Positions 1 to 64,000 of a stretch of 64,000 nucleotides of DNA are shown piece after piece (position 1 is the first letter of the stretch; each line of letters starts with the position of its first letter). A model generated the notes under the pieces. That model ran no database searches. It saw nothing but the letters and a program-made list of their open reading frames with translations, and had not been told where the DNA came from. This DNA comes from Stappia stellulata DSM 5886 (lineage in GTDB: Bacteria > Pseudomonadota > Alphaproteobacteria > Rhizobiales > Stappiaceae): assembly GCF_000423705.1 (NCBI RefSeq), contig NZ_AUIM01000010.1, positions 62,001 through 126,000 on the forward strand. Reading direction: 5' to 3'. Position numbers and translations under genes: made by a program.

Positions 1-598
1 CGCACATGACATCGGCGATGCCCACGCCCGCCTTGGTCGGCTCTCCGCCGTCCTCGTCGGCACGCCCGGTCAGCGACATCAGCCCGCCCATGCCCTGGAT
101 CAAAAAGTCGTAGCCGGCGCGCGCCGCATAGGGACCGCTCTGGCCGAAGCCGGAGATCGAGCAATAGATCAAGCCGGGATTCGACGGCTTGAGATCGTCG
201 TAACCGAGACCGCGCCGGGCGAGATCGCCGACCTTGAAATTCTCGATCAGCACGTCGGCCTTGCCCGCGAGCCGGCGCAGAAGATCCTGCCCCCCGGGCG
301 CCGCGATATCGATGGCGAGCGAGCGCTTGTTGCGGTTGGCGGACAGATAATAGGCGCTCTCGCGTGTCTCGTTTCCTTGCGCGTCCTTGAGAAAGGGCGG
401 TCCCCAGCCGCGGGTGTCGTCGCCGCGCCCCGGGCGTTCGATCTTCCACACGGTGGCGCCGAGATCGCCCAGCAATTGCGTGGCGGTGGGGCCGGCGAGA
501 ATGCGCGACAGGTCGAGCACGACAAGGCCCGCAAGCGGCCCCCGGGGGGCGCCGCCGGACGGATCGGGCGGGGTTTCAGTCCCAAATGAGGTCGTCAC
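1..598 (-). CDS. CaiB/BaiF (class III) CoA-transferase, partial
   Basis: The reverse strand is open from a GTG at 598 to the window edge (about 199 codons), so the C-terminal part is missing. The translation starts MTSFGTETPPDP and continues with the family N-terminus: LAGLVVLDLSRILAGPTATQ, then QLLGDLGATVWKIERPGRGD, SAYYLSANRNKRSLAIDI, ADVLIENFKVGDL and IYCSISGFGQSGP. These are hallmark segments of formyl-CoA/carnitine-type CoA-transferases, which move CoA between carboxylic acids through an enzyme-bound Asp anhydride; that Asp lies further on, in the unseen part. AAAGGA lies 11 bases before the GTG. The acyl substrate cannot be told from this portion. Confidence 0.9.
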   Translation of the reverse strand, partial: MTTSFGTETPPDPSGGAPRGPLAGLVVLDLSRILAGPTATQLLGDLGATVWKIERPGRGDDTRGWGPPFLKDAQGNETRESAYYLSANRNKRSLAIDIAAPGGQDLLRRLAGKADVLIENFKVGDLARRGLGYDDLKPSNPGLIYCSISGFGQSGPYAARAGYDFLIQGMGGLMSLTGRADEDGGEPTKAGVGIADVMC

Positions 599-632
599 CG
601 GCGCGAAGGTCCTTTCAGGCGGTCGGAGAAAA

Positions 633-1136
633 TCAGACGGCGGCTCCCCTGCGCCAGCGCACGACGGCGCCGCAGACGAGACCGAAGATGAGATGCCCGA
701 CGAGCGAGGCCCAGGTCAACTGGATGAAGCCGAGAAACGGCGGCAGTCCGGCAATCAGATGGGCCATGACGTAGAGCGCGAACACCCAGAGCCCGACGCC
801 GAAGCCCAGCGCGACCACCGGCCAGGGCAGGAACGGCAGGAACCGGTCGGCAATCGGCCTGGCAATGAAGAGATAGCCGAGGGGATAGAAAACGATGCCG
901 ACAACGAGATGCACGATCTCGGCCAGCGCAAAACTGCTGAACCCGAAGACCGACTGGACGAGGGCGGCCGGCTGCAACGGGCCGCCGACCCACAAGGGCG
1001 TGATGAAACGCGCCCAGATCTCCCAGGCGCCATCGGCAAAAAGGCCGGCGAGGATCGCGGTCGCGAGCGTCGCCAGCGTCAGCGGGGGAAACGGGCCGTG
1101 TTGCGGCCGGAGGGTGGAAGAGACGGAGGCGGGCAT
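633..1136 (-). CDS. Small integral membrane protein, function unknown
   Basis: A 167-residue protein with four hydrophobic stretches (about residues 19-37, 60-90, 103-128 and 137-158), which predicts a four-helix inner-membrane protein ending in a short basic cytoplasmic tail (VRWRRGAAV). I recognise no catalytic motif and cannot assign a family. GAGGAG sits nine bases before the ATG. It is read in the same direction as the CoA-transferase gene, 34 bases upstream of its start, so the two may be co-transcribed. The coding assignment is supported by the coherent membrane topology and third-position GC bias like that of neighbouring genes. Confidence 0.7.
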   Translation of the reverse strand: MPASVSSTLRPQHGPFPPLTLATLATAILAGLFADGAWEIWARFITPLWVGGPLQPAALVQSVFGFSSFALAEIVHLVVGIVFYPLGYLFIARPIADRFLPFLPWPVVALGFGVGLWVFALYVMAHLIAGLPPFLGFIQLTWASLVGHLIFGLVCGAVVRWRRGAAV

Positions 1137-1309
1137 GGATCAGGGCTCCTCAGGGCGACCCGCCGGACCCGGCGGCGTTGCAGGCAGACGCCGGGAACCG
1201 GTTGTCCGGTCCCGACATCCGACTGTGGGAGCAATGCCCGCTCCGTTCAAATCAACCGAGCGAGACGCGCCGGCCAGTTGCCCTCACGCTGGCGTGACCA
1301 GGCGCCGGG

Positions 1310-3202
1310 TCAGGCTTTCGCCTTTTCCGGCTCCGGTTCGAAAAACGCGCGCGACGGCACGAAGGCAACGCCAAGGGCTGCATGAGCGGAGAGACGGAGC
1401 GGCAGCAGGCATTCCGGCGGCACGGTCTCCTCCGGCAGGCGCCAGAGGCGCGTTGCCAGTGCCAGCCGTCCGACCCACTCGCCCGAGGTGCCAAGCGCAA
1501 GCGGGACCGCGATGGCGGGACCGAGGATCACCGGCAGGAGCGGCCAGACGAGGTCCGGCGCAAAGGCCGCCGCCCAGGCAAAGCCGGCAAAGCCGAAGAC
1601 CATCTGCGGCCAGAGCCGCGACACGCAAAGACCGAGCGGAAGGGCGCGCGTGTCGCGCACCTGTGCGCCCCAGCCCATCGCCTTGCCAAAGGGGAGACCG
1701 GCAATGAAGAGCGACACGGCAACGGCGACGACCGGCGCCATCAGGGCCGCGAAGACGATTTCCGACAGCGACCCCAAAACGATCCGAACCGGCCCGCCAA
1801 AGGCCGCGCGCAAACGCCGGTCGGCAAGGATGTCGATCACGGTGGCGATCTTGGGCGCGAAGATCATCGTCAGGATCACGACGAAAAGCGTGAAGCCGGA
1901 AGCCTGCTCGAACTGCACCAGATCCGCACCGCCAAGGGCGACAACCCCGGCACCGGTCGTCATGAAGAGGAGCCACGCGGGGGCGGACACGAACATCAGG
2001 ATCGCCAGTGCCATCTGCACGCGGCTTGTCGGCAAAAGACCCGGCAGGCCGAGCAGTTTGAAATACTGAAGATTGCCCTGACACCAGCGCAATTCGCGGC
2101 GGATGAACTCCAGCGCGTTGGGCGGGTTTTCCTCAAAGCTCTCCGTCTCGCGCGGGATCACGCGGACCTCGTAGCCGGCGCGGCGCATCAACACCGCCTC
2201 GACCTGGTCGTGGCTCAGGATCCAGCCCGACAGCGGGCCTTCGCCGGCAAGCTTGGGCAGATGACAGGCCTCGGTGAAGGGTTTCACCCTGAGAATTGCG
2301 TTGTGCCCCCAATAGGGACCGCAATCGCCCTGCCACCACGCGCTGCCCAGCGTATAGGAGCGCATCCCGAGCCGCATGCCGAACTGGAAGATCCGGGCGA
2401 AGGCGCTGTTGGTCGGCATGCCGACGACCAGCGTCTGCAGGATGCCGAGACGCGGGTTTGCATCCATCTTGGCGACGAGATCGACAATGGCCGCGCCGGA
2501 CATGAAACTGTCGGCATCGAGCACCAGCGCATAATCGTGGCTGGCGCCCCAGCGGACGCAGAAATCGCGGATGTTGCCCGCCTTGAAGCCCGGATTGTCG
2601 TCGCGGCGACGGTAGACGACGGGCAGAACATCGGCCCAGCGTTCGGCGAGCGCGGAAAAGACGGCGTCTTCCTTGGCAGCAATTTCGGGCTGATTGGTAT
2701 CGCTGAGCACATAAAGAGCAAAGCCCGACGCATGCCGGGTTCGGGCGAGATCGGCAAGCATGGCATCGAGGTGAACCGCTACCTGGTCGACATCCTCGTT
2801 GCGGATGCAGGAGAGGATCGCGGTGGAGGAGCGGCTTGAAACGGATGTGTCGCCGGAGGCGATCGGACAGACAGCACCGACCGGATCGCGCTGCGTGCGC
2901 ATCAGGGTCAGGCCGATTGCCGCATTCCAGAAGCCGATCGCGGTCCAGGGCAGGGTCAGCAGAAAGAAGCCGATCATCAGCCCCTCCACCCAGCTTAGCC
3001 CGTCGGCGGAGAAACTCACGGTCAAGAGGGTTGTCAGCGCAAGGATCGTGGCCAGAACCAGTGTCGCAAACACGCCGCGGCGCACCGCCAGACGGCGTGC
3101 ATCCACCGGCACATGCGCCGCGCCGGATGCGGAGGTCTCGGACGCATGGCCAAGGCCGGTCGGATCCGGTGTCAAAAAATGCGGACGGTGTTTTTGGAAC
3201 AT
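1310..3202 (-). CDS. opgH: Periplasmic glucan biosynthesis glucosyltransferase OpgH (MdoH)
   Basis: Inner-membrane family 2 glycosyltransferase that polymerises UDP-glucose into osmoregulated periplasmic glucan. Two N-terminal membrane segments precede a cytoplasmic GT2 domain holding YRRRDDNPGFKAGNI, the DxD motif in ALVLDADSF, GDCGPYWGHNA, the SHDQVEA segment and RRELRWCQGN, the family's equivalent of the Q/RxxRW processivity motif; further membrane segments follow. At about 630 residues it matches alphaproteobacterial OpgH and lacks the long N-terminal extension of the 847-residue E. coli protein. An ATG 18 bases further upstream (3220) is in frame, but AAAGGT is correctly spaced only for the start at 3202. 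No opgG lies next to it, so the periplasmic partner must be elsewhere. Confidence 0.92.
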   Translation of the reverse strand: MFQKHRPHFLTPDPTGLGHASETSASGAAHVPVDARRLAVRRGVFATLVLATILALTTLLTVSFSADGLSWVEGLMIGFFLLTLPWTAIGFWNAAIGLTLMRTQRDPVGAVCPIASGDTSVSSRSSTAILSCIRNEDVDQVAVHLDAMLADLARTRHASGFALYVLSDTNQPEIAAKEDAVFSALAERWADVLPVVYRRRDDNPGFKAGNIRDFCVRWGASHDYALVLDADSFMSGAAIVDLVAKMDANPRLGILQTLVVGMPTNSAFARIFQFGMRLGMRSYTLGSAWWQGDCGPYWGHNAILRVKPFTEACHLPKLAGEGPLSGWILSHDQVEAVLMRRAGYEVRVIPRETESFEENPPNALEFIRRELRWCQGNLQYFKLLGLPGLLPTSRVQMALAILMFVSAPAWLLFMTTGAGVVALGGADLVQFEQASGFTLFVVILTMIFAPKIATVIDILADRRLRAAFGGPVRIVLGSLSEIVFAALMAPVVAVAVSLFIAGLPFGKAMGWGAQVRDTRALPLGLCVSRLWPQMVFGFAGFAWAAAFAPDLVWPLLPVILGPAIAVPLALGTSGEWVGRLALATRLWRLPEETVPPECLLPLRLSAHAALGVAFVPSRAFFEPEPEKAKA

Positions 3203-3289
3203 ACAACGACCTTTGCACATATATGAAAGAGTCCCGAATGCGGCGACCCGACAATTGGGTTATACGTCGCCCGGGACTGAGGAGGATTT

Positions 3290-4309
3290 GTGACGCACCG
3301 CACAAACGTGAAAAAATTTCCGTGCGACATGCAGGCGTTGTGGTCCGTCGAGCCGGGCCGCATGGCGCTCCGCAGCGGAACCGTCCCCGCGCCGGAGACC
3401 GGAGACGTCTGCGTGCGCGCCCGTTTCAGCGGCGTCAGTCCGGGCACCGAACGGCTGGTTTTGTCCGGCAAGGTGCCCGAAAGCGAATGGAGCCGCATGC
3501 GCGCGCCGTTCCAGGCCGGCGACTTTCCCTTTCCCGTGAAATACGGATATGCCAGCGTCGGCGAGATCGTCGCCGGCGCGCCCGGGCGGCTGGGCGAGAC
3601 CGTCTTCGTGCTCCATCCCCATCAGTCCTTCTACACGGTTCCTGCGGACGCCGCGATTCCGCTGCCCGACGGCGTTCCGGCGGCGCGCGGCATCCTGGCG
3701 GCCAACATGGAAACCGCCCTCAACGGGTTATGGGACGGCGGGGCCTCACCGGGAGATCACATTGCCGTGGTCGGCGGGGGCATCATCGGCCTGCTCGTCG
3801 CATATCTCGCCGCCCGGATCCCCGGCACGCGCGTTACCGTCGTGGATATCGATCCTTCCCGCAAAGCACCTGCGCGCGCGCTCGGCGCCGGTTTCGCGAC
3901 GCCGGAAACCGCACCGCGCGACCAGGATCTCGTCTATCACGCCAGCGGTCACCCGGACGGGCTCGACACCGCGCTTTCCCTGGCGGGGATCGAGGCCTGC
4001 GTCGTGGAGATGAGCTGGTATGGTAGCACGCCCGTCACGGCAACACTTGGCGGCGCCTTCCACAGCCGGCGGCTGACGCTGCGCTCCAGCCAGGTCGGGC
4101 GCGTTCCGCCGCACCGCCAGCCGCGCTGGAGCCATCGGCGACGGCTTGAAACCGCGCTTTCACTTTTGCGTGACCCGGCGCTCGACGCCCTGATTTCAAA
4201 GCCCGTTCCGCTAACGGGGGCGGCGCAGCGCGTTCCCGCCCTGCTCGGCCCCGAGGGCTGCGGGCGAATGCCGCTGATTTCCTACGACACCACGGCGGAT
4301 CGTGACTGA
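3290..4309 (+). CDS. MDR-superfamily (zinc-alcohol-dehydrogenase-like) oxidoreductase
   Basis: A 339-residue medium-chain dehydrogenase/reductase. The N-terminal GroES-like part carries SGVSPGTERLVLSG and a Rossmann domain follows with VVGGGIIGLLVAYLAA (about 160-175) and VTVVDIDPSRK. The usual catalytic-zinc cysteine is replaced by Ser in GVSPGTE, a pattern also seen in BchC-like members, so it is probably zinc-independent or structurally divergent. The GTG start follows GAGGAGGA at short spacing. It heads four same-strand genes with PTPS-like, GT4 and methyltransferase products, separated by 36 bases and then by overlaps, which points to one pathway, probably oxidation or reduction of a small-molecule side chain. 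The substrate is not identifiable from sequence. Confidence 0.8.
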   Translation: MTHRTNVKKFPCDMQALWSVEPGRMALRSGTVPAPETGDVCVRARFSGVSPGTERLVLSGKVPESEWSRMRAPFQAGDFPFPVKYGYASVGEIVAGAPGRLGETVFVLHPHQSFYTVPADAAIPLPDGVPAARGILAANMETALNGLWDGGASPGDHIAVVGGGIIGLLVAYLAARIPGTRVTVVDIDPSRKAPARALGAGFATPETAPRDQDLVYHASGHPDGLDTALSLAGIEACVVEMSWYGSTPVTATLGGAFHSRRLTLRSSQVGRVPPHRQPRWSHRRRLETALSLLRDPALDALISKPVPLTGAAQRVPALLGPEGCGRMPLISYDTTADRD

Positions 4310-4345
4310 CGAGCCGTCTCCCTAGACACTTTCCGGAGAAGTCCC

Positions 4346-4744
4346 ATGCACAGTGTTGAAGTCCGCGACCACATCATGATCGCCCATTCCTTCAAGGGCG
4401 AGGTCTTCGGTCCGGCGCAGAAGATGCACGGCGCCACCTTCGTGGTCGACGCGGCGTTCCGCGCGCGCGATCTCGACGCGAACGGCATCGTCATCGATAT
4501 CGGCCGCGCCCATGAGGTGCTGAAGGAAACGCTGGAACCGCTCAACTTCCAGAACCTCGACGACGTGCCCGAATTCAAGGGCAAGAACACGACGACGGAA
4601 TTCCTCACCCGCCACATCTTCGACAAGCTTGCCGCCGCGGCCCGCGCCGACCGGCTGGGGCGCCCCGGCGCCGAGCTTCATGCGATCCGCGTGACCCTGC
4701 ATGAATCCCATGTGGCGCGGGCCTGGTACGAAGCCGAAATCTGA
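4346..4744 (+). CDS. 6-pyruvoyl-tetrahydropterin synthase/QueD-like protein with altered active site
   Basis: A 132-residue PTPS-fold protein, the usual size for this family. IAHSF (His14), the KMHGATF segment (His28), NTTTEFLTRHIFDKL and a C-terminal VTLHESHVARAWYEAE align with the T-fold of 6-carboxy/pyruvoyl-tetrahydropterin synthases. Compared with E. coli QueD (CGRLHGH), the catalytic Cys is Ala24 and the third zinc His of HGH is Ala30; the His of the LDHHYLN segment is also missing (here LEPLNFQN). Two of three zinc ligands and the late Glu remain. It probably binds a pterin-like ligand but may not run the canonical reaction. Its stop overlaps the next start as TGATG, so translation is probably coupled to the GT4 gene. 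Confidence 0.8.
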   Translation: MHSVEVRDHIMIAHSFKGEVFGPAQKMHGATFVVDAAFRARDLDANGIVIDIGRAHEVLKETLEPLNFQNLDDVPEFKGKNTTTEFLTRHIFDKLAAAARADRLGRPGAELHAIRVTLHESHVARAWYEAEI

Positions 4745-5820
4745 TGAGCGCAGCCGCGTCCGACTTCACCTTTCTTTATCCGGGCGATCTCTCGACCCCG
4801 ACCGGCGGCTATCTCTACGACCGGGAGATGATCGCGGCGCTGGAGAGGGCGGGAGCACGCGTCGAGACGCGCTCGCTCGGCCCCGGATATCCGGCGCCGT
4901 CCCCAAAGGTGCGGGCGCAGGCGCAAGCGACGTTGGCGGCACTGCCGGACGGGCGGCTCACCGTGATCGACGGGCTGGCCTGCGGCGTGATGGCCGAGGA
5001 ACTCGCGCCCCATGCCGCACGGTTGCGGCTCGTTTCGCTTCTGCATCATCCGCTTGGCCATGAAAGCGGACTGGATGACGCGCGTTCATCCGCGCTGCTT
5101 GCTGCGGAACGGGCAGCCCTTGCCCACGTTCGCCATGTCGTGACAACGAGCGCGGCGACGGCGCGCGCCGTGTGCGAGACCTTCGGCGTCGCGGCAAAGG
5201 CCGTCAGCGTCGTGGAACCGGGCGTCGAGATCGACGCGCGCGTCCCTGCGAAAGGGCCGAGAGACGGCGCCGGTCCGCTCCGGCTTCTCAGCGTCGGCTC
5301 GCTGATCCCGCGCAAGGACCATGCGACGCTGCTGGACGCGCTCAGCCGGCTGGGAGATCGCGACCTGCGGCTCGACATCGCCGGAAGCGCCGCGCTCGAT
5401 CCGGACCACGCCGGAGAGATCCGCGCGTTGATCGCGCGGCTCGGGCTTGAAGACAAGGTCACCCTGCATGGCGCGCTGCCGCGCGAGGCACTCGACGCCC
5501 TCTACCGGGCGGCGGATCTCTTCGTGCTGACAACGCTTTACGAGGGCTATGGCATGGCCTTCGTCGAGGCGATGGCCCATGGCCTTCCGGTCGTCGCGAC
5601 GGGAGACGGCGCGGTGCGCGACACGGTCCCGGAAACAGCCGGTATCTTTTTGCCGGTTGGCGACGTCGCGGCGGTCGCCGACGCCCTTGCCCGGCTCGCC
5701 GCCACGCCGCAAGATCGCCATGCGCTGTCGCTGGGCGCGCTTGCGCATGTCGCGCAACTGCCGGACTGGGACGCGCAAGCCGCGCGGTTTATCGACATCT
5801 TGAAAGGCATGGAGCAATGA
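4744..5820 (+). CDS. Glycosyltransferase family 4 (GT-B)
   Basis: A 358-residue retaining GT-B glycosyltransferase. The N-terminal lobe starts FLYPGDLSTPTGGYLYDREM, the sugar-donor lobe starts RLLSVGSLIPRKDHATLLDAL, and the donor site is ADLFVLTTLYEGYGMAFVEA, which contains the E-x7-E pattern of GT4. It has no signal peptide or membrane segment and should be cytoplasmic. Its start shares a base with the PTPS-like stop and its stop overlaps the methyltransferase start (ATGA), so it belongs to the four-gene unit and may glycosylate the product made by the first two enzymes. The sugar donor is unknown. Confidence 0.87.
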   Translation: MSAAASDFTFLYPGDLSTPTGGYLYDREMIAALERAGARVETRSLGPGYPAPSPKVRAQAQATLAALPDGRLTVIDGLACGVMAEELAPHAARLRLVSLLHHPLGHESGLDDARSSALLAAERAALAHVRHVVTTSAATARAVCETFGVAAKAVSVVEPGVEIDARVPAKGPRDGAGPLRLLSVGSLIPRKDHATLLDALSRLGDRDLRLDIAGSAALDPDHAGEIRALIARLGLEDKVTLHGALPREALDALYRAADLFVLTTLYEGYGMAFVEAMAHGLPVVATGDGAVRDTVPETAGIFLPVGDVAAVADALARLAATPQDRHALSLGALAHVAQLPDWDAQAARFIDILKGMEQ

Positions 5821-6632
5821 GCGGATTTTCCGGCGACTGGCTCTCGGCGCGCGAACCCGTCGACCTGCGGGCCCGCAATGCAAAGGTCCGCGATGCCTTT
5901 TTCAATCATCTCGCCGTGCGCAGGAGCTCCGACCCGTCGCGCCCGCTGGCGCTGCTCGATCTCGGCGCGGGCACCGGCGCGACGCTTCGCGCACTCGCCC
6001 CCCATGTCGCGACACCTCAGGCTTGGCGGCTCGCGGAACACGATCCGGCGCTGATCGCACGCGCCCGCACGCTCATGGACGGGCAGGAAATGCCGGTGGA
6101 GATCGTCGAGACGGATCTCGCGACGGGCGTGCCCGAGGCGCTGCTCGACGGCATCGACGGGGTCACCACGTCCGCGTTTCTCGATCTGGTGTCGGCGGGA
6201 TGGATCTCCGCCTTCGCCCGCCAGCTGGCGGCGCACCGGCTGCCGTTCCTGGCGATGCTGACCTATGACGGGCGCCTGTCGCTCGCGCCCGCCGACCCCC
6301 TCGACGAAAGCATCCGCGAGGCAATGAACACGCATCAGCACGGCGACAAGGGGTTCGGCGCAGCACTCGGACCGCAGGCCTCCGATCTCACCCGCGAGGC
6401 GTTTCAGCAGGTGAACTTCCGCGTGGTCGAAGGCCCGTCGGACTGGGAGGCGGAGCGCGGCGAGCAGGCGTTCCAGTCAATGCTGGTCGACGGCTGGGTC
6501 GAGGCCGCCCGGGACATGGCGGTCGATGCCGACAGCCTCGCGCGCTGGCACGAGCGCCGGCGCGGGGAAATCGCCGCGCAGGAGCTCGTCACCCGGGTCG
6601 GGCATCGCGACCTCGCCTGCCTGCCGGTATAG
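5817..6632 (+). CDS. SAM-dependent class I methyltransferase
   Basis: A 271-residue cytoplasmic protein. Motif I, LALLDLGAGTGATLRALAPH (near residues 42-60), is followed by WRLAEHDPALIARA and an acidic strand end; VTTSAFLDLVSAGW and FLAMLTYDGRLSLAP match later class I methyltransferase strands. It closes the MDR/PTPS-like/GT4 operon with a four-base ATGA overlap, so a methyl group is probably added to the same small molecule. The gene ends 11 bases before the convergent thiolase gene; a short inverted repeat (GAAGG/CCTTC) sits between them without a T-run. Confidence 0.82.
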   Translation: MSGFSGDWLSAREPVDLRARNAKVRDAFFNHLAVRRSSDPSRPLALLDLGAGTGATLRALAPHVATPQAWRLAEHDPALIARARTLMDGQEMPVEIVETDLATGVPEALLDGIDGVTTSAFLDLVSAGWISAFARQLAAHRLPFLAMLTYDGRLSLAPADPLDESIREAMNTHQHGDKGFGAALGPQASDLTREAFQQVNFRVVEGPSDWEAERGEQAFQSMLVDGWVEAARDMAVDADSLARWHERRRGEIAAQELVTRVGHRDLACLPV

Positions 6633-6642
6633 CGAGCGAAGG

Positions 6643-7848
<1,206 letters not shown>

Positions 7849-8178
7849 TGCGAAGCCCCTCCCGCGGGCAAACTTTAAACCTAAAGCGTTTTCGGCGACA
7901 AGGGAGGCCGCGTCAACGCCTGACCGGCATTCATTTAATAATTAATCGACCGGACGGTCAATGAATTAGCATCCGGTTTGCCGGCTTTCCCGCGCCGGTC
8001 GGCGCGCCCAGCCTCGCAAATCTGCAAGACCAGGAAAACACACGATTAACCTTATCAAAAACATAACTTCTTTCATTCAACAACTTCAGATATTGTCAAT
8101 ACACTTGTGCGATACGTGATCCATCAAAGCGCAGGCAAGAAAACAAAAAATTCACCTGCCAAGAACAGGAGAAGTGTC
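7849..8178. other. Divergent intergenic region between thiolase and carrier-protein operon
   Basis: This 330-base non-coding stretch is clearly richer in A+T than its surroundings, particularly 8041-8110, and holds the promoters for both divergent units. It contains the inverted repeat at 7948-7959 described separately. The first credible ribosome-binding site on the + strand is AGGAG at 8167-8171. I see no open frame with a start signal inside it. Confidence 0.6.
7948..7959. promoter_or_regulatory. Inverted repeat, possible TetR-family operator
   Basis: GACCGGACGGTC is a 5-bp inverted repeat (GACCG/CGGTC, two-base centre) flanked by A+T-rich sequence, about 90 bases upstream of the thiolase start and 220 upstream of the carrier-protein start. 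Operators of this shape are common for TetR-family repressors of acyl-CoA genes. No regulator gene is adjacent, so the assignment is inference. Confidence 0.3.
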
Positions 8179-8436
8179 ATGTCCGCCGTTGAAGCCATTC
8201 GATCGATTGTCGCAAAACACGGCAAGCTGCCGGTTGATGTCGCGACATTGCAGGACGACGCGGACCTCTATGCGGCCGGTCTGTCCTCCTTTGCCTCGGT
8301 GCAGCTGATGCTCGCCATCGAGGAGCATTTCGATATCGAGTTTCCGGAAGACCGGCTGAACCGCAAGACATTTTCCAGCATCAAGGCGATTACCGAGGTC
8401 GTGACGGAGCTGAGCAAAGATCAGCAGGCCGCATGA
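8179..8436 (+). CDS. Stand-alone acyl/aminoacyl carrier protein
   Basis: An 85-residue acidic helical-bundle carrier protein. The phosphopantetheine site is Ser37 in GLSSFASVQLML, where the usual DSL is replaced by SSF; FDIEFPEDRLNRKTFSSIKA matches the third and fourth helices of ACPs. AGGAG seven bases before the ATG at 8179 fixes the start; the longer in-frame reading from 8107 lacks such a signal. The gene begins a + strand unit with an acyl-CoA dehydrogenase homologue (overlap ATGATGA), an amino acid:[carrier protein] ligase and a DUF1839 gene. It is therefore probably the cognate acceptor: a single amino acid would be loaded as a thioester onto the phosphopantetheine arm rather than a fatty acyl chain. 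Confidence 0.88.
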   Translation: MSAVEAIRSIVAKHGKLPVDVATLQDDADLYAAGLSSFASVQLMLAIEEHFDIEFPEDRLNRKTFSSIKAITEVVTELSKDQQAA

Positions 8437-9617
8437 TGAACATCCACGCCCACGCCCCGAACCTCGAGCTGACAGCACGCGCCCGCCGCGTGGCGGCGGT
8501 GGCCGCAAGCCATGCCGACCACGTCGATCGCGACGGCCGCTTCCCGGCGGAAGCCGTCGAGGCGATGCGCGCGGAACGCCTGATGGGCGTGCAGATCCCG
8601 ACCGATTTCGGCGGCGAGGGCGCATCCACGGCCGAGATCGCCGAACTGTGTTCGATCCTCGGGCAGGCATGTTCCTCCTCCGCGATGGTTTTCGCGATGC
8701 ATCAGATCAAGGTGTCGAGCCTCGTCACCCACGGCGGCGACGATCCCTGGCACCAGGGCTTCATGGCGCGGGTCGCCGGCGAGCAGTTGCTGCTTGGATC
8801 GGCCACCACGGAAGGCGGCATCGGCGGCAACATGCGCAACTCCATTTGCGCCATCGAGGTCGACGGCGACACCTGCCGTCTGGAGAAGAACGCGACCGTG
8901 ATTTCCTATGGCGACCAGGCGGACGCCATCCTGATCACCTCGCGCAGCCACGCCGATGCGGCAGCAAGCGACCAGGTTCTGACCGTTTTTCTCAAGGACC
9001 AGTACACGCTGGAAAAGACACATGTCTGGGACGCGCTCGGCATGCGCGGCACCTGTTCCGACGGCTATGTCTTCAAGGGAGAGGCGCCGGCGGTCCAGAT
9101 CCTGCCGCGCCCCTTTGCCGAGATCGCCGCGCAGTCCATGCTCGCCCACGCCCATATCCTGTGGAGCGCGGTGTGGTACGGGATCGCCGCCGATGCCTTC
9201 GGCCGGGCCCAGGCCTTCGTGCGGGCCGCCGCGCGCAAGTCCCCCGACACGGCACCGCCGGGCGCGCTGCGCGTCGCGGAAGCCTCAAGCCTGCTGCAGG
9301 GCGTCAAGGCCAGCATCGTGGCCGCGCTCGAGATGTATGAGGCAGCGCGCGAGAACGAGGACAAATTGTCGTCCATGAGTTTCTCGGTTGCGATGAACAA
9401 CCTCAAGATCGCCAGCTCGCAGACCGTCCTGACGATCATCAATCACTGCATGCTGATCTGCGGCATCCTGGCCTACAAGAACGGCACCCCGTTCAGCCTC
9501 GGCCGGCATCTGCGCGACGCGCATTCCGCGCAGCTGATGATCTCCAACGACCGCATTCTCGGCAACACGTCGAACATGCTCTTGATCCACAAGCAAGATA
9601 CCAGCCTTCTGGGCTGA
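8433..9617 (+). CDS. Acyl-CoA dehydrogenase-family flavoprotein
   Basis: A 394-residue homologue of FAD acyl-CoA dehydrogenases. The N-terminal helical part has [20 protein letters not shown], the middle beta part has [20 protein letters not shown], and the C-terminal bundle holds [20 protein letters not shown]. The usual C-terminal catalytic Glu segment of fatty-acid enzymes is not evident, so the substrate is probably not an ordinary acyl-CoA. Its start overlaps the carrier-protein stop, implying coupled expression. Family members of this fold oxidise aminoacyl thioesters on carrier proteins (for example prolyl-S-PCP to pyrrolyl-S-PCP), so action on an aminoacyl-S-carrier is an attractive inference here. 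Confidence 0.83.
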
Positions 9618-9633
9618 GGGGAGGAACGGAGCC

Positions 9634-10542
9634 ATGGACATGCAAACGTCCCTGCTCGACCGGCTGTTTTCCGCGGGGCTGCTGATCGACACCGGCGTCG
9701 ACGGGCTGTATGGCCGCGGCGGCGCCTTCGAGGATGTGATCGCGCGCTTCGAGGCGCTGATCGGCAAGCACGCACCGGAGGCAACGCCGGAAGTGATCCG
9801 CTTTCCGCCGGGCATGAACCGGGCCCACTTCGAGGGCTCGGGCTACATGAAGAGCTTCCCGCAGCTCGCCGGCACGGTGCACAGCTTCTGCGGCTGCGAG
9901 CTCGACCACATGAACCTGCTCGAATGCATCGCGGAGGGCGGCGACTGGACGGAAGGGCAAAAGGCGACCGACATCGTGTTGACGCCGGCGGCCTGCTATC
10001 CGCTCTATCCCACGATCGCCAGGCGCGGACCGCTTTCCGAGGGCGGCGGCCTCTACGACCTGCAGTCCTACTGCTTCCGTCACGAGCCGTCGAAGGATCC
10101 GGCGCGCATGCAGCTCTTCCGCATGCGCGAATTCGTGCGCATCGGCACGCCGGACGAGGTGATGGCGTTTCGCGAGGACTGGATGGCGCGCGGCGCGAAG
10201 CTGATCGAGGCCGTCGGTCTCGACGTGGAACTCGACACCGCCAACGACCCGTTCTTCGGGCGCGCGGGCAAGATGATGGGCAACAGCCAGCGCGAACAAA
10301 AGCTCAAGTTCGAGCTGCTGATCCCGGTGACGTCCACCGCCAACAAGACCGCCTGCCTCAGCTTCAACTATCACCAGGACCATTTCGGCTCCACCTGGGG
10401 GCTTGAGACCGCCGACGGCGAGGTTGCCCATACCGCCTGCGTCGGCTTCGGCCTGGAACGGATCGCGCTTGCGCTCTTTGCCAAGCACGGGCTGGACACC
10501 GCGGACTGGCCGGCGCCCGTGCGCGCCGCGCTTTGGGGCTGA
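9634..10542 (+). CDS. Amino acid:[carrier protein] ligase (class II aaRS-like)
   Basis: A 302-residue truncated homologue of atypical seryl-tRNA synthetases that activates an amino acid with ATP and transfers it to a carrier-protein phosphopantetheine instead of tRNA. Class II motif 2 is [20 protein letters not shown] and motif 3 is [12 protein letters not shown] (Arg276). Zinc ligands are placed as in the characterised Bradyrhizobium enzyme: Cys121 (TPAACYP), Glu166 (RMREF) and Cys269 (HTACVGFG), with spacing equal to Cys131/Glu176/Cys279 there. The tRNA-binding N-terminal arm is absent, typical of this family. GAGGGGAGGA precedes the ATG. Known members charge glycine or alanine; which one applies here cannot be read from the sequence with confidence. 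Confidence 0.92.
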
Positions 10543-10556
10543 CGGGGCGTTGCACC

Positions 10557-11573
10557 ATGTTTGAAACCCTCGCCGCCCTCGATCCGCAGAGCTACACCCC
10601 GCATCCCCTGCATGACGCGGAACGCATCTGGCCGGAAACCAACTGCTACATCGACCTGTGGATCGAAACGCTCAAGGCGCTGGATCTGGAGCCTGAAGCC
10701 ATGCTCGGCTTCACGCTCACCCAGGATTTCGAGGGCGACCAGTTCACCTTCTTCAAGGTGCCGCTGGAAGACCTCGAGACGCTTTACGGCATCCGCGCCC
10801 AGGAACTGGCGATCTACGAAGCGGCGGAACGCCATGTCGCGACCCAGATCGCGCGCGGACGGCTGTGCCTCGTCGAGGTCGACAGCTACTTCCTGCCGGA
10901 CACGCCGGGCGTCAGCTATCGCATCGAACACGGCAAGACGACCGTCGCGATCACCGCGCTCGACGTGGAGGCCCGCACGATGCACTACTTCCACAACGGC
11001 GGCTTCTTCGCGCTGGAGGGCGAGGATTTCGACGGCGTGTTCCAGCGTGGCGACCATGCGCAGGCCCTGCCCTTTCTGCCCTATACCGAATTCGCCAAGT
11101 TCCCGGCCAAGGCTCCCACGCCCGAGGCGCGCCGCGCCGAGGCGCTCAGGCTTCTGACGGTTCATTACGACCGTCGCCCGGCTGCCAATCCCTTCACGTC
11201 TTACGCCACGGGGTTCGCCGCCGACATCGAGGCGCTCTCCGAGCGGCCCTTCGACGTCTTTCACAAATACGCCTTCAACACGCTGCGTCAGGCGGGCGCG
11301 AATTTCGAGCTGGCGGCGACCCATCTCGACTGGCTGGCGCTGGACGGCCCCCTTGCCGGACCGGCGGAGGCGGCGCGCGAGATCGCAACGACCTGCAAGA
11401 GCCTGCAGTTCCAGCTCGCCCGCGCGCTGGCACGCAAAAAATTCGCCGGGCTCGGCGACGGGCTTCTCCCGGCCGCCCACGCCTGGGACCGGCTGATGAG
11501 CGACCTCGGTCCGGCCCTTGCCCGTTTGTCGGCGGACCGTCCAAAGACGCATTCGGGCATCCGCGCGGCCTGA
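10557..11573 (+). CDS. DUF1839-family protein
   Basis: A 338-residue soluble protein of a family found beside amino acid:[carrier protein] ligase genes in rhizobia-related bacteria. It starts MFETLAALDPQ and contains NCYIDLWIETLKALDLEPEA near residues 30-50 and a conserved RLCLVEVDSYFLPDTPGVSY segment. The latter resembles the Glu-Val-Asp-Ser entry into a papain-like or transferase site, but this is only a resemblance. The C-terminal half is helical. The gene lies 14 bases after the ligase stop and 26 bases before the GH2 gene. Being next to an aminoacylated carrier it may be the transferase that unloads the amino acid; there is no experimental basis in the sequence for that. Confidence 0.82.
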   Translation: MFETLAALDPQSYTPHPLHDAERIWPETNCYIDLWIETLKALDLEPEAMLGFTLTQDFEGDQFTFFKVPLEDLETLYGIRAQELAIYEAAERHVATQIARGRLCLVEVDSYFLPDTPGVSYRIEHGKTTVAITALDVEARTMHYFHNGGFFALEGEDFDGVFQRGDHAQALPFLPYTEFAKFPAKAPTPEARRAEALRLLTVHYDRRPAANPFTSYATGFAADIEALSERPFDVFHKYAFNTLRQAGANFELAATHLDWLALDGPLAGPAEAAREIATTCKSLQFQLARALARKKFAGLGDGLLPAAHAWDRLMSDLGPALARLSADRPKTHSGIRAA

Positions 11574-11599
11574 GCCTGCGGCGTGACTTGAGAGTTCCC

Positions 11600-14083
11600 A
11601 TGATCGATCCCTGCCTTATCGCCCCCTCGGACGACCTGCTCGCCGGGGTCGACTGGGACATGACCGTGACCGAGGCAAGCGCCTGGGCAACGCCGGCCGA
11701 CTGCAACGTCGACAGCGACTGGCATCCGGCCGCCGTGCCCGGAACGGCCGCGGGCGCACTCGCCGACGCCGGGCTTTTTTCGCTCGACGCGCCCGTGCCG
11801 CTGCATGACCGCGACGTGTGGTATCTCGCCCATGTCGAGGTTCCCGGGCCCGGTGCCTACCGGCTGATCGCACCGGGGCTTGCGACTGTCTGCGAAGCCT
11901 GGTTCGACGGCCAGCCCGTGCTGATTTCCGACAGCATGTACGCCCGCCACGAGATCCGGCTCGATCTCGACGGCCCGGGCGATCTCATGCTGTGCTTCCG
12001 CGCCCTCGCGCCGCATCTGGAGCGCAAGGGACCGCGCGCGCGGTGGCGCACGCAGCTTGCCGGCCATCCGGGCCTGCGATTGATGCGCACGACCCTGCTT
12101 GGCCACATGCCCGGCTGGTGTCCCGACGTCCATGCCGTCGGCCCCTGGCGCGGCCTGCATCTCGTCGCCGAAACAGCCGTGCGCATCGAGGACTTGCGCA
12201 TCGAGGCCACGCTCGGCGAGGACGGCACAGGCCGGCTCAGGGTTGCCCTGCGGCTGCCGGGCGAAACCGGGGACACGCCCAGCCTGAATTGTGCCGGCTG
12301 GGACGCACCGCTGGACAAGGGCGACAACGGCCTGTGGTCGGCCGACATGCTCCTGCCCGGCATCGAGGCCTGGTGGCCGCACACCCATGGCACGCCGCAT
12401 CTGCACGCGCTGACGCTGCGCACGGCGTTGGGGGAAATCGCGCTGGGGCGCACCGGGTTTCGCCGCATCGAGGTCGACCCGGGCGCGGATGGGAACGGCT
12501 TCGCGCTCAGGATCAACGGCGAGCGGGTGTTCTGCCGCGGCGCGGTCTGGACAAATGCCGACATCCTGCGGCTGCCGTCGAGCCGCGAAAGCTACCGCCC
12601 CTGGCTGGAGCGCGCGCGCGACGCCCATATGAACATGCTGAGGATCGGCGGCACGATGGCGCCGGAAGCCCCGGCCTTCCACCAGCTTTGCGACGAACTC
12701 GGCATTCTGGTCTGGCAGGATCTGCCCTTCGCGAATTTCGATTATCCGGCAAAGGACCCGGACTTCATCGCCACCGTGGGCGACGAAACGCGCGATCACC
12801 TGCGCGCGACGCAGTCTTCGCCGAGCCTCGCCGTCGTGTGCGGCGGCAGCGAGATGTACCAGCAGGCCGCGATGCTCGGGCTTCCCGAAAGCCGCTGGCG
12901 CGGGCCGCTGACGGAGGAAATCCTGCCCGCAGCCGTCAAGGAGATCCGCCCCGACGTCGCCTATGTGCCGAATTCGCCGCACGGCGGGGCGATGCCGTTT
13001 TCTCCCGATGCCGGGATTGCGCATTACTACGGCGTTGGCGCCTATCTGCGCCCGCTCGAAGACGCACGGCGCGCCGACGTGCGTTTTGCCGCCGAATGCC
13101 TCGCCTTTTCCAATACCCCCGACGGCGATCCGCAAAGCATGCCAGGCGGAAACGCGCCCGGCCACGATCCGGCCTGGAAGAACGGCGTCCCGCGCGACCG
13201 GGGTGTCGGCTGGGATTTCGAGGATGTGCGGGACCACTATGTCGAGGCGCTCTACGACGTATCGCCCGCGAACCTGCGCCACGGCGACCCGCAGTCCTGG
13301 CTCGACCACGGGCGAGCCGCGGTCGCCGAGGTGATGGAGGCGACGTTTGCCGAATGGCGCCGCCCCGGATCGAATTGCGCCGGGGCACTGGTGTGGACCT
13401 TCCAGGACCTCGCGCCCGGCGCCGGATGGGGCGTGGTCGCTCACGACGGGCGGCCGAAATCCGCCTGGTATGGGTTGAAGCGGGCTTTCAGGCCCGTGGC
13501 GGTCTCTGTCACCGACGAGGGCACCAACGGCCTCGCAATCCATGTGGTGAACGAGACGGCGGAAAACCGGACGCTACGCCTCGACCTCGCCTGCCTGCGC
13601 GACGGCCGGCTGGCGGTTGCCACCGGCGAGAGCGATTTGGTGCTCGCCCCGCGCGAGGCGCGCACGCTTTCCGCCACCGACCTGATCGGCGCGTTTTTCG
13701 ATGTGACATATGCCTTCCGCTTCGGCCCGCCCTCGCATGATTGCGCGCATGTGCGGCTGAGCGACGGCAACGGCACCTCGCTGGACGAGGCGTTTCATTT
13801 TCCGCTCGGACGAAGCAAAACCGCCAGAGGCGCGATGCTGTCGGTGGCGATGGACCGCGACGACGACGGAACCGATGTGCTGGTGCTGGAAACGGACCGC
13901 GTGGCACAGTCCGTCTGCGTCGACGACGACGCCTTCGAAGCGCAGGACAGCTGGTTCCATCTTGCCCCCGGGCAGGCGAAGCGGGTCAGGCTGGTCCGGC
14001 GGCCCGGCAGCGATGCAACCGCCCGCCCCTCCGGCCTCGTGCGTGCGCTGAACAGCGACGCGGTCGCCTATTCCGCCGCCTGA
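11600..14083 (+). CDS. Glycoside hydrolase family 2-like protein (beta-mannosidase type)
   Basis: An 827-residue enzyme with GH2 architecture: an N-terminal jelly roll (WHPAAVPGTAAGALADAG, RDVWYLAHVEV), an immunoglobulin-like domain, and a TIM barrel with FALRINGERVFCRGAVWTNAD, LGILVWQDLPFANFDYP and CGGSEMYQQ. Glu418 in GGSEMYQ is at the acid/base position (commonly NE in this family, here SE), and Glu499 in FAAECLAFSN is the nucleophile candidate. No signal peptide is seen, so it should act in the cytoplasm. It starts 26 bases after DUF1839 and probably shares its transcript. The gene runs 16 bases into the convergent hydrolase gene. It may trim or remodel a glycan or glycoside made with this locus; the substrate is unknown. 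Confidence 0.82.
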   Translation: MIDPCLIAPSDDLLAGVDWDMTVTEASAWATPADCNVDSDWHPAAVPGTAAGALADAGLFSLDAPVPLHDRDVWYLAHVEVPGPGAYRLIAPGLATVCEAWFDGQPVLISDSMYARHEIRLDLDGPGDLMLCFRALAPHLERKGPRARWRTQLAGHPGLRLMRTTLLGHMPGWCPDVHAVGPWRGLHLVAETAVRIEDLRIEATLGEDGTGRLRVALRLPGETGDTPSLNCAGWDAPLDKGDNGLWSADMLLPGIEAWWPHTHGTPHLHALTLRTALGEIALGRTGFRRIEVDPGADGNGFALRINGERVFCRGAVWTNADILRLPSSRESYRPWLERARDAHMNMLRIGGTMAPEAPAFHQLCDELGILVWQDLPFANFDYPAKDPDFIATVGDETRDHLRATQSSPSLAVVCGGSEMYQQAAMLGLPESRWRGPLTEEILPAAVKEIRPDVAYVPNSPHGGAMPFSPDAGIAHYYGVGAYLRPLEDARRADVRFAAECLAFSNTPDGDPQSMPGGNAPGHDPAWKNGVPRDRGVGWDFEDVRDHYVEALYDVSPANLRHGDPQSWLDHGRAAVAEVMEATFAEWRRPGSNCAGALVWTFQDLAPGAGWGVVAHDGRPKSAWYGLKRAFRPVAVSVTDEGTNGLAIHVVNETAENRTLRLDLACLRDGRLAVATGESDLVLAPREARTLSATDLIGAFFDVTYAFRFGPPSHDCAHVRLSDGNGTSLDEAFHFPLGRSKTARGAMLSVAMDRDDDGTDVLVLETDRVAQSVCVDDDAFEAQDSWFHLAPGQAKRVRLVRRPGSDATARPSGLVRALNSDAVAYSAA

Positions 14084-15867
14084 CGGGTCGCCGCATCCTC
14101 GGCGACGGCCGCCAACGCCAGCAGATCGACAAGCTCCGCGCGCGCCGCACGCTGCGTCAGATTGTGATCGGCATCGGTCAGCTCGATCACCGCGAGATTG
14201 GGATAGGAAACGCGTCGGCGCAGGTCCTTGCCGAAGAAAACCGGTAGCTGCGCCAGCCCCGGATCGCCGTCGCTGAAGACAAGCGTCACATCCGTGCCCC
14301 GGTCGCGAAGCGTCGCCAGATTGGCATGGACCCTGGCGTAGAGCCTGGAAAAGGGCGCAAGGCCGAAAAGCCAGGGCGCGAAGTCGCGCTCGGCGCGGCG
14401 AAACCCGCGCCTCAGCAGCGAGCGTAGCAACGCGAAGGCATTGGTCCGGCCGCTGAGGATCCGTCTCCACTTCTCCGCGCTCAGCATCTTGCGTCCGTAG
14501 TCGACCGCCGAGGTATGGCCGAAACGCAGCACCTCCGCCACATCGTCGCGCGGATCCCAGAGGAACCGCTGAAGGTTGACCGCGACGACCTTGCGCACGC
14601 GAGGGTCCGCCACCGCCCCGTTCAGCGCCAGATAGGCCCCGCTGCAGGTGCCGGTGACGACGGCGCCGGCCGCAAACCCCTTGGCAGCGACCACATCGAG
14701 CGCAGCGCGCAGGTCGGCAAGCTGGCTCGGGTGATAATGCACGATCTGCGGCCCGCCGGCCTGGGGCCGGCTGTCGCCGATATCGGCGAGATCGATGCGC
14801 AGCGAGGCGATGCCACGGGCGGCCAGCGTCCGGGCGGCCTCGACCGCGCCGTGCGCCCAGCCGGCACGCGGTGTCGCGCCGGAATTCAGAAAAACGACCG
14901 GTCGTGCGCCCGGCAGGCGCTCGTCCGGCTCGCACCAGACGCCGATCAGGCCACCTTGTGCGCCGAAAGCGACGGAGGCCTCGCGCGCGCGCCCGGCGAG
15001 CTCAAGGAGGGGAGCATCCGGCGACACGCCCGACACGCGGCATGTCCGCGGCGGAACGGTGCGCACCAGCCAGCCGACCAGCCGGTCGAAATCGGCCTGC
15101 GGACAAAGCGAGGCCGTCGGATCGCTCATGAGATCGTCATAGCCGGCGAAGACATGCAATTCGCCCGTCGCGCCGGCGGAGGCCGCCTTGCCGAAGGCTT
15201 CCTCCACCGCCTTGTCCGGGCGATGCGCAACAAAGGCCGGCGGCAGATCCGCCCGCCCGGCGCGGCCGGAGACATCGAGGGCGCGAATGTCGGCAGCGAC
15301 TTGTTCGCCGAGCCCGAGTCCGCCGAAGGAGAGCCTTTCGCCCGGCGCAGGATCCGGCGCCGCGCCCGTGATCTCGCCGATCATCGCCGCGCGTGCCTGA
15401 AGCTCGCGCAGATAGGTCCGCCCCTTCACCACGGGGGCGAGCAGGGCAAGCGCTGCGGCGCGCTGGCGCCCGTCCGCCACCGCCGTCAGGGCAAGCGTCG
15501 CGCCGAGGCCAAGGCCGACCAGAACGATCTCCTCCACCCCGGACCTCTCGCGCAAGACGGCGCAGGCCGCATCCAGCGTCGCCTCGTAACAGGCAAGACC
15601 CTCGACCTCCGCGGCCGTTTCCGCCGCGTCCCCCGTGCCCGGCCAGTCGAAGCGAAGGACCGGATAGCCCGCCGCCGCAAGCTGGTCGGCCAGAATGCGC
15701 AGGGAGCGACGCGCGCACAGATCCTCATATCCCCAGGGGCCCGCGATCACGACGCCGACCGCCCCTTGGGCCGGGTGCAGAACCGCAAACGTGCCGGCGA
15801 GGGAAACGGGCACAAGGGCCGCCTCCCCTCCGACGGACCGCCCGGATGTCAGCTCGCTCGACGTCAT
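14068..15867 (-). CDS. Tandem alpha/beta-hydrolase protein of a polysaccharide locus
   Basis: A 599-residue protein with two alpha/beta-hydrolase domains, about residues 20-270 and 300-590. Domain one has GPWGYEDLCARRSLRILADQ and DWPGTGD, but its nucleophile elbow reads GLGLG with Gly120 where Ser should be. Domain two has LNSGATPRAGWAHGA, RIDLADIGDS, the elbow GTCSG with Cys408 as nucleophile candidate, an Asp in VFSDGDPG and a His in LTDADHNLTQ. Such proteins are often encoded with exopolysaccharide/exosortase-type clusters. It overlaps the convergent GH2 gene and is followed downstream by no further gene on its strand. A cytoplasmic esterase or acyltransferase acting on polysaccharide precursors is likely, with domain one structural only. 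Confidence 0.75.
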   Translation of the reverse strand: MTSSELTSGRSVGGEAALVPVSLAGTFAVLHPAQGAVGVVIAGPWGYEDLCARRSLRILADQLAAAGYPVLRFDWPGTGDAAETAAEVEGLACYEATLDAACAVLRERSGVEEIVLVGLGLGATLALTAVADGRQRAAALALLAPVVKGRTYLRELQARAAMIGEITGAAPDPAPGERLSFGGLGLGEQVAADIRALDVSGRAGRADLPPAFVAHRPDKAVEEAFGKAASAGATGELHVFAGYDDLMSDPTASLCPQADFDRLVGWLVRTVPPRTCRVSGVSPDAPLLELAGRAREASVAFGAQGGLIGVWCEPDERLPGARPVVFLNSGATPRAGWAHGAVEAARTLAARGIASLRIDLADIGDSRPQAGGPQIVHYHPSQLADLRAALDVVAAKGFAAGAVVTGTCSGAYLALNGAVADPRVRKVVAVNLQRFLWDPRDDVAEVLRFGHTSAVDYGRKMLSAEKWRRILSGRTNAFALLRSLLRRGFRRAERDFAPWLFGLAPFSRLYARVHANLATLRDRGTDVTLVFSDGDPGLAQLPVFFGKDLRRRVSYPNLAVIELTDADHNLTQRAARAELVDLLALAAVAEDAATRQAAE

Positions 15868-15877
15868 GGGTCCATCC

Positions 15878-16933
15878 TCATGGCCGCGCGAGCGCCGGGC
15901 AAGCCGTTTCCGCCGGCGTGCGGCGGGCGATCAGGCGCGAAATCGCCACCATCTGCGGACGGTCCAGACCGTCTTCGGGTTGTACCGACAGGGGATAATC
16001 GCCCCACCAGTCGCCCGCGGCCCAGATCGTCCAGCCCGCCCAGACGTCCGGCCGCGCGTTGAGATAACCGACCATGCGCACAAGCCCTTCATAGCAATCG
16101 GGGCGGGCGTGGCCGCCGAACTCGCCGAGGAAAGCCGCATTGCCGGTCTGTTCCAGCCATTTTGTCAACCGCTCGATGGCGGTCATCGCATCATCGACGC
16201 GGCTGCAGGCGGTCTTGGTTCCGGAAAAATCGTCATCCATGTACTGGTGCACGTCGAAGACGAACCGGTCGAGCGGATCGACAACACCCTTCAGCACCTC
16301 GGCGTTGGAGCCGCCGGGCTGTTCGTCGAACCAGTGCGACGCGCCGGTCCAGATCGTGCCCGGCACCATCACCAGGTTGCCGGCGCCGGCCTCCCGGATC
16401 GCCGCGATGGCCGCGTTGACCGAGGGCAGCCAGTCGCGCGCGGCAATATGGGCCGGCTCGTTCATCAGCAGGAAGACAACATCCTCGCGGTCCCCGTAGC
16501 GCGATGCCAGCCGGCGCCAGAAATCGGCGAACGCCGAGACGGGCACGGCGTCGCTGCCAACGAAGCCACCGCGATACTTCGCGTAATTGTGGGGATCGAG
16601 AATGACGGTGAGGCCCATGCCGGTTGCCGCGGTGACGGTCTCGTCGAGCAGCGCCAGCTCCGCCTTCGCAAGCGGAGCGTCGAGTTTCGGCTGAAGACGT
16701 TCCCAGCGAAACGGCAGACGTACCGCGTTCATGCCCTTGGCGCGCAAATAGGCAAGCGTTGCCCGCGCGGGATAGATGTAGGTCTTGGCGTGAACGCCCG
16801 GCAGATCGCCGAATTCGGCGCCCGCCACATTCGCCCCGCGCAGGCAGTCCGCGCGCGCCGTCGTCACGGGCATTGCGAGCGCCAGGACGAGGGCGAGCTT
16901 GACGGCCCGCCTCCACTGGTCAGGAGCGCGCAT
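15878..16933 (-). CDS. Secreted glycoside hydrolase family 5 (endoglucanase-like)
   Basis: A 351-residue GH5 enzyme. A signal peptide (residues 1-28, basic start then VKLALVLALAMPVTTARA) sends it to the periplasm or outside. Family motifs are NAVRLPFRWERLQP, ILDPHNYAKY, Glu159 in FLLMNEPAH (acid/base), FDVHQYMDDDFSG and Glu271 in AAFLGEFGG (nucleophile), followed by the barrel-closing WAGWTIWAAGDWWG. Bacterial polysaccharide loci often carry such a glucanase to trim or release polymer. It overlaps the end of the flippase gene by 14 bases and lies 10 bases before the tandem hydrolase gene, making one minus-strand unit. Confidence 0.9.
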   Translation of the reverse strand: MRAPDQWRRAVKLALVLALAMPVTTARADCLRGANVAGAEFGDLPGVHAKTYIYPARATLAYLRAKGMNAVRLPFRWERLQPKLDAPLAKAELALLDETVTAATGMGLTVILDPHNYAKYRGGFVGSDAVPVSAFADFWRRLASRYGDREDVVFLLMNEPAHIAARDWLPSVNAAIAAIREAGAGNLVMVPGTIWTGASHWFDEQPGGSNAEVLKGVVDPLDRFVFDVHQYMDDDFSGTKTACSRVDDAMTAIERLTKWLEQTGNAAFLGEFGGHARPDCYEGLVRMVGYLNARPDVWAGWTIWAAGDWWGDYPLSVQPEDGLDRPQMVAISRLIARRTPAETACPALARP

Positions 16934-18311
16934 GCGACCCCTCCCCGCCGACCTTCAGGCCGGGCGCGTTTCCGCCATCGCCGCCGCCGCGATTGCGCCA
17001 TATCCCCAGAATCGCAGTCGCCATGTTGTCGACCTGCCAGGTCCGCATGACCCAGCGGCGCGACAGCAGATGCACGATCACCAGCTGCGCCCAACCGGCG
17101 ATGGCAACCCCGTCGAGACCGAACTGCCGTCCCAGAACATAGAGCAGGCCGAGGTAGACGACGAAGACAATGCTGCGCATGCGCAGAAGATAGGATTCAC
17201 CGCCACCGATCATCGTCAGCCAGGTGCCGGGTCCGAAGAAGGCGTGACTGATCGCCGCCAGCGACAAGAGCACGAGAACGTCGAAGTGCTCGACGAATGC
17301 GGGATCGAACAGATGCAGGATGAAGGGACCGAGGAAATAGAGCATCACGCCGCCGATGGCCGCCAGCGCGAAGCTTCCGGCCGACAGCATCGCCACCAGC
17401 TTCTGCGCACCGGGACGGTCGTTTTCCTGGAACTTCGCCGAGATCAGCGGAATGCCGACCGTGTCGATGGCGAGCACCGGCAGGGTCAGCAGCATCGCGA
17501 TCCGATAGGCGACGAAATAGAAGGCGGCAACCTCCAGCCCGATGGCGATGCCGATGAGGATCGTTTCCAGATAGGACGACGCGGCGTTGAAGAAACCATT
17601 GGCGCTGAAATTGAGCGTTTCCGCGTTCCAGCGCCGCCAGGGCACGACCTGGCCCCTTGCCGCGCGCCGGGACAGAAAGGCGAGCCCCTCGTGCTTGACG
17701 AAGGAGATCGCCTGAAACCCGACCGTCAGCACCAGCAGGCCGGTCACGATCTCCGTCGCCGCCGCGCCACTCACGAGAAGGCCCGCATAGGCGAGTGCCG
17801 GAAGCGTGACCGCCGTCAACAGTCGCCACAGGTTCTCGCGCGGCACGAGGGCCATCACGATCCGCCCGTGGATGCGGAAATAGTTCTGGAGATATTCGCT
17901 CACCGTGAAGACCGCGCCGAACAAAAACGCGATCGGCAGCGAATCATACGGGGCCGACAGCCGCGCGGAGAAGATCCAGACCGACATAGCCGCCAGAAGC
18001 TGGATGCCAATCCCGAAGCCAAGCCACAGCGCGTTCACACGCAACAGCGCCTGATTGGTTTCGCCGGGCACGTGATCCTTCAAACGGAAGTGCTTTACCA
18101 GCAGCACCGGCTGCCCCAGGACAAAGATCAATCCGAGCGAGGTGCCGACCGAAAACAGGAAGATGTAAAGGCCGTATTCGGCGGTATCCAGCGCGTGGCT
18201 GGCCCCGAACAGTGCCGCGAAACTGAGCACCGTGCTGCCGAAACGGCTGAACAGCGACCAGAACAGCCGCTTGATGTTCCCGCGCGCGGCGAGCGCCAGA
18301 AGCCGCTTCAT
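16920..18311 (-). CDS. Polysaccharide (Wzx-like) flippase
   Basis: A 463-residue integral membrane protein of the MATE/MVF oligosaccharide-flippase superfamily with 12 or more hydrophobic segments. It starts MKRLLALAARGNIKRLFWSL and shows the early pattern SRFGSTVLSFAALFGASHAL DTAEYG typical of Wzx proteins. It would turn undecaprenyl-linked repeat units over the inner membrane. The ATG at 18311 overlaps the preceding GT4 stop (ATGA), and reading further upstream is only the shadow of that gene. The product length fits the family. Confidence 0.88.
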   Translation of the reverse strand: MKRLLALAARGNIKRLFWSLFSRFGSTVLSFAALFGASHALDTAEYGLYIFLFSVGTSLGLIFVLGQPVLLVKHFRLKDHVPGETNQALLRVNALWLGFGIGIQLLAAMSVWIFSARLSAPYDSLPIAFLFGAVFTVSEYLQNYFRIHGRIVMALVPRENLWRLLTAVTLPALAYAGLLVSGAAATEIVTGLLVLTVGFQAISFVKHEGLAFLSRRAARGQVVPWRRWNAETLNFSANGFFNAASSYLETILIGIAIGLEVAAFYFVAYRIAMLLTLPVLAIDTVGIPLISAKFQENDRPGAQKLVAMLSAGSFALAAIGGVMLYFLGPFILHLFDPAFVEHFDVLVLLSLAAISHAFFGPGTWLTMIGGGESYLLRMRSIVFVVYLGLLYVLGRQFGLDGVAIAGWAQLVIVHLLSRRWVMRTWQVDNMATAILGIWRNRGGGDGGNAPGLKVGGEGSHARS

Positions 18312-19534
18312 CTGGATGCCTCCCGCACGTCCCGACGCGTCGCCCCCCCGTGGCGCTCCAGCGTGCGGGAAAGGGCGCTTTCCAGGATCGAGCACACCGC
18401 TGGTTCGAGATAGTCCGCGGCCGCCTCGAGCGCACCCTTCGACAGCCGCGCGTAAAGATCCGGCGATGCGGCGATCCGCTCGATGCAGGCCGCGAGGGCG
18501 GCCGCGTCGCCGGCCGCGGCATGGTAGCCGTTGACACCATCCGCAATATTTTCCGCAACACCGCCGATGTCGGTCGAGATCACCGGCACGGCGTGCGAGA
18601 ACGCCTCGATCGTCGCCCGCCCGAACGCCTCGCGGCCGATGGTCGGATAGACCAGAAGGTCGACCTGCGGAAAGAATTCGGCCGGCGTCGTCCATCCGAG
18701 AAAGCGTGTGCGGTTCACCGGAAACAGCGCCCGAGTTTCCTCCGCGAAGCTGTCGCGGCCGGTGCCGCCGATGACGAATTCGACATTGCCCTGCGCGGAC
18801 AAAAGGCGCGCCGCCTCCGCGAGCACGCCAAACCCCTTGAACCGGGTCTGGACGCCGAGAAACCCGACGCGCAACGGTCGGTCGGCGGGAAGGCTGCGCG
18901 GCGCGTCGGCGTGCACCGCGTCGATCACCGCGGGAACCCGATAGGCGGCCGCGCGGGGGAAATAGCCCTCGTCGAGATGCCGCTGCACGATGTCCCGCGA
19001 TTCGCCGATCACGGCATCGACGAGACGTGAAAATTGCCGGCGACCGAAGGACCCGGCATAGCAGCTGGCGCACTGGGCCGGGCAGTTCTTCCCGTCGCGC
19101 TGCATGACGCCGTTCCAGCACATCATGAAGGCGCTGAAGATCGTGTGCGCGACCGGGATGCCGGCCGCGCGCGCGGCCGCCCAGGAGGCGACATTGATGT
19201 TTTCGATGCTGACCGTCAGCATGATGTCGGGTCGGAAATCGGAAATCTCCCGCCGCATTGCAAGAAAGGCGCGCGGGTTGCCGTTCTCGAGCGCGTGCCA
19301 GACGAGCTTCTTCCAGGCCGGACGGGAGGTGTAATAGTTCCAGTAGATGTTGAGACTGCGGATGCGGTGGACGGGAACGCCCTCGTAGATCTCGTGCCGG
19401 TCGTCCTCGCCGACATTGACAACGCGCACGTCATGGCCGGCCGCAACCAGCATCTTCGCCAGCAACAGGGAAGAGATCGGCCCTCCCCCGTCGGCAAAGG
19501 GCGGGAAAGCGGCACAGGGCATCAAAATGCGCAT
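18308..19534 (-). CDS. Glycosyltransferase family 4
   Basis: A 408-residue GT-B enzyme. The N-terminal lobe has MRILMPCAAFPPFADGGGP, and the donor lobe has RVGFLGVQTRFKGFGVLAEA and LLVYPTIGREAFGRATIEAF with the GT4 Glu pattern. An unusual Cys cluster, NCPAQCASCYAGSFGRRQF (about residues 152-170), resembles one in sugar transferases that have a small metal-site loop. ATG 19534 is preferred because MRILMPC is the usual GT4 opening; a TTG at 19567 in the same frame would add 11 residues. It is the first gene of the minus-strand flippase/GH5/hydrolase unit and probably assembles the repeat unit on its lipid carrier. Confidence 0.86.
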   Translation of the reverse strand: MRILMPCAAFPPFADGGGPISSLLLAKMLVAAGHDVRVVNVGEDDRHEIYEGVPVHRIRSLNIYWNYYTSRPAWKKLVWHALENGNPRAFLAMRREISDFRPDIMLTVSIENINVASWAAARAAGIPVAHTIFSAFMMCWNGVMQRDGKNCPAQCASCYAGSFGRRQFSRLVDAVIGESRDIVQRHLDEGYFPRAAAYRVPAVIDAVHADAPRSLPADRPLRVGFLGVQTRFKGFGVLAEAARLLSAQGNVEFVIGGTGRDSFAEETRALFPVNRTRFLGWTTPAEFFPQVDLLVYPTIGREAFGRATIEAFSHAVPVISTDIGGVAENIADGVNGYHAAAGDAAALAACIERIAASPDLYARLSKGALEAAADYLEPAVCSILESALSRTLERHGGATRRDVREASR

Positions 19535-19909
19535 GACGTCCGGGATGTCCTCGGTCTGTTTCCACAAGGCAGGGGCGCCCTGGCGGGCGGCGCGAGCCTG
19601 CCGACGATCGCAAGATCAGTAGCCCGGCACATCTTAACCTGCCGTGTCCTGGAAGGGGAGACGGTCTCTGCGCGGCAAAAAACCCTCAATGAGCTTAACC
19701 GGACCTTTCCGGGAAACCCAGACGCGGAGCCGGCACAGCCGTTCACGATTGCTTAACCAAACCGGCAATCGTTGGCCGGGGGGGCGAAACCTCAACCTGT
19801 CGTTCATGCGCGGCAGCTAGCGTGGGGTAGATCCAGCCCTGCCCGCAAGGCTCGGAGCCAACACCGGACACCGGCCAAACCGGCCGCTACAGGACATTTT
19901 GCAGGACGC
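19535..19909. other. Divergent intergenic region of the polysaccharide locus
   Basis: About 375 non-coding bases between the GT4 gene and the deacetylase gene, which point away from each other. The region should hold both promoters. It contains the 8-bp inverted repeat at 19745-19772. I see no open frame with a credible start signal in it. Confidence 0.55.
19745..19772. promoter_or_regulatory. Perfect 8-bp inverted repeat, candidate operator
   Basis: ACGATTGC at 19745-19752 and GCAATCGT at 19765-19772 are exact reverse complements separated by 12 A/C-rich bases. The centres of the two arms are 20 bases apart, about two helical turns, as expected for a dimeric or tetrameric regulator in the divergent promoter region of the polysaccharide genes. 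The regulator is unknown. Confidence 0.4.
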
Positions 19910-20995
19910 ATGGTTGCGCAACTGACCACCACGCCCAGACTGAGCCGGACGGACCGCTGGAAGCGTCGCGTCAAGACGCTTGGATTGCGCGTTCTGTCGG
20001 CGAGCGGCGCGACCCGCCTGATCGCCCGCCGCTACGGTGGGCGCGGCGTCATTTTGATGTTCCACGATTTCACCCGCGATCCGCGCCGCGATCTCGACCA
20101 GGGATGCCGCATCGAGGATTTCAGCCGGATTCTTGCTCATCTGCGCAAAACCGGCCGCGACATCGTCACCCTCGACGAGGCGCAGCGCCGGCTTGCCGAC
20201 CCGGCGGCGCGCCGTTTCGCCGTGCTCACCTTCGACGACGGGTATCGCTCGAACATCGATCTCGCCCTTCCGGAGATGGAGCGCTTCGAGGCCCCGGCGA
20301 CGATCTATGTTCCGACCGCCATGATCTCCCGCGACATCAACGCCTGGTGGCTCGGCCTGACCGCCCTGTTCCGCGACCGCGACCAGATCGAAATCGAGCC
20401 GATGGGCGTGCGCTATTGCTGTCCGGACCTGGACAGCAAGATCGCCGGCCTGCGCCGCGTGCTCGCCTGGGTCTGGGACGACTTCACCCGCAGTGAAATG
20501 CTTGGCCCGACATTTGCGCGCCACGGCATCTTCCTCGCCGACATCGTCGACCGCGCGGCCATCGACGAGGCCGGCATGATCGCGGCCGACCGTCACCCGC
20601 TGATCGAGATCGGCGCCCACACGGTGAACCACCGGGCGCTCTCGCTCCTGGACGACGCGGACGTGCGGGCGGAGATGACCGGCAACAAGCGCTTTCTGGA
20701 GGAGCGTCTGCAGCGGGAGGTCCCGCATTTCGCCTATCCCTACGGCGCGCCGTCGCTTTCGGGCGCTCGCGAGCCGCGAATGGCCCGCGAGGCCGGATTC
20801 CGCTCCGCCGTCACGACAACGCCCGGATGCCTGTTCCCGGCCCATGCCGACAGCCCGTTCACCCTGCCCCGGCAGAACGCAGAATACACCGAAGACGGCG
20901 CCGCCTATACCGCCTGTGGCACGGCCGGCCTGTTCCGCGCTCTTGCAAGCCGTGGCGGAAACCCGCTTGCAAGCCTCGCGGAAGCGACGACGTGA
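19910..20995 (+). CDS. Polysaccharide deacetylase family protein (CE4)
   Basis: A 361-residue carbohydrate esterase 4 homologue. The NodB core is GVILMFHDF, TFDDGY (Asp109/Asp110, catalytic base and metal), the metal pair His237/His241 in IGAHTVNHRAL and VPHFAYPYGAP. It probably removes N-acetyl groups from the exopolysaccharide or a precursor. A helical insertion (about 150-225) lies between the first motifs and the HTVNH segment. There is no clear signal peptide; a hydrophobic stretch is lacking at the N-terminus. ATG 19910 has a CAGGAC-like signal. The following GT4 gene starts 8 bases after the stop. Confidence 0.86.
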   Translation: MVAQLTTTPRLSRTDRWKRRVKTLGLRVLSASGATRLIARRYGGRGVILMFHDFTRDPRRDLDQGCRIEDFSRILAHLRKTGRDIVTLDEAQRRLADPAARRFAVLTFDDGYRSNIDLALPEMERFEAPATIYVPTAMISRDINAWWLGLTALFRDRDQIEIEPMGVRYCCPDLDSKIAGLRRVLAWVWDDFTRSEMLGPTFARHGIFLADIVDRAAIDEAGMIAADRHPLIEIGAHTVNHRALSLLDDADVRAEMTGNKRFLEERLQREVPHFAYPYGAPSLSGAREPRMAREAGFRSAVTTTPGCLFPAHADSPFTLPRQNAEYTEDGAAYTACGTAGLFRALASRGGNPLASLAEATT

Positions 20996-21003
20996 GGGCG
21001 GCG

Positions 21004-22176
21004 ATGCACAGCCACGAGCCCCTGGAGAGCGGCGCGGCCGGACCGGACCCGGTCTTCGCCGGCGACACGCTGGTGCATGTGGTGCGCCAGTACAAGCCCA
21101 GCGTCGGCGGACTGGAGGACTTCGTCGCCAGTCTGGTGGCGCGCCAGCGCGGCCGCTTCCGGCGCATCCGCATCATCACCTGCGACCGGCTGTTTCGCGG
21201 CGATGGCGCCAAGCTTGCCCACCGCGAGATCATCGATGGTGCGGAAGTGGTGCGCCTGCCCTATTTCGGCTCGACGCGCTATCCCGTCTGCCTCGGTTTC
21301 CTGCGCGAAATCGCCGATGCCGACCTCGTGCATGTCCATGCCATCGATTTCTTCTTCGACGCGCTGGCGGCAACGCGGCGGTTGCATGGCAAGCAATTGG
21401 TCGCCACCACCCATGGCGGCTTCTTCCACAGCTCCGACTATCGCCTGTTGAAGCGGATCTGGTTCCGCTCGATCACCCGGGCCTCCGCGAAACGCTACGG
21501 CGCGCTCGCATGCTGCAGCGAAAGCGACTACGAGCGCTTTGCTCGCGTCGCGCCCGAGAAGGTCCGGCTGATCGAAAACGGCGTCGACATCGAGAAATTC
21601 GCCGGCGCGGGATCGCCCGAACCGGCAAAGTCGCTGATCACCATCGGCCGTCTCGCCCACAACAAGCGCATCGACCTCCTGCTCGACGCCATGGCGCGCC
21701 TTGCAGCCGACGACCCGGAGTGGCGGCTTGCAATCGTCGGCACGCCGTTCGACTGGAGCCGGGCCGACGTCGAGACGATGATCGCGGACCGCGGTCTCGG
21801 CGCAAACGTCGATCTGCATGTGGGTCCGAGCGATGCGCAGATGCGCGATTTGCTCGGCAGGGCCAGCCTTTTTGTCAGCGCCTCGCAATACGAGGGCTTC
21901 GGGATCGCGCTGATCGAGGCGATGAGCGCGGGCCTTTCAAGCGTGGTCGAGCGAAACGCCGCCTTCACCGCCTTCGCGAACAAGCATGCCGGCATCGCGC
22001 TCAGCGATTTCCGCGAGCCCGAGGGCGCGGCGGACGCGATCCGCACGGCTTATGCCCGCGTCGCGCACGACCCGGCCGCTGCGCGCGAAACCGCCATCAC
22101 ACAGGCCCAAGCCTATTCCTGGGATGCGACAGCACTGCGCTACGAGGCACTGTACCGCGAGGTTCTCGGGCGCTGA
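21004..22176 (+). CDS. Glycosyltransferase family 4
   Basis: A 390-residue GT-B glycosyltransferase. The acceptor lobe begins GDTLVHVVRQYKPSVGGLED, typical of GT4; VHVHAIDFFFDALAA and TTHGGFFH follow, and the donor lobe has SLITIGRLAHNKRIDLLLDA and LFVSASQYEGFGIALIEAM with the E-x7-E pattern. GAGGG five bases before ATG 21004 supports this start; a GTG at 20992, overlapping the deacetylase stop, is an alternative. Its last 37 bases overlap the convergent polymerase gene. It probably adds one sugar of the exopolysaccharide repeat unit. Confidence 0.87.
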   Translation: MHSHEPLESGAAGPDPVFAGDTLVHVVRQYKPSVGGLEDFVASLVARQRGRFRRIRIITCDRLFRGDGAKLAHREIIDGAEVVRLPYFGSTRYPVCLGFLREIADADLVHVHAIDFFFDALAATRRLHGKQLVATTHGGFFHSSDYRLLKRIWFRSITRASAKRYGALACCSESDYERFARVAPEKVRLIENGVDIEKFAGAGSPEPAKSLITIGRLAHNKRIDLLLDAMARLAADDPEWRLAIVGTPFDWSRADVETMIADRGLGANVDLHVGPSDAQMRDLLGRASLFVSASQYEGFGIALIEAMSAGLSSVVERNAAFTAFANKHAGIALSDFREPEGAADAIRTAYARVAHDPAAARETAITQAQAYSWDATALRYEALYREVLGR

Positions 22177-23474
22177 AAACGAGGCGTCCCGGGCGCTGTC
22201 ACGGCCGGGCGCCTGTCCGCCGCAAACCCTGCCCAAACGTCCGTCGCCCCGACGCAAAGCCACAACAGCGCTGCCGTCTTGATCGAGTACAGCGAGTTCG
22301 ACACCACCATCAGCAGGCTGATGTAGGTCACGACCAGCGCGCGGAAGCGCCAGGCATCGCTTGAACGCACCGGCACGAAAACGAAGGCCGTCCACATGAC
22401 GATCACGCCGATCAGACCGAACTGGTGCAGCGTGTAGGCATAGCCGCTGTCGTCGAGAAATGTATCGACGCCCGAGACGCCGAACAGGCCCGCCAGATCG
22501 AGCTTGAGGAACAGGCGCGCGGAATGAAACCAGCGCCCGCCGAGATTGTCGTGCCAGCCAACCTGGGTGGTCGACAGGCCGTAAAGCACCAGCAACAGCG
22601 CAAGCATCGCCGGAACGAGCCACCACACGACGCGCGGCACGAAGCGGTAGACGACGAAAGCGGAGAAAAAGGCGATGCAGACGAACAGGCCGAAGCGGGC
22701 ATCGCCCAGGATGATCACGGTCGCGGAGGCCGCGAACAGCAGCTTGCGCCGGGCCATGTCCTTGCGAAACAGCGCCCACATGCCGAGAAAGGCGCCGAAG
22801 TTGCCCATCGAGACCGGTTCCAGGAACACCGAAGACACCCGGTGAATGCCGAGAAAGGGAAAGAAGTTCCGCCCCTCGGGACGAATGCCGCTGATGAAGA
22901 GGTCCGAACCTTCCGTGAAATTGTCGCCGGCGTTGATGGTCCCGCGCGCGATGTAATAGTCGTTGATGTTGACGTTGGCGAGAAAGACGTCGAGCAGGAA
23001 ATATTCGAACAGGCCGATGGCGATGACGATGCCGGCACAGGCCATCACCAGCTTGTCGACCGAGCGGATGTCGCGCACGCCCCGGCCGAGAAAGTAGAAG
23101 CAGATCGGGATCAGCCCGTCGCGGATCCCCTTCAGGTCGAGTTCCGGGCGCATTGCCAGGATCAGCGCCATATAGGCAAGATAGATTGTCAGTACGACAT
23201 AGAGATCGACCCGCCGCTCGAGCGCCAGCAGGAAGCCCGCGCCGATCAAGAGAACCTCCACCAGCATCACATGACTTGCCGAGATCCCCGTCACCCGGGT
23301 GTTGACGAAGGCGAGAAAGCAGTTGAACACCAGCGACGCGATGACGATGGCGAAGACCGCCCGCAGCCACAGGTCGTAGGTGTCGGGACGCGCGGTGAAC
23401 CGCGAAAACCCGTCTGGCAGAGACGCCGAACGCGGCTTTGGCGCGGGCGCGGAATCAGGCTGCGAGCGCCACAT
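22140..23474 (-). CDS. Polysaccharide polymerase-like (Wzy/O-antigen ligase-type) membrane protein
   Basis: A 444-residue polytopic protein with about ten membrane segments and one long periplasmic loop (about residues 150-215), the layout of Wzy polymerases and O-antigen ligases. It has no strongly conserved short motif, as usual for these proteins, so the call rests on topology and position. Its start overlaps the Wzz/ExoP-like gene by 20 bases, consistent with the normal pairing of polymerase and chain-length regulator. The 3' end overlaps the convergent GT4 gene by 37 bases. Confidence 0.72.
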   Translation of the reverse strand: MWRSQPDSAPAPKPRSASLPDGFSRFTARPDTYDLWLRAVFAIVIASLVFNCFLAFVNTRVTGISASHVMLVEVLLIGAGFLLALERRVDLYVVLTIYLAYMALILAMRPELDLKGIRDGLIPICFYFLGRGVRDIRSVDKLVMACAGIVIAIGLFEYFLLDVFLANVNINDYYIARGTINAGDNFTEGSDLFISGIRPEGRNFFPFLGIHRVSSVFLEPVSMGNFGAFLGMWALFRKDMARRKLLFAASATVIILGDARFGLFVCIAFFSAFVVYRFVPRVVWWLVPAMLALLLVLYGLSTTQVGWHDNLGGRWFHSARLFLKLDLAGLFGVSGVDTFLDDSGYAYTLHQFGLIGVIVMWTAFVFVPVRSSDAWRFRALVVTYISLLMVVSNSLYSIKTAALLWLCVGATDVWAGFAADRRPAVTAPGTPRFQRPRTSRYSAS

Positions 23475-25521
23475 TGCCGATCATCCTGTCCTGCCAGGGC
23501 TGCAACAGCGTCAGCGTCCGGTCGAGATCCTGGCGCGAGGTCTCGCCGAGAGTGGTGACGAGAAGGATCGCATCACTTTGCCCGAGCAGAACCGGCAAAT
23601 AGGGATTGGACAAGGCGGATCCGCCGTCGATCAACAAGAACTCGTCCTCGCCGGCGCCGATCTGGTCCGCTCCCGGCACATGGGTCTTTCCGTCCAGGCG
23701 CTCGACGGTGAAGGGGGCGGCGGCCCCGCCGCTGCGCGTCTGCACCGGAGCGACCCCACCCTCCTCGTAGGCGGGCGCCGCACGCCGACGGCTGGACAGG
23801 CGGGTGCGCTGCGGCTCCTGCGCGGGAAGCACCTCGCGTTGCGGCGCGGCCATGGCGGCAGCGGCATCGGTACGCGCCAGCAGCACGTCCTCGCCCATGT
23901 CATAGAGACCGCTGGCGATGGCGCGCACCAGAGGCGAAAGCGCGCGCTCCTTCCCGGGCGAAATCACCAGAATGTTCGCGGGACGCTCCTCGGCAAAGGC
24001 ATGACGCAGGGCATAGGCGATGCGCGTCACGGCGAGCTGGCGTTCGGCGGCGCGTGTGGCAGCGCTCTCGCCGGGCAGGAAGCGTTCGAGACGGGCCGGC
24101 GCCTCGCCGGTGCCCGGCGCGCTCAATCGCGCGATCAGCGGGACGCCGGTGCGCTCGACCAGTTCGCGGTCCGATCCGAGCTTGCCGTTGAGCATTTCCC
24201 AGGCGACGCCGCCGCCTGCCGCGAGTGCAAAGCCGAAGACGGCAGCGGCGGCCAGGACGATCAGTCCCGAGGGGCCGTTCGCCTTCAGCGGTGCCACCGC
24301 GCGCGAAATGATCCGCGAATTGCTGGTGTCGATTTCCTGCTGTTCCTGAAGTTCGTTGGCGCGGCCCAGGAAGGAATTGTACACGCTCCCGAGCGAGGCG
24401 GCCTCGTTCTCCAGCTGGCGCAGGCGGATTTGCGAGCGGCTCTGGTCGACATTGGTCGAGGCGAGCCTGTTCGCTTCGCCTTCCAGAGCCGCGACATTGG
24501 CCAGCGCGCGCTGCAGGTCGCTGTCGACCGAACGGCGCACGCGGGACAATTCGTCGGCGATGAGACGGCGGGTGTTGTCGAGCTGCGAGCGGAGCTCGCG
24601 CAGTTGCGGATGGTTCGCGCCAAGCGTGGTCGCCGCCTGGGCCTCGCGCTCCGCGATCCGGGCAAACTGCACGCGCAAGGATCCAAGGGTGGTTGTCTGC
24701 AGGTTGGCCGGAAGGCCTCCGGCCTCGATGTCGGTCACGGTGAGCGTCTTGAGCAGGTCCGCGTTCGACTTTGCCCGCTCCAGATCCACACGCGCCTGGG
24801 TCAGCTGGGTGTTGATGTCCTGAAGCTGCTGATCGACGACAAGGCCGCGCTGTCCGGTGCTGATCAGCCCGTTCTCGGCGCGGAAGCTCTCCACCGCCGC
24901 CTCCGCCGCCTCGACGCGCTTCTTGAGGTCGTCGGCCTGCTCCTGAAGCGCGACACTGGCACGCAAGGTGGCGTCCGCGCGCGAGCGACGGGCCTCGTCG
25001 AGATAGGCCCGCGCCGCCTCGTTGGCGATCGCGGCGGCCGCGAAGCGGTCGGGATGACGCATGATGATGTCGATGACGAACGCTTTTTCGACCCGGACGG
25101 CCTGAAGTCTCTTCTTCAGCCCGGCAATCGCGGCAGCGCGGATATCCTCCTCGGTCGGTGTCGGCGCTTCACGACCGAGCAAACGCGAAAGCAGCCCGTT
25201 TCCGGGCAGTTGCGTGATCGCGGGATCCTCGACAAGCTTGAGACGCTCGACGACATCCTCCAGAACCGCCTGCGAGAGAATCACATAGGTCTGGCTGTCG
25301 ACGGCCAGCTTCTGCAGGCCCTCTCCATTGTCGCGAGCCAGAATGTCGTTGCCGACAATCTGCAGACCCTGCGGCTCGATCAAGAGCTCGGCACTGGTGC
25401 TGTATTCCGGCGTCTTCATGGCGAGAAATGCCAGCGCAAACACCATGAAAACAATCGGCAACGCGATCAACCATCGGATCCGCTTCCGCAAAATGCCGGG
25501 AATCTGATAGATATCGATCAT
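23455..25521 (-). CDS. Wzz/ExoP-like polysaccharide co-polymerase with degenerate kinase domain
   Basis: A 688-residue inner-membrane protein. Residues 1-45 hold a cytoplasmic start (YQIPGILRKRIRW) and the first membrane helix, followed by a Wzz domain (YSTSAELLIEPQGLQ), long coiled coils about residues 190-400, and a second membrane helix near 413-438. The C-terminal 250 residues correspond to the BY-kinase part of ExoP/Wzc proteins, but the Walker A position reads VISPGKERALSP and no proper GxxGxGKT/S, Walker B pair or Tyr-rich tail is visible. It probably sets chain length with the overlapping polymerase, and any kinase activity must come from elsewhere or be absent. Confidence 0.85.
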   Translation of the reverse strand: MIDIYQIPGILRKRIRWLIALPIVFMVFALAFLAMKTPEYSTSAELLIEPQGLQIVGNDILARDNGEGLQKLAVDSQTYVILSQAVLEDVVERLKLVEDPAITQLPGNGLLSRLLGREAPTPTEEDIRAAAIAGLKKRLQAVRVEKAFVIDIIMRHPDRFAAAAIANEAARAYLDEARRSRADATLRASVALQEQADDLKKRVEAAEAAVESFRAENGLISTGQRGLVVDQQLQDINTQLTQARVDLERAKSNADLLKTLTVTDIEAGGLPANLQTTTLGSLRVQFARIAEREAQAATTLGANHPQLRELRSQLDNTRRLIADELSRVRRSVDSDLQRALANVAALEGEANRLASTNVDQSRSQIRLRQLENEAASLGSVYNSFLGRANELQEQQEIDTSNSRIISRAVAPLKANGPSGLIVLAAAAVFGFALAAGGGVAWEMLNGKLGSDRELVERTGVPLIARLSAPGTGEAPARLERFLPGESAATRAAERQLAVTRIAYALRHAFAEERPANILVISPGKERALSPLVRAIASGLYDMGEDVLLARTDAAAAMAAPQREVLPAQEPQRTRLSSRRRAAPAYEEGGVAPVQTRSGGAAAPFTVERLDGKTHVPGADQIGAGEDEFLLIDGGSALSNPYLPVLLGQSDAILLVTTLGETSRQDLDRTLTLLQPWQDRMIGNVALAA

Positions 25522-25746
25522 GCTCGCGCGCCGCCTGGATATCCGTTCGCGCCGCCGCCTGAACGGGGCCGAAGATGGTTCATGTGCCTTTCAAGCATTG
25601 CCCGAACATGGTTAACAATTCGCAAGTCCGCATGCCACCTGCGCTGGCGGACCCCGCTTTCGCCTTGCTGCGGATTTCCCTGCGCGGTTAGCACCTGATT
25701 TGCACTTCGGGCCTATGCTGCACCAACCATCGAGAGACCGAGGACC

Positions 25747-26532
25747 ATGAACAGCGCGCGCCCAACCGAACCCGCGACGAAAACACCGCCGCAGGTCCGC
25801 ATCGGCCCGGTCTCGATTGCCCGGTGCACCCAACGCGAGGCCATCGATCGCCTGCTGGCGCATGTGCCGGACGGGCCGGCCTTGCGGGTTGCCTTCGCCA
25901 ATGCGCATGGACTGTTGCTGGCGATGGATGACCCGCAATTCGCGCGAACGCTCGACGGCTTTCTCGTTCTGAACGACGGGATCGGCGCGGAAATCGGCGC
26001 GAAACTCCTTACCGGCGAAGGCTTTCCCGACAACCTCAACGGCACCGATTTCGTGCCCGCCCTGCTTGCCGCGGCGCCCGGGGGAACGCGTGTCTATCTC
26101 CTTGGCGCGAAGCCGGAAATCGTCGCCCGCGCGGCCGAGAAATTCGCCGCAGCCCATCCCCATATCCTGGTCTGCGGTCATCGCGACGGGTACTTCGGCC
26201 CCGACGATCACGGGGAAATCGTCGCGGAGATCAACACGGCCGCTCCCGACATCCTGCTGGTCGCCATGGGCAACCCGAAACAGGAGTATCTGATCGAGAC
26301 GCTGTCGCCGTCCCTCGACGTACCGCTTGCGCTCGGCGTCGGCGCGCTGTTCGATTTCACGGCCGGCGAGGTCGTGCGCGCGCCCGGCACGATGCGCCGG
26401 CTCGGACTGGAGTGGGTGTTTCGCTTCGCGCAGGAGCCCAAGCGCCTCGGCGGACGTTATACGCTCGGCGTTGTCCGCTATCTTTGGAAGATCGGCGGCC
26501 TCTGGGCTTCAGCGCGGTTGTCGCGCGGCTAG
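25747..26532 (+). CDS. WecG/TagA/CpsF family glycosyltransferase (GT26)
   Basis: A 261-residue GT26 enzyme that adds a sugar such as N-acetylmannosaminuronate or glucose to a lipid-linked precursor. Family motifs run in order: FLVLNDGIGAEIGAKLL, NLNGTDFVPALL, VYLLGAKPE, CGHRDGYFGP, ILLVAMGNPKQE, GVGALFDFTAGEVVRAP and RLGLEWVFRFAQEPKRLGGR. The last segment, the C-terminal basic helix, contacts the membrane in this family. It is read alone, divergently from the Wzz-like gene across 225 bases, and converges on cobK eight bases later. Length and motifs are complete. Confidence 0.92.
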   Translation: MNSARPTEPATKTPPQVRIGPVSIARCTQREAIDRLLAHVPDGPALRVAFANAHGLLLAMDDPQFARTLDGFLVLNDGIGAEIGAKLLTGEGFPDNLNGTDFVPALLAAAPGGTRVYLLGAKPEIVARAAEKFAAAHPHILVCGHRDGYFGPDDHGEIVAEINTAAPDILLVAMGNPKQEYLIETLSPSLDVPLALGVGALFDFTAGEVVRAPGTMRRLGLEWVFRFAQEPKRLGGRYTLGVVRYLWKIGGLWASARLSRG

Positions 26533-26539
26533 GGAGGCC

Positions 26540-27277
26540 TCACCGGTCCAGGCGCGCAATCCAGTCCAGAACCGCCTGCGTGTCGGCCACGGTTTCCACC
26601 GCGACCTGCGGCGGCCGGCTTGCGACGATCACCGGAAGGCCGAGACGCCGCGCAGCCTCGATCTTGGCGTACCCCCACGGTCCGCCGCTGTTCTTGGTGA
26701 CCACATGGGTCACACCGTGGTCGCGAAACGCCACGCATTCGGCATCCGCATTCGCCGGCGGACGACCAAGCACCAGCCGTCCAGGCGGCAACGGCTGATC
26801 CGGCGCGGGGGGATCGATCATTCGCATCAGGCAATCAAGATCGCGGCGCAGCGCGAAGACGCCGATGTCCTTGCGCCCGATGGCAAGGAACGGACGTGCG
26901 CCCTCGGGGAGTGCGGCAACCGCCTGCGTCAAGTCGGCCACCTCCCGCCAGTCGTCGCCCGCCCCCGGCCGCCACTGCGGCCGGTCGAGACGCAGCAGCG
27001 GAACTTGCATGCGCGCGCAGGCCGCAACGGCATTGGCGGTCATCGCCTGCGCGAACGGATGGGTCGCATCGATGACAGCCCCGACCGCGTTTTCAGCGAG
27101 ATAAGCGGAAAGGCCCTCGACGCCGCCGAACCCGCCGATCCGCGTTCTCGCCCCATAAACCTCGGGACGCGCCACGGCGCCGGCGAGCGAGACGACAATG
27201 TCATGCCGACCGTCTTCGCCCAACCGTGCGGCGAGCGCGCGCGCGTCTCCGGTACCGCCGAGAATCAGGAGGCGCAT
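26540..27277 (-). CDS. cobK: Precorrin-6A (cobalt-precorrin-6A) reductase CobK/CbiJ
   Basis: A 245-residue NAD(P)H-dependent reductase of the corrin macrocycle. The Rossmann start LLILGGTGDARALA, DATHPFAQAM and the signature KNSGGPWGYAKIEAARRLGLPVIV are diagnostic. In this locus the substrate is more likely cobalt-precorrin-6A, because the companion genes are of the CbiD/CbiG/CbiX type. The ATG at 27277 overlaps the end of cbiD by 13 bases, so the two are co-translated from the minus strand. Confidence 0.94.
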   Translation of the reverse strand: MRLLILGGTGDARALAARLGEDGRHDIVVSLAGAVARPEVYGARTRIGGFGGVEGLSAYLAENAVGAVIDATHPFAQAMTANAVAACARMQVPLLRLDRPQWRPGAGDDWREVADLTQAVAALPEGARPFLAIGRKDIGVFALRRDLDCLMRMIDPPAPDQPLPPGRLVLGRPPANADAECVAFRDHGVTHVVTKNSGGPWGYAKIEAARRLGLPVIVASRPPQVAVETVADTQAVLDWIARLDR

Positions 27278-28398
27278 CCGCTCTCCCCCGGCGACGTTCG
27301 CGCGGTTTCGAACGGCGTTTCGGCAACGATCCGCCCGGCGCGGTCGACCACGAGCACCTCGACGTCGACCGGAGCATCGCGCAGCACCTTGCGGATCGCC
27401 GCGTGAGACGCACGGGCCACAGCGCCGGCGACATCGACGCCGTCGCGTTCGGCGCGGTCCAGCACTTCCTTGGCCGTGTTCGCCGTGCGCGCCGCCTCGA
27501 CAAGCCCTTGCGACGCGCCGCTTTCGCGCAAGACATCGGCCAGGGCCTCGAAATCGACACGACTGCGCGCCGAATGCAGGTCGAGCGCGCCCTGGGCCAG
27601 TTTCACCAGCTTGGCGAAGCCGCCGGCCAGCGTCAGGCGCGGTACGGGATGGGCGCGCAGGTATTTCAGCAATCCGCCGGCGAAATCGCCCATGTCGAGC
27701 AGGGCCAGTTCCGGCAGATCGGGATGACGCGCCTGCGCGGCCGCCTCGGATGTCGCCCCCGTCGCTCCGATGACATGGGTCACGCCGGCCGCGCGCGCGA
27801 CATCGACACCACGGTGGATGGAGGCGATCCAGGCCGCGCAGGAAAACGGCCGCACGATCCCGGTCGTCCCCAGGATCGACAGGCCGCCGACAATGCCGAG
27901 CCGGGGATTCATGGTCTTTTGCGCCAGCGCCTCGCCGCCGGGAATGGAGATCTCCACCTCGACATCGCCGCTACCGCCAAACGCTTCGGCGACCTCGGCG
28001 ATGGCCGCAGAAATCATCGACCTCGGCACGGGGTTGATCGCCGGCTCGCCGGGCGGGATCGGCAGGCCCTCGCGGGTAACGGTTCCAACGCCGTCGCCGG
28101 CGCGAAACACCACCCCGCTGCCGGCCGGCGCGAGGCGCACCCGCGCGATCACCAGCGCGCCGTGAGTGACGTCGGGATCGTCGCCCGCGTCCTTGACGAT
28201 GGCCGCCAGCGCCGCGCCTTCCGCAAGCTCCTCGCGGGCAAGCGCAAAGGCGGGACGCTCGCCCCTGGGCAGGACGATCTCGACGGGATCGGGAAACGCA
28301 CCCGTCAGCAACGCCTGATAGGCGGCCTTGGCGGCTGCCGTCGCGCAGGCGCCCGTGGTCCATCCCCGGCGCAACTCGGTGGTGTTCGTCGCGTTCAT
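27265..28398 (-). CDS. cbiD: Cobalt-precorrin-5B (C1)-methyltransferase CbiD
   Basis: A 377-residue enzyme that methylates C-1 of cobalt-precorrin-5B with SAM. It opens with the CbiD signature LRRGWTTGACATAAAKAAY and has PRSMISAAIAEVAEAFGG, LGIVGGLSILGTTGIVRPFS and LTLAGGFAKLVKLAQG. Start ATG 28398 (MNATNTTE) fits the family; the frame stays open further upstream without a start signal. CbiD marks the early-cobalt pathway; its aerobic counterpart CobF is not seen here. A 125-base region with no riboswitch-sized structure separates it from the divergent cobA gene. Confidence 0.94.
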   Translation of the reverse strand: MNATNTTELRRGWTTGACATAAAKAAYQALLTGAFPDPVEIVLPRGERPAFALAREELAEGAALAAIVKDAGDDPDVTHGALVIARVRLAPAGSGVVFRAGDGVGTVTREGLPIPPGEPAINPVPRSMISAAIAEVAEAFGGSGDVEVEISIPGGEALAQKTMNPRLGIVGGLSILGTTGIVRPFSCAAWIASIHRGVDVARAAGVTHVIGATGATSEAAAQARHPDLPELALLDMGDFAGGLLKYLRAHPVPRLTLAGGFAKLVKLAQGALDLHSARSRVDFEALADVLRESGASQGLVEAARTANTAKEVLDRAERDGVDVAGAVARASHAAIRKVLRDAPVDVEVLVVDRAGRIVAETPFETARTSPGESGCAS

Positions 28399-28523
28399 GC
28401 GCCGGACTATAGGGCGGGCCGCGATAGGCGTCACGGCAAAGGGCGCCAGGGTCGCGATTTCAATAACAGACGACGCAAGTTGACCTTGGCGCGAGCGCAC
28501 ACGCGTCGTAAAACCGGGGGGAC

Positions 28524-29396
28524 ATGACAACGACGCCCAACGATCTCACCGACGGCCTTGATCCGTCCCGGCTGCGCCTCCCCGATTTCGAGGCCGGATG
28601 GGTGTGGCTGGCCGGCGCCGGGCCGGGCGATCCCGGCCTCTTGACGCTGCATGTGCTCAACGGGTTGCGCCATGCCGACGTCATTGTCTACGACGCGCTC
28701 GTCGACACCAGCATTCTCGACCTCGCCAAGCCCGGCGCGATCATCGACTATGCCGGCAAACGCGGCGGCAAGCCGAGCCCGAAGCAACGCGACATCTCGC
28801 TCAAGCTGATCGAGTATGCACAAGCCGGTCACCGGGTGCTCCGGCTGAAGGGCGGCGATCCCTTCGTCTTCGGACGCGGTGGCGAGGAAGCGCTGACGCT
28901 CGTTGGCGCCGGCGTGCCGTTTCGCATCATCCCGGGCGTCACCGCCGGGATCGGCGGGCTGGCCTATGCCGGCATCCCCGCCACGCATCGCGACACCAAC
29001 CAGGCGGTCACCTTCCTCACCGGCCACGACCAGACGGGCCTCGCCCCGTCCGCAATCGACTGGGATGCCATCGCCAGGGGATCTCCGGTGATCGTCATGT
29101 ATATGGCGATGAAGCATCTGGCGCAGATCGCCCGGAACCTGCTCGACGCCGGACGGCGCGCCGACGAACCGGTGGCCATCGTCTGCAACGGCACGCTGAC
29201 CAACCAGAAGGTGCTGGAAACAACGCTTGCGCGCGCGGCAGAGGATGCGGCGGAGGCCACCCTGGAACCGCCGGCCATCGTCTGCGTCGGCGAGGTCGTG
29301 CGCCTGCGCGCCGGGCTCGACTGGCTGGGGGCGGCTCAAGGCCGCAGCCTCAACGCCGACCCGCTCGATCTCAGGCAGACATCAGAGACCGGATGA
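28524..29396 (+). CDS. cobA: Uroporphyrinogen-III C-methyltransferase CobA
   Basis: A 290-residue SAM-dependent enzyme that methylates uroporphyrinogen III at C-2 and C-7 to precorrin-2, the shared precursor of siroheme and cobalamin. Motifs are VWLAGAGPGDPGLLTLH, DVIVYDALV, GKRGGKPSPKQRDI, RLKGGDPFVFGRGGEE, PGVTAGIGGLAYAGIPATHR and MYMAMKHL. No CysG-like dehydrogenase/ferrochelatase domain is attached. GGGGGGAC precedes the ATG. The stop overlaps the cobB start as ATGA. Confidence 0.95.
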   Translation: MTTTPNDLTDGLDPSRLRLPDFEAGWVWLAGAGPGDPGLLTLHVLNGLRHADVIVYDALVDTSILDLAKPGAIIDYAGKRGGKPSPKQRDISLKLIEYAQAGHRVLRLKGGDPFVFGRGGEEALTLVGAGVPFRIIPGVTAGIGGLAYAGIPATHRDTNQAVTFLTGHDQTGLAPSAIDWDAIARGSPVIVMYMAMKHLAQIARNLLDAGRRADEPVAIVCNGTLTNQKVLETTLARAAEDAAEATLEPPAIVCVGEVVRLRAGLDWLGAAQGRSLNADPLDLRQTSETG

Positions 29397-30688
29397 GCGC
29401 GCCGGGCGGCCTGCTGATCGCGGCACCGGGTTCCGGCGCCGGCAAGACGACGCTGACGCTCGCGCTGCTGCGCGCGCTGAAAAACGCGGGACTGCGCGTC
29501 GCCTCCGCCAAATCCGGCCCGGACTACATCGATCCGAAGTTCCATGAGGCCGCCAGCGGGCGGCCTTGCGTCAATCTCGATGCCTGGGCGATGCAGGCCG
29601 ACGGGATTCGGGGGCTTGCCTCCCGACAGGCGGACACCGCCGACCTCCTGCTGGTGGAAGGCGCCATGGGGCTGTTCGACGGCGCCGCCGACGGCAGCGG
29701 CTCCGCCGCCGATCTCGCCACGATCCTCGCACTGCCTGTCGTGCTCGTCGTCGATTGCGCGAAACAGGCACAATCCATCGCAGCCCTGGTGCGCGGTTTT
29801 CGCGATCACCGGGACGATATCCTGATCGCGGGTCTGATCCTGAACCGCATCGGCAGTCCCCGCCACGAGGCAATGCTGCGCACGGCACTCGACCCGCTCG
29901 GCATCCCCGTGCTGGGTGCCCTGCCGCGCGACCGCGCCCTTTCCCTCCCGGAACGGCATCTGGGACTGGTCCAGGCCGAAGAACACGCGGATCTCGCCGC
30001 GTTTCTCGATCAGGCGGCGGCGCTGTGCGCGCGCCATCTCGACCTGTCGGCGCTGACGGACCTCGCCGCGCCGCTCGGCAGGTCATCCCCCCAGCCCGGG
30101 CTGCCCCCGCTCGGGCAGAGGATCGCCGTCGCGCGCGATGTCGCCTTCGCCTTTTGCTATCCGCACCTGCTCGACGGCTGGCGCGCGGCCGGCGCGGAGC
30201 TGACGTTCTTTTCGCCCATGGGCGATGAGGCACCGTCGCCCGATGCCGATGCCGTCTATCTGCCTGGCGGCTATCCCGAACTGCACGCCGGGCAGCTTGC
30301 CGCTGCCACGCGATGTCTCGACGGCCTGCGGTCGGCGGCCGCCCGAGGCGCGCTCGTCTTTGGCGAGTGCGGGGGGTACATGACCCTCGGGCAGGGCCTG
30401 ACCGATGCCGACGGCAACCGTCATGCCATGGCCGGACTTCTGCCGCTGGAAACGAGCTTCGCGACACGCAAGCTGCACCTCGGCTATCGGGTGCTGACGC
30501 CAATTGGCGCAACGCCCTTCGCCGGGCCGCTCTCGGCGCATGAGTTCCACTATGCGACGACCACCCACGAGGGGGCGGCGGAGCGGCTTTTTTCCGCGCG
30601 CGATGCGACCGGGTCGCCCCTTGCCGACATGGGGCTGAGGGCGGGCAACGTCATGGGCTCCTTTGCCCATGTCATCGCCGCGCGATGA
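29393..30688 (+). CDS. cobB: Cobyrinic acid a,c-diamide synthase CobB/CbiA
   Basis: A 431-residue glutamine amidotransferase that amidates the a and c side chains of the corrin using ATP. The N-terminal P-loop is LIAAPGSGAGKTTLTLALL, followed by AKSGPDYIDPKFHE and LVEGAMGLFDG; the C-terminal class I glutaminase part has VYLPGGYPELHAG and the nucleophile Cys in LVFGECGGYMTLG. Start ATG 29393 overlaps the cobA stop; the long open frame upstream is a shadow of cobA. Two copies of a short hairpin mark the 3' end (see 30672-30720). Confidence 0.94.
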   Translation: MSAPGGLLIAAPGSGAGKTTLTLALLRALKNAGLRVASAKSGPDYIDPKFHEAASGRPCVNLDAWAMQADGIRGLASRQADTADLLLVEGAMGLFDGAADGSGSAADLATILALPVVLVVDCAKQAQSIAALVRGFRDHRDDILIAGLILNRIGSPRHEAMLRTALDPLGIPVLGALPRDRALSLPERHLGLVQAEEHADLAAFLDQAAALCARHLDLSALTDLAAPLGRSSPQPGLPPLGQRIAVARDVAFAFCYPHLLDGWRAAGAELTFFSPMGDEAPSPDADAVYLPGGYPELHAGQLAAATRCLDGLRSAAARGALVFGECGGYMTLGQGLTDADGNRHAMAGLLPLETSFATRKLHLGYRVLTPIGATPFAGPLSAHEFHYATTTHEGAAERLFSARDATGSPLADMGLRAGNVMGSFAHVIAAR

Positions 30689-30720
30689 CAGTGTTTCGAA
30701 ATCTCATCGCCACGCGATGA
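30672..30720. repeat. Two near-identical short palindromes after cobB
   Basis: TCATCGCCGCGCGATGA (30672-30688, including the cobB stop) and TCATCGCCACGCGATGA (30704-30720) each fold into a 7-bp stem with a 3-base loop and differ at one loop base. They lie in the convergent gap between cobB and the first methyltransferase gene. Two stacked stems could act as a Rho-independent-like or RNA-protecting element, although no T-run follows. Confidence 0.45.
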
Positions 30721-30759
30721 CGCAGTTCGGGGGTGCCGTCACCACGCGACAAACCGCTG

Positions 30760-31389
30760 TCAGGCGGCCTCCAGCACGCAGAGCTTGCAGGTGTAGCCTT
30801 CCTTTTCGTGGTAGGCGGCGTCGCGAATGTCGCGCACGCGAACCCGCCCCTTTGCCTCCATCGCCTTCAGGTGATCGGCATATCCGTCGGGACCCCAGAC
30901 CTTTTCATGCACCGTCACGATAACCGGCGCGCCGGGCCGCGCGACGCGGGCCAGTTCGTCCATCGCCTGCGGACCGACATGGCCGCTGGTAAAGACGCCG
31001 ACGCTGACGACGCCGTCGTAGCTGTCGGCGGGCATATCGAGCGGCTTGGTCAGGTCGGCTTCAGAGAGCTTGCGGTAAACATTCTTCTCCGCCGCCTGCT
31101 CCAGCATGCCGGGGCTGAGATCGAGGCCGTCGATCACCAGACCGGCGATGTCATGCCGGGTCAGCGCCTCACCGACGAGGCCCGTTCCGCAACCGGCGTC
31201 GAGGACGAGCGCGTCCGTGTCTAGCTTTTCGGACAAGGCTTTTGCCGCCTGGTGCGGCGCGACATAGCCCATGCCCTCGATCGTGTCGGCCTCGTAGCTC
31301 CCGGCCCAGTCGCGGTAGAGCGCGCGGATCTCGCGGGCGTTGCCATCCAGGGCATAGGCGCGTTTCAAGAGCGGGTTTTCCGGCTCCAT
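30760..31389 (-). CDS. Class I SAM methyltransferase, copy A
   Basis: A 209-residue methyltransferase with motif I LVLDAGCGTGLVGEALTRH (about residues 61-79), IDGLDLSPGMLEQAA and VVSVGVFTSGHVGPQAMDEL. It is a paralogue of the next gene: both begin M-x-PENPLL-x-RA, share LDAGCGTGLV and GHVGP...DEL.RVARPGAP, and end in a Cys-containing (K/R)LC(V/T)L(E/D)A tail. The resemblance to WBSCR27-type proteins is loose. It lies on the cobalamin minus strand downstream of cobM, but the substrate is unknown and it need not act on corrins. It ends 72 bases from the convergent cobB gene. Confidence 0.8.
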   Translation of the reverse strand: MEPENPLLKRAYALDGNAREIRALYRDWAGSYEADTIEGMGYVAPHQAAKALSEKLDTDALVLDAGCGTGLVGEALTRHDIAGLVIDGLDLSPGMLEQAAEKNVYRKLSEADLTKPLDMPADSYDGVVSVGVFTSGHVGPQAMDELARVARPGAPVIVTVHEKVWGPDGYADHLKAMEAKGRVRVRDIRDAAYHEKEGYTCKLCVLEAA

Positions 31390-31473
31390 GGCGTGTCTCT
31401 CCTTTGGCTGATGTAATCCAAGCCTAGGAAATATTGAAAGAAATTACAAATCGGCGCGCGGATGCCGCCTGTT

Positions 31474-32100
31474 TTACACTGCATCCAGTGTGCACAAACG
31501 GCAAAGCATCCCTTCATGGGCGTGATAGGGACTGTGCTTGATCTCGCGCAGCCGGATCGCGCCCGCCCGTTCGAGATCGCGGATATGAACATCGAAGCCG
31601 TCCGCCTCCCAGGCGGTGTCGCGCACGGTGAGCACGATCGGCGCCCCGGGCCGGGCGACGCGCACCAGTTCGTCGATCCCTTCCGGCCCGACATGACCGT
31701 TTGTGAAGACGCCGGCGCTGACGATGCCGTCATAGGACTTGTCGGAAAGGGGAAGTGTCGCCGTCAGGTCGCCGGGAAGGAGCCGCCGATAGGCTCCCGT
31801 CCGGGCGGCCTCGTCGAGCATGCCCTGCGTGAGGTCGATGCCGTCGATGCGCAGGGCGGCATTGCGCTTTTTCAGTTCGAGCGCCACGAGCCCGGTGCCG
31901 CAACCGGCATCGAGGATTTCCGCATCGCCCGACACGCGCGACACAAGCGCCTCCGCCGTCACGCGATGACCGACATAGCCGATGATGTCGACAATGTCGT
32001 GATCGTAGGCCTTCGCCCACTCGTCGTAAAATTCGGTGATCTTCGACTTGTCATGCCCGAGCGAAATGGCGCGCGTGAGCAACGGATTTTCCGGCGACAT
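31474..32100 (-). CDS. Class I SAM methyltransferase, copy B
   Basis: A 208-residue paralogue of the preceding entry, presumably from tandem duplication. Motif I is AEILDAGCGTGLVALELKKR, followed by IDGIDLTQGMLDEAA and IVSAGVFTNGHVGPEGIDEL. The N-terminal segment TEFYDEWAKAYDHDIVDIIG matches ALYRDWAGSYEADTIEGMG of copy A. The two copies have diverged at roughly half of positions, so they probably have separate substrates. The gene is 73 bases downstream of cobM and 85 upstream of copy A. Confidence 0.8.
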   Translation of the reverse strand: MSPENPLLTRAISLGHDKSKITEFYDEWAKAYDHDIVDIIGYVGHRVTAEALVSRVSGDAEILDAGCGTGLVALELKKRNAALRIDGIDLTQGMLDEAARTGAYRRLLPGDLTATLPLSDKSYDGIVSAGVFTNGHVGPEGIDELVRVARPGAPIVLTVRDTAWEADGFDVHIRDLERAGAIRLREIKHSPYHAHEGMLCRLCTLDAV

Positions 32101-32172
32101 GGCAGTCCTCCTTCGGATCGGATGCCCGATCCTAGGAGAAGACTGGTGGCTTGTGCAAATTCGGCTGGAATA

Positions 32173-32946
32173 TCAGCTCTTTGCCTTGCGCTTGGGGCGC
32201 AGCACATGGACGTGGTCGGCGTGATAGAGCGCGCTGTCGCGGAAGTCGGCGGCGGGTTCGAGCGCACGACCGACGAAGATCAGCGCCGTTCGGGTGAGCT
32301 TGGCCTCGCGCACCTTGTCGCGAATGTCGGTGAGCGTGCCGTGGATGAAGGCCTGATCCGGCCAGCCGACGCGATAGGCGACCACAACCGGGCAATCGGC
32401 GCCGTAAAGGGGCGCGAGCTGGCGTTCGATCTCGCGCAGGTTACGGATCGACAAATGGATCGCAAGCGTCGCGCCCGAGCGACCCAGCGTCTCCAGATCC
32501 TCGCCTTCGGGCATGGCGGAGGATTTCATCGCCGTGCGGGTCAGGATCACCGTCTGGGCGATTTCCGGGACGGTCAGTTCCTGACCCAAGGCTGCGGCAG
32601 CCGCCGCGAAGGCCGGCACGCCGGGGGTCACGTCGAAGGGAATGTCCTTGGCCCTGAGACGCCGGATCTGCTCGGCGATTGCGCCATAGAGCGAGGGGTC
32701 GCCGGAATGCACGCGGGCGACATCTTCGCCCCGCGCGTGCGCCGCCTCGATTTCCGCCATGATCTCGTCGAGCGTCATCGGCGCGGTGTCGATCACGCGC
32801 GCGCCTTCGGGTGCCGCCTCGACAACCGCTTCCGGCACAAGAGAGCCGGCATAGAGGCAGACCGGGCAGCTCTGGATCAGGCGAAGGCCGCGCACGGTGA
32901 TGAGATCCGGATCGCCCGGACCCGCGCCAATGAAATGAACGGTCAT
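32173..32946 (-). CDS. cobM: (Cobalt-)precorrin-4 C11-methyltransferase CobM/CbiF
   Basis: A 257-residue corrin methylase that adds a methyl group at C-11. VHFIGAGPGDPDLITVRGL is the SAM-binding start; CLYAGSLVPEAVV, VARVHSGDPSLYGAIAEQ, VTPGVPAFAAAAAALG and LAIHLSIRNL are typical. The ATG at 32946 overlaps the cobJ stop (ATGA). Given cbiX, cbiG and cbiD in the locus, the natural substrate is probably cobalt-precorrin-4. Confidence 0.94.
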   Translation of the reverse strand: MTVHFIGAGPGDPDLITVRGLRLIQSCPVCLYAGSLVPEAVVEAAPEGARVIDTAPMTLDEIMAEIEAAHARGEDVARVHSGDPSLYGAIAEQIRRLRAKDIPFDVTPGVPAFAAAAAALGQELTVPEIAQTVILTRTAMKSSAMPEGEDLETLGRSGATLAIHLSIRNLREIERQLAPLYGADCPVVVAYRVGWPDQAFIHGTLTDIRDKVREAKLTRTALIFVGRALEPAADFRDSALYHADHVHVLRPKRKAKS

Positions 32947-34763
32947 AGCTTTTCCTCGATGCGCTTGGCGTAGCCGCGCGGCGTGTAGACGAAGGGTTTG
33001 CCGGCACCCGTCATCACCGCGCGCGATGCGGAAGAGCCGACCAGAACCGTGGTCAGCATGTCGACCTCGTCGACGGTGAGCGCCTCCAGCGTGGTGACCC
33101 GCACGGTCTCGCCCTCGCGCCCCAGATTGATCCCGAGCACCACGGGTGTATCGGCGGGCCTGTGCGCCAAAAGGATCTCGCGGGCAGCCGCCAGCTGGGT
33201 GCGGCGGCGCTTGGAGACGGGATTGTAGAAGGCGATGACGAAATCGCCCCGTGCTGCCGCCTTGAGCCGCTGCTCGATGGCCTCCCAGGGGGTGAGAAGA
33301 TCGGAGAGCGAGATGGTGCAGAAGTCATGGCCGAGCGGCGCGCCGATCAGCGCCGAAACCGCCTGAAGCGCGGAAATGCCCGGCGCGTTGATCACCTCGA
33401 TGCGCCGTGCGGCATCCGAGACACCGCCGTCGGCTTGCGGCCTGTCGAGCAGTTCGAAGACCAGCGCTCCCATGGCGTAAATGCCGGCATCGCCCGACGA
33501 AACGAGGGCGACCGACCGCCCCTCACCGGCGCGTTCCAGCGCGAAACGCACGCGTTCTTCCTCCGCGCCAAGCGGAAAAGCGTGGCGTGGCTTGCCCTGA
33601 ATGAGGGGGGCGACGAGATCGAGATACAGCGAATAGCCGACGATCTCGTCAGCCTCCGCCAGAAGACGCGAGGATTGCGGCGTGCGCCAGTCGTCGCGTC
33701 CGGGACCGATGCCGATCACCGACAGCCGACCGCGCGCACGGCCGATTTCGGGGGACTTCAGGGGCACGGGCGACTGGGCAACCGCCACCGTCGCATTTGC
33801 CGTCTTGCGCTTGGCAACGCGAAGGGCGCCTTGCGAACCGACTGCGGCAAGGGCCGCGCCCTCGCTCACGCCATGGCAGCCGACCTCGGCGAAGACCACG
33901 TCGGAGGGCGTTTTCAGCCGCGGCGTTTCCGCCTCCAGCGTCGCCGCGTCGAAGACGCGCAAGGGAACGCCAAGCGCAGCGGCGAGCGCGTTCATCGCCG
34001 GCTCGTCCGCCTTCAGATCCAGGGTTGTAACGAGCGCCACGGCCCCTTCCGCCAGCCCTTCGGCTGCAAGCGTCTCGCGCACCAGCGTGACAAGTTCGTC
34101 CGGCGCACACCCGCGCGCACAGCCCACGCCAACCGCAAGACGACGCGGGTGATAGACCAGCGTCCGGGCGTCCGGCACGCGCCGTTCCTCGGTGAGGGCA
34201 ATGGTCAGATCCGCCTTGTCCGATATCGCGAGCCGCGAGCGCGCGATCCAGTCCGCGTCGCCCTCAAGCCGCACCGCGCTGCCTGCCAGAAGGTCCGCCA
34301 TGAAGCCCTTGGCGTGCTCGGGATTGGCAAGCCACCATCCGGCCGGTGGAGAATCCAGCGCGATCCCCAGCGCCGTGTCGCCGGCGGTGGTGATCGCCGC
34401 GTGTCCATCGAGCGCTTCCGCGACCTGGCGTGCCAGCGAATTCGCCCCACGGTGCCCGCCAAGCAACGGGATGACGCTTGCGCCCTCCTCGGAGACCGCA
34501 AGCACCGGCGGTTCCAGCCGCTTGTCGGAAATCACCGCCGCCAGTGCGCGGATCAGAATCCCGGAGGCACAGACGCCGATGATCGGCGTGCCGGCCTGAT
34601 AAAGCACGCGGATATGATTGAGCGTCTCGGCGAAGGAAACGTCCAGCCCCGGCACCCGGTGGGCAAGTCCATGCAGCGTTGCGCCGGGCAACGCGGCCGC
34701 CACCCGGCGCGCGGTCGCCTCGGCAGCCGGCGTCAGGACGAGGATTGCGGCGGAAGCATCCAC
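32943..34763 (-). CDS. cobJ: Fused CbiG-CobJ: cobalt-precorrin-5A hydrolase / precorrin-3B C17-methyltransferase
   Basis: A 606-residue bifunctional protein. Residues 1-215 are the CbiG N-terminal and middle parts (VCASGILIRALAAVISDKR, SVIPLLGGHRGANSLAR); about 215-330 is CbiG C-terminal (VGVGCARGCAPDELVTLV, TTLDLKADEPAMNALA, EVGCHGVSEGAAL); about 355-606 is CobJ/CbiH (LSVIGIGPGRDDWRTPQS, VALVSSGDAGIYAMGALV, DFVIAFYNPVSKRRRTQL). CbiG opens the delta-lactone and releases acetaldehyde; CobJ methylates C-17 with ring contraction. The start overlaps cobI by 31 bases and its stop overlaps cobM by four. The fusion keeps two successive steps in one polypeptide and marks the oxygen-independent route. 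Confidence 0.94.
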   Translation of the reverse strand: MDASAAILVLTPAAEATARRVAAALPGATLHGLAHRVPGLDVSFAETLNHIRVLYQAGTPIIGVCASGILIRALAAVISDKRLEPPVLAVSEEGASVIPLLGGHRGANSLARQVAEALDGHAAITTAGDTALGIALDSPPAGWWLANPEHAKGFMADLLAGSAVRLEGDADWIARSRLAISDKADLTIALTEERRVPDARTLVYHPRRLAVGVGCARGCAPDELVTLVRETLAAEGLAEGAVALVTTLDLKADEPAMNALAAALGVPLRVFDAATLEAETPRLKTPSDVVFAEVGCHGVSEGAALAAVGSQGALRVAKRKTANATVAVAQSPVPLKSPEIGRARGRLSVIGIGPGRDDWRTPQSSRLLAEADEIVGYSLYLDLVAPLIQGKPRHAFPLGAEEERVRFALERAGEGRSVALVSSGDAGIYAMGALVFELLDRPQADGGVSDAARRIEVINAPGISALQAVSALIGAPLGHDFCTISLSDLLTPWEAIEQRLKAAARGDFVIAFYNPVSKRRRTQLAAAREILLAHRPADTPVVLGINLGREGETVRVTTLEALTVDEVDMLTTVLVGSSASRAVMTGAGKPFVYTPRGYAKRIEEKL

Positions 34764-35488
34764 GCTTCATCTCCCTTGTAGATCAGGATCATGGAAAAAT
34801 AGGGGGCGGAGGCGCCCCGGACGTCGGCGAGCGGCAGGACCTGCTCGTTGGATAGTGTCGCGCGCTCCGCGTAACCGGCATGGGCGAGAAGTCCCATGTC
34901 GTCGAGCAGGCGGGTCAGGCGGTCGAGATGGCGGCCGACCTTCATGATCGCCACGGCACCCGCCGCCGCGATGCGCGGGCGGATCTCCTCGTCCGGCAGC
35001 GGCCCCGGGATCACCGTAAGAACGTCGTTGCGCGCAGTCAGCGGACGCTTGAGCCGTGCGGCGCAGGCGGTCAGAGAGGTCACGCCCGGCACGATCTCGC
35101 AGGCAAAACGAGGCGACAGCCGCTCGAACAGATACATGAAGGACCCGTAGAAGAAGGGGTCGCCCTCGCAGAGCGTCACCACGTCGTGGCCGTTGTCGAG
35201 AGCCGCGCCGATCTCCTCCGCCGCCTTGTCGTAGACGGCCTGTGCGGGAAAGCGCTCGACGCGCATCGGCACCACGATGGGGATCTCGCGCGCGTCGGCA
35301 CGGATCGCGTCGGCTGCGATCGACCGCGCGAAACTCTGACCGTCGTCCGGCGCCGGATAGGCGATGACCCGCGCGTCGGAGATCAGACGATGCGCCTTCA
35401 GCGTCATCAATTCCGGATCGCCGGGTCCCAGACCGACGCCGTAAAGCGTTCCGCCGGAGCGCTTCGCGGATATGGGGGCATCGCTCAC
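34733..35488 (-). CDS. cobI: (Cobalt-)precorrin-2 C20-methyltransferase CobI/CbiL
   Basis: A 251-residue corrin methylase that adds the C-20 methyl group to precorrin-2. LYGVGLGPGDPELMTLKAHR is the SAM-binding start; VVTLCEGDPFFYGSFMYLFE, CEIVPGVTSLTACAARLKRP and AIMKVGRHLDRL are conserved. The GTG at 35488 is preferred because it forms the same four-base GTGA overlap with cobL that cobL makes with cobH; an in-frame ATG at 35506 lacks a ribosome-binding signal. Confidence 0.93.
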   Translation of the reverse strand: MSDAPISAKRSGGTLYGVGLGPGDPELMTLKAHRLISDARVIAYPAPDDGQSFARSIAADAIRADAREIPIVVPMRVERFPAQAVYDKAAEEIGAALDNGHDVVTLCEGDPFFYGSFMYLFERLSPRFACEIVPGVTSLTACAARLKRPLTARNDVLTVIPGPLPDEEIRPRIAAAGAVAIMKVGRHLDRLTRLLDDMGLLAHAGYAERATLSNEQVLPLADVRGASAPYFSMILIYKGDEAWMLPPQSSS

Positions 35489-36723
35489 GGTTTCACCAGG
35501 CTCCATTGGGTGACAGGCATCAGGGGACGCCAGCCGGTCAGGCCGCCGACGGGGCTTGCACGGGAAATGGCAATGCGCGTCAGTTCCCCGCCCAGCCGCG
35601 CGTGGGCCGCGAGAAGCACCGCCTCGCTTTCCAGCGTCACCGCATTGGCGACGAGCCGGCCGCCGGGAACAAGCGCCTCGAAGACGGCATCGACAATCCC
35701 CGGCGCCGTCAGGCCGCCACCGAGGAAGACGGCATCGGGCGGCTCCAGTCCGTCGAGCCCTTCGGGCGCGGAGGCATTGCGCAGATCGAGCTGCGGCGTG
35801 CCAAGGGCGGCCGCATTGGCCAGCGCCACGGCACGACGCTCGTCATTGGGTTCCAGTGCGATGGCCGAGGCTCCGCGCGCAGCGCGCAGCCATTCGATGG
35901 AAACCGCGCCGGACCCCGCGCCGATGTCCCACAGCCGCGCGCCGGGAACCGGCGCGAGACGGGCGAGCGTGACGGCACGCACCTCGCGCTTGGTGATCTT
36001 GCCGTCGTGGCGGAAGGCATCGTCCGGCAGACCCGGAACCCGCACGCGCAAGGGCGTGTCGCGCACAGCTCGTGCCTCGATTGCCAGCACGTTAAGATCG
36101 GCGACCGCATCGTCCCAGCTCTCCGCCGTACCGGTGACGATGCGCTCACGCGGGCCACCCAGATGCTCCAGGACGCTGAGCCGGCTTGCACCATAGCCCT
36201 CGTCGGCCAGAAGATCGGCAATCGCCTCGACCGCAGCCCCGTTGGAGGTCAGGCACAGCAAACGGGCGCCGGGAAAGAGATGCGCGCGCAAACTGTCGAT
36301 GGCGCGTCCGTGCAGCGACACGATCTCGACGTCCTGCAGCGGCCAGCCAAGACGGGACGCGGCAAGTGACAGGGAGGACCGGCCCGGCAGGATCGTCATC
36401 TCGCCCAAGGGCAGGCGACGCGCAAGCGTTGCCCCGATGCCAAACCACATGGGATCGCCGCTGGCGAGAACCACCGTCGGCGTGCCGCGCGCCGAAAGCA
36501 GCATCTCCAGTCCTTCGTGAAAGGGGGACGGCCACGGTGTGACCTCGATGCCGTTGACGGCCAGAAGCCTGGCATGGCGGGCACCGCCAAAGACCCTCGC
36601 GGTATCGCGCAAGGCGGCGCGCGCCAGCTGCGACAGGCCATCCCAGCCGTCTTCTCCAATACCGATCAGCGTCAGCCAGGGTGCGCGCTGTCCGTCGGCG
36701 CCTTGCGCAGCGATCTCGCTCAC
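35485..36723 (-). CDS. cobL: (Cobalt-)precorrin-6B C5,15-methyltransferase (decarboxylating) CobL/CbiET
   Basis: A 412-residue fusion of CbiE (residues about 15-215: WLTLIGIGEDGWDGLSQLAR, VVLASGDPMWFGIGATL, FPGARLLCLTSNG) and CbiT (about 230-412: KITKREVRAVTLARL, RLWDIGAGSGAVSIEWLR). It methylates C-5 and C-15 and removes the C-12 acetate carboxyl. The GTG at 36723 overlaps the cobH stop (GTGA); the frame stays open further upstream only as a shadow of cobH. Confidence 0.94.
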   Translation of the reverse strand: MSEIAAQGADGQRAPWLTLIGIGEDGWDGLSQLARAALRDTARVFGGARHARLLAVNGIEVTPWPSPFHEGLEMLLSARGTPTVVLASGDPMWFGIGATLARRLPLGEMTILPGRSSLSLAASRLGWPLQDVEIVSLHGRAIDSLRAHLFPGARLLCLTSNGAAVEAIADLLADEGYGASRLSVLEHLGGPRERIVTGTAESWDDAVADLNVLAIEARAVRDTPLRVRVPGLPDDAFRHDGKITKREVRAVTLARLAPVPGARLWDIGAGSGAVSIEWLRAARGASAIALEPNDERRAVALANAAALGTPQLDLRNASAPEGLDGLEPPDAVFLGGGLTAPGIVDAVFEALVPGGRLVANAVTLESEAVLLAAHARLGGELTRIAISRASPVGGLTGWRPLMPVTQWSLVKP

Positions 36724-37382
36724 GGTGCGGCCTCCTCCGGCACGCCACCGGCCAGCGCGTTGAGCGCGGCAGCGGCAATCGCCGAGCCGCCACGCCGGCC
36801 CCGCAGAACCAGATAGGGAACGTCGAAGGGATTTCCGGCAAGCGCGTCCTTCGATTCCGCCGCGCCGACGAAACCGACCGCAAAGCCGAGGATCGCGGCA
36901 GGTCGGACATCCCAGTCGCCGAGCCGTTCCAGAAGATGAAACAGAGCCGTCGGCGCATTGCCGATCACGACGACGGCGCCGTCGAGGCGCGCGCGCCACA
37001 ATTCGACCGCCGCGGCGGACCGTGTCGTTGCGAGTTGCCTGGCAAGGTCCGGCACGCGCGCGTCGTTGAGCGTGCAGATCACCTCATTGTCCGCCGGCAG
37101 GCGGCTGGCGATGATCCCTTCGGTCACCATGCGCACGTCGGCGAACACGGGCGCGCCTTTCGCAAGCGCGCGCGCGACCGCCTGCGCGACGCCCTCGCTC
37201 CACGCGAGATCGGCCACCACCTCGGGCATGCCGCAGGCATGGATAATGCGGATCGCCGCCGGATGAAGCTCCGGCGGCACGGCATCGAGATCGGCTTCGG
37301 CGCGCACGATGGCAAAGGACTGGCGATAGATCGCCGCCGGATCGCGTTCGTAACCGTAGCTGCCGGCAGGCGTCTTGCTCAC
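36720..37382 (-). CDS. cobH: Precorrin-8X (cobalt-precorrin-8) methylmutase CobH/CbiC
   Basis: A 220-residue enzyme that moves the C-11 methyl group to C-12, giving hydrogenobyrinic or cobyrinic acid. YERDPAAIYRQSFAIVRAEA is the usual N-terminus; the catalytic His sits in IRIIHACGMPEVVADL, followed by VFADVRMVTEGI and IGNAPTALFHLLE. The ATG at 37382 overlaps the cbiX stop by four bases and its own stop overlaps cobL, within a six-gene run of overlapping cob genes. Confidence 0.95.
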   Translation of the reverse strand: MSKTPAGSYGYERDPAAIYRQSFAIVRAEADLDAVPPELHPAAIRIIHACGMPEVVADLAWSEGVAQAVARALAKGAPVFADVRMVTEGIIASRLPADNEVICTLNDARVPDLARQLATTRSAAAVELWRARLDGAVVVIGNAPTALFHLLERLGDWDVRPAAILGFAVGFVGAAESKDALAGNPFDVPYLVLRGRRGGSAIAAAALNALAGGVPEEAAP

Positions 37383-38485
37383 CCGTCGCGCCTCATCGAC
37401 TTGGGTCCCAGGGGATGATCCGCATGCGGGTAAACCGGGTGGTGATGATCGTGGCCATGGCCGTCGTGATCGTGATGATGGTCGTGGCCATCGCCATGAT
37501 GGTGATGATGGTGGTGCTCCCGCGGGTCCGCCTCGCAGGCGCCGGTGCAGGTCACGTCACACAGCTGGCATTCGGCTTCCGCGCCAAGTCCCTCGACGTG
37601 ATGGTGATGGCTTTCCTGGGCGCGACCGATGTCCTCCTCGAAACCGAGCACCTGTTCGCGGTATTTGCACATCTGGCAGTTCATCAGGTTCGATCCCTGA
37701 AGGATCTCGCGCACCCGGTCCGCCATCGTGTCGATCACCTGCGGATGGTCGTTCAGATAGCCGGCCTTGAGGAATTCGATCTCCGGATGACGTGCCGCCA
37801 CGTCGTCCGTGCGGTTGTAGATGCGCGACACCAGAACGCCGGAGAACAGGAAATACGGAAAGACGACGATGCGGCGATAGCCGAGCTTGGCGGCATGCTC
37901 CAGCCCCGGTTCGACAAGCGGGAAGGTCACGCCGGAATAACAGGTCTCCGCCCAGCCGAAGCCGAAGCCTTCCCACAGCATGCGGGTGATCTTTGCGACG
38001 TTGGAATTGGCATCCGGATCGGAGGCGCCGCGTCCCACCACCATCAGCAGCGTTTCATGCAGCGGAACATCGCTGTTGCTGGCATCGAGCGCTTCCTGGA
38101 TGCGCGCGCCGGCGGCCCGGATCATCCGCGGGTCGACGGCCAGCTCGCGTCCGTAGTCGATGGTCACGCCCGGGTTCTGCGCCTGATAGGTGTTGAGGAC
38201 GGAGGGAATGTCGTTCTTCGCGTGTCCGGCCGCAAACAGCATGCCCGGCACGGCAAGGATGCGGGTGCATCCCTGATCGCGCAGCTTGTCCAGCCCATCC
38301 TTGATCACCGGATTGGCAAACTCGAGGTAGCCGTATTCCACCGGCCATTCGGGAAAACGGGTGCGCAGGCCTTCGGCGAGCTGCGCGAACTCCTGCACCG
38401 CTCCGCGATTGCGGCTTCCATGACCGCAGATCATCAGGCCGAGCTTCTCGCCGTTCTGCGCCGGGTCCATCAATGCATCGGCCAT
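37379..38485 (-). CDS. cbiX: Sirohydrochlorin cobaltochelatase CbiX, long form with Cys/His-rich tail
   Basis: A 368-residue long-form chelatase that inserts Co(II) into sirohydrochlorin early in cobalamin synthesis. Two CbiX halves are visible (GLMICGHGSRNRGAVQEFA with ILAVPGMLFAAGHAKNDIP, and LMVVGRGASDPDANSNVAK with IVVFPYFLFSGVLV). The tail from about residue 270 has NCQMCKYREQ, ECQLCDVTCTGAC and a run rich in His (HHHH, HHHHHHH, HDHHHDHDGHGHDHHH), expected to hold an iron-sulfur centre and bind cobalt. ATG 38485 shares one base with the preceding stop (TGATG). Its presence with CbiG and CbiD sets the pathway as early cobalt insertion. Confidence 0.94.
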   Translation of the reverse strand: MADALMDPAQNGEKLGLMICGHGSRNRGAVQEFAQLAEGLRTRFPEWPVEYGYLEFANPVIKDGLDKLRDQGCTRILAVPGMLFAAGHAKNDIPSVLNTYQAQNPGVTIDYGRELAVDPRMIRAAGARIQEALDASNSDVPLHETLLMVVGRGASDPDANSNVAKITRMLWEGFGFGWAETCYSGVTFPLVEPGLEHAAKLGYRRIVVFPYFLFSGVLVSRIYNRTDDVAARHPEIEFLKAGYLNDHPQVIDTMADRVREILQGSNLMNCQMCKYREQVLGFEEDIGRAQESHHHHVEGLGAEAECQLCDVTCTGACEADPREHHHHHHHGDGHDHHHDHDGHGHDHHHPVYPHADHPLGPKSMRRDG

Positions 38486-38730
38486 CAAACTGTCCCCTCT
38501 TCCGGCGTCGCGCCCACGTCGGCCTTCGATGCGGCGTGCGATTCGCCGCAACGCCTGCGGCCCGCCAGTGCCACACCGGCGGCAAGCGCCGCGGCTGCCG
38601 CCACGGCGGCGATGCCAACCCAATGCGCATGGCCGGCAAGCTCGCCGACATGTCCGCCATGAGCGGCCGCGGCGGTCGTGCCGGCGACAAGCTGTGCCAG
38701 AACGACACCTGAGGCAAATACGGGTTTCAT
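38485..38730 (-). CDS. Small His-containing membrane protein linked to cobalamin genes
   Basis: An 81-residue protein: a signal peptide or first helix (residues 1-23, ending TTAAAAHG), a short HGGHVGELAGHAHW segment, one more helix (VGIAAVAAAAALAAGVALAG) and a basic Cys-containing tail (GRRRCGESH). It resembles small DUF6732-type proteins found in alphaproteobacterial cob operons; I give no symbol. Five His residues next to the membrane suggest periplasmic metal (cobalt or nickel) handling. GGGAG ten bases before ATG 38730 fixes the start, and the TGATG junction couples it to cbiX. It leads the cob operon. Confidence 0.72.
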   Translation of the reverse strand: MKPVFASGVVLAQLVAGTTAAAAHGGHVGELAGHAHWVGIAAVAAAAALAAGVALAGRRRCGESHAASKADVGATPEEGTV

Positions 38731-39138
38731 CTCAAAAGGCTCCCTCGTCGACCCTTGCGTAACGCAGGGGCGCATTGCGGCATGGACCCTCAAACGGTGC
38801 TGAGCCGGGGAGACTGGAAACAGGTCGGCCGGCCGCACATCCGGTCGCGCGCATCGCGTGCAAGCCGGGTCACCGGTCGGACAGCTCCGGAGTGGACCCC
38901 CGAATTGGGTCGGTCGCCACCGGACTCGTTTTCAGCCCCTTGCGGGACGCCGTCGAAGGGAAGTGTTCCCAGGCCGCGCACGCTAGTTGAGGCAGCAGCG
39001 GCCATCAAGCGCGAAATACGACACCGGTTGGCCCCTGTCCGTCGGCTCGGTACAATTGCAGCGATCCGGGAAACCGGATTTTCACCCTTTCCCGTCTAAC
39101 GTGCAGGGTCTGTTCACCTCGAGAGGGACCCGCCGCCA
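38731..39138. other. Divergent intergenic region upstream of the cob operon
   Basis: This 408-base gap separates the minus-strand cob operon from the plus-strand cupin gene. It contains an imperfect hairpin at 38753-38769 (CCCTTGCGT/AACGCAGGG) just before the operon's ribosome-binding site and a structured, G+C-rich stretch (38800-38960) discussed as a possible cobalamin riboswitch. No open frame with a start signal is seen. Confidence 0.55.
38800..38960 (-). promoter_or_regulatory. Possible cobalamin riboswitch leader (divergent)
   Basis: Read on the minus strand, this leader has segments in the order and spacing of an adenosylcobalamin riboswitch core: GAAAACGAGTCCGGTG, then a local hairpin, then CTCCGGAGCTGTCC and GACCGGTGACC, and near the 3' end GACCTGTTTCC. 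The usual B12 box GCCACTG and the CCCGCNACTGT string are not present, so it would be a divergent member at best. The supporting argument is position: it is transcribed straight into the cob operon. A covariance search is needed to decide. Confidence 0.3.
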
Positions 39139-39657
39139 ATGCTGACCGCAAACGGGCAACCGACACACCTTCCTTCGAGCGCCCGCACGGCGGCCGGTCT
39201 GATCCATGCGCGTCTCGACACGCTCGCGCTCTCCGACGCCCCTATCGATCCGGACTGGATCCTGGAAGGTCAGCCGCAGGCGCGCGTCATGCAGATCGCG
39301 GAAGGCGCCGATGCGGCGGCGACGATGGCGGTTTGGGACTGCACGGCCGGGCGCTTCAACTGGTACTTTGGCTGCGACGAAGCCGTCTTCATCCTCGAAG
39401 GCAGTGTCACCGTCACCGGGCCCGACGGCGAGGTCCGCGAGTTGCACGCGGGCGACACCGCCTATTTCCCCGCCTACACATGGTTCGAATGGCATGTTCC
39501 CAGCTACGTGCGAAAAGTCGCCTTCTGCCACAGGGTCATCCCGACGCTGGCCAGGGTGCCGCTGAAGGTGCTGAACCGGCTGTCCGCAATTGCGGAAAGG
39601 CTCTACACGGTCGCAATCGGTTCCAAGACGGCACCGGCACGGCGCGAGGCGTCGTAG
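39139..39657 (+). CDS. Cupin-domain protein (DUF861-like)
   Basis: A 172-residue protein with one cupin barrel: TMAVWDCTAGRFNWYFGCDE, EAVFILEGSVTVTGPDGEVR, LHAGDTAYFPAYTWFEWHVP. The sequence WDC.AG.F.W.F..DE...ILEG is characteristic of the cupin_3 (DUF861) group. Metal ligands are sparse: the usual first-motif His pair is replaced, so it may be a non-catalytic or altered-metal cupin. The C-terminal 45 residues form a basic helix (KVLNRLSAIAERLY). It stands alone, 102 bases before the GcvR-like gene; its role is unknown. Confidence 0.78.
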   Translation: MLTANGQPTHLPSSARTAAGLIHARLDTLALSDAPIDPDWILEGQPQARVMQIAEGADAAATMAVWDCTAGRFNWYFGCDEAVFILEGSVTVTGPDGEVRELHAGDTAYFPAYTWFEWHVPSYVRKVAFCHRVIPTLARVPLKVLNRLSAIAERLYTVAIGSKTAPARREAS

Positions 39658-39758
39658 GAGGCACAGCTTGTTCCGCGCAGCGCATTGACCCGAAAACCGG
39701 TTCCCACTGTTGCGCCCGATGTTCTAGTCTTCCCGCAAAACACAAGGGGAGACGCACC

Positions 39759-40283
39759 ATGTCGACAGTTTCACTCGTCCTGACCGTCATTGCCGACGAC
39801 CGGCCCGGCCTCGTGCGCCGGATCGCCGATGTTGTCGCAGCCCATGACGGAAACTGGATCGAGAGTTCCATGGCGCGTCTGGCGGGCGAGTTTGCCGGCA
39901 TCGTGCGGGTGGAAGCGCCCGACGCCCGGGTCGCCGCTCTCGAGAGCGGGCTCGCAGCACTTGCCGGCGATGGCCTGAACATCACCGTCAAACGCGGCGA
40001 GACCGACCGCGAATCGCACGGACAGGCGGCCCGGATCGCCGTGATGTGTCAGGACCATTCCGGCATCGTCCAGGCCCTGTCGGCGGCGCTCGCCGAGCAC
40101 TCGGTCAGCATCACCAACCTGTCGACCGAGATCTATGCCGGATCGATGAGCGGCGAGCGGATGTTCCGCGCCGAGCTCGACGTGGTTCTCCCCGTCGACC
40201 TTGAAACCGACGCGCTTTCACAGGCGCTGGAGGATCTCGCCGGCGATCTCATGGCTGAAATCGACTTCACCGATATCGGCTGA
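39759..40283 (+). CDS. GcvR-like regulator with two ACT domains
   Basis: A 174-residue cytoplasmic protein made of two ACT domains: residues 5-80 (LVLTVIADDRPGLVRRIADV, NWIESSMARLAGEFAGIV) and 90-170 (RIAVMCQDHSGIVQALSAAL, VSITNLSTEIYAGSMSGE). This is the layout of GcvR, which modulates glycine-cleavage transcription in E. coli by binding glycine and GcvA. No gcvA or gcv operon is in the window, so the partner and ligand here are open. AGGGGAGA precedes the ATG. The stop falls six bases before the convergent DUF1513 gene, with a 6-bp hairpin across the gap (40278-40294). Confidence 0.86.
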   Translation: MSTVSLVLTVIADDRPGLVRRIADVVAAHDGNWIESSMARLAGEFAGIVRVEAPDARVAALESGLAALAGDGLNITVKRGETDRESHGQAARIAVMCQDHSGIVQALSAALAEHSVSITNLSTEIYAGSMSGERMFRAELDVVLPVDLETDALSQALEDLAGDLMAEIDFTDIG

Positions 40284-40288
40284 GACGG

Positions 40289-41452
40289 TCAGCCCGCCGG
40301 CGCCAATGCGACCAGGTGATTGTCCCAGGCGATGCCGGCGCGCGCGGCCACCAGCAGCGGCGAGCGGTCCGGGCGGGCGCTTTCCAGAAGCGCGCCCCCG
40401 CCGTCCGAGACCAGAAACGAACGGGCATCGAGCGGCGCCAGGCCGCAGGCGTCCCGCCGGGTCTGGCTTGCCAGAAACGCGCCGTCACGCGCGGAAAAGT
40501 ATAGCACCCGCCCGCCACGCGGACAGGACGCGGCAACCACGCTGCCATCGCGGTTGAGCGTCACCGAGCCGATGTAATTCTGCAGCCCCGGCCGCAAGTC
40601 GTCGGGGATGTCATGCATGCGCAAGCGTCCCTCGCCCGGGTCGAACGAAGCCATCAGCGGCGGGGTTTCGCTCGAAGCGCCCTGGTACTGACCGCCGATC
40701 CACACGCGCGAATCCGCCCCGACATCCATATGGCGAAGGGAGAGCCGGCTCAGCCCGGCCTCTCCGTCCACCGTGCCGAGAAGCGCGCCCGTCGTGCTGT
40801 CGATCAGCGCGATGTTCGGATGCATGTCGTCGAGATTGAGCTTCTCGCGTCCTGTGTCGGGATGGGTGGCGATGCCGCCGTTCGCCACAACCAGCGTGCG
40901 GCCGTCCGGCATCGGCAGGATGTCGTGCGGACCGATGCCGCCGCTGTCGAATTCGCCGATCCGGCGCGGCCTGTCTCCCGACACGTCATAGACGCCGATG
41001 ACCCCGCGCAGGGCCGCATAGTCGTTTTCGGTCGCATAGGCGAGCCGCCCGTCGGGGGAAAAGGCGCCGTGCCCGTAGAAGTGCCGGCCGGGCACGGCGG
41101 CAAAGGCGGCAGGCACAGCACCGCCGGCGGGATCGAACACCACGGCGAAGGTTCCCGGACGCCGCGCGAAGGCGAGGCAGCGGCCGGTCGCCCGGCACAC
41201 GGTCACATCATGGCCCCGCCCGGGCAGGGGAACGACCATCCGGTCCAGCCCGTCGAGCCCGACGACGGCAACGGCGTGCGACCCGTCCGCCTCTCGCCTT
41301 GCGGCGACATAGAGCGGCTCTCCATCCGCGATCCCGGCCGCGATCCCGGCCGCGCGCAAACCGCCCGCCGCTGAACCGGCAAGCCCCGCCGCGCCTATCC
41401 CCGACAGCAGGTGACGAAGAAGATGCCGCCGGTCAATCTCCATCGAGCGCAT
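40289..41452 (-). CDS. DUF1513 domain protein of the imelysin iron-uptake operon
   Basis: A 387-residue exported protein. The N-terminus MRSMEIDRRHLLRHLLSG followed by GAAGLAGSAAGGLRAAG resembles a twin-arginine signal. The rest is a beta-propeller-like fold: GHDVTVCRATGRCLAFARRP, GHGAFSPDGRLAYATENDY, GGIGPHDILPMPDGRTLVVA NGG and MHPNIALID are the DUF1513 pattern. GGGAGG five bases before ATG 41452 sets the start; a second ATG at 41443 is less favoured. It overlaps the upstream imelysin gene by 20 bases and is the last gene of the Irr-box operon; family members are found with periplasmic iron-acquisition proteins, and their own role is not established. Confidence 0.85.
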   Translation of the reverse strand: MRSMEIDRRHLLRHLLSGIGAAGLAGSAAGGLRAAGIAAGIADGEPLYVAARREADGSHAVAVVGLDGLDRMVVPLPGRGHDVTVCRATGRCLAFARRPGTFAVVFDPAGGAVPAAFAAVPGRHFYGHGAFSPDGRLAYATENDYAALRGVIGVYDVSGDRPRRIGEFDSGGIGPHDILPMPDGRTLVVANGGIATHPDTGREKLNLDDMHPNIALIDSTTGALLGTVDGEAGLSRLSLRHMDVGADSRVWIGGQYQGASSETPPLMASFDPGEGRLRMHDIPDDLRPGLQNYIGSVTLNRDGSVVAASCPRGGRVLYFSARDGAFLASQTRRDACGLAPLDARSFLVSDGGGALLESARPDRSPLLVAARAGIAWDNHLVALAPAG

Positions 41453-42557
41453 TGAAGCCTCCCTGGAAGCCGAGATGGCCGGCCAGCTCCCCGCCAACCG
41501 TGCGTTCCAGTCCGTCCAGGATGAGCGCGACATAAGCAAGCTTCGCCCGCTGCTCGGGATCGGCAAGGGCTGCCGCCAGACCGGACGGCAGGGCCTCAAG
41601 CGCGGCGACCGCGTTCTTCGTCTCGAACGCCATTGTGTCGCCGATCCAGGCTGCATCCGCGTCCATTGTCGCAAAACCCGCGGTGCGCAGGGCGGTCTCG
41701 ATGCCGCCAAGGGCCGCGCGAAGATGCAAGAGCGCATGATGCGAGCGCGCAAACGGCGCCCGCGCGGCGCGCGCGGCGGGCGGTCCCTCCTCCAGCACCG
41801 GCGCAAGCACCTGATCGGATACCAGGGTCAGGCTTGTCACGATCTGGTGGAAGGCAAACCCGGCCGCCGCATGCGCATCCTGCGCCAGCGCGTTGTCGGG
41901 TCCTGGCGCGAGCAGCAGGGCGGTCTGGCCGCTGGGCGCACGATAGGCCTCGACGATTTCGCCGGCGAGCCGCGCCGTCCGCTCCGCAATCGCTCCGGCA
42001 TAGGCACAACGGAACGCCCGCCCCGCGTCGCGGTCACCAAGACCGACAGACCCGTCCGCTGCATAGGCAATCCATTCCAGCCCGGAAAGGCCCTGGAGCG
42101 CGACGCTCTTGTCGCGAAGCGTCGCGACATCGGTGGCGGACGGGTCGGGATCGGCGAGAAGCCGCGTCACCTGACGACGGACAACGCCGCGCCGGTCGGG
42201 CACGAAGGCCAGCCGCTCCAGCCGCGTCTCCTCGGCAAGCGCCCCGAAGCGGAGCACGAATAGCCGGCCATGGGCCGCAACGGCTTCGCCGAAAGCCGCA
42301 TCGAAGGCGCGCGCCGCGTCGTTAGCGGGCGTTTCGGCGCACAGTGCGTCGATACGTTCGCGCAAAACGACAAGCCGCGCCGCGAGATCCCGCGCGACCG
42401 GCACGGCATGGTCGCTCACCAGCCTCGGCACCAACGTCGAAAAATCCGGCTTCGCCGGTTCGGGGGACGCCTTGTCTGCAGCCGCGACCGGACCGGCGAC
42501 ACCGATTGCAAGCCAGACGAAAAAGGCAACGAAACGCGTGGTCGTCACAGATCGCAT
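41433..42557 (-). CDS. Imelysin-family periplasmic protein (second copy)
   Basis: A 374-residue protein with a signal peptide (RFVAFFVWLAIGVAGPVAAA, cleavage near 27). The imelysin fold is all-helical; here LQGLSGLEWIAYAADG and GDRDAGRAFRCAYAGAIAER mark the two bundle halves, and a tail KLAYVALILDGLERTVGGEL ends the domain. The GxHxxE metal motif of the other copy is reduced to a GLEW segment, so the two copies probably have different jobs. It is the fourth gene of the operon, between the di-heme protein and DUF1513. Confidence 0.85.
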   Translation of the reverse strand: MRSVTTTRFVAFFVWLAIGVAGPVAAADKASPEPAKPDFSTLVPRLVSDHAVPVARDLAARLVVLRERIDALCAETPANDAARAFDAAFGEAVAAHGRLFVLRFGALAEETRLERLAFVPDRRGVVRRQVTRLLADPDPSATDVATLRDKSVALQGLSGLEWIAYAADGSVGLGDRDAGRAFRCAYAGAIAERTARLAGEIVEAYRAPSGQTALLLAPGPDNALAQDAHAAAGFAFHQIVTSLTLVSDQVLAPVLEEGPPAARAARAPFARSHHALLHLRAALGGIETALRTAGFATMDADAAWIGDTMAFETKNAVAALEALPSGLAAALADPEQRAKLAYVALILDGLERTVGGELAGHLGFQGGFNALDGD

Positions 42558-42574
42558 GCGGATAACCTTCCTTC

Positions 42575-42628
42575 GTGTCGGGTCGGGCCAGCGTGTCGGG
42601 TCGGGCCAGCGCGTCGGGTCGGGCCAAT
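42575..42628. repeat. Three tandem 18-bp repeats
   Basis: Three head-to-tail copies of GTGTCGGGTCGGGCCAGC occupy 42575-42592, 42593-42610 and 42611-42628; the second is identical to the first and the third differs at three positions (GCGTCGGGTCGGGCCAAT). They fill most of the 95-base gap between the di-heme gene and the second imelysin gene. Confidence 0.75.
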
Positions 42629-42652
42629 GTACAGGGTCAAATCCGCCGAGGT

Positions 42653-44179
42653 TCACAGCGAGCCGAGAAAGCGCAACAGCCGCTCCCTGTCCTCTTTCAC
42701 GAGCGCCGCATATCCGTCGCGCGCGGCCTGCCCCTCGCCGCCATGCCAGAGGATCGCTTCCTCCAGCGTGCGGGCGCGCCCGTCGTGAAGATAGGCCTCG
42801 CGGCCGCCGACAAGCTCCGTGAGGCCAATGCCCCACAGTGGCGGGGTGCGCCACTCGCGCCCATTGGCACTGCCGGCGGGACGATGATCCGCAAGCCCCT
42901 CGCCCATGTCATGCAGCAGGAGATCGGTATAGGGCCAGACAAGCTGGAACCTGTGTTCGGGCTGGGCGGCCGCACGGGATGTAACATATTTCGGATTATG
43001 ACATGTGTTGCATCCGAGATCCGCAAACACGCCTTTTCCGGCGAGAACCTCGGGATCGCGAGCGTCCCGCCGCGCCGGCACGGCGAGGTTTCTGGCGTAG
43101 AAATCGACCAGCTCCAGCACCGGGTCCGGGGCCTCGGATTCCCCGAGGTCCGCCTGTTCGCCGGTCGGCATGTCGAGACAGGCTGTCTGGCGCGCGGTGC
43201 AGTCGCCATGCGGGCGCGGTACATCGGGGGTCGAAATGCCGATGTCTCCGGCGAAAGCGCCGGCGGATTGCGCGCGCACGCTCGGCGCCGACGCCTTCCA
43301 GCCGAAACGGCCGAGCGCCCGCTTGTCGTCACCGCCCTTGCCAAGCCAGCTCGGCCGACCCGAGATGCCGTCGCCGTCCGCATCGTGCGGGTCGGCCAGC
43401 GCCAGAATATCTCCGGGGTGGATCGCTTCCAGCAGACCGAGTCCGATCATCGGCGGGGCCACGCGCGGCGAGATCATCACGTCGGACTGCATCGGCCCGT
43501 AAGCGAGCTCCGCGATCGTGTAGTCCGGCACCCGAAGCATCACTTCGGTGCCGTCATCAAGGCGCACCGGCTTTTGCGTGTAGTCAATCTCCAGCCGCCC
43601 TTCCGCCGAAAGGCCGGGAACGGCGAAGGTCTGGAACTGGGTGCCATAGGTCGGCTCCGGCAGAACGAGATCCGCTCCGCTTTCCAGCCGGTCGCGGTCG
43701 TCCGCCTCCCCCGGCGGCACGGAGAGACGCAGAAACAGCGCGACCGGATCCTCGCCCGCGTCCGGCGGGAACCCGCGCCCGTCCTTCAGATGGCACCCCT
43801 GGCAGGAGCGCGCATTGTAAAGCGGCCCCAAGCCGTCGGAAGCACGGGTCGAAGCCGGCGACGACACCCAAAACTTTTCAAACAACCCGTTTCCCAACGC
43901 GAAGTCACGCTGCCCGGAGAACGAGAGATTGGCGGAAGGGAAGGAGAAAGCGTTGGCATTCAACCGCTTGCGCGAGGTTGCAGCTCCTCCCGGCATGTCT
44001 TCATAGGGTTCCGGCGCGCCCGGGTCCGCAGGCGGCACAAGCACGCGCGCGACGCGGGCACGGTCCTGTTTCGACAGATCGTCGCGATGCGGCAGAGGAT
44101 CTGCATCGCCCGCAAACGCCGGCAGGGCGGCAACCAGAAGCACACCGGTTGCAGCCCGGATTCGTGATCGGATCATCAT
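42653..44179 (-). CDS. Di-heme oxidoreductase-like protein (MauG/DUF1111 type)
   Basis: A 508-residue periplasmic protein with a signal peptide (ATGVLLVAALPAFA). Two c-type heme sites are seen: CQGCH at 126-130 and CNTCH at 390-394, and the linker holds GDDKRALGRFGWKASAPSV, typical of DUF1111 di-heme oxidoredictase proteins. Between the hemes lies GIGDILALADPHDADGDGISGR-like sequence with Asp-rich calcium-type turns (DADGDGISG). Members of this group stand next to imelysins in iron operons and probably oxidise ferrous iron or reduce a ligand. AAGGTG before the double ATG at 44179 fixes the start. Confidence 0.9.
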   Translation of the reverse strand: MMIRSRIRAATGVLLVAALPAFAGDADPLPHRDDLSKQDRARVARVLVPPADPGAPEPYEDMPGGAATSRKRLNANAFSFPSANLSFSGQRDFALGNGLFEKFWVSSPASTRASDGLGPLYNARSCQGCHLKDGRGFPPDAGEDPVALFLRLSVPPGEADDRDRLESGADLVLPEPTYGTQFQTFAVPGLSAEGRLEIDYTQKPVRLDDGTEVMLRVPDYTIAELAYGPMQSDVMISPRVAPPMIGLGLLEAIHPGDILALADPHDADGDGISGRPSWLGKGGDDKRALGRFGWKASAPSVRAQSAGAFAGDIGISTPDVPRPHGDCTARQTACLDMPTGEQADLGESEAPDPVLELVDFYARNLAVPARRDARDPEVLAGKGVFADLGCNTCHNPKYVTSRAAAQPEHRFQLVWPYTDLLLHDMGEGLADHRPAGSANGREWRTPPLWGIGLTELVGGREAYLHDGRARTLEEAILWHGGEGQAARDGYAALVKEDRERLLRFLGSL

Positions 44180-44272
44180 CAAAACACCTTGATGCCGCCC
44201 CCTCCCCAAGCGCGCGGCCGAGACAGGCGTGCAGTGGGCGCTCCGTCCAGCGCCCACTGCACGGGGTAAGGC

Positions 44273-45541
44273 TTACTGGAAGACAACGCCCGGATTATCG
44301 AGGCTGTCGGACCCTTCAAAGGCGACCGCACCGAGATCAAGCGCCGTCACCACCTTCTCGATGGTGCGGGTCTGCGCGACCAACGCGTCGACACCGGCCT
44401 GAACGACGGCATTGCCCTCGTCATTGCCTTCGCCGATCATCTGGTCGTAGGCCTCGACGGTCTCAGCCCGCGCACGCATCGCCTCGAAGGCGGCAAGCGT
44501 CGCGTCCAGCTTGGCCGTCATCTCGTCGGCAAGCGCCGGGTCGCCTTCGGCCACGTAATCGCGCAGCGACGCACCCTCGACCGAGCCGGTTGCAAAGCCG
44601 CTGTAGGTGCCAAGCCACACATTGCGCATGCCGACGACATCGTCGAGATGCGACATATGCGTGTTGTCGGAGAAGCAGTCGTGCTCTTCCTCCGGGTCGT
44701 GCAGCATCAGGCCGAGCTTGATGCGCTCGCCCGCCAGTTCGCCGTAGCTGAGCGAGCCCATCCCGGTGAGGATCGTGGCGAGACCGCCCTCGGGCCCCTT
44801 GGCCGCAAGATCGGCCCGCGCCGCGCCGCCCGCCGTCCAGGCCTCGGCCATTTCGGCGAGATCGTCGATCAGCAGATCGGTTGCGGCCTTGAGATAGGCC
44901 GCACGGCGCTCGCAGTTGCCACCCGTGCAATTGTCGGGATCGAAATCGGTTGCCGGGCGGTTGCCTGCGCCGGCACCGGTGCCGTTGACATCCTGTCCCC
45001 ACAAGAGGAACTCGATGGCATGGTAGCCGGTCGCAACATTCGCCTCGATGCCGCCCGCTTCCTGCAACTCCTCTGCCAGAAGTGCCGGTGTGATTGCGCT
45101 TGCGTCGATCGTGCGGCCGCCGAGCTTGAGGGTCGGATTGGCGATCACATTGGCCGTGTAGAAAGCGTTCTCGGGCGACTCATTGCCGTAGCCGGCATCG
45201 ACATAGTCGATCAGGCCCTCGTCCAGCGGCCAGGCATTGACCTTGCCCTCCCAGGCGTCCACGAGCGCATTGCCGAAACGATACACCTCAGTCTGCTGAT
45301 AGGGTCGGCGCGCCGCGATCCAGGCCGCGCGCGCATCCGCAAGGGTTTCGTCGGACGGCGCTTCAACAAGCGCGTCGATCTTGCCGGACAGGGTCCCGGC
45401 GGTTGCCAGCGCGTCCGCGTAGGCGGCGGCGGCGATGTCGGAATAGGTCTCAAGCACCGGCTCGGGCGCCTCGGCCCGCGCCAAGCCCGCACCCGACAGC
45501 GCAAGACCTGCAAGCGCCGCCATCACTACGGTCGTCTTCAT
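44273..45541 (-). CDS. Imelysin-family (IrpA-like) periplasmic iron-uptake protein
   Basis: A 422-residue exported protein with a signal peptide (MKTTVVMAALAGLALSGAGL, cleavage after ARA). The imelysin GxHxxE metal site is G172-Y-H174-A-I-E177 in VATGYHAIEFLLWGQD. DAWEGKVNAWPLDEGLIDYV and SHLDDVVGMRNVWLGTYSG are typical of IrpA-like proteins. The protein is anionic. It lies 57 bases downstream of the Cys-rich leader gene and 94 upstream of the di-heme gene. The Irr box upstream and the set of neighbours point to iron acquisition in the periplasm. Confidence 0.92.
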   Translation of the reverse strand: MKTTVVMAALAGLALSGAGLARAEAPEPVLETYSDIAAAAYADALATAGTLSGKIDALVEAPSDETLADARAAWIAARRPYQQTEVYRFGNALVDAWEGKVNAWPLDEGLIDYVDAGYGNESPENAFYTANVIANPTLKLGGRTIDASAITPALLAEELQEAGGIEANVATGYHAIEFLLWGQDVNGTGAGAGNRPATDFDPDNCTGGNCERRAAYLKAATDLLIDDLAEMAEAWTAGGAARADLAAKGPEGGLATILTGMGSLSYGELAGERIKLGLMLHDPEEEHDCFSDNTHMSHLDDVVGMRNVWLGTYSGFATGSVEGASLRDYVAEGDPALADEMTAKLDATLAAFEAMRARAETVEAYDQMIGEGNDEGNAVVQAGVDALVAQTRTIEKVVTALDLGAVAFEGSDSLDNPGVVFQ

Positions 45542-45597
45542 CTGGAAAAATCCTTCGGGTTGACGCCCGGCGACCCCGGCCGGGCAAAGAGAAGCGA

Positions 45598-46107
45598 TCA
45601 ATGACGGGTTTCTGCCGGTGAATGGGTGCGCGCCGGACGCGACGAGACGGACGGGCGCCGCAGGACGTTCGGCAGGGTCAGATCGACCCGGCGCAAACTG
45701 TCGGCAAAATGCGCTGCCGCCTCGAGCGTTGCCGGCAATCCGGGCGAAACGACAAGCTCCTCGACGATACCGCTTGCCGCAACGCGGTCGCCGCATTGCC
45801 AGGCCGCCACGACACCGACCGCCAGATCCTCATGCGGACACCGGCGCCGGCAATCGTAAGGAAGCAGGCAGAAACCGCATTTGGCATAACCGTTGAGCGC
45901 ACGCGCATAACAGCCAAGCCCCGCCATAAGGGGCCTTGCACGCGCCACGCCGAGCTTTGCGGCATAAAGATTCCAGGCCAGCTCCCAGCAGGCGATGCTG
46001 CCGGTCTGATAACCCGCGATCCAGCGGCGCAAGCCCTCGACGACCAAGTGTTCCGTTTCGTCGTGCGCGCACGCAAGGCTTGCAGGACGAAAGCTCATGT
46101 CAGTCAT
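45598..46107 (-). CDS. Cys-rich protein of unknown function leading the iron operon
   Basis: A 169-residue soluble protein without a signal peptide. The central part GYAKCGFCLLPYDCRRRCPHED has four Cys and a His, and further Cys occur in SLACAHDE and GLGCYARALNGY, so an iron-sulfur or metal site is possible. The start ATG at 46107 is set by GGAGG five bases upstream. It is the first gene of the minus-strand operon with imelysins and the di-heme protein, so it is expected to be iron-regulated. I do not recognise the family. Confidence 0.7.
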   Translation of the reverse strand: MTDMSFRPASLACAHDETEHLVVEGLRRWIAGYQTGSIACWELAWNLYAAKLGVARARPLMAGLGCYARALNGYAKCGFCLLPYDCRRRCPHEDLAVGVVAAWQCGDRVAASGIVEELVVSPGLPATLEAAAHFADSLRRVDLTLPNVLRRPSVSSRPARTHSPAETRH

Positions 46108-46228
46108 TCCGGCCTCCAATCAACGGGGGTCAAGGTCCCGTCATCAAAGGGTGGCCCTCATTGGCCATGACCCGGAAATACAATTACATAACCATTAGAG
46201 TCAAGTTTAAAAACAAGCAAAATCAATG

Positions 46229-46247
46229 GTTTAGAATCATTCTAAAC
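46229..46247. promoter_or_regulatory. Perfect Irr box / iron control element
   Basis: GTTTAGAATCATTCTAAAC is an exact 9-bp inverted repeat about one centre base. The core TTTAGAA-TCA-TTCTAAA (46230-46246) is identical to the ICE consensus bound by the iron-response regulator Irr in rhizobia and relatives. It is in an A+T-rich island (46170-46280) 122-140 bases upstream of the first gene of the imelysin operon, so Irr probably controls that operon in response to iron/heme status. Confidence 0.82.
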
Positions 46248-46324
46248 TTCACAAGTAAATTCATGTTTTCAAGAGAAACCCTCGAAACGAGACGGCGGCC
46301 CGTGGTCGCGGGGACGACCGGCCC

Positions 46325-48379
46325 TCAGGCGTGCCGGGCCGCAGCGCGGGGTCCGGCCTCGTCCTGCGCCAAAATCATGGCGCGAAGCGCTCCGTCGGAG
46401 ATCGGTCGCGAATAGAGAAACCCTTGGACATTCGGGCATCCTGCCTCGCGCAGAAACGCGGCCTGCGGTTCAGTTTCAACCCCTTCGGCGAGGACCGGAA
46501 TCGCCAGCGACTGGCCCAGCAGCAGCACCGTTTTCAGGATCGCGCGCGCCTCTTTCGACATCGCGAGATCGCCGGCAAAGCTCTTGTCGAGCTTCAGGCG
46601 GTCGAAGGAAAACACCTGCAGGCTGGCCAGGGCGGAGTAGCCGGTGCCGAAGTCGTCCAGGGCAATGGACACGCCCGTCTCGCGAAGACGGCGCAAGACG
46701 GCGACGCTGCGCTCGAGATCCGCCATCAGCGAGGTTTCCGTCACCTCGAGCTCAAGACGGCTTGCCGGGAGCCCGGTCTCCTTGAGGATTGCGGCAACAC
46801 GTTCCGGCAGATTCGCCTGGCGCAACTGGACCGCGGAGAGATTGACGGCAACCTTGAACGGGCTCGGCCATGCCGCCGCATGTCGGCACGCTTCGCGCAG
46901 CACCCATTCGCCGATCCCGACAATCTGGCCACTTGCCTCCGCAACCGGAATGAAGTCGGCCGGCGACACCGGCCCGAGAACCGGATGGGTCCAGCGAAGC
47001 AGGGCTTCCGCTCCGGATATCGCACCGGTTTCGAGATCGAACTGCGGTTGGTACTGAACGACCAGCTCCCCCCGCTCCACGACGCCGCGCAAGAGCACAC
47101 CGAGCGTGCGGCGTGTCTTTTCCGCAGCATCCATCACCGTGTCAGAGAATTGCACCGGCGAGAGCTTGTCCTGCTTGGCGCGCGCGAGAGCCAGGCCGAC
47201 GTTGGCCAGAAGGTCCGAGGAGGACAGGCCGTGGTCGGGATAGATGGCCACGCCCATGCACACCGGACAGGAAAGCGCGGTCCCCGACGCGCGGACAGGG
47301 TCGGTGAAAAGGGCCTGCAACCGGTCCAGGAAGCCTTGAAGGGAGCCGCCATCGGTCAGTCGCTTGACGACGACGAACTCGTCCCCACCGAGCCGCATCG
47401 CGCACTCCTCCGGCTGCAGGCCGGCCATGACCCGCGCCCCAATCGCGGTCAGAAACGCGTCGCCAGCGCTGTAGCCGCGCAACTGGTTGATCGACTTGAA
47501 ATCATCGAAATCGACGAGCACGACGCAGAGCTGGCTGTTGGATGCATCCGCCCAGCTGCAGCCGTCCTCCAACACGCGGTTGAATGCGGCCCGATTGCCC
47601 AGTCCGGTCAGGGGATCGCTGGTGGACAAGCGCATCCTGTCCGCATCGGCGAGCGCGCGCGTGCGCAGGTCGATCAGCGCTGTCACCACCCCCATGCCGA
47701 TGACCAGCGTTCCAACGCCCGCAACCGCGAAGGCAAGCGCCCACAGCGCCGGCTGATGGCCGGGATTGACCGGCGCCAGCGGCGTGATCGTCAGCGCCGC
47801 CACACCGGTGAAATGCAGAGTCACCACGGCGAGAAAGAAGCAAAAGGCCGCTCCGTGATGGCACCAGCGGGTCACGGGACGCATCGCGCGGTTCAGCGAC
47901 AGGACGCCAAATCCCGCGACCAGCGCCACGGACGCGACGATCATGGAGACGTTCCACTCCACAAAGCCTTCGACATGCAGGGCGGCCATTCCGAGGTAAT
48001 GCATCCCCGCGATTGCCGCGCCGACGAACAGACCGCCGGCCTCCGGGGCGAACCGCCCCCAGCCGCTGCTTGCCAGTCCGAAGCCGATGCCGGTGCCGAC
48101 GATGGCCAGCATCAGCGAGAGGATGGTCAGCAAAGGATCGAATTCGAGGCTAAGCGGCGTTTCAAAGGCGAGGATCGCAATGAAATGCGTGCACCAGACC
48201 GCGGATCCCGAGGCCATGCCATTCAGGAACAACCACCCCGCCCGCGTCGAACCGCGCGTATCGCGGGCCCGGCGGAACAGACTGAAACTGATCCAGGACC
48301 CAACGACGCACATGAGCGCGGCAAGCGCGACCAGGAACGGATTGTGTTCGGTCGCGATACAGGACAGAACGTAAGACAT
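46325..48379 (-). CDS. MHYT-GGDEF-EAL membrane protein (c-di-GMP turnover)
   Basis: A 684-residue inner-membrane sensor with both cyclic-di-GMP domains. The N-terminal MHYT domain has seven hydrophobic helices with WCTHFIAIL, AGMHYLGMAAL and VTLHFTGVAAL, a layout linked to copper/oxygen/NO-type ligand sensing. The GGDEF site near residue 330 reads RLGGDEFVVV and is intact, so cyclase activity is possible. The EAL domain starts EALLRW near residue 455 and has VEVTETS, DDFGTGYSAL, DRLKLDKSF and PVLAEGVETE, all expected for an active phosphodiesterase. ATG 48379 is taken as start because the MHYT domain begins right there; the reading from TTG 48469 adds an unrelated segment. Confidence 0.9.
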   Translation of the reverse strand: MSYVLSCIATEHNPFLVALAALMCVVGSWISFSLFRRARDTRGSTRAGWLFLNGMASGSAVWCTHFIAILAFETPLSLEFDPLLTILSLMLAIVGTGIGFGLASSGWGRFAPEAGGLFVGAAIAGMHYLGMAALHVEGFVEWNVSMIVASVALVAGFGVLSLNRAMRPVTRWCHHGAAFCFFLAVVTLHFTGVAALTITPLAPVNPGHQPALWALAFAVAGVGTLVIGMGVVTALIDLRTRALADADRMRLSTSDPLTGLGNRAAFNRVLEDGCSWADASNSQLCVVLVDFDDFKSINQLRGYSAGDAFLTAIGARVMAGLQPEECAMRLGGDEFVVVKRLTDGGSLQGFLDRLQALFTDPVRASGTALSCPVCMGVAIYPDHGLSSSDLLANVGLALARAKQDKLSPVQFSDTVMDAAEKTRRTLGVLLRGVVERGELVVQYQPQFDLETGAISGAEALLRWTHPVLGPVSPADFIPVAEASGQIVGIGEWVLREACRHAAAWPSPFKVAVNLSAVQLRQANLPERVAAILKETGLPASRLELEVTETSLMADLERSVAVLRRLRETGVSIALDDFGTGYSALASLQVFSFDRLKLDKSFAGDLAMSKEARAILKTVLLLGQSLAIPVLAEGVETEPQAAFLREAGCPNVQGFLYSRPISDGALRAMILAQDEAGPRAAARHA

Positions 48380-48520
48380 GCACAGTTGATCCGAACTGTC
48401 ATGTCCACCGGAAAAAGAGCGAACATGCGTTGGGTTTTGGAATCTTGTGTCAACAATAAGAGCGGGCAATCTTCATCAGGTTAACGCCGAGCACCCTTCA
48501 AGCGTGTGCTGAATCAAGCG

Positions 48521-49018
48521 TTAAACGGGCCGACCTCCGGACCGGCCCGCGATGCGGCGGAGCATGTCGCGCAAGGTCGCCTGATCCGTCTCTTCCAGGC
48601 CCGAAAGAAGCTCGCTTTCCGCGCGGGAGATCTTCGGACGCAGATCCTGAAACCAGGACCGCCCGTCCCGCGACAGACGATAGGCCGCGCGCCGGCCGTC
48701 GCCGGCAACGCCCTCGCGCAGCAGCGCACCCGATGCCACCAGCGGCTTGAGCGCCGTTGTCAGAACCGACGGCGCACAGGACATGACGGCTGCCACCTCG
48801 CGGTGGGTCACGCCGGGATTCCTGTCGACAAGCTCAAGCACCATGAATTGCAGGGGCGTGAGGCTGTCGCCGTCGAAGACCTCGGCGAAGACCTGATGTC
48901 CGCGCAGGAACGCATGGCGGAGCAGATGGCCGACGAGTTCGTCAAGACAGCCGTGGTCCAACGGCGCGGATACGCCGTCGGCGGATGTCTTGCCGGCCTC
49001 GGGCCCGGAGCGGGTCAT
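48521..49018 (-). CDS. MarR-family transcriptional regulator
   Basis: A 165-residue winged-helix regulator. The DNA-binding part is LTPLQFMVLELVDRNPGVTHREVAAVMSCAPSVLTTALKPLVASG (residues about 53-97, recognition helix near 80-95), and the wing includes GDGRRAAYRLSRDG. It overlaps the FAD monooxygenase stop by four bases (ATGA) and so belongs to the same transcript, where it could repress its own operon in response to an aromatic ligand, as MarR proteins often do. Confidence 0.86.
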   Translation of the reverse strand: MTRSGPEAGKTSADGVSAPLDHGCLDELVGHLLRHAFLRGHQVFAEVFDGDSLTPLQFMVLELVDRNPGVTHREVAAVMSCAPSVLTTALKPLVASGALLREGVAGDGRRAAYRLSRDGRSWFQDLRPKISRAESELLSGLEETDQATLRDMLRRIAGRSGGRPV

Positions 49019-50286
49019 CCCGGAGCCGGGACAATCGGCGGGCGTGCATTGAGCGCCTCGACGCTGAAGCCCGCGACCTGCTTGTACCCGGCGGCAGCGC
49101 CGACGCGCTCTTCATGCGTCAGCACATCGTCGATCCGCGCAAAGCCGTCGGGCGCGCGCGCCTCGACGATATCGAGGATCCGGTCCGGTCCGTCGGCACG
49201 GTTTGCGAGAACGATCTTGGCCGTCGCCTCGCGGCGCTCGGCCTCATAGGCGGCGAGCGCCGCCGGTCCCGCCCCCTGCGCCAGCAGTTCGCGGGTCAGC
49301 ACACGGGCATCCAGAATGGCCTGGCTCGCGCCGTTGGAGCCGATCGGATACATCGGATGCGCGGCATCGCCCATCAGCGTCATTGCCCCATGGGTCCAGC
49401 GTGGGAGCGGGTCGCGGTCGACCATCGGATATTCAAAGATCTCCGAGGCGGCACCGATGACAGCTGGGACATCGAGCCAGTCGAACTGCCAGTTTTCGAA
49501 TTTCGGCAGGAAATCCGCCCTGTCGCCCGGACGGTTCCAGTCCTCGCGCCGCCACAGATAATCCGCCGGCAACTTCAGATCGGCGATCCAGTTGATCAGC
49601 GAGCCTTCCGACCCGTCGTCCAGCTCAATGTCCTCGATCGGATAGCAGACGAACTTGCGCGGCTTGCAGCCGGCCATCGCCATGGTCCGCCCTCCGAGAA
49701 ACCGTGGGCCCCGGGTAATGCCGCGCCACATGACAATGCCGCCCCAGACCGGCAGGCCCTCGTCGGGGTAAAGCGCCGCGCGGGTGGAGGAATGAATGCC
49801 GTCGCCCGCGACAAACACGGATCCCGATACGCTGCCGAGCCCCTCGCCGCTCGTGCGGTCGACGAGATCGATCTCGACGCCGTCGCCCGCGTCGCGCCAG
49901 GCGGCCACGGCCGCACCGCAGCGCACCGCATCCGGGCCGAGCCGCTCGCGCACCGCGTCGAGCAGCATCATCTGCAGCTTGCCGCGATGGATGGAAAATT
50001 GCGGCCAGGCGTATCCGGCGGTCATGCCGCGCGGCTCCGACCAGACCGGCTGGCCGTGGGTGGAAAAATAGGCGACCTCGCGCGTGCGCAGGCCGATGGC
50101 ATCGAGCCGCTCAAGCAATCCGAGTTCGTCGAGCTCGCGCACCGCATGCGGCTGGAGATTGATGCCGACGCCAAGCGGCCGGATCTCGCGCACGCTTTCA
50201 AACACGCGAACGGGAATGCCCACCTGATGGAGAGACAGGGCGAGCGTCAGGCCGGCGACACCGGCACCCGCGATCACGACGGTCAT
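49015..50286 (-). CDS. FAD-dependent monooxygenase (PHBH/PhzS-like)
   Basis: A 423-residue group A flavoprotein monooxygenase. The N-terminal dinucleotide motif VVIAGAGVAGLTLALSLHQ binds FAD; VFVAGDGIHSSTRAALYP is the DG motif; TLMGDAAHPMYPIGSNGASQAILDA is the second FAD motif typical of this class. It has no membrane segment and should hydroxylate an aromatic or heteroaromatic acid with NAD(P)H and O2. The nearby TRAP binding protein (101 bases upstream) and MarR regulator suggest uptake and catabolism of such a compound. The substrate is not determined. Confidence 0.88.
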   Translation of the reverse strand: MTVVIAGAGVAGLTLALSLHQVGIPVRVFESVREIRPLGVGINLQPHAVRELDELGLLERLDAIGLRTREVAYFSTHGQPVWSEPRGMTAGYAWPQFSIHRGKLQMMLLDAVRERLGPDAVRCGAAVAAWRDAGDGVEIDLVDRTSGEGLGSVSGSVFVAGDGIHSSTRAALYPDEGLPVWGGIVMWRGITRGPRFLGGRTMAMAGCKPRKFVCYPIEDIELDDGSEGSLINWIADLKLPADYLWRREDWNRPGDRADFLPKFENWQFDWLDVPAVIGAASEIFEYPMVDRDPLPRWTHGAMTLMGDAAHPMYPIGSNGASQAILDARVLTRELLAQGAGPAALAAYEAERREATAKIVLANRADGPDRILDIVEARAPDGFARIDDVLTHEERVGAAAGYKQVAGFSVEALNARPPIVPAPG

Positions 50287-50386
50287 GTTGTGCAGCTCTT
50301 CTTGTACGGCTTTTCAATGGACGTTTCGCGATTGCATGCGCGGGCGCGCCGAACCGGCCGCCCGCGCGTCATGCAAACGGTCCGCC

Positions 50387-51421
50387 TCAGTTGGCGTCGG
50401 CGTATTTGGAGATCATCGCCTTGGCGTCTTCCACCATAGCCGCCCCGTCGTAGCCCTTTTCCGTCACCTCGGCGACCCAGGCCTCGACAACGGGGTCGGC
50501 TGCCGCTTTCCAGCGCGCGACCTCGTCCTCGGGCAGCTTGCGGATGGTGTTGCCGGCGTTTTCCGCCGCAACGAGCCCCGGCGCGTCGCCTTCATCCATC
50601 ACGCGGCCGACCCATTTGGACATCTCGCGGCCGCTGTTGGCGTCGATCACCGCCTTCAGATCGTCGGGCAGGCTGTCGTATTTCGCCTTGTTCATGGCGA
50701 AAACGAAGGTCGCCGTGTAAAGCCCGCGCGGCCCCTCGAAGTCGGTGTGGCTGCCAACGAGTTCCGCGACCTTGAGCGGCGTGGTCACTTCCCACGGCAC
50801 GACGGTTCCGTCGATCACGCCCTTGGACAGCGCCTCGGGCATCGCCGGAACCGGCATGCCGACAGGCGTCGCGCCAAGCGCATTGAGAAGCGCATTGGTC
50901 TGGCGCGTGGGACCGCGCAGCTTCAGGCCCTTCATGTCCTCAAGTTTGGAGACGCCGTCGCCCTTGACGTGCAGGAGGCCCGGCCCGTGCACATGCAGCG
51001 CGATCGGATGCACGTCCTTGAATTCCTCGGTCAGATACTTCTCGTAGAAATCCCAGAACGCCTGGCTGGTGGCTTCCGCCTTGGCCGGCATGAAGGGAAG
51101 CTCGAAGGCCTCGGTGCCGGGGAAGCGGCCGGGGGTGTAGCCGGGAAGCGTCCAGACAATATCGACCACGCCGTCGCGGGCCTGATCGAAGAGCGCCGGC
51201 GGGCCGCCGCCAAGCTGCATCGACGGATAGACCTCGACCTTGATGCGCCCGTCGGACTCTTCCATCACCTTTTCCGCCCAGGGCGTGATGAAGTTCTTCG
51301 GCACGGGGGCTGGCGCCGGCAGGAAGTGATGCACGCGCAGCGTGACCTCCTGGGCAAGCGCGGGCGCGATGCCGACGCACAAGGCGGCAGCGGCAAGGGC
51401 AACGGATTTCAAGCGGTTCAT
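50387..51421 (-). CDS. TRAP transporter substrate-binding protein (DctP family)
   Basis: A 344-residue periplasmic receptor with a signal peptide (MNRLKSVALAAAALCVGIAP, cleavage after ALA). EVTLRVHHFLPAPAPVPKNF, LKLRGPTRQTNALLNALGA (substrate carboxylate Arg in LRGPTR) and PVPAMPEALSKGVIDGTVVP are DctP hallmarks. GGGAGG precedes the ATG. No DctQ or DctM gene adjoins it, so the transporter permeases are outside the window or shared; it is not part of the hut TRAP system at 59195-62481. It leads the FAD monooxygenase and MarR genes on the minus strand and has a candidate GntR-type operator upstream. Confidence 0.88.
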   Translation of the reverse strand: MNRLKSVALAAAALCVGIAPALAQEVTLRVHHFLPAPAPVPKNFITPWAEKVMEESDGRIKVEVYPSMQLGGGPPALFDQARDGVVDIVWTLPGYTPGRFPGTEAFELPFMPAKAEATSQAFWDFYEKYLTEEFKDVHPIALHVHGPGLLHVKGDGVSKLEDMKGLKLRGPTRQTNALLNALGATPVGMPVPAMPEALSKGVIDGTVVPWEVTTPLKVAELVGSHTDFEGPRGLYTATFVFAMNKAKYDSLPDDLKAVIDANSGREMSKWVGRVMDEGDAPGLVAAENAGNTIRKLPEDEVARWKAAADPVVEAWVAEVTEKGYDGAAMVEDAKAMISKYADAN

Positions 51422-51519
51422 GCGCGGATCCTCCCAGAACACATTTGCGACCGGAGCGCTCCCCGGATCGGATCGATACAGCCGCACGGAAAGAGCCAAG
51501 AGGTCAAGGGCGCGTCTGA

Positions 51520-51538
51520 TCGTTTATAATGTAAACGA
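51520..51538. promoter_or_regulatory. 7-bp inverted repeat, candidate GntR-type operator
   Basis: TCGTTTATAATGTAAACGA is an exact inverted repeat (TCGTTTA/TAAACGA) about five bases. Spacing and A+T-rich arms resemble GntR/FadR operators. It lies 99-117 bases upstream of the DctP start in a gap of 200 bases, so it probably regulates the transport/monooxygenase genes; hutC is not expected to be its regulator since it differs from the hut-type repeat. Confidence 0.4.
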
Positions 51539-51621
51539 GTATGCCGCCGACGCATGAGCAGATCAAGCCGGCAAGGCGGTCTTCGCACCGAGGCCAGGCG
51601 CGCTCCGCCATATCTCGCCCC

Positions 51622-52356
51622 TCAGAACCGCGAGACCATGCGGTAGTCGGGCCGGTGCAGCATGCGCACGTGGGTGAGCGGTTGGTCGAGGAGCCAGGTC
51701 GTGCGCTCGAAGACGAACAGCGGGTCGCCCTTGGCGATTCCCAGAAGATCCGCGTCTTCCGCTGTCGCCGCCGTGGCGCTGAGCGCGATTTCCATCTCCG
51801 AGAACGGCGCGTTCTTCACCAACCACTCGTTCGGGCTCATCGTGTCGAACCGTTCACCCTCGATGTCGGGTACGGCGGCGAGATTGATCCAGCGGTCCTC
51901 GAACTGCCACGGGCGATTGTCGGCGAAATGCAGGCAGCGCAGATGCAGCATTCGCACCTTGCCCGAAAGATCGAGCCGCGCGCGCATCGCCTCGGGCGCG
52001 GCCAGGATCTCGCGGCTCAGCACCGAAAAGCGGTATTGCGCGCCCAGCGCCTCGACCTCGACCCGCACCACCGGGATTTCCAGGCGTGCCTCGCGCAAGG
52101 GGTGTTCGGCAATGCGCGTTCCGGCGCGCCGCTTGCGCTCCACGATACCGATCTGGGCGAGTTCGCGCAGCGCCCGGTTGACCGTGACCCGGGCGCAGCC
52201 GAACTCGCGCGCGAGATCCTCCTCGCCCGGGATCAGCTCGCCCGGCTGCCAGACGCGGTCGCGGATCCGGCGCAGGATCTCGGTCTTGATCGTGCGGAAG
52301 GAAGTCAGCGCGCGGGCGCCGGAGGCCTCGGGCGATTTGGGTGCTGCTGCGGTCAA
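51622..52356 (-). CDS. hutC: HutC histidine-utilisation repressor (GntR/UTRA)
   Basis: A 244-residue GntR-family repressor. The winged helix has LIPGEEDLAREFGCARVTVNRALRELAQIGIVERKR, and the UTRA ligand domain (residues 95-244) includes HLRCLHFADNRPWQFEDRW and LGIAKGDPLFVFERTTWL. HutC releases DNA on binding urocanate. The TTG at 52356 has GGGAG five bases upstream and overlaps the hutF stop; a GTG at 52362 adds two residues but has no fitting signal. It is translated after hutF on the minus strand and would repress both arms of the hut locus. Confidence 0.9.
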   Translation of the reverse strand: MTAAAPKSPEASGARALTSFRTIKTEILRRIRDRVWQPGELIPGEEDLAREFGCARVTVNRALRELAQIGIVERKRRAGTRIAEHPLREARLEIPVVRVEVEALGAQYRFSVLSREILAAPEAMRARLDLSGKVRMLHLRCLHFADNRPWQFEDRWINLAAVPDIEGERFDTMSPNEWLVKNAPFSEMEIALSATAATAEDADLLGIAKGDPLFVFERTTWLLDQPLTHVRMLHRPDYRMVSRF

Positions 52357-53726
52357 AGACACTCCCTCAGGACGTTCATCGCCCGACGATAGCGGGCCTC
52401 GATCTCGTCGCGGCGCACATGACGGCCCGCCTTCACCACATGCCGACCGGCCGCCCACACATCGCTGACGAGCCGGTCGTCGCCGGCAAAGATCCAGGCG
52501 TCGAGAAGCGTATCGCCCTCAAGGCCTTCCAAATGAACCGACGCTGCGTCAAGCGCAAGCAGATCCGCCCAGTTTCCAGCCGCAATCGCGCCGGCCTCTC
52601 GGCCAAGCGCGCGCGCGCCGCCGGCGCAGGCGGCATCGAACAGGCGCCGGCCGCAGGAGGCATCGGGGGTCGCGAGAATCGCGCGGTGACGGTCGCGCAG
52701 GCGCTGGGAATACTCCAGCGTGCGCAACTCTTCGGAGAGCGCGATGCGGATGTTGGAATCGGAGCCGATGCCGAGCGTTCCGCCATCGGCGAGAAAGCGT
52801 TCGCCGTCGAAGATCCCGTCTCCAAGGCTCGATTCTGTAATCGGGCAAAGACCCGCAACCGCCCCGCTTGTGGCGATCGACCGGCGTTCGGCCCCGGTCA
52901 GATGGGTGCAGTGGATCAGGCACCAGCGCGCGTCGACGGAATGCTCGGAAAAGAGCCAGTCGACGGGACGCGCGCCATAGGCCGCCTCCACTTCCTCGAT
53001 CTCGCCGGTCTGCTCGGCGATATGCATATGCAGCGGCGCATCGGGCCGCAGGGTGACGAGACGGGCGAGCGCATCGCGCGGAACGGCGCGCAGCGAGTGC
53101 GGCGCGACGCCGGTGCGCGCATCCGCCGGCAAGTGCGCGACGGCTTTGTCGGCGCCGTCCAGGATCGCGGCAAAACTGTCGAGATCGGAGCGAAACCGGC
53201 GCTGTCCGCCGACGAGATCGCGGCCGTCGAGGCCGCCGACGGCGTAATAGACCGGAAGCAGCGTCAGCCCGACGCCGGAGATCTCTGCGGCAGCAGCGAT
53301 GCGCTGTGACAGTTCGGCCCGGTCGTCGTAGGGCGTGCCGTCGGCCTGATTGTGCACGTAGTGGAACTCGGCGGACGAGGCGTAGCCCGCCTCCAGCATC
53401 TCCATCTGAACGAAGGCAGCAACCGCCTCGACCTCCTCCGGCGTGAAGCCGGAGAGGAAGCGGTACATGATGTCGCGCCAGGTCCAGAAGGTGTCATGGG
53501 CACCCGCGCCGCGCCGCTCGCTCAGGCCCGCCATGGCACGCTGAAACGCATGGGAATGGAGATTTCCAGGGGCCGGCAACAGCACCTCGAGCGCGCGATC
53601 GGCCCCCGCACCATCCCGCGAAACGCCGCTCTCAACGCCCGCAATCCGGCCGTCCGCCGCGATTTCGACGCAGACATCGCGCTGCCATCCGTTTTCCAGC
53701 AAAGCCGCCGCCGCCCAAATCCGCAT
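52353..53726 (-). CDS. hutF: Formimidoylglutamate deiminase HutF
   Basis: A 457-residue metal-dependent hydrolase of the amidohydrolase superfamily that turns N-formimino-L-glutamate into N-formyl-L-glutamate and ammonia. LLPAPGNLHSHAFQRAMAGL holds the zinc HxH site; HTFWTWRDIMYRFL-like sequence (DTFWTWRDIMYRF), SSAEFHYVHNQADGTPYDD and GTLGIGSDSNIRIALSEELR are diagnostic. With hutG this sets the five-step histidine route via formylglutamate. ATG 53726 is preceded by GAGGCGGAT. It diverges from hutI across 93 bases. Confidence 0.93.
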   Translation of the reverse strand: MRIWAAAALLENGWQRDVCVEIAADGRIAGVESGVSRDGAGADRALEVLLPAPGNLHSHAFQRAMAGLSERRGAGAHDTFWTWRDIMYRFLSGFTPEEVEAVAAFVQMEMLEAGYASSAEFHYVHNQADGTPYDDRAELSQRIAAAAEISGVGLTLLPVYYAVGGLDGRDLVGGQRRFRSDLDSFAAILDGADKAVAHLPADARTGVAPHSLRAVPRDALARLVTLRPDAPLHMHIAEQTGEIEEVEAAYGARPVDWLFSEHSVDARWCLIHCTHLTGAERRSIATSGAVAGLCPITESSLGDGIFDGERFLADGGTLGIGSDSNIRIALSEELRTLEYSQRLRDRHRAILATPDASCGRRLFDAACAGGARALGREAGAIAAGNWADLLALDAASVHLEGLEGDTLLDAWIFAGDDRLVSDVWAAGRHVVKAGRHVRRDEIEARYRRAMNVLRECL

Positions 53727-53819
53727 CAGATCCGCCTCATTTTTGCGATTGACAATTATGTACATACATATCGTAATTAATCTAATACATATTGTGACGG
53801 ATCGCACAAGGGAGGGCGC
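53727..53819. promoter_or_regulatory. hutF/hutI divergent promoter region with HutC-like operators
   Basis: The 93-base A+T-rich gap contains TATGTACATA (53757-53766), a perfect 10-bp palindrome matching the TGTANNTACA-type core of HutC sites. A larger inverted pair, CAATTATGTA (53753-53762) and TACATATTG (53786-53794), surrounds it. The whole could repress both hutF-hutC and hutIHGU until urocanate accumulates. Confidence 0.6.
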
Positions 53820-55043
53820 ATGTCCGGAACGGTTCTGCAGCAGGCGCGTCTGGCAACGATGGTGTCGGGTGGCACGCCCTATGGCCTGATCGAGGACGGG
53901 GCGCTCGCCCTCTCCGAAGACGGGCGCATCGCCTACGCCGGTCCGCGCGCCGATCTTCCCGCCGAATTTTCCGGCTGGCCGGCGACGTCCCTGAACGGCC
54001 GCCTTGTGACGCCGGGCCTCGTCGACTGTCACACCCACATCGTTCACGGCGGCAACCGCGCCCGCGAATTCGAGCTGCGTCTCGAGGGGGCAAGCTACGA
54101 AGAGATCGCGCGCGCCGGCGGCGGCATCGTCTCCACGGTGACGGCAACGCGGGCGGCGAGCGAGGACGACCTCGTTGCCGACGCCCTGCGCCGCCTCGAC
54201 ACGCTGATTGCCGAAGGTGTCACCACCATCGAGATCAAGTCCGGCTACGGCCTTTCGGTCGAAGACGAAATCAAGATGCTGCGCGCGGCACGGCGCCTCG
54301 GCCGCGAGCGCGACGTGCGCGTCGTGACCTCCTATCTCGCCGCCCACGCCGTGCCCGCGGAGTACAAGGACCGCGCCGACGCCTATATCGACGAAGTGGT
54401 GCTTCCCGGCCTCGACGCGGCCCACGCGGAAGGTCTCGTCGACGCGGTCGACGGCTTTTGCGAGGGCATCGCCTTTTCACCGAAGCAGATGGCGCGCGTC
54501 TTCGACCGCGCCAGGGCGCTCGGCCTGCCGGTGAAGCTGCACGCGGAGCAGCTTTCCGACCTCGGTGGCGCGAAGCTGGCGGCCGGATACGGCGCGATCT
54601 CCGCCGACCACCTGGAATATCTCTCGCAGGAGAGCGTCGACGCCATGGCGAAATCCGGCACGGTTGCCGTGCTGCTTCCCGGCGCCTTCTACACGCTTCG
54701 CGAGACGCAGATGCCGCCGGTCGGCGCCCTGCGCGAGGCCGGCGTTGCCATCGCGCTTGCCACGGACTGCAATCCCGGCTCCTCGCCGATGACCTCATTG
54801 CTGCTCACGCTCAACATGGGCGCGACGCTGTTCCGCCTCACGCCGGAAGAAGCGCTTGCCGGCGTGACCCGCGAAGCCGCCCGCGCGCTTGGCCTCGCCG
54901 ACGATCTCGGCACGCTGGAAGCCGGAAAAATCGCCGATCTTGCGGTCTGGGACGTCGAGACCCCGGCGGAACTGACCTACCGGATCGGCTTCAACCCTCT
55001 CCATTCCCGCATTCGCCCCTCGGGGCAGACAGGTGCCGCATGA
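53820..55043 (+). CDS. hutI: Imidazolonepropionase HutI
   Basis: A 407-residue amidohydrolase that opens 4-imidazolone-5-propanoate to N-formimino-L-glutamate. The zinc site is [72 protein letters not shown] and [10 protein letters not shown] follow, all diagnostic, and [10 protein letters not shown] holds the late Asp metal ligand. GGAGGG precedes the ATG. The stop overlaps the hutH start (ATGA). Confidence 0.95.
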
Positions 55044-56578
55044 CGCATGTCCTCACTCCCGGCAAGGCGACCCTCCCCGAGCTCGAAGCCATCTATCGCG
55101 GCGCGCCGGCGAAGCTCGATCCTTGCGTGCGCAACGCGGTGGAAAAAAGCGCGGCTCGGATCGCCAAGGTCGCGGCCGGTGACGTGCCGGTCTATGGCGT
55201 CAACACCGGCTTCGGCAAACTCGCCAGCGTGCGCATCGCGCCGGGCGATGTCGCGACCCTCCAGCGCAACCTGATCCTGTCGCATTGCTGCGGCGTCGGC
55301 GCGGAGCTTTCCCCCGACGTCGTGCGTCTGGTGATGGCGACGAAACTCCTGTCGCTTGGCGCGGGTGCCTCGGGCGTCAGATGGGAGACGCTGTCGCTGC
55401 TCGACGCCATGCTGCAAAACGACGTCATTCCGGTCATTCCCGGACAGGGATCGGTCGGCGCCTCCGGCGATCTCGCGCCGCTGGCGCATCTGGCCGCCGT
55501 GATGATCGGCGAGGGCGAGGCTTTTGTCGGCGGCGAACGCCTGCCGGGTGGCGACGCTCTTGCCAAGGCAGGCCTTGCGCCGGTCGTGCTCGGCCCCAAG
55601 GAAGGTCTCGGCCTGATCAACGGCACCCAGGTCTCGACCGCTCTGGCGCTGGCCGGCCTCTTCAAGGCCTGGCGCGCGGCGACGGCAAGCCTTGTCACCG
55701 GCGCCCTTTCCACCGATGCCGCGATGGGCTCGGCCGCCCCCTTTCGCGACGAGATCCACCAGTTGCGCGGGCAACCCGGCCAGATCGAGGCGGCAACGGC
55801 ACTGCGTGCGCTCATGGACGGCTCGGACATTCGCGAAAGCCACCGCGACGGCGACGAGCGCGTCCAGGACCCCTATTGCATCCGCTGCCAGCCCCAGGTC
55901 GCGGGCGCCTGTCTCGACCTGTTGCGGCAAGCGGGCGAAACCCTGCGCCGCGAAGCCAATGCGGTGACCGACAATCCGCTCGTCCTTTCCGACGGGTCGG
56001 TGATTTCCGGCGGCAACTTCCACGCCGAACCGGTGGCCTTCGCCGCCGACCAGATCGCCATTGCCGTATGCGAGATCGGCGCCATCGCCCAGCGCCGTAT
56101 CGCGTTGCTGGTCGATCCGGCGCTGTCCTTCGGGCTGCCGGCCTTCCTGACGCCGACGCCGGGGCTGAACTCCGGGCTGATGATCGCCGAAGTCACGGCC
56201 GCCGCGCTCATGTCGGAAAACAAGCAGCGGGCGATGCCGGCAAGCGTCGATTCCACGCCGACCTCGGCCAACCAGGAAGATCACGTGTCGATGGCCTGCC
56301 ATGGGGCGCGCCGGCTGCTCGACATGACCGACAATCTCGCCCGCATCATCGGCATCGAGGCCCTGACGGCGGCCCAGGGCGTGGAGTTCCGCGCCCCGCT
56401 TGCAACCAGTCCCGCACTTGCCGCAGCAATTTCGGAAATCCGCAGCGTCGTGCCGCGCCTGACCGACGACCGTTTCATGGCCGGCGATCTGGCTCTGGCG
56501 GAGACCCTCGTCGCCGAAAGCCGGCTGGCGAGCGCGGTCGCGACCGCCACATCCGACGCCACTTTGCCGCACCTGTGA
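55040..56578 (+). CDS. hutH: Histidine ammonia-lyase HutH
   Basis: A 512-residue lyase that removes ammonia from histidine to give urocanate. The MIO prosthetic group forms from Ala141-Ser142-Gly143 in [14 protein letters not shown]; Tyr52 in [11 protein letters not shown] is the catalytic base; [20 protein letters not shown] and [19 protein letters not shown] are conserved. The ATG at 55040 overlaps the hutI stop, which explains the continuing open frame upstream. Length and motifs are complete. Confidence 0.96.
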
Positions 56579-56603
56579 GATCCATCTGGAGACAGCACGC
56601 CCC

Positions 56604-57422
56604 ATGACACCCGTTGAAATCCACGAAGGCACCTCGCCGGTCATTCTCGGGCTGCCGCACACCGGCACCCATGTTCCGGAAGAGATCCACGCCAGGCTCA
56701 ACGCGCGCGGACAGGAGCTGGCGGATACCGACTGGCATATCCACACGCTCTACGACGGGCTTCTCACCGATGCGACCACGGTGCGCGCGACCTTCCACCG
56801 CTATTGCATAGACGCAAACCGCGGCCCGGACGACGCAAGCCTTTATCCCGGACAGAACACCACCGGCCTCGTTCCGACCACGGATTTCGACGGCGCGCCG
56901 ATCTGGCGCGCGGGCGAGGAACCGGGCGAGGCGGAAATCGCCGAACGGCGCGCGCGCTTTCACACGCCCTATCACGAGGCGCTCGCCGCCGAGATCGCGC
57001 GCGTGAAGGCGCTCCATGGCGTGGCGATCCTTTACGATTGCCACTCGATCCGCTCGCTGATCCCGTTCCTGTTCGAGGGCACGCTGCCGGATTTCAACAT
57101 CGGCACGAATTCCGGCACCTCCTGCGCGCTCGCCATCGAGGCGGCGGCGGTCGAGATCTGCGGCGCGGCCGAAGGCTACACCACGGTCCTGAACGGCCGT
57201 TTCAAGGGCGGCTGGACGACGCGCCACTACGGACGGCCCGACGACGGCGTGCACGCCATCCAGATGGAACTGGCGCAATCGACCCACCTGACGCAGGAAA
57301 CCGCGCCCTTCGCCTATGACGAGAGCAAGGCGGCGCGCCTGCGTCCGCACCTTTCAACGCTTCTTGGCCGTCTGGAGCGCATCGCGCTCGATGGCGTTCT
57401 TTCCAAAGGAGATGCCCAATGA
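56604..57422 (+). CDS. hutG: N-formylglutamate deformylase HutG
   Basis: A 272-residue hydrolase that splits N-formyl-L-glutamate into formate and glutamate, the final step of the HutF route. [60 protein letters not shown] and [16 protein letters not shown] match the family, including a metal-binding His/Asp set. GGAGAC precedes the ATG, and its stop overlaps hutU (ATGA). Confidence 0.94.
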
Positions 57423-59092
57423 CCAACCCGCGCCACAACATCCGCACCGTCCGTGCGGCCACAGGAACCGAGCTGACGGCCAAGTCCTGGCTGACCGAGG
57501 CCCCCTTGCGGATGCTGATGAACAACCTCGATCCGGAGGTTGCGGAAAAGCCGAACGAACTCGTCGTCTATGGCGGCATCGGCCGCGCCGCACGCACCTG
57601 GGACGATTTCGACAAGATCGTCGCGACGCTGCGCGACCTGGAAGCCGACGAAACGCTGATGGTGCAGTCGGGCAAGCCGGTCGGTGTGTTCAAGACGCAC
57701 AAGGATGCCCCGCGTGTCCTGATCGCCAATTCCAACATCGTTCCGCATTGGGCCAACTGGGACCACTTCAACGCGCTCGATAAGGCCGGGCTGATGATGT
57801 ACGGCCAGATGACGGCCGGATCCTGGATCTACATCGGCTCGCAGGGCATCGTTCAGGGCACCTACGAGACTTTCGTGGAAGCCGGTCGCCAGCATTTCGG
57901 CGGCAGCCTGAAGGGCAAGTGGATCCTCACCGGCGGACTTGGCGGCATGGGCGGCGCCCAACCGCTCGCCGCCGTAATGGCCGGCGCCTGCTGTCTTGCC
58001 GTGGAGTGCAACCCCGACTCCATCGATTTCCGATTGCGCACCCGCTATCTTGACGAGAAGGCCGAAACGCTCGACGAAGCGCTGGAGATGATCAACCGCT
58101 GGACGGCAGCGGGCGAAGCCAAGTCGGTGGGCCTTCTGGGCAACGCCGCGGAGATCTTCCCCGAGCTTGTCGCGCGCGGCGTGCACCCGGATATCGTCAC
58201 CGACCAGACCTCGGCGCACGATCCGATCAACGGCTACCTGCCGAAGGGCTGGACGATGGCGGAATGGGAAGCCAAGCGCGAGAGCGATCCCAAGGGGGTC
58301 GAAAAAGCCGCCCGCGCCTCCATGCGCGATCATGTCGAGGCCATGGTCGCCTTCTGGAATGCCGGCGTTCCGACCCTCGACTACGGCAACAACATCCGCC
58401 AGGTGGCGCTCGAGGAGGGACTGGAGAACGCCTTCGCCTTCCCCGGCTTCGTGCCGGCCTACATCCGCCCGCTGTTTTGCCGCGGCGTCGGACCGTTCCG
58501 CTGGGCGGCCCTTTCCGGCGATCCGGAAGACATCTACCGCACCGACGAGAAGGTGCGCGAGCTGATGCCGGACGATCATCACCTGCACCGCTGGCTCGAC
58601 ATGGCGCGCGAGCGCATTTCCTTCCAGGGCCTGCCGGCGCGCATCTGCTGGGTCGGTCTCGGCGACCGTCACCGGCTCGGTCTCGCCTTCAACGAAATGG
58701 TGCGCAAGGGCGAGCTCAAGGCCCCGATCGTCATCGGCCGCGACCACCTCGACAGCGGTTCGGTCGCCTCGCCCAACCGCGAGACCGAGGCGATGAAGGA
58801 CGGCTCGGACGCGGTTTCCGACTGGCCGCTGCTCAACGCGCTGCTGAACTGCGCATCCGGCGCGACCTGGGTCAGCCTGCATCATGGCGGCGGCGTCGGC
58901 ATGGGCTTCTCGCAGCATTCCGGCATGGTGATCTGCTGCGACGGCACCGAGGAGGCCGACCGCCGCATCGAGCGTGTGCTGTGGAACGATCCGGCCACCG
59001 GCGTGATGCGTCACGCGGATGCCGGCTACGAGATCGCGCAGGACTGCGCGAAGGAGAACGGTCTGCGGCTTCCCGGCATTCTGGGCAACTGA
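57419..59092 (+). CDS. hutU: Urocanate hydratase HutU
   Basis: A 557-residue enzyme that adds water to urocanate using a tightly bound NAD as electrophile, giving imidazolonepropionate. The protein opens with the family N-terminus [20 protein letters not shown], and has [37 protein letters not shown] (NAD-binding), [37 protein letters not shown] and [19 protein letters not shown]. The length is normal. It overlaps hutG and is followed 102 bases later by the TRAP genes in the same direction. Confidence 0.96.
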
Positions 59093-59194
59093 CCAGAGCC
59101 GACGCAGACCCATTGCGGGACGGCATCGCCAAAAGCGGTGCCGCCCGATAACAAGAAGACGACCGTTCATCGCAACCAGAGGACAGACCCTGTC

Positions 59195-60292
59195 ATGAAA
59201 AGACGCGATTTTCTGAAAACCGCCGCAACCGGCGCCGTGGCGACCGCCGCCGGCACCGCCCTCGCCGCTCCCGCCGTTGCCCAGAGCACGCTGCGCTGGA
59301 AGATGGTCACCGCCTGGCCGAAGAACCTGCCCGGCCCGGGCGTCGCCGCCCAGAATCTCGCCGACCGCATCACCGCCCTGTCGGGCGGCCGGATCGAGGT
59401 GCAACTCTTCGCCGCCGGCGAACTCGTTCCCGGCAGCGGTGTCTTCGATGCCGTCTCCGAGGGAACGGCCGAGCTTTATCACGCGGTTCCGGCCTACTGG
59501 GGCTCGAAGTCCAAGGGCATCCTGCTGTTCGGCTCGCAGCCCTTCGGCCTGCGCGCGGACGAACAGTTCGGCTGGCTCGCCCACGGCGGCGGTCAGGCGC
59601 TCTATGACGAGATGTACGGGCGCTTCGGCCTGAAGCCGTTCCTTTGCGGCAACTCCGGGCCGCAATGGGCCGGCTGGTTCCGCAACGAGATCACTTCAGC
59701 GGAAGACCTCAAGGGCATGCGCTTCCGCACCACGGGTCTTGCGTCGGAAATGTGTGCCAAGCTCGGCATGGCCGTGCAGGCCATGGGCGGGCGCGACATG
59801 TTCCAGGCGCTCCAGTCCGGCGCGCTCGACGCGGGCGAATTCATCGGCCCGTGGACCGACAGCGCGCTCGGCTTCTACCAGGTCGCCAAGAACTACTACT
59901 GGCCCGGTGTGGGCGAGCCGTCCTCCGCGGAAGAATGCGCGGTCAACCAGGAGGCTTTCGACGCCCTTCCCGTCGACCTGCAACAGGCCGTTACCTATGC
60001 TTGCGAGTCCCTCTACAACCCGGTGTGGACCGAATACACGACCAAACACGCACTTGCGCTGGAAAAGCTCGTCGCGGAACAGGGCGTGCAGGTCAAGAAG
60101 CTCCCCGACGACGTGATCGTCGCCATGGGCAATGCCGCCGGCGAAGTGATCGCGGACCTGCGCGAGGACGAGGACGAACTCGTGCGCCGCATCACCGAGA
60201 GCTTCCTCAGCTACCGCAAGAGCATCGCGGGCTATATGCCCTATGCCGACAACGGGCAGATGAACGCCCGCGCGATGGACTACAAGTACTGA
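59195..60292 (+). CDS. TRAP transporter substrate-binding protein (TakP-like) of the hut locus
   Basis: A 365-residue periplasmic receptor with a twin-arginine signal (MKRRDFLKTAATGAV, cleavage after AVA). LRWKMVTAWPKNLPGPGVAA, IEVQLFAAGELVPGSGVFDA, SEGTAELYHAVPAYWGSK, GWFRNEITSAEDLKGMRFR and ALQSGALDAGEFIGPWTD resemble Rhodobacter TakP, a 2-oxo-acid receptor, and include the Arg-containing MRFRTTG substrate segment. GAGGACAG lies before ATG 59195. Its position after hutU suggests an imidazole-carboxylate such as urocanate or histidine as ligand; this is inference. Confidence 0.9.
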   Translation: MKRRDFLKTAATGAVATAAGTALAAPAVAQSTLRWKMVTAWPKNLPGPGVAAQNLADRITALSGGRIEVQLFAAGELVPGSGVFDAVSEGTAELYHAVPAYWGSKSKGILLFGSQPFGLRADEQFGWLAHGGGQALYDEMYGRFGLKPFLCGNSGPQWAGWFRNEITSAEDLKGMRFRTTGLASEMCAKLGMAVQAMGGRDMFQALQSGALDAGEFIGPWTDSALGFYQVAKNYYWPGVGEPSSAEECAVNQEAFDALPVDLQQAVTYACESLYNPVWTEYTTKHALALEKLVAEQGVQVKKLPDDVIVAMGNAAGEVIADLREDEDELVRRITESFLSYRKSIAGYMPYADNGQMNARAMDYKY

Positions 60293-60400
60293 CGCTGCGC
60301 GCCTGCGGGCGCAACCGTCGACGACACGCTGCGGGCCGCGATCGTGGCCCGCAGCGCCCTTCGCCCTCCCGCCGACTGCCTGCCGAAAAGGGAACAGCCC

Positions 60401-60931
60401 GTGCTCGAACGTCTTGCCGACCGGCTCGACCGCCTCAACCGCCTCGTCGGCGCGGGCGTTCGGTGGTTCGCCCTTGCCATGGTGCTCCTTCAGTTCGCCA
60501 TCGTCGTGCTGCGCTATGTCTATGGCATCAGCTTCGTCTCGCTGAGCGAAGGGGTTCTCTATCTGCATGCCTTCCTGTTCATGCTGGGCGCCGGCTTCAC
60601 GCTCCTGGTCGATGGCCACGTTCGCGTCGACATCTTCTATGCCAAGGCGACGCGGCGCGGCCGCGCCGGCATCGATGCCGCAGGGGCGCTGCTTCTTCTG
60701 CTCCCCTCCATGGTCGTCCTGGCCTGGCACTCCTGGCCGTCGGTGCGCAATTCCTGGTCGGTCATGGAAGGCGCGATTTCGGTCGGCGGCATTCCCGCGT
60801 CCTTCCTGCTGAAATCCCTCATTCCGGCCTTTTGCGTCCTGCTGATCGTGCAGGGACTGGCCTGCCTGTTGCGCGACATCGCGCGGCTGGCCACGCCCGA
60901 CACCGCCGACAAAGACGAGACACGCGCATGA
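60401..60931 (+). CDS. TRAP transporter small permease subunit (DctQ-like)
   Basis: A 176-residue four-helix membrane protein: LVGAGVRWFALAMVLLQFAI, SFVSLSEGVLYLHAFLFMLG, LLLLLPSMVVLAWHSWPS and FLLKSLIPAFCVLLIVQGLA. The pattern LQ...VVLRY and the central LSEG/HAF segment fit DctQ. The GTG at 60401 has AAGGGAA well placed; reading from 60344 adds residues with no signal. The stop overlaps the large-subunit start (ATGA). Confidence 0.88.
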   Translation: MLERLADRLDRLNRLVGAGVRWFALAMVLLQFAIVVLRYVYGISFVSLSEGVLYLHAFLFMLGAGFTLLVDGHVRVDIFYAKATRRGRAGIDAAGALLLLLPSMVVLAWHSWPSVRNSWSVMEGAISVGGIPASFLLKSLIPAFCVLLIVQGLACLLRDIARLATPDTADKDETRA

Positions 60932-62481
60932 GCCTGCCGCTCGACCTCCTGATGTTCGCCGCGCTGATCGGCGCAATCCTGATCGGCTACCCGGTGTCGT
61001 TCACGCTTGCGGGGATCGCGACGCTTTTCGCATTTCTCGGCTATTTCACCGGCCAGTTCGACATGAGCCTGCTCGGCGCGCTGGCGCAGCGCGTGTTCGG
61101 ACTGATGACCAACCAGGTGCTGATCGCCATTCCGCTCTTCGTCTTCATGGGCGTCGTCCTGGAGAAAAGCCGCATCGCCGAAGACCTGCTGGAAACCGCC
61201 GGCCGGCTTTTCGGCACTCTGCGCGGCGGGCTCGGCATCTCGGTGGTTCTGGTCGGCGCGCTGCTGGCTGCCTCCACCGGCATCGTCGGCGCGACCGTGG
61301 TTGCCATGGGCCTCATCGCCCTGCCGGCCATGCTGCGCAACGGCTACGACCCGAAGCTTGCCAGCGGCATCGTCTGCACCTCCGGCACGCTCGGGCAGAT
61401 CATTCCGCCGTCGACGCTGCTGATCATCCTGTCCGACGTGATGTCCAACGCCTATCAGCAGGCGCAGTTTCGCGAGGGCAAATTCACCATCGAGACGATT
61501 TCGGTGGGTCAGGTCTTCGCCGCGGCCCTGCTGCCGGGGCTGACGCTCGTCGGCATCTACATCGTCTATCTGCTCATCAAGGCCTGGCTGTCGCCCGACG
61601 CAGCACCCGCGATGAAGTCGCTGGCGACGAAACCGAGCCGCCGGGAGGTTGCAACCGCCATTTTGCCGCCGGTGCTGCTGATCATCGCGGTGCTCGGCTC
61701 GATCCTCGGCGGCATCGCGACGCCGGGCGAAGCCGCTTCCGTCGGCGCGGTGGGCGCGCTGCTTATGGCCAGCGCGCGCCTGGGGGCCGGGTCCACCAAA
61801 CTGGTGATCGGCGGGGCCATCGCCCTCGCCCTGCTTGCCGTGCTTGCCGGAGTTCATCCGGTGCGCCTGCAGCGGACGGACGCAACCGTGTTCGACTGGA
61901 TCGTCGGCGGGGCGGCAAGCCTCCTCGTACTCATCTCGATCGCAGCCGTCGCGCAGGCGCTGACACGCACGTTCCGCGCCGGCGTGCTCAAGCCGGTGAT
62001 GACCTCGACACTTGCCGTGACCGCGATGATCTTCGCCACGATCCTGACGGCGAGCGTGTTCTCGCTGGTGTTCCGGGGCCTTGGCGGCGATCTCCGTGTC
62101 GAGGAGTTTCTCGCCAACATGCCCGGCGGCCCGCAAGGCGCCCTGGTCTTCGTGATGGCGCTGATCTTCGTGCTCGGCTTCTTCCTCGATTTCGTCGAAA
62201 TCTCGGTGATCCTGCTGCCGCTCGTCGCCCCCGTCCTGATCATCATGGGCCACGACCCGGTGTGGCTTTCGGTGCTGATCGCGATCAACCTGCAGACGTC
62301 CTTCCTGACGCCTCCCTTCGGGTTCTCGCTGTTCTATCTGCGCGGCGCGGCGCCGAAGGAAATCACGACGGGACAAATCTATCAGGGCGTCTTGCCCTTC
62401 ATCGCGCTGCAGATCGGCGGCATCGCCCTGGTCTGGCTGCTGCCGTCGATCGCGACACTCCTGCCGAAGCTCGTCTTCTGA
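60928..62481 (+). CDS. TRAP transporter large permease subunit (DctM-like)
   Basis: A 517-residue transport subunit that couples solute uptake to the sodium gradient. LLMFAALIGAILIGYPVSFTLAG is the DctM N-terminus; NQVLIAIPLFVFMGVVLEKSRIAEDLLE, VGATVVAMGLIALPAMLRNGY and SGTLGQIIPPSTLLIILSDV are conserved. It is about 80-90 residues longer than the usual 430, with additional helices between residues 280 and 360, as in the long-form TRAP large subunits associated with TakP-type receptors. The ATG overlaps the DctQ stop. It ends 64 bases before the convergent allA gene. Confidence 0.92.
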   Translation: MSLPLDLLMFAALIGAILIGYPVSFTLAGIATLFAFLGYFTGQFDMSLLGALAQRVFGLMTNQVLIAIPLFVFMGVVLEKSRIAEDLLETAGRLFGTLRGGLGISVVLVGALLAASTGIVGATVVAMGLIALPAMLRNGYDPKLASGIVCTSGTLGQIIPPSTLLIILSDVMSNAYQQAQFREGKFTIETISVGQVFAAALLPGLTLVGIYIVYLLIKAWLSPDAAPAMKSLATKPSRREVATAILPPVLLIIAVLGSILGGIATPGEAASVGAVGALLMASARLGAGSTKLVIGGAIALALLAVLAGVHPVRLQRTDATVFDWIVGGAASLLVLISIAAVAQALTRTFRAGVLKPVMTSTLAVTAMIFATILTASVFSLVFRGLGGDLRVEEFLANMPGGPQGALVFVMALIFVLGFFLDFVEISVILLPLVAPVLIIMGHDPVWLSVLIAINLQTSFLTPPFGFSLFYLRGAAPKEITTGQIYQGVLPFIALQIGGIALVWLLPSIATLLPKLVF

Positions 62482-62527
62482 GGGGCAATCCCGGCCACGC
62501 CGGAAACGGCTGTCAAAATCCGAAAAC

Positions 62528-62566
62528 CGTCACGCTCGCTCGCCTCACACCGCTGCGAGCGTGACG
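62528..62566 (-). terminator. Hairpin terminator at the end of allA
   Basis: CGTCACGCTCGC (62528-62539) and GCGAGCGTGACG (62555-62566) form a perfect 12-bp stem with a 15-base loop. On the minus strand the stem is followed by GG and a T-rich run (TTTTCGGATTTT), as in an intrinsic terminator. The 5' arm lies inside the last codons of allA (VTLAAV), so coding and termination sequence overlap. It may also stop read-through from dctM on the other strand, without a T-run there. Confidence 0.7.
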
Positions 62567-63051
62567 CTCTCGCCGTCGGGAAACCAGACTTCCTCCAGAT
62601 TGTTGCCCGCGCCCGCGCGGTCGACCACAAGGAAATCCTGCAAGGGCTGCAGCACCAGAAGCGGATGGTGCCAGATCCCCCGCCCGATCTGGATGCCCTG
62701 ATCGCCCCGCGCGAGAAAGCAGCGGCACGCATCGGCGCGCGGCGCATCGGCCACGACGACCAGCCACGAGTGCCGCTCCATCGGCACAAAGGCCTGCGAT
62801 GCCAGCGGATGACGTTCCAGCATGCGAACCGTCACAGGGCTCGGCCACGGCGTTCCCCGGAAAATCGAGAGAATCGCCTCGCCGCCCTCCCCCGGCGCAC
62901 TTGTCGCGAGTGCATGAAACCGGCGCGTGCGCCCCTCGTTTATCAGGTGACTGCGCGCCTGGTCCGCCTCGATGACATCGCCAAAGGGGGCAAAGACGTC
63001 TGCGGTCAACGGAACGGGAACGAGCGGCGGCGGGCTTGCGGAACGCGTCAC
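62545..63051 (-). CDS. allA: Ureidoglycolate lyase AllA
   Basis: A 168-residue cupin-type enzyme that splits ureidoglycolate to glyoxylate and urea in purine (allantoin) breakdown. ADVFAPFGDVIEADQARSHL, FRGTPWPSPVTVRMLERHPLASQ, FVPMERHSWLVVVA and QIGRGIWHHPLLVLQPLQDFLVVDR are AllA hallmarks, with His residues for the active site. GGAGA before the GTG at 63051 sets the start; the frame stays open upstream without a signal. No other allantoin gene is in the window. Length is normal for AllA. Confidence 0.9.
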   Translation of the reverse strand: MTRSASPPPLVPVPLTADVFAPFGDVIEADQARSHLINEGRTRRFHALATSAPGEGGEAILSIFRGTPWPSPVTVRMLERHPLASQAFVPMERHSWLVVVADAPRADACRCFLARGDQGIQIGRGIWHHPLLVLQPLQDFLVVDRAGAGNNLEEVWFPDGESVTLAAV

Positions 63052-63363
63052 AGGACTCTCCAAACTTGCATGACAGTAAAGGCGGAGACCCGCCACGACG
63101 GGCCACGAGGGTATGGAGCCCGCCTTGCGCTCCGGACTCCACATCCGCCCGCCGACCGTTTCTTCACCCAGCCTCGGGCGCAACAGCGCGAACGGCCGCA
63201 GGCACCTTGAGCCGAAGCGGACACCAGACCAATCTGTATCATCTTGGCAACACCCTTACCAAATTGTCACCCTACGTAAGCCGAAGGGCGAAACACTTAT
63301 TGAAATGCTCGCATTGGTTGATGAAATTGCGAAGACCCCAAAAGGACCACCAGCGAAGGTTGG
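63052..63363. other. Intergenic region before the autotransporter gene
   Basis: The 312 bases between allA and the autotransporter frame include a stretch (63220-63360) markedly richer in A+T than the window average. I see no gene in it. A 91-codon + strand frame at 63113-63388 has neither a ribosome-binding site nor recognisable motifs. The region should carry the promoters of allA (minus) and the autotransporter (plus). Confidence 0.5.
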
Positions 63364-64000
63364 GTGCCATTTGTTTTTCTCCTTTTGAACATTTGGGAGA
63401 GTGTCATTTCTTACAATCCGCCCGTCACCCGCCGTTTTCGTGTTTCCGGCCGGGAATTGCTTTCGTCCTCCTGTGCGGCCGCCATAGTGGCGGGCGCCGG
63501 CGGACAGGCTTTCGCACAGGATTCCCAGCGTCTTTGGGGCGCATGGGGCGAGCTTGGCGCTCAGGCGGGCGCGGAAACGAACGCCTTCCTCGAGGGGTTC
63601 ATGCCGATCGGCCAGGATGCAGACAGCATTGTCTTTCTCGACATGCGCCTGGACTATGGCGAGAACAGCCGCGGCTCCACGTCGCTCGGTCTCGGCATCC
63701 GCGAAATCGTCGGGCCGGACCTGATTCTTGGCGCGAATGTTTTCGTCGATGCCGTGCGAACGGAAAACAGCAACACGTTCGCCGGTGCGACGCTCGGCCT
63801 CGAGGCCTTCACCTCGATCTTCGACCTTCGCATCAACGCGCATGTCCCGATCGGCGGCCGCACCAGGCTCTCCCCCATCGTTTCCGGAGACGGGGTCAGC
63901 GTCGTCAACAACCAGCTGGTCGAAAACAGGACACGCGTGGACCGCAAGGAGGGCCTGCTGTCCGGCCTGACCGGCGAGATCGGCGCGATGTTCGATTCGC
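63364..64000 (+). CDS. Inverse autotransporter (intimin/invasin-type) beta-domain protein, partial
   Basis: The + strand frame is open to the window end, with no C-terminus seen. A basic segment (VTRRFRVSGRE) and hydrophobic stretch ending AGGQAFA-QD make a signal peptide. The following part has LEGFMPIGQDADSIVFLDMR, LDYGENSRGSTSLGLGIREI, GPDLILGANVFVDAVRTENS and ATLGLEAFTSIFDLRINAHV, matching the inverse autotransporter beta-barrel pattern (GLGxRxxx..DxxLGANxFxD..., LGLEAxxxxxDLRxNxxxP). Such proteins insert a barrel in the outer membrane and display a C-terminal passenger for adhesion. The start is unsure: GTG 63364 has GAAGG four bases before it; GGGAGAG at 63395-63401 points instead to ATT 63406. 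Confidence 0.78.
   Translation, partial: MPFVFLLLNIWESVISYNPPVTRRFRVSGRELLSSSCAAAIVAGAGGQAFAQDSQRLWGAWGELGAQAGAETNAFLEGFMPIGQDADSIVFLDMRLDYGENSRGSTSLGLGIREIVGPDLILGANVFVDAVRTENSNTFAGATLGLEAFTSIFDLRINAHVPIGGRTRLSPIVSGDGVSVVNNQLVENRTRVDRKEGLLSGLTGEIGAMFDS

Follow-up and report, generated by a model that had tools for sequence, protein, structure and literature searches.

The window analysed here, a 64,000-nucleotide stretch of the Stappia stellulata DSM 5886 genome, carries a tight plus-strand operon that begins with genes for an 85-residue carrier protein (8179..8436; PF00550, E 8e-9; NF005480, 119.9 bits, cut-off 72), a 394-residue homologue of the ACAD-fold (acyl-CoA dehydrogenase) flavoenzymes (8433..9617; PF02771, 47.8 bits, and PF00441, 25.3 bits, both above cut-off), a 302-residue amino acid:[carrier protein] (aa:CP) ligase with a class II aminoacyl-tRNA synthetase (aaRS) core (9634..10542; NF005479, 506.2 bits, cut-off 357) and a 338-residue DUF1839 protein (10557..11573; PF08893, 422.6 bits, cut-off 22.5). 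A 4-base overlap joins the carrier and ACAD genes, and gaps of 16 and 14 bases separate the ACAD gene from the ligase gene and the ligase gene from that of DUF1839. These coordinates and identities agree with a preliminary description of the locus as an operon of four genes, but the operon has five: a gene for an 827-residue, beta-mannosidase-like GH2 glycoside hydrolase (11600..14083; PF22666), starting 26 bases past the end of DUF1839 on the same strand, had been overlooked. All five genes occur in identical order at 80 of 80 named loci in relatives, as they do at 13 of 14 further operon loci with the window ligase type found by profile search (L129, L130, L132, L133, L142-L148, L193 and L194); L191 is the only one of the 14 without GH2. 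This co-occurrence is far beyond chance. DUF1839 adjoined the ligase, with no more than 126 bases between their profile matches, in all 26 DUF1839-bearing genomes (14 of 121 in an order sample and 16 of 398 in a phylum sample, four of them shared).

The spacing and conservation of the five genes suggest that they are transcribed together. A consensus scan of positions 7849-14300 returned no promoter-like site and nine terminator-like sites (4.0 expected), the only one on the plus strand lying within GH2. Three upstream families, a lysine-aminomutase-type radical SAM protein, a class II synthetase and EF-P (families 5, 6 and 7, at 42, 41 and 40 of the 80 loci), were considered as parts of the module and are taken to be chromosomal neighbours. 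No adenylation or condensation domains of nonribosomal peptide synthetases were found among the 20 Pfam-scanned window proteins (of 49 ORFs picked).

The ligase matches the Bll0957 structures 3mey and 4h2w from Bradyrhizobium with E values of 2.5e-96 and 4.1e-99. Its Cys121, Glu166 and Cys269 align without gaps to identical residues in both Bll0957 chains, in the columns of the zinc ligands of that enzyme, and all three are invariant in 17 of 17 aligned ligases (the window included) and at 80 of 80 named loci. The same 17 ligases, and 24 of 24 when the diverged clades are added, share the arginines of class II motifs 2 and 3 together with the zinc-ligand residues. Seryl-tRNA synthetase (SerRS) models match the ligase over the catalytic core alone (residues 111/115-298 against 306/312-503), which means that the ligase lacks the N-terminal arm that would bind tRNA, as had been proposed. 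Homology to a crystallised aa:CP ligase family also backs the loading step of the earlier load-oxidise-transfer scheme. Glycine, alanine and serine are tabulated for aa:CP ligases (PMC9437257). The predicted phosphopantetheine attachment site of the carrier, Ser37, is present at 80 of 80 loci.

Bll0957 belongs to the same ligase family and shares its zinc-ligand columns, and its motif in the helix after DPFFGR suggests that it groups with ligases that occur without DUF1839, which differ from the window type in this motif. These DUF1839-less ligases, 46-52% identical to the window ligase in the order sample, are adjoined by an ACAD homologue and usually by a carrier; no DUF1839, GH2 or window-type polysaccharide proteins were found near them.

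The ACAD homologue lacks the catalytic glutamate at both known base positions, those of MCAD and IVD, which are Ile370 and Ala240 in the window protein. None of 17 aligned homologues has a glutamate at either position, and all 80 loci have Ile or Val at 370 and Ser, Ala or Cys at 240; as a control, seven of eight other aligned ACADs from the same genome have a glutamate at one of the two (the exception is L159). The preliminary description had the flavoenzyme act as a true dehydrogenase, with a shift of -2 Da; the product would be dehydroalanyl or imino. The protein does have the ACAD fold, and it matches FadE16, SfnB, short-chain and butyryl-CoA dehydrogenases; L-prolyl-carrier dehydrogenases, too, share the fold, although the 29.5 bits scored with their model NF045652 are nowhere near its cut-off of 650. 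Because the catalytic glutamate is missing at both positions, however, the -2 Da step is doubtful and the weaker variant of the oxidation, and glycine would offer no beta-carbon to desaturate; we consider a true dehydrogenase unlikely, if the least unlikely of the alternatives weighed here. In a search of the ACAD profile against the PDB, the best match was the nitrososynthase DnmZ (E 4.8e-16, 62.1 bits), with a short-chain dehydrogenase at 61.4 bits, and KijD3 and an ORF36-type nitrososynthase were also among the matches. Foldseek returned dehydrogenases and oxygenases intermixed, with about equal matches to both. Since the usual ACAD base is missing, N- or alpha-oxygenation seems somewhat more plausible than desaturation, and we favour it tentatively.

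A predicted model of DUF1839 (pLDDT 87.0) has a papain-like fold with C-terminal helices. In a Foldseek search with this model, all 15 PDB matches with E ≤0.001 were to AziU3/U2, CtaG or CcbD (E 4.3e-7 to 8.1e-4, Foldseek probability 1.00), with 11-14% identity, TM-scores of 0.50-0.58 by query length and rmsd values of 5.8-8.0. The DUF1839 sequence profile gave a single chance-level match in the PDB and none to CcbD, CtaG or another relevant entry; we therefore say that DUF1839 works like these transferases, not that it is a member of their family. BtrH_N (PF14399) was not reported on the window DUF1839 at E 0.01 and was found in none of 61 genomes searched. The fold is shared over most of the length with CcbD/LmbD (lincosamide synthetase) and CtaG (closthioamide), and so are a cysteine that opens the core helix and an adjacent carrier. 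CcbD couples proline from its carrier to an amino sugar as an amide, by a ping-pong mechanism with a Cys-His-Glu triad (PMC12945683). The DUF1839 operon differs from these systems in its class II aaRS-like activating enzyme and in its polysaccharide rather than antibiotic context.

Cys30 of DUF1839 is conserved at 79 of 80 named loci, and His125 and His146 at all 80. Either histidine is a candidate for the catalytic one, although a Cys-bearing DUF1839 copy at L246 lacks His125; an unusual triad, C-(T/S)-H, has been put forward in a published model (PMC10318531). In family f109, at least one Cys30-bearing DUF1839 copy is present in 56 of 56 genomes with a ligase above cut-off, ten of which have lost the cysteine in the copy adjoining the ligase yet keep it in another copy, counts that do not represent independent events because genomes of one family are related. 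Four of 60 f109 genomes have no ligase above cut-off, which rules out the notion that DUF1839 never occurs without the ligase. Three of these four carry only Cys-less DUF1839; G910, one of the four, has a diverged ligase at 113.6 bits, and G1017, in the same family, has a Cys-bearing DUF1839 and no ligase. Transfer by DUF1839, part of the earlier scheme, thus gains stronger backing from the fold of a carrier-dependent amide synthase and from the conservation and loss pattern of Cys30, and the protein is predicted to be an aminoacyl transferase that uses this cysteine.

The GH2 protein matches beta-mannosidase structures with E values of 1e-71 to 1e-76. In an alignment with a beta-mannosidase, its Glu418 (acid/base) and Glu499 (nucleophile) fall on the NNE and SE glutamates, and both are kept in 18 of 18 aligned rows and at 79 of 80 loci (one gapped). 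Judged by eye, GH2 has no N-terminal signal.

Downstream of the operon lies a minus-strand gene for a fused alpha/beta-hydrolase pair (14068..15867; Hydrolase_4; TIGR03100, 96.4 bits, and TIGR03101, 71.6 bits, both below cut-off), which is found near the operon at 56 of 77 loci. The two halves resemble hydrolases 2 and 1 of exosortase-A polysaccharide clusters; a link to exosortase was dropped, as the genome gave no exosortase match. Beyond it, Pfam and NCBIfam scans outline an exopolysaccharide locus on both strands (15878..26532). Its minus-strand genes encode a GH5 protein (15878-16933), a flippase-like protein (about 16920-18308, named by eye from sequence and place), a GT4 glycosyltransferase (18308-19567), a Wzy/O-antigen-ligase-like protein (22140-23474, likewise named by eye, with no Pfam match) and Wzz (23455-25521); on the plus strand are a polysaccharide deacetylase (19772-20995), a second GT4 (about 20995-22176, named from the scanned relative L070) and a WecG/TagA/CpsF glycosyltransferase (25747-26532). 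Exopolysaccharide-locus proteins accompany 59 of 77 named operons and 8 of 10 further ones, whereas none turned up in 20 control stretches or at 7 DUF1839-less loci; 18 of the 77 gave no match with the queries used, two of them on short contigs. In f109, only one of four loci gave such a match; L133 nonetheless has Wzc, a ManC-type protein and a sugar transferase. A free amine made by the polysaccharide deacetylase was considered as the acceptor, but this gene lies near only 3 of the 80 operons, so we do not claim it as a general one.

Taken together, the gene identities, their fixed order, the fold of the predicted DUF1839 model, the Cys30 pattern and the exopolysaccharide context make it reasonably probable, in our judgement, that the operon aminoacylates a surface polysaccharide without tRNA, by loading, oxidising and transferring an amino acid. 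The ligase would activate a small amino acid, by family precedent glycine or alanine, as aminoacyl-AMP and pass it to the phosphopantetheine on Ser37 of the carrier, a step for which homology argues strongly. The ACAD-fold flavoenzyme may then oxidise the carrier-bound amino acid, perhaps by N- or alpha-oxygenation rather than desaturation. DUF1839, which resembles the papain-fold transferases CcbD and CtaG, would accept the acyl group on Cys30 and pass it on to a sugar from the exopolysaccharide locus, at an amine (or hydroxyl), forming an amide with this putative acceptor. GH2 is a candidate for trimming or proofreading a cytosolic glycan acceptor or product.

The same enzymes could instead make a small diffusible natural product, with the carrier-bound amino acid N-oxygenated and then released or condensed with a small amine, along the lines of azoxy, nitro or lincosamide-type pathways, the polysaccharide genes being incidental. 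The nitrososynthases among the ACAD profile matches, with DnmZ the best of them, fit this reading, as does the fact that CcbD, CtaG and AziU3 belong to natural-product pathways; so do two diverged ligases of one genus, which lie in operons of the N-oxygenase AurF, a carrier, the ligase and a nitronate monooxygenase. The DUF1839 type, however, is accompanied by GH2 at every named locus and commonly by exopolysaccharide proteins, and Pfam and NCBIfam scans identified no exporter or regulator among the five operon proteins. We regard a diffusible product as improbable. Still less credit goes to a regulatory or storage role, in which the loaded carrier senses free amino acid and DUF1839 only hydrolyses the thioester as an editing enzyme: papain-fold enzymes could plausibly perform such hydrolysis, and the acceptor for transfer is one that we infer, but the constant GH2, the frequent polysaccharide context and the transferase activity of CcbD and CtaG speak against it, making it very improbable.

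In the Dlt (teichoic acid D-alanylation) and AlmEFG (lipid A glycylation) systems, a ligase charges a small carrier from which a transferase modifies a surface glycan (PMC12930378). The window operon would work similarly, with a dedicated ligase, a small carrier and a transferase onto a surface glycan, but its ligase is aaRS-derived and it has an additional flavoenzyme and GH2. By Dlt or AlmG logic, DUF1839 might be an O-acyltransferase that forms esters with glycan hydroxyls rather than an amide with an amino sugar, and in other genomes diverged ligases do occur with the Dlt-like combination of an MBOAT and an SGNH-like protein. No MBOAT was found beside the operon among the 20 Pfam-scanned window proteins, and the fold relatives CcbD and CtaG form amide or peptide bonds; an ester link therefore seems quite unlikely, and we retain amide transfer to a polysaccharide sugar as the preferred reading.

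Sugar aminoacylation by such genes is an idea already in print: a note added in proof in 2010 predicted, from such a neighbourhood, amide ligation to an amino sugar and aminoacyl monooxygenation (PMC2922099). The neighbourhoods described there, for example that of Agrobacterium Atu2574, likewise comprise a SerRS-like ligase, a carrier, a redox enzyme, a conserved uncharacterised protein, a glycosidase and polysaccharide genes, and the predicted logic is common to that note and the window operon. A. tumefaciens loci, such as L046, carry the same five genes as the window, and their gene order suggests that Atu2574 is the DUF1839 protein. The preliminary description held that the use of the loaded amino acid is undescribed; this is right for biochemistry, of which we found none, just as we found no experimental test of the purpose of the gene set in the open-licence literature, but it overlooks the 2010 prediction. 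That prediction was drawn from gene neighbourhood; what is new here is the CcbD/CtaG fold match, the pattern in which Cys30 is lost, the absence of the ACAD base, controlled counts and the operons of diverged ligases.

These diverged ligases may bear on a wider role. Five of their loci (L140, L141, L185, L186 and L188) include an MBOAT and an SGNH-like partner, the latter assigned by motif only, and the Dlt-like MBOAT-ligase-carrier arrangement was seen only in diverged loci; at one further locus the ligase lies in a sugar cluster with a PIG-L deacetylase. Diverged ligase matches also occur in G029, G032, G551 and G656, while L197 and L198 match the ligase only in part. No MBOAT-linked aa:CP ligase was found in the open-licence literature. 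It is possible, though we advance this only tentatively, that class II aaRS-core carrier ligases generally serve as a front end, free of tRNA, to the decoration of surface glycans, with interchangeable back ends: a cytosolic, CcbD-like amide synthase (DUF1839), an MBOAT-SGNH membrane pair or the PIG-L sugar cluster. The MBOAT-SGNH back end in the five loci would then amount to a Dlt-like pathway in which DltA is replaced by an aaRS-derived ligase. N-oxidising versions, with an ACAD-fold flavoenzyme or AurF, would decorate a polysaccharide with an N-oxidised amino acid, for which we know no precedent.

The CcbD-like fold of DUF1839, the Cys30 pattern and the fixed set of five genes turn an old guess from gene neighbourhood into a testable order of reactions with named residues. 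If this order is correct, bacteria would have another route, beside the Dlt and Alm ligases, for placing amino acids on surface glycans, one that uses a recycled translation enzyme; in rhizobia and related bacteria this would matter for charge, adhesion and contact with the host.

The preliminary description placed four genes here, and all four lie exactly at its positions on the + strand; the first two overlap by 4 bases, and gaps of 16 and 14 bases follow. They encode a carrier protein (8179-8436; a PP-binding match, with the carrier model above its cut-off), an acyl-CoA dehydrogenase (ACAD) homologue in which both ACAD domains were matched, an amino acid:[carrier protein] ligase (9634-10542; 506.2 bits on NF005479 against a cut-off of 357) and a DUF1839 protein (10557-11573; 422.6 bits). 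Cys121, Glu166 and Cys269 of the ligase, earlier said to have the spacing of the known zinc ligands, align without gaps to identical residues in the chains of the Bradyrhizobium ligase Bll0957. The count of four had to be amended: a fifth gene, encoding a GH2 protein (11600-14083), begins 26 bases after DUF1839 and had been overlooked. The window's genome contains one ligase match and one DUF1839 match.

We confirmed at least 589 relatives and kept the best 80 named loci, that is, the closest relatives, which dereplicate to 17 at 87% ligase identity. Among these best 80 of at least 589, the five genes stand in the same order on one strand in 80/80, with median intergenic gaps of -4, 5, 8 and 16 bases. 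In one five-gene operon (L109:8576-14333), the dehydrogenase and DUF1839 genes are in broken frames. Less biased samples were 121 genomes of the order and 398 genomes of the phylum, with four DUF1839 genomes common to both. The ligase scored above its cut-off in 20 genomes of the order sample (any ligase match in 24), and DUF1839 was found in 14, adjoining the ligase in all 14. In the phylum sample, DUF1839 occurred in 16 genomes, and in every one of them a copy has a ligase no more than 126 bases away. Pooling the two samples placed a ligase beside DUF1839 in 26/26 DUF1839 genomes.

The structural evidence on the transfer step comes from an AlphaFold model of DUF1839 built with 18 aligned sequences (pLDDT 87.0, pTM 0.88). 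All 15 PDB matches with E ≤0.001 were AziU3/U2, CtaG or CcbD, in alignments of 325-377 columns, gaps included, for 338 residues; sequence-profile search did not detect the relation to CcbD, CtaG and AziU3. According to PMC12945683, CcbD uses a Cys-His-Glu ping-pong mechanism to link proline, delivered on a carrier, to an amino sugar, and PMC6772006 describes CtaG as a peptidyl transferase between carriers. DUF1839 had already been assigned to the papain-like superfamily by a 2023 classification, which gives it a C-(T/S)-H triad and takes its genomic context to suggest processing of cell-wall glycans (PMC10318531). Cys30 of DUF1839, where a helix begins, is kept in 79 of the best 80 named loci of at least 589, the sole exception being the broken reading frame of L109.

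Duplicated copies of DUF1839 bear on the importance of this cysteine. In a sample of 150 genomes from f109, a family in the same phylum but a different class, perhaps Burkholderiaceae, 60 genomes carry DUF1839, with 85 copies in total, of which 60 have Cys30 and 25 lack it. A single Cys30 copy adjoins the ligase in 32 of the 60 genomes; in 11, the ligase-adjoining copy has Cys30 and a second copy elsewhere is Cys-less. The arrangement is reversed in 10 genomes, where the adjoining copy has Gln or Arg and another copy retains Cys30 (for example L127, L128 and L133, the last with copies at L133:7446-8360 and L133:12271-13191). Of the three copies in one further genome, two have Cys, and two genomes have two Cys copies; three genomes with a single Cys-less copy and one with a single Cys copy have no adjoining ligase. 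Searching all 60 genomes, we found the ligase above its cut-off in 56, and 56/56 of these have at least one Cys30 copy, whereas three of the four others have only a Cys-less copy and the fourth (G1017) has a Cys copy (Fisher p ~1e-4, calculated by hand on related genomes). Two histidines are also conserved: substitution of His146 is confined to two of the single copies without Cys, and a Cys-bearing copy, that of L246, lacks His125. This pattern indicates that one copy with Cys30 is required for the pathway, and that a partner without it is tolerated. The two kinds of copy recall AziU3 and AziU2, which are among the fold matches and form a complex, and they possibly form a catalytic and non-catalytic pair.

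The oxidation step proposed earlier was upheld in its ACAD fold, but plain desaturation is disfavoured, as the catalytic glutamate is absent from both known positions. The ACAD homologue has Ile370 in the common catalytic-Glu column and Ala240 in the alternative, isovaleryl-type column; in the best 80 loci of at least 589, these columns hold Ile/Val and Ser/Ala/Cys. The window's genome gave 21 PF02771 matches, and 8 of the 20 loci fetched yielded a protein matching the ACAD-homologue profile, which we aligned as controls. Glu occupied one of the two columns in 7/8 controls and neither in L159, the best-scoring control. Against the PDB, the top profile matches were the nitrososynthase DnmZ (62.1 bits) and a short-chain dehydrogenase (61.4), and Foldseek of the model (pLDDT 80.4) returned a mixture of TdsC/DszC, KijD3, DnmZ and dehydrogenases. 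These results count against a plain desaturase and leave an oxygenase as a plausible candidate.

The GH2 profile matches beta-mannosidases. Glu418 and Glu499, which we take to be the acid/base and the nucleophile, align with the NNE and SE glutamates and are invariant in 18/18 aligned rows. Judged by eye, GH2 has no signal peptide and should therefore act in the cytosol.

On the 3' side of the operon lies an exopolysaccharide locus encoding GH5, a flippase-like protein, glycosyltransferases, a polysaccharide deacetylase, Wzz and WecG. Nine proteins encoded there served as queries (E ≤1e-15, more than 40% of the query); L034-L036, which share the window's own neighbourhood, were excluded, leaving 77 of the best 80 named loci. 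At least one match was near 59/77 loci and 8/10 further DUF1839 loci, and none was found in any of 20 control stretches of 20 kb from the window's genome or at seven DUF1839-less loci. The most frequent neighbour was a fused alpha/beta-hydrolase pair (56/77), followed by glycosyltransferase GT4c (34), Wzz (10), GH5 (9) and Wzy (6); two of the 18 loci without a match are short contigs. In f109, 1/4 loci had a match, and L133 of that family has Wzc, a ManC-type protein and a bacterial sugar transferase. The hydrolase fusion of the window (14068-15867, -) resembles hydrolases 2 and 1 of exosortase-A polysaccharide clusters; a search of the window's genome for an exosortase gave no match. Separately, a cluster at 3290-6632 (+) encodes a BchC-like dehydrogenase, a 6-pyruvoyl-tetrahydropterin-synthase-like protein, a GT4 glycosyltransferase and a methyltransferase, is kept in the near relatives L034-L036 and partly in L142 and L143, and perhaps makes a glycosylated pterin.

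The ligase also occurs without DUF1839. In six genomes of the order sample it does so in a diverged form (46-52% identity versus 63-80%), with an ACAD homologue, a diverged carrier in 5/6 and no GH2 found nearby. Seven loci (L134-L139 and L195) form a DUF1839-less clade of ligase and ACAD homologue, usually with a diverged carrier and without GH2; in L134, L137 and L138 the ligase is near an AMP-binding ligase, an SDR and a TPP enzyme, as scanned in L134 and from shared families. In two genomes of one family, a ligase from the DUF1839 side of the tree is accompanied by a carrier (L192:9532-10781, L196:9391-10227, the L196 carrier read over two frames), and profiles for the ACAD homologue, DUF1839 and GH2 found none there.

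Among 385 genomes of the class, 19 had a ligase match, 10 of them above the cut-off. We fetched ten loci with below-cut-off ligases, together with their surroundings (L140, L141, L185-L190, L197 and L198; L197 and L198 gave only partial ligase matches). An MBOAT gene adjoins the ligase and carrier in five loci, two of them (L185 and L188) from the same genome: L140:7914-10996, L141:4346-8728, L185:5828-10618, L186 ~6499-10800 (-) and L188 ~8700-13009. Because the MBOAT profile derives from L140 and L141, these two match by construction; the assignment is Pfam-confirmed on L141, and the WHG and FWxRWH motifs occur in 5/5 loci. These ligases score 133-164 bits on NF005479. With an SGNH-like protein, recognized by motif only (the Pfam scan was negative), the operons resemble those of Dlt, the D-alanylation system of teichoic acid, except that an aaRS-derived ligase replaces DltA. 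In one genus, a single operon at each of two loci (L187:7873-11287, L189:8372-11672) encodes an AurF-type N-oxygenase, a carrier, a diverged ligase and a nitronate monooxygenase, by Pfam on L189 and by the same reading frames on L187, which suggests that a carrier-bound amino acid is N-oxidized. At L190:5629-13958, a diverged ligase and carrier lie amid a hexapeptide transferase, a PIG-L de-N-acetylase and a methyltransferase in a perhaps O-antigen-like cluster. The Cys/Glu/Cys residues are kept in 24/24 aligned ligases, eight of them diverged. A maximum-likelihood ligase tree (33 rows, 32 different) groups by neighbourhood type, the six types needing five changes, the minimum possible, although the MBOAT type requires two; the DUF1839 group is weakly supported (53/47), and long branches caution against interpreting the deep order. 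We know of no description of these diverged-ligase operons, and found none in the open-licence papers searched.

A carrier, a redox enzyme, an uncharacterized conserved protein (Atu2574), a glycosidase and polysaccharide genes were already grouped in a note in proof to PMC2922099, which predicts amide ligation to an amino sugar plus monooxygenation. The window operon is thus a further instance of a gene set whose function had already been predicted. To that prediction the present analysis adds support for the transfer step from structure and evolution, a corrected oxidation step, the fixed place of GH2 as fifth gene of the operon, and a wider range for the ligase family, which now includes Dlt-like and N-oxygenase neighbourhoods.
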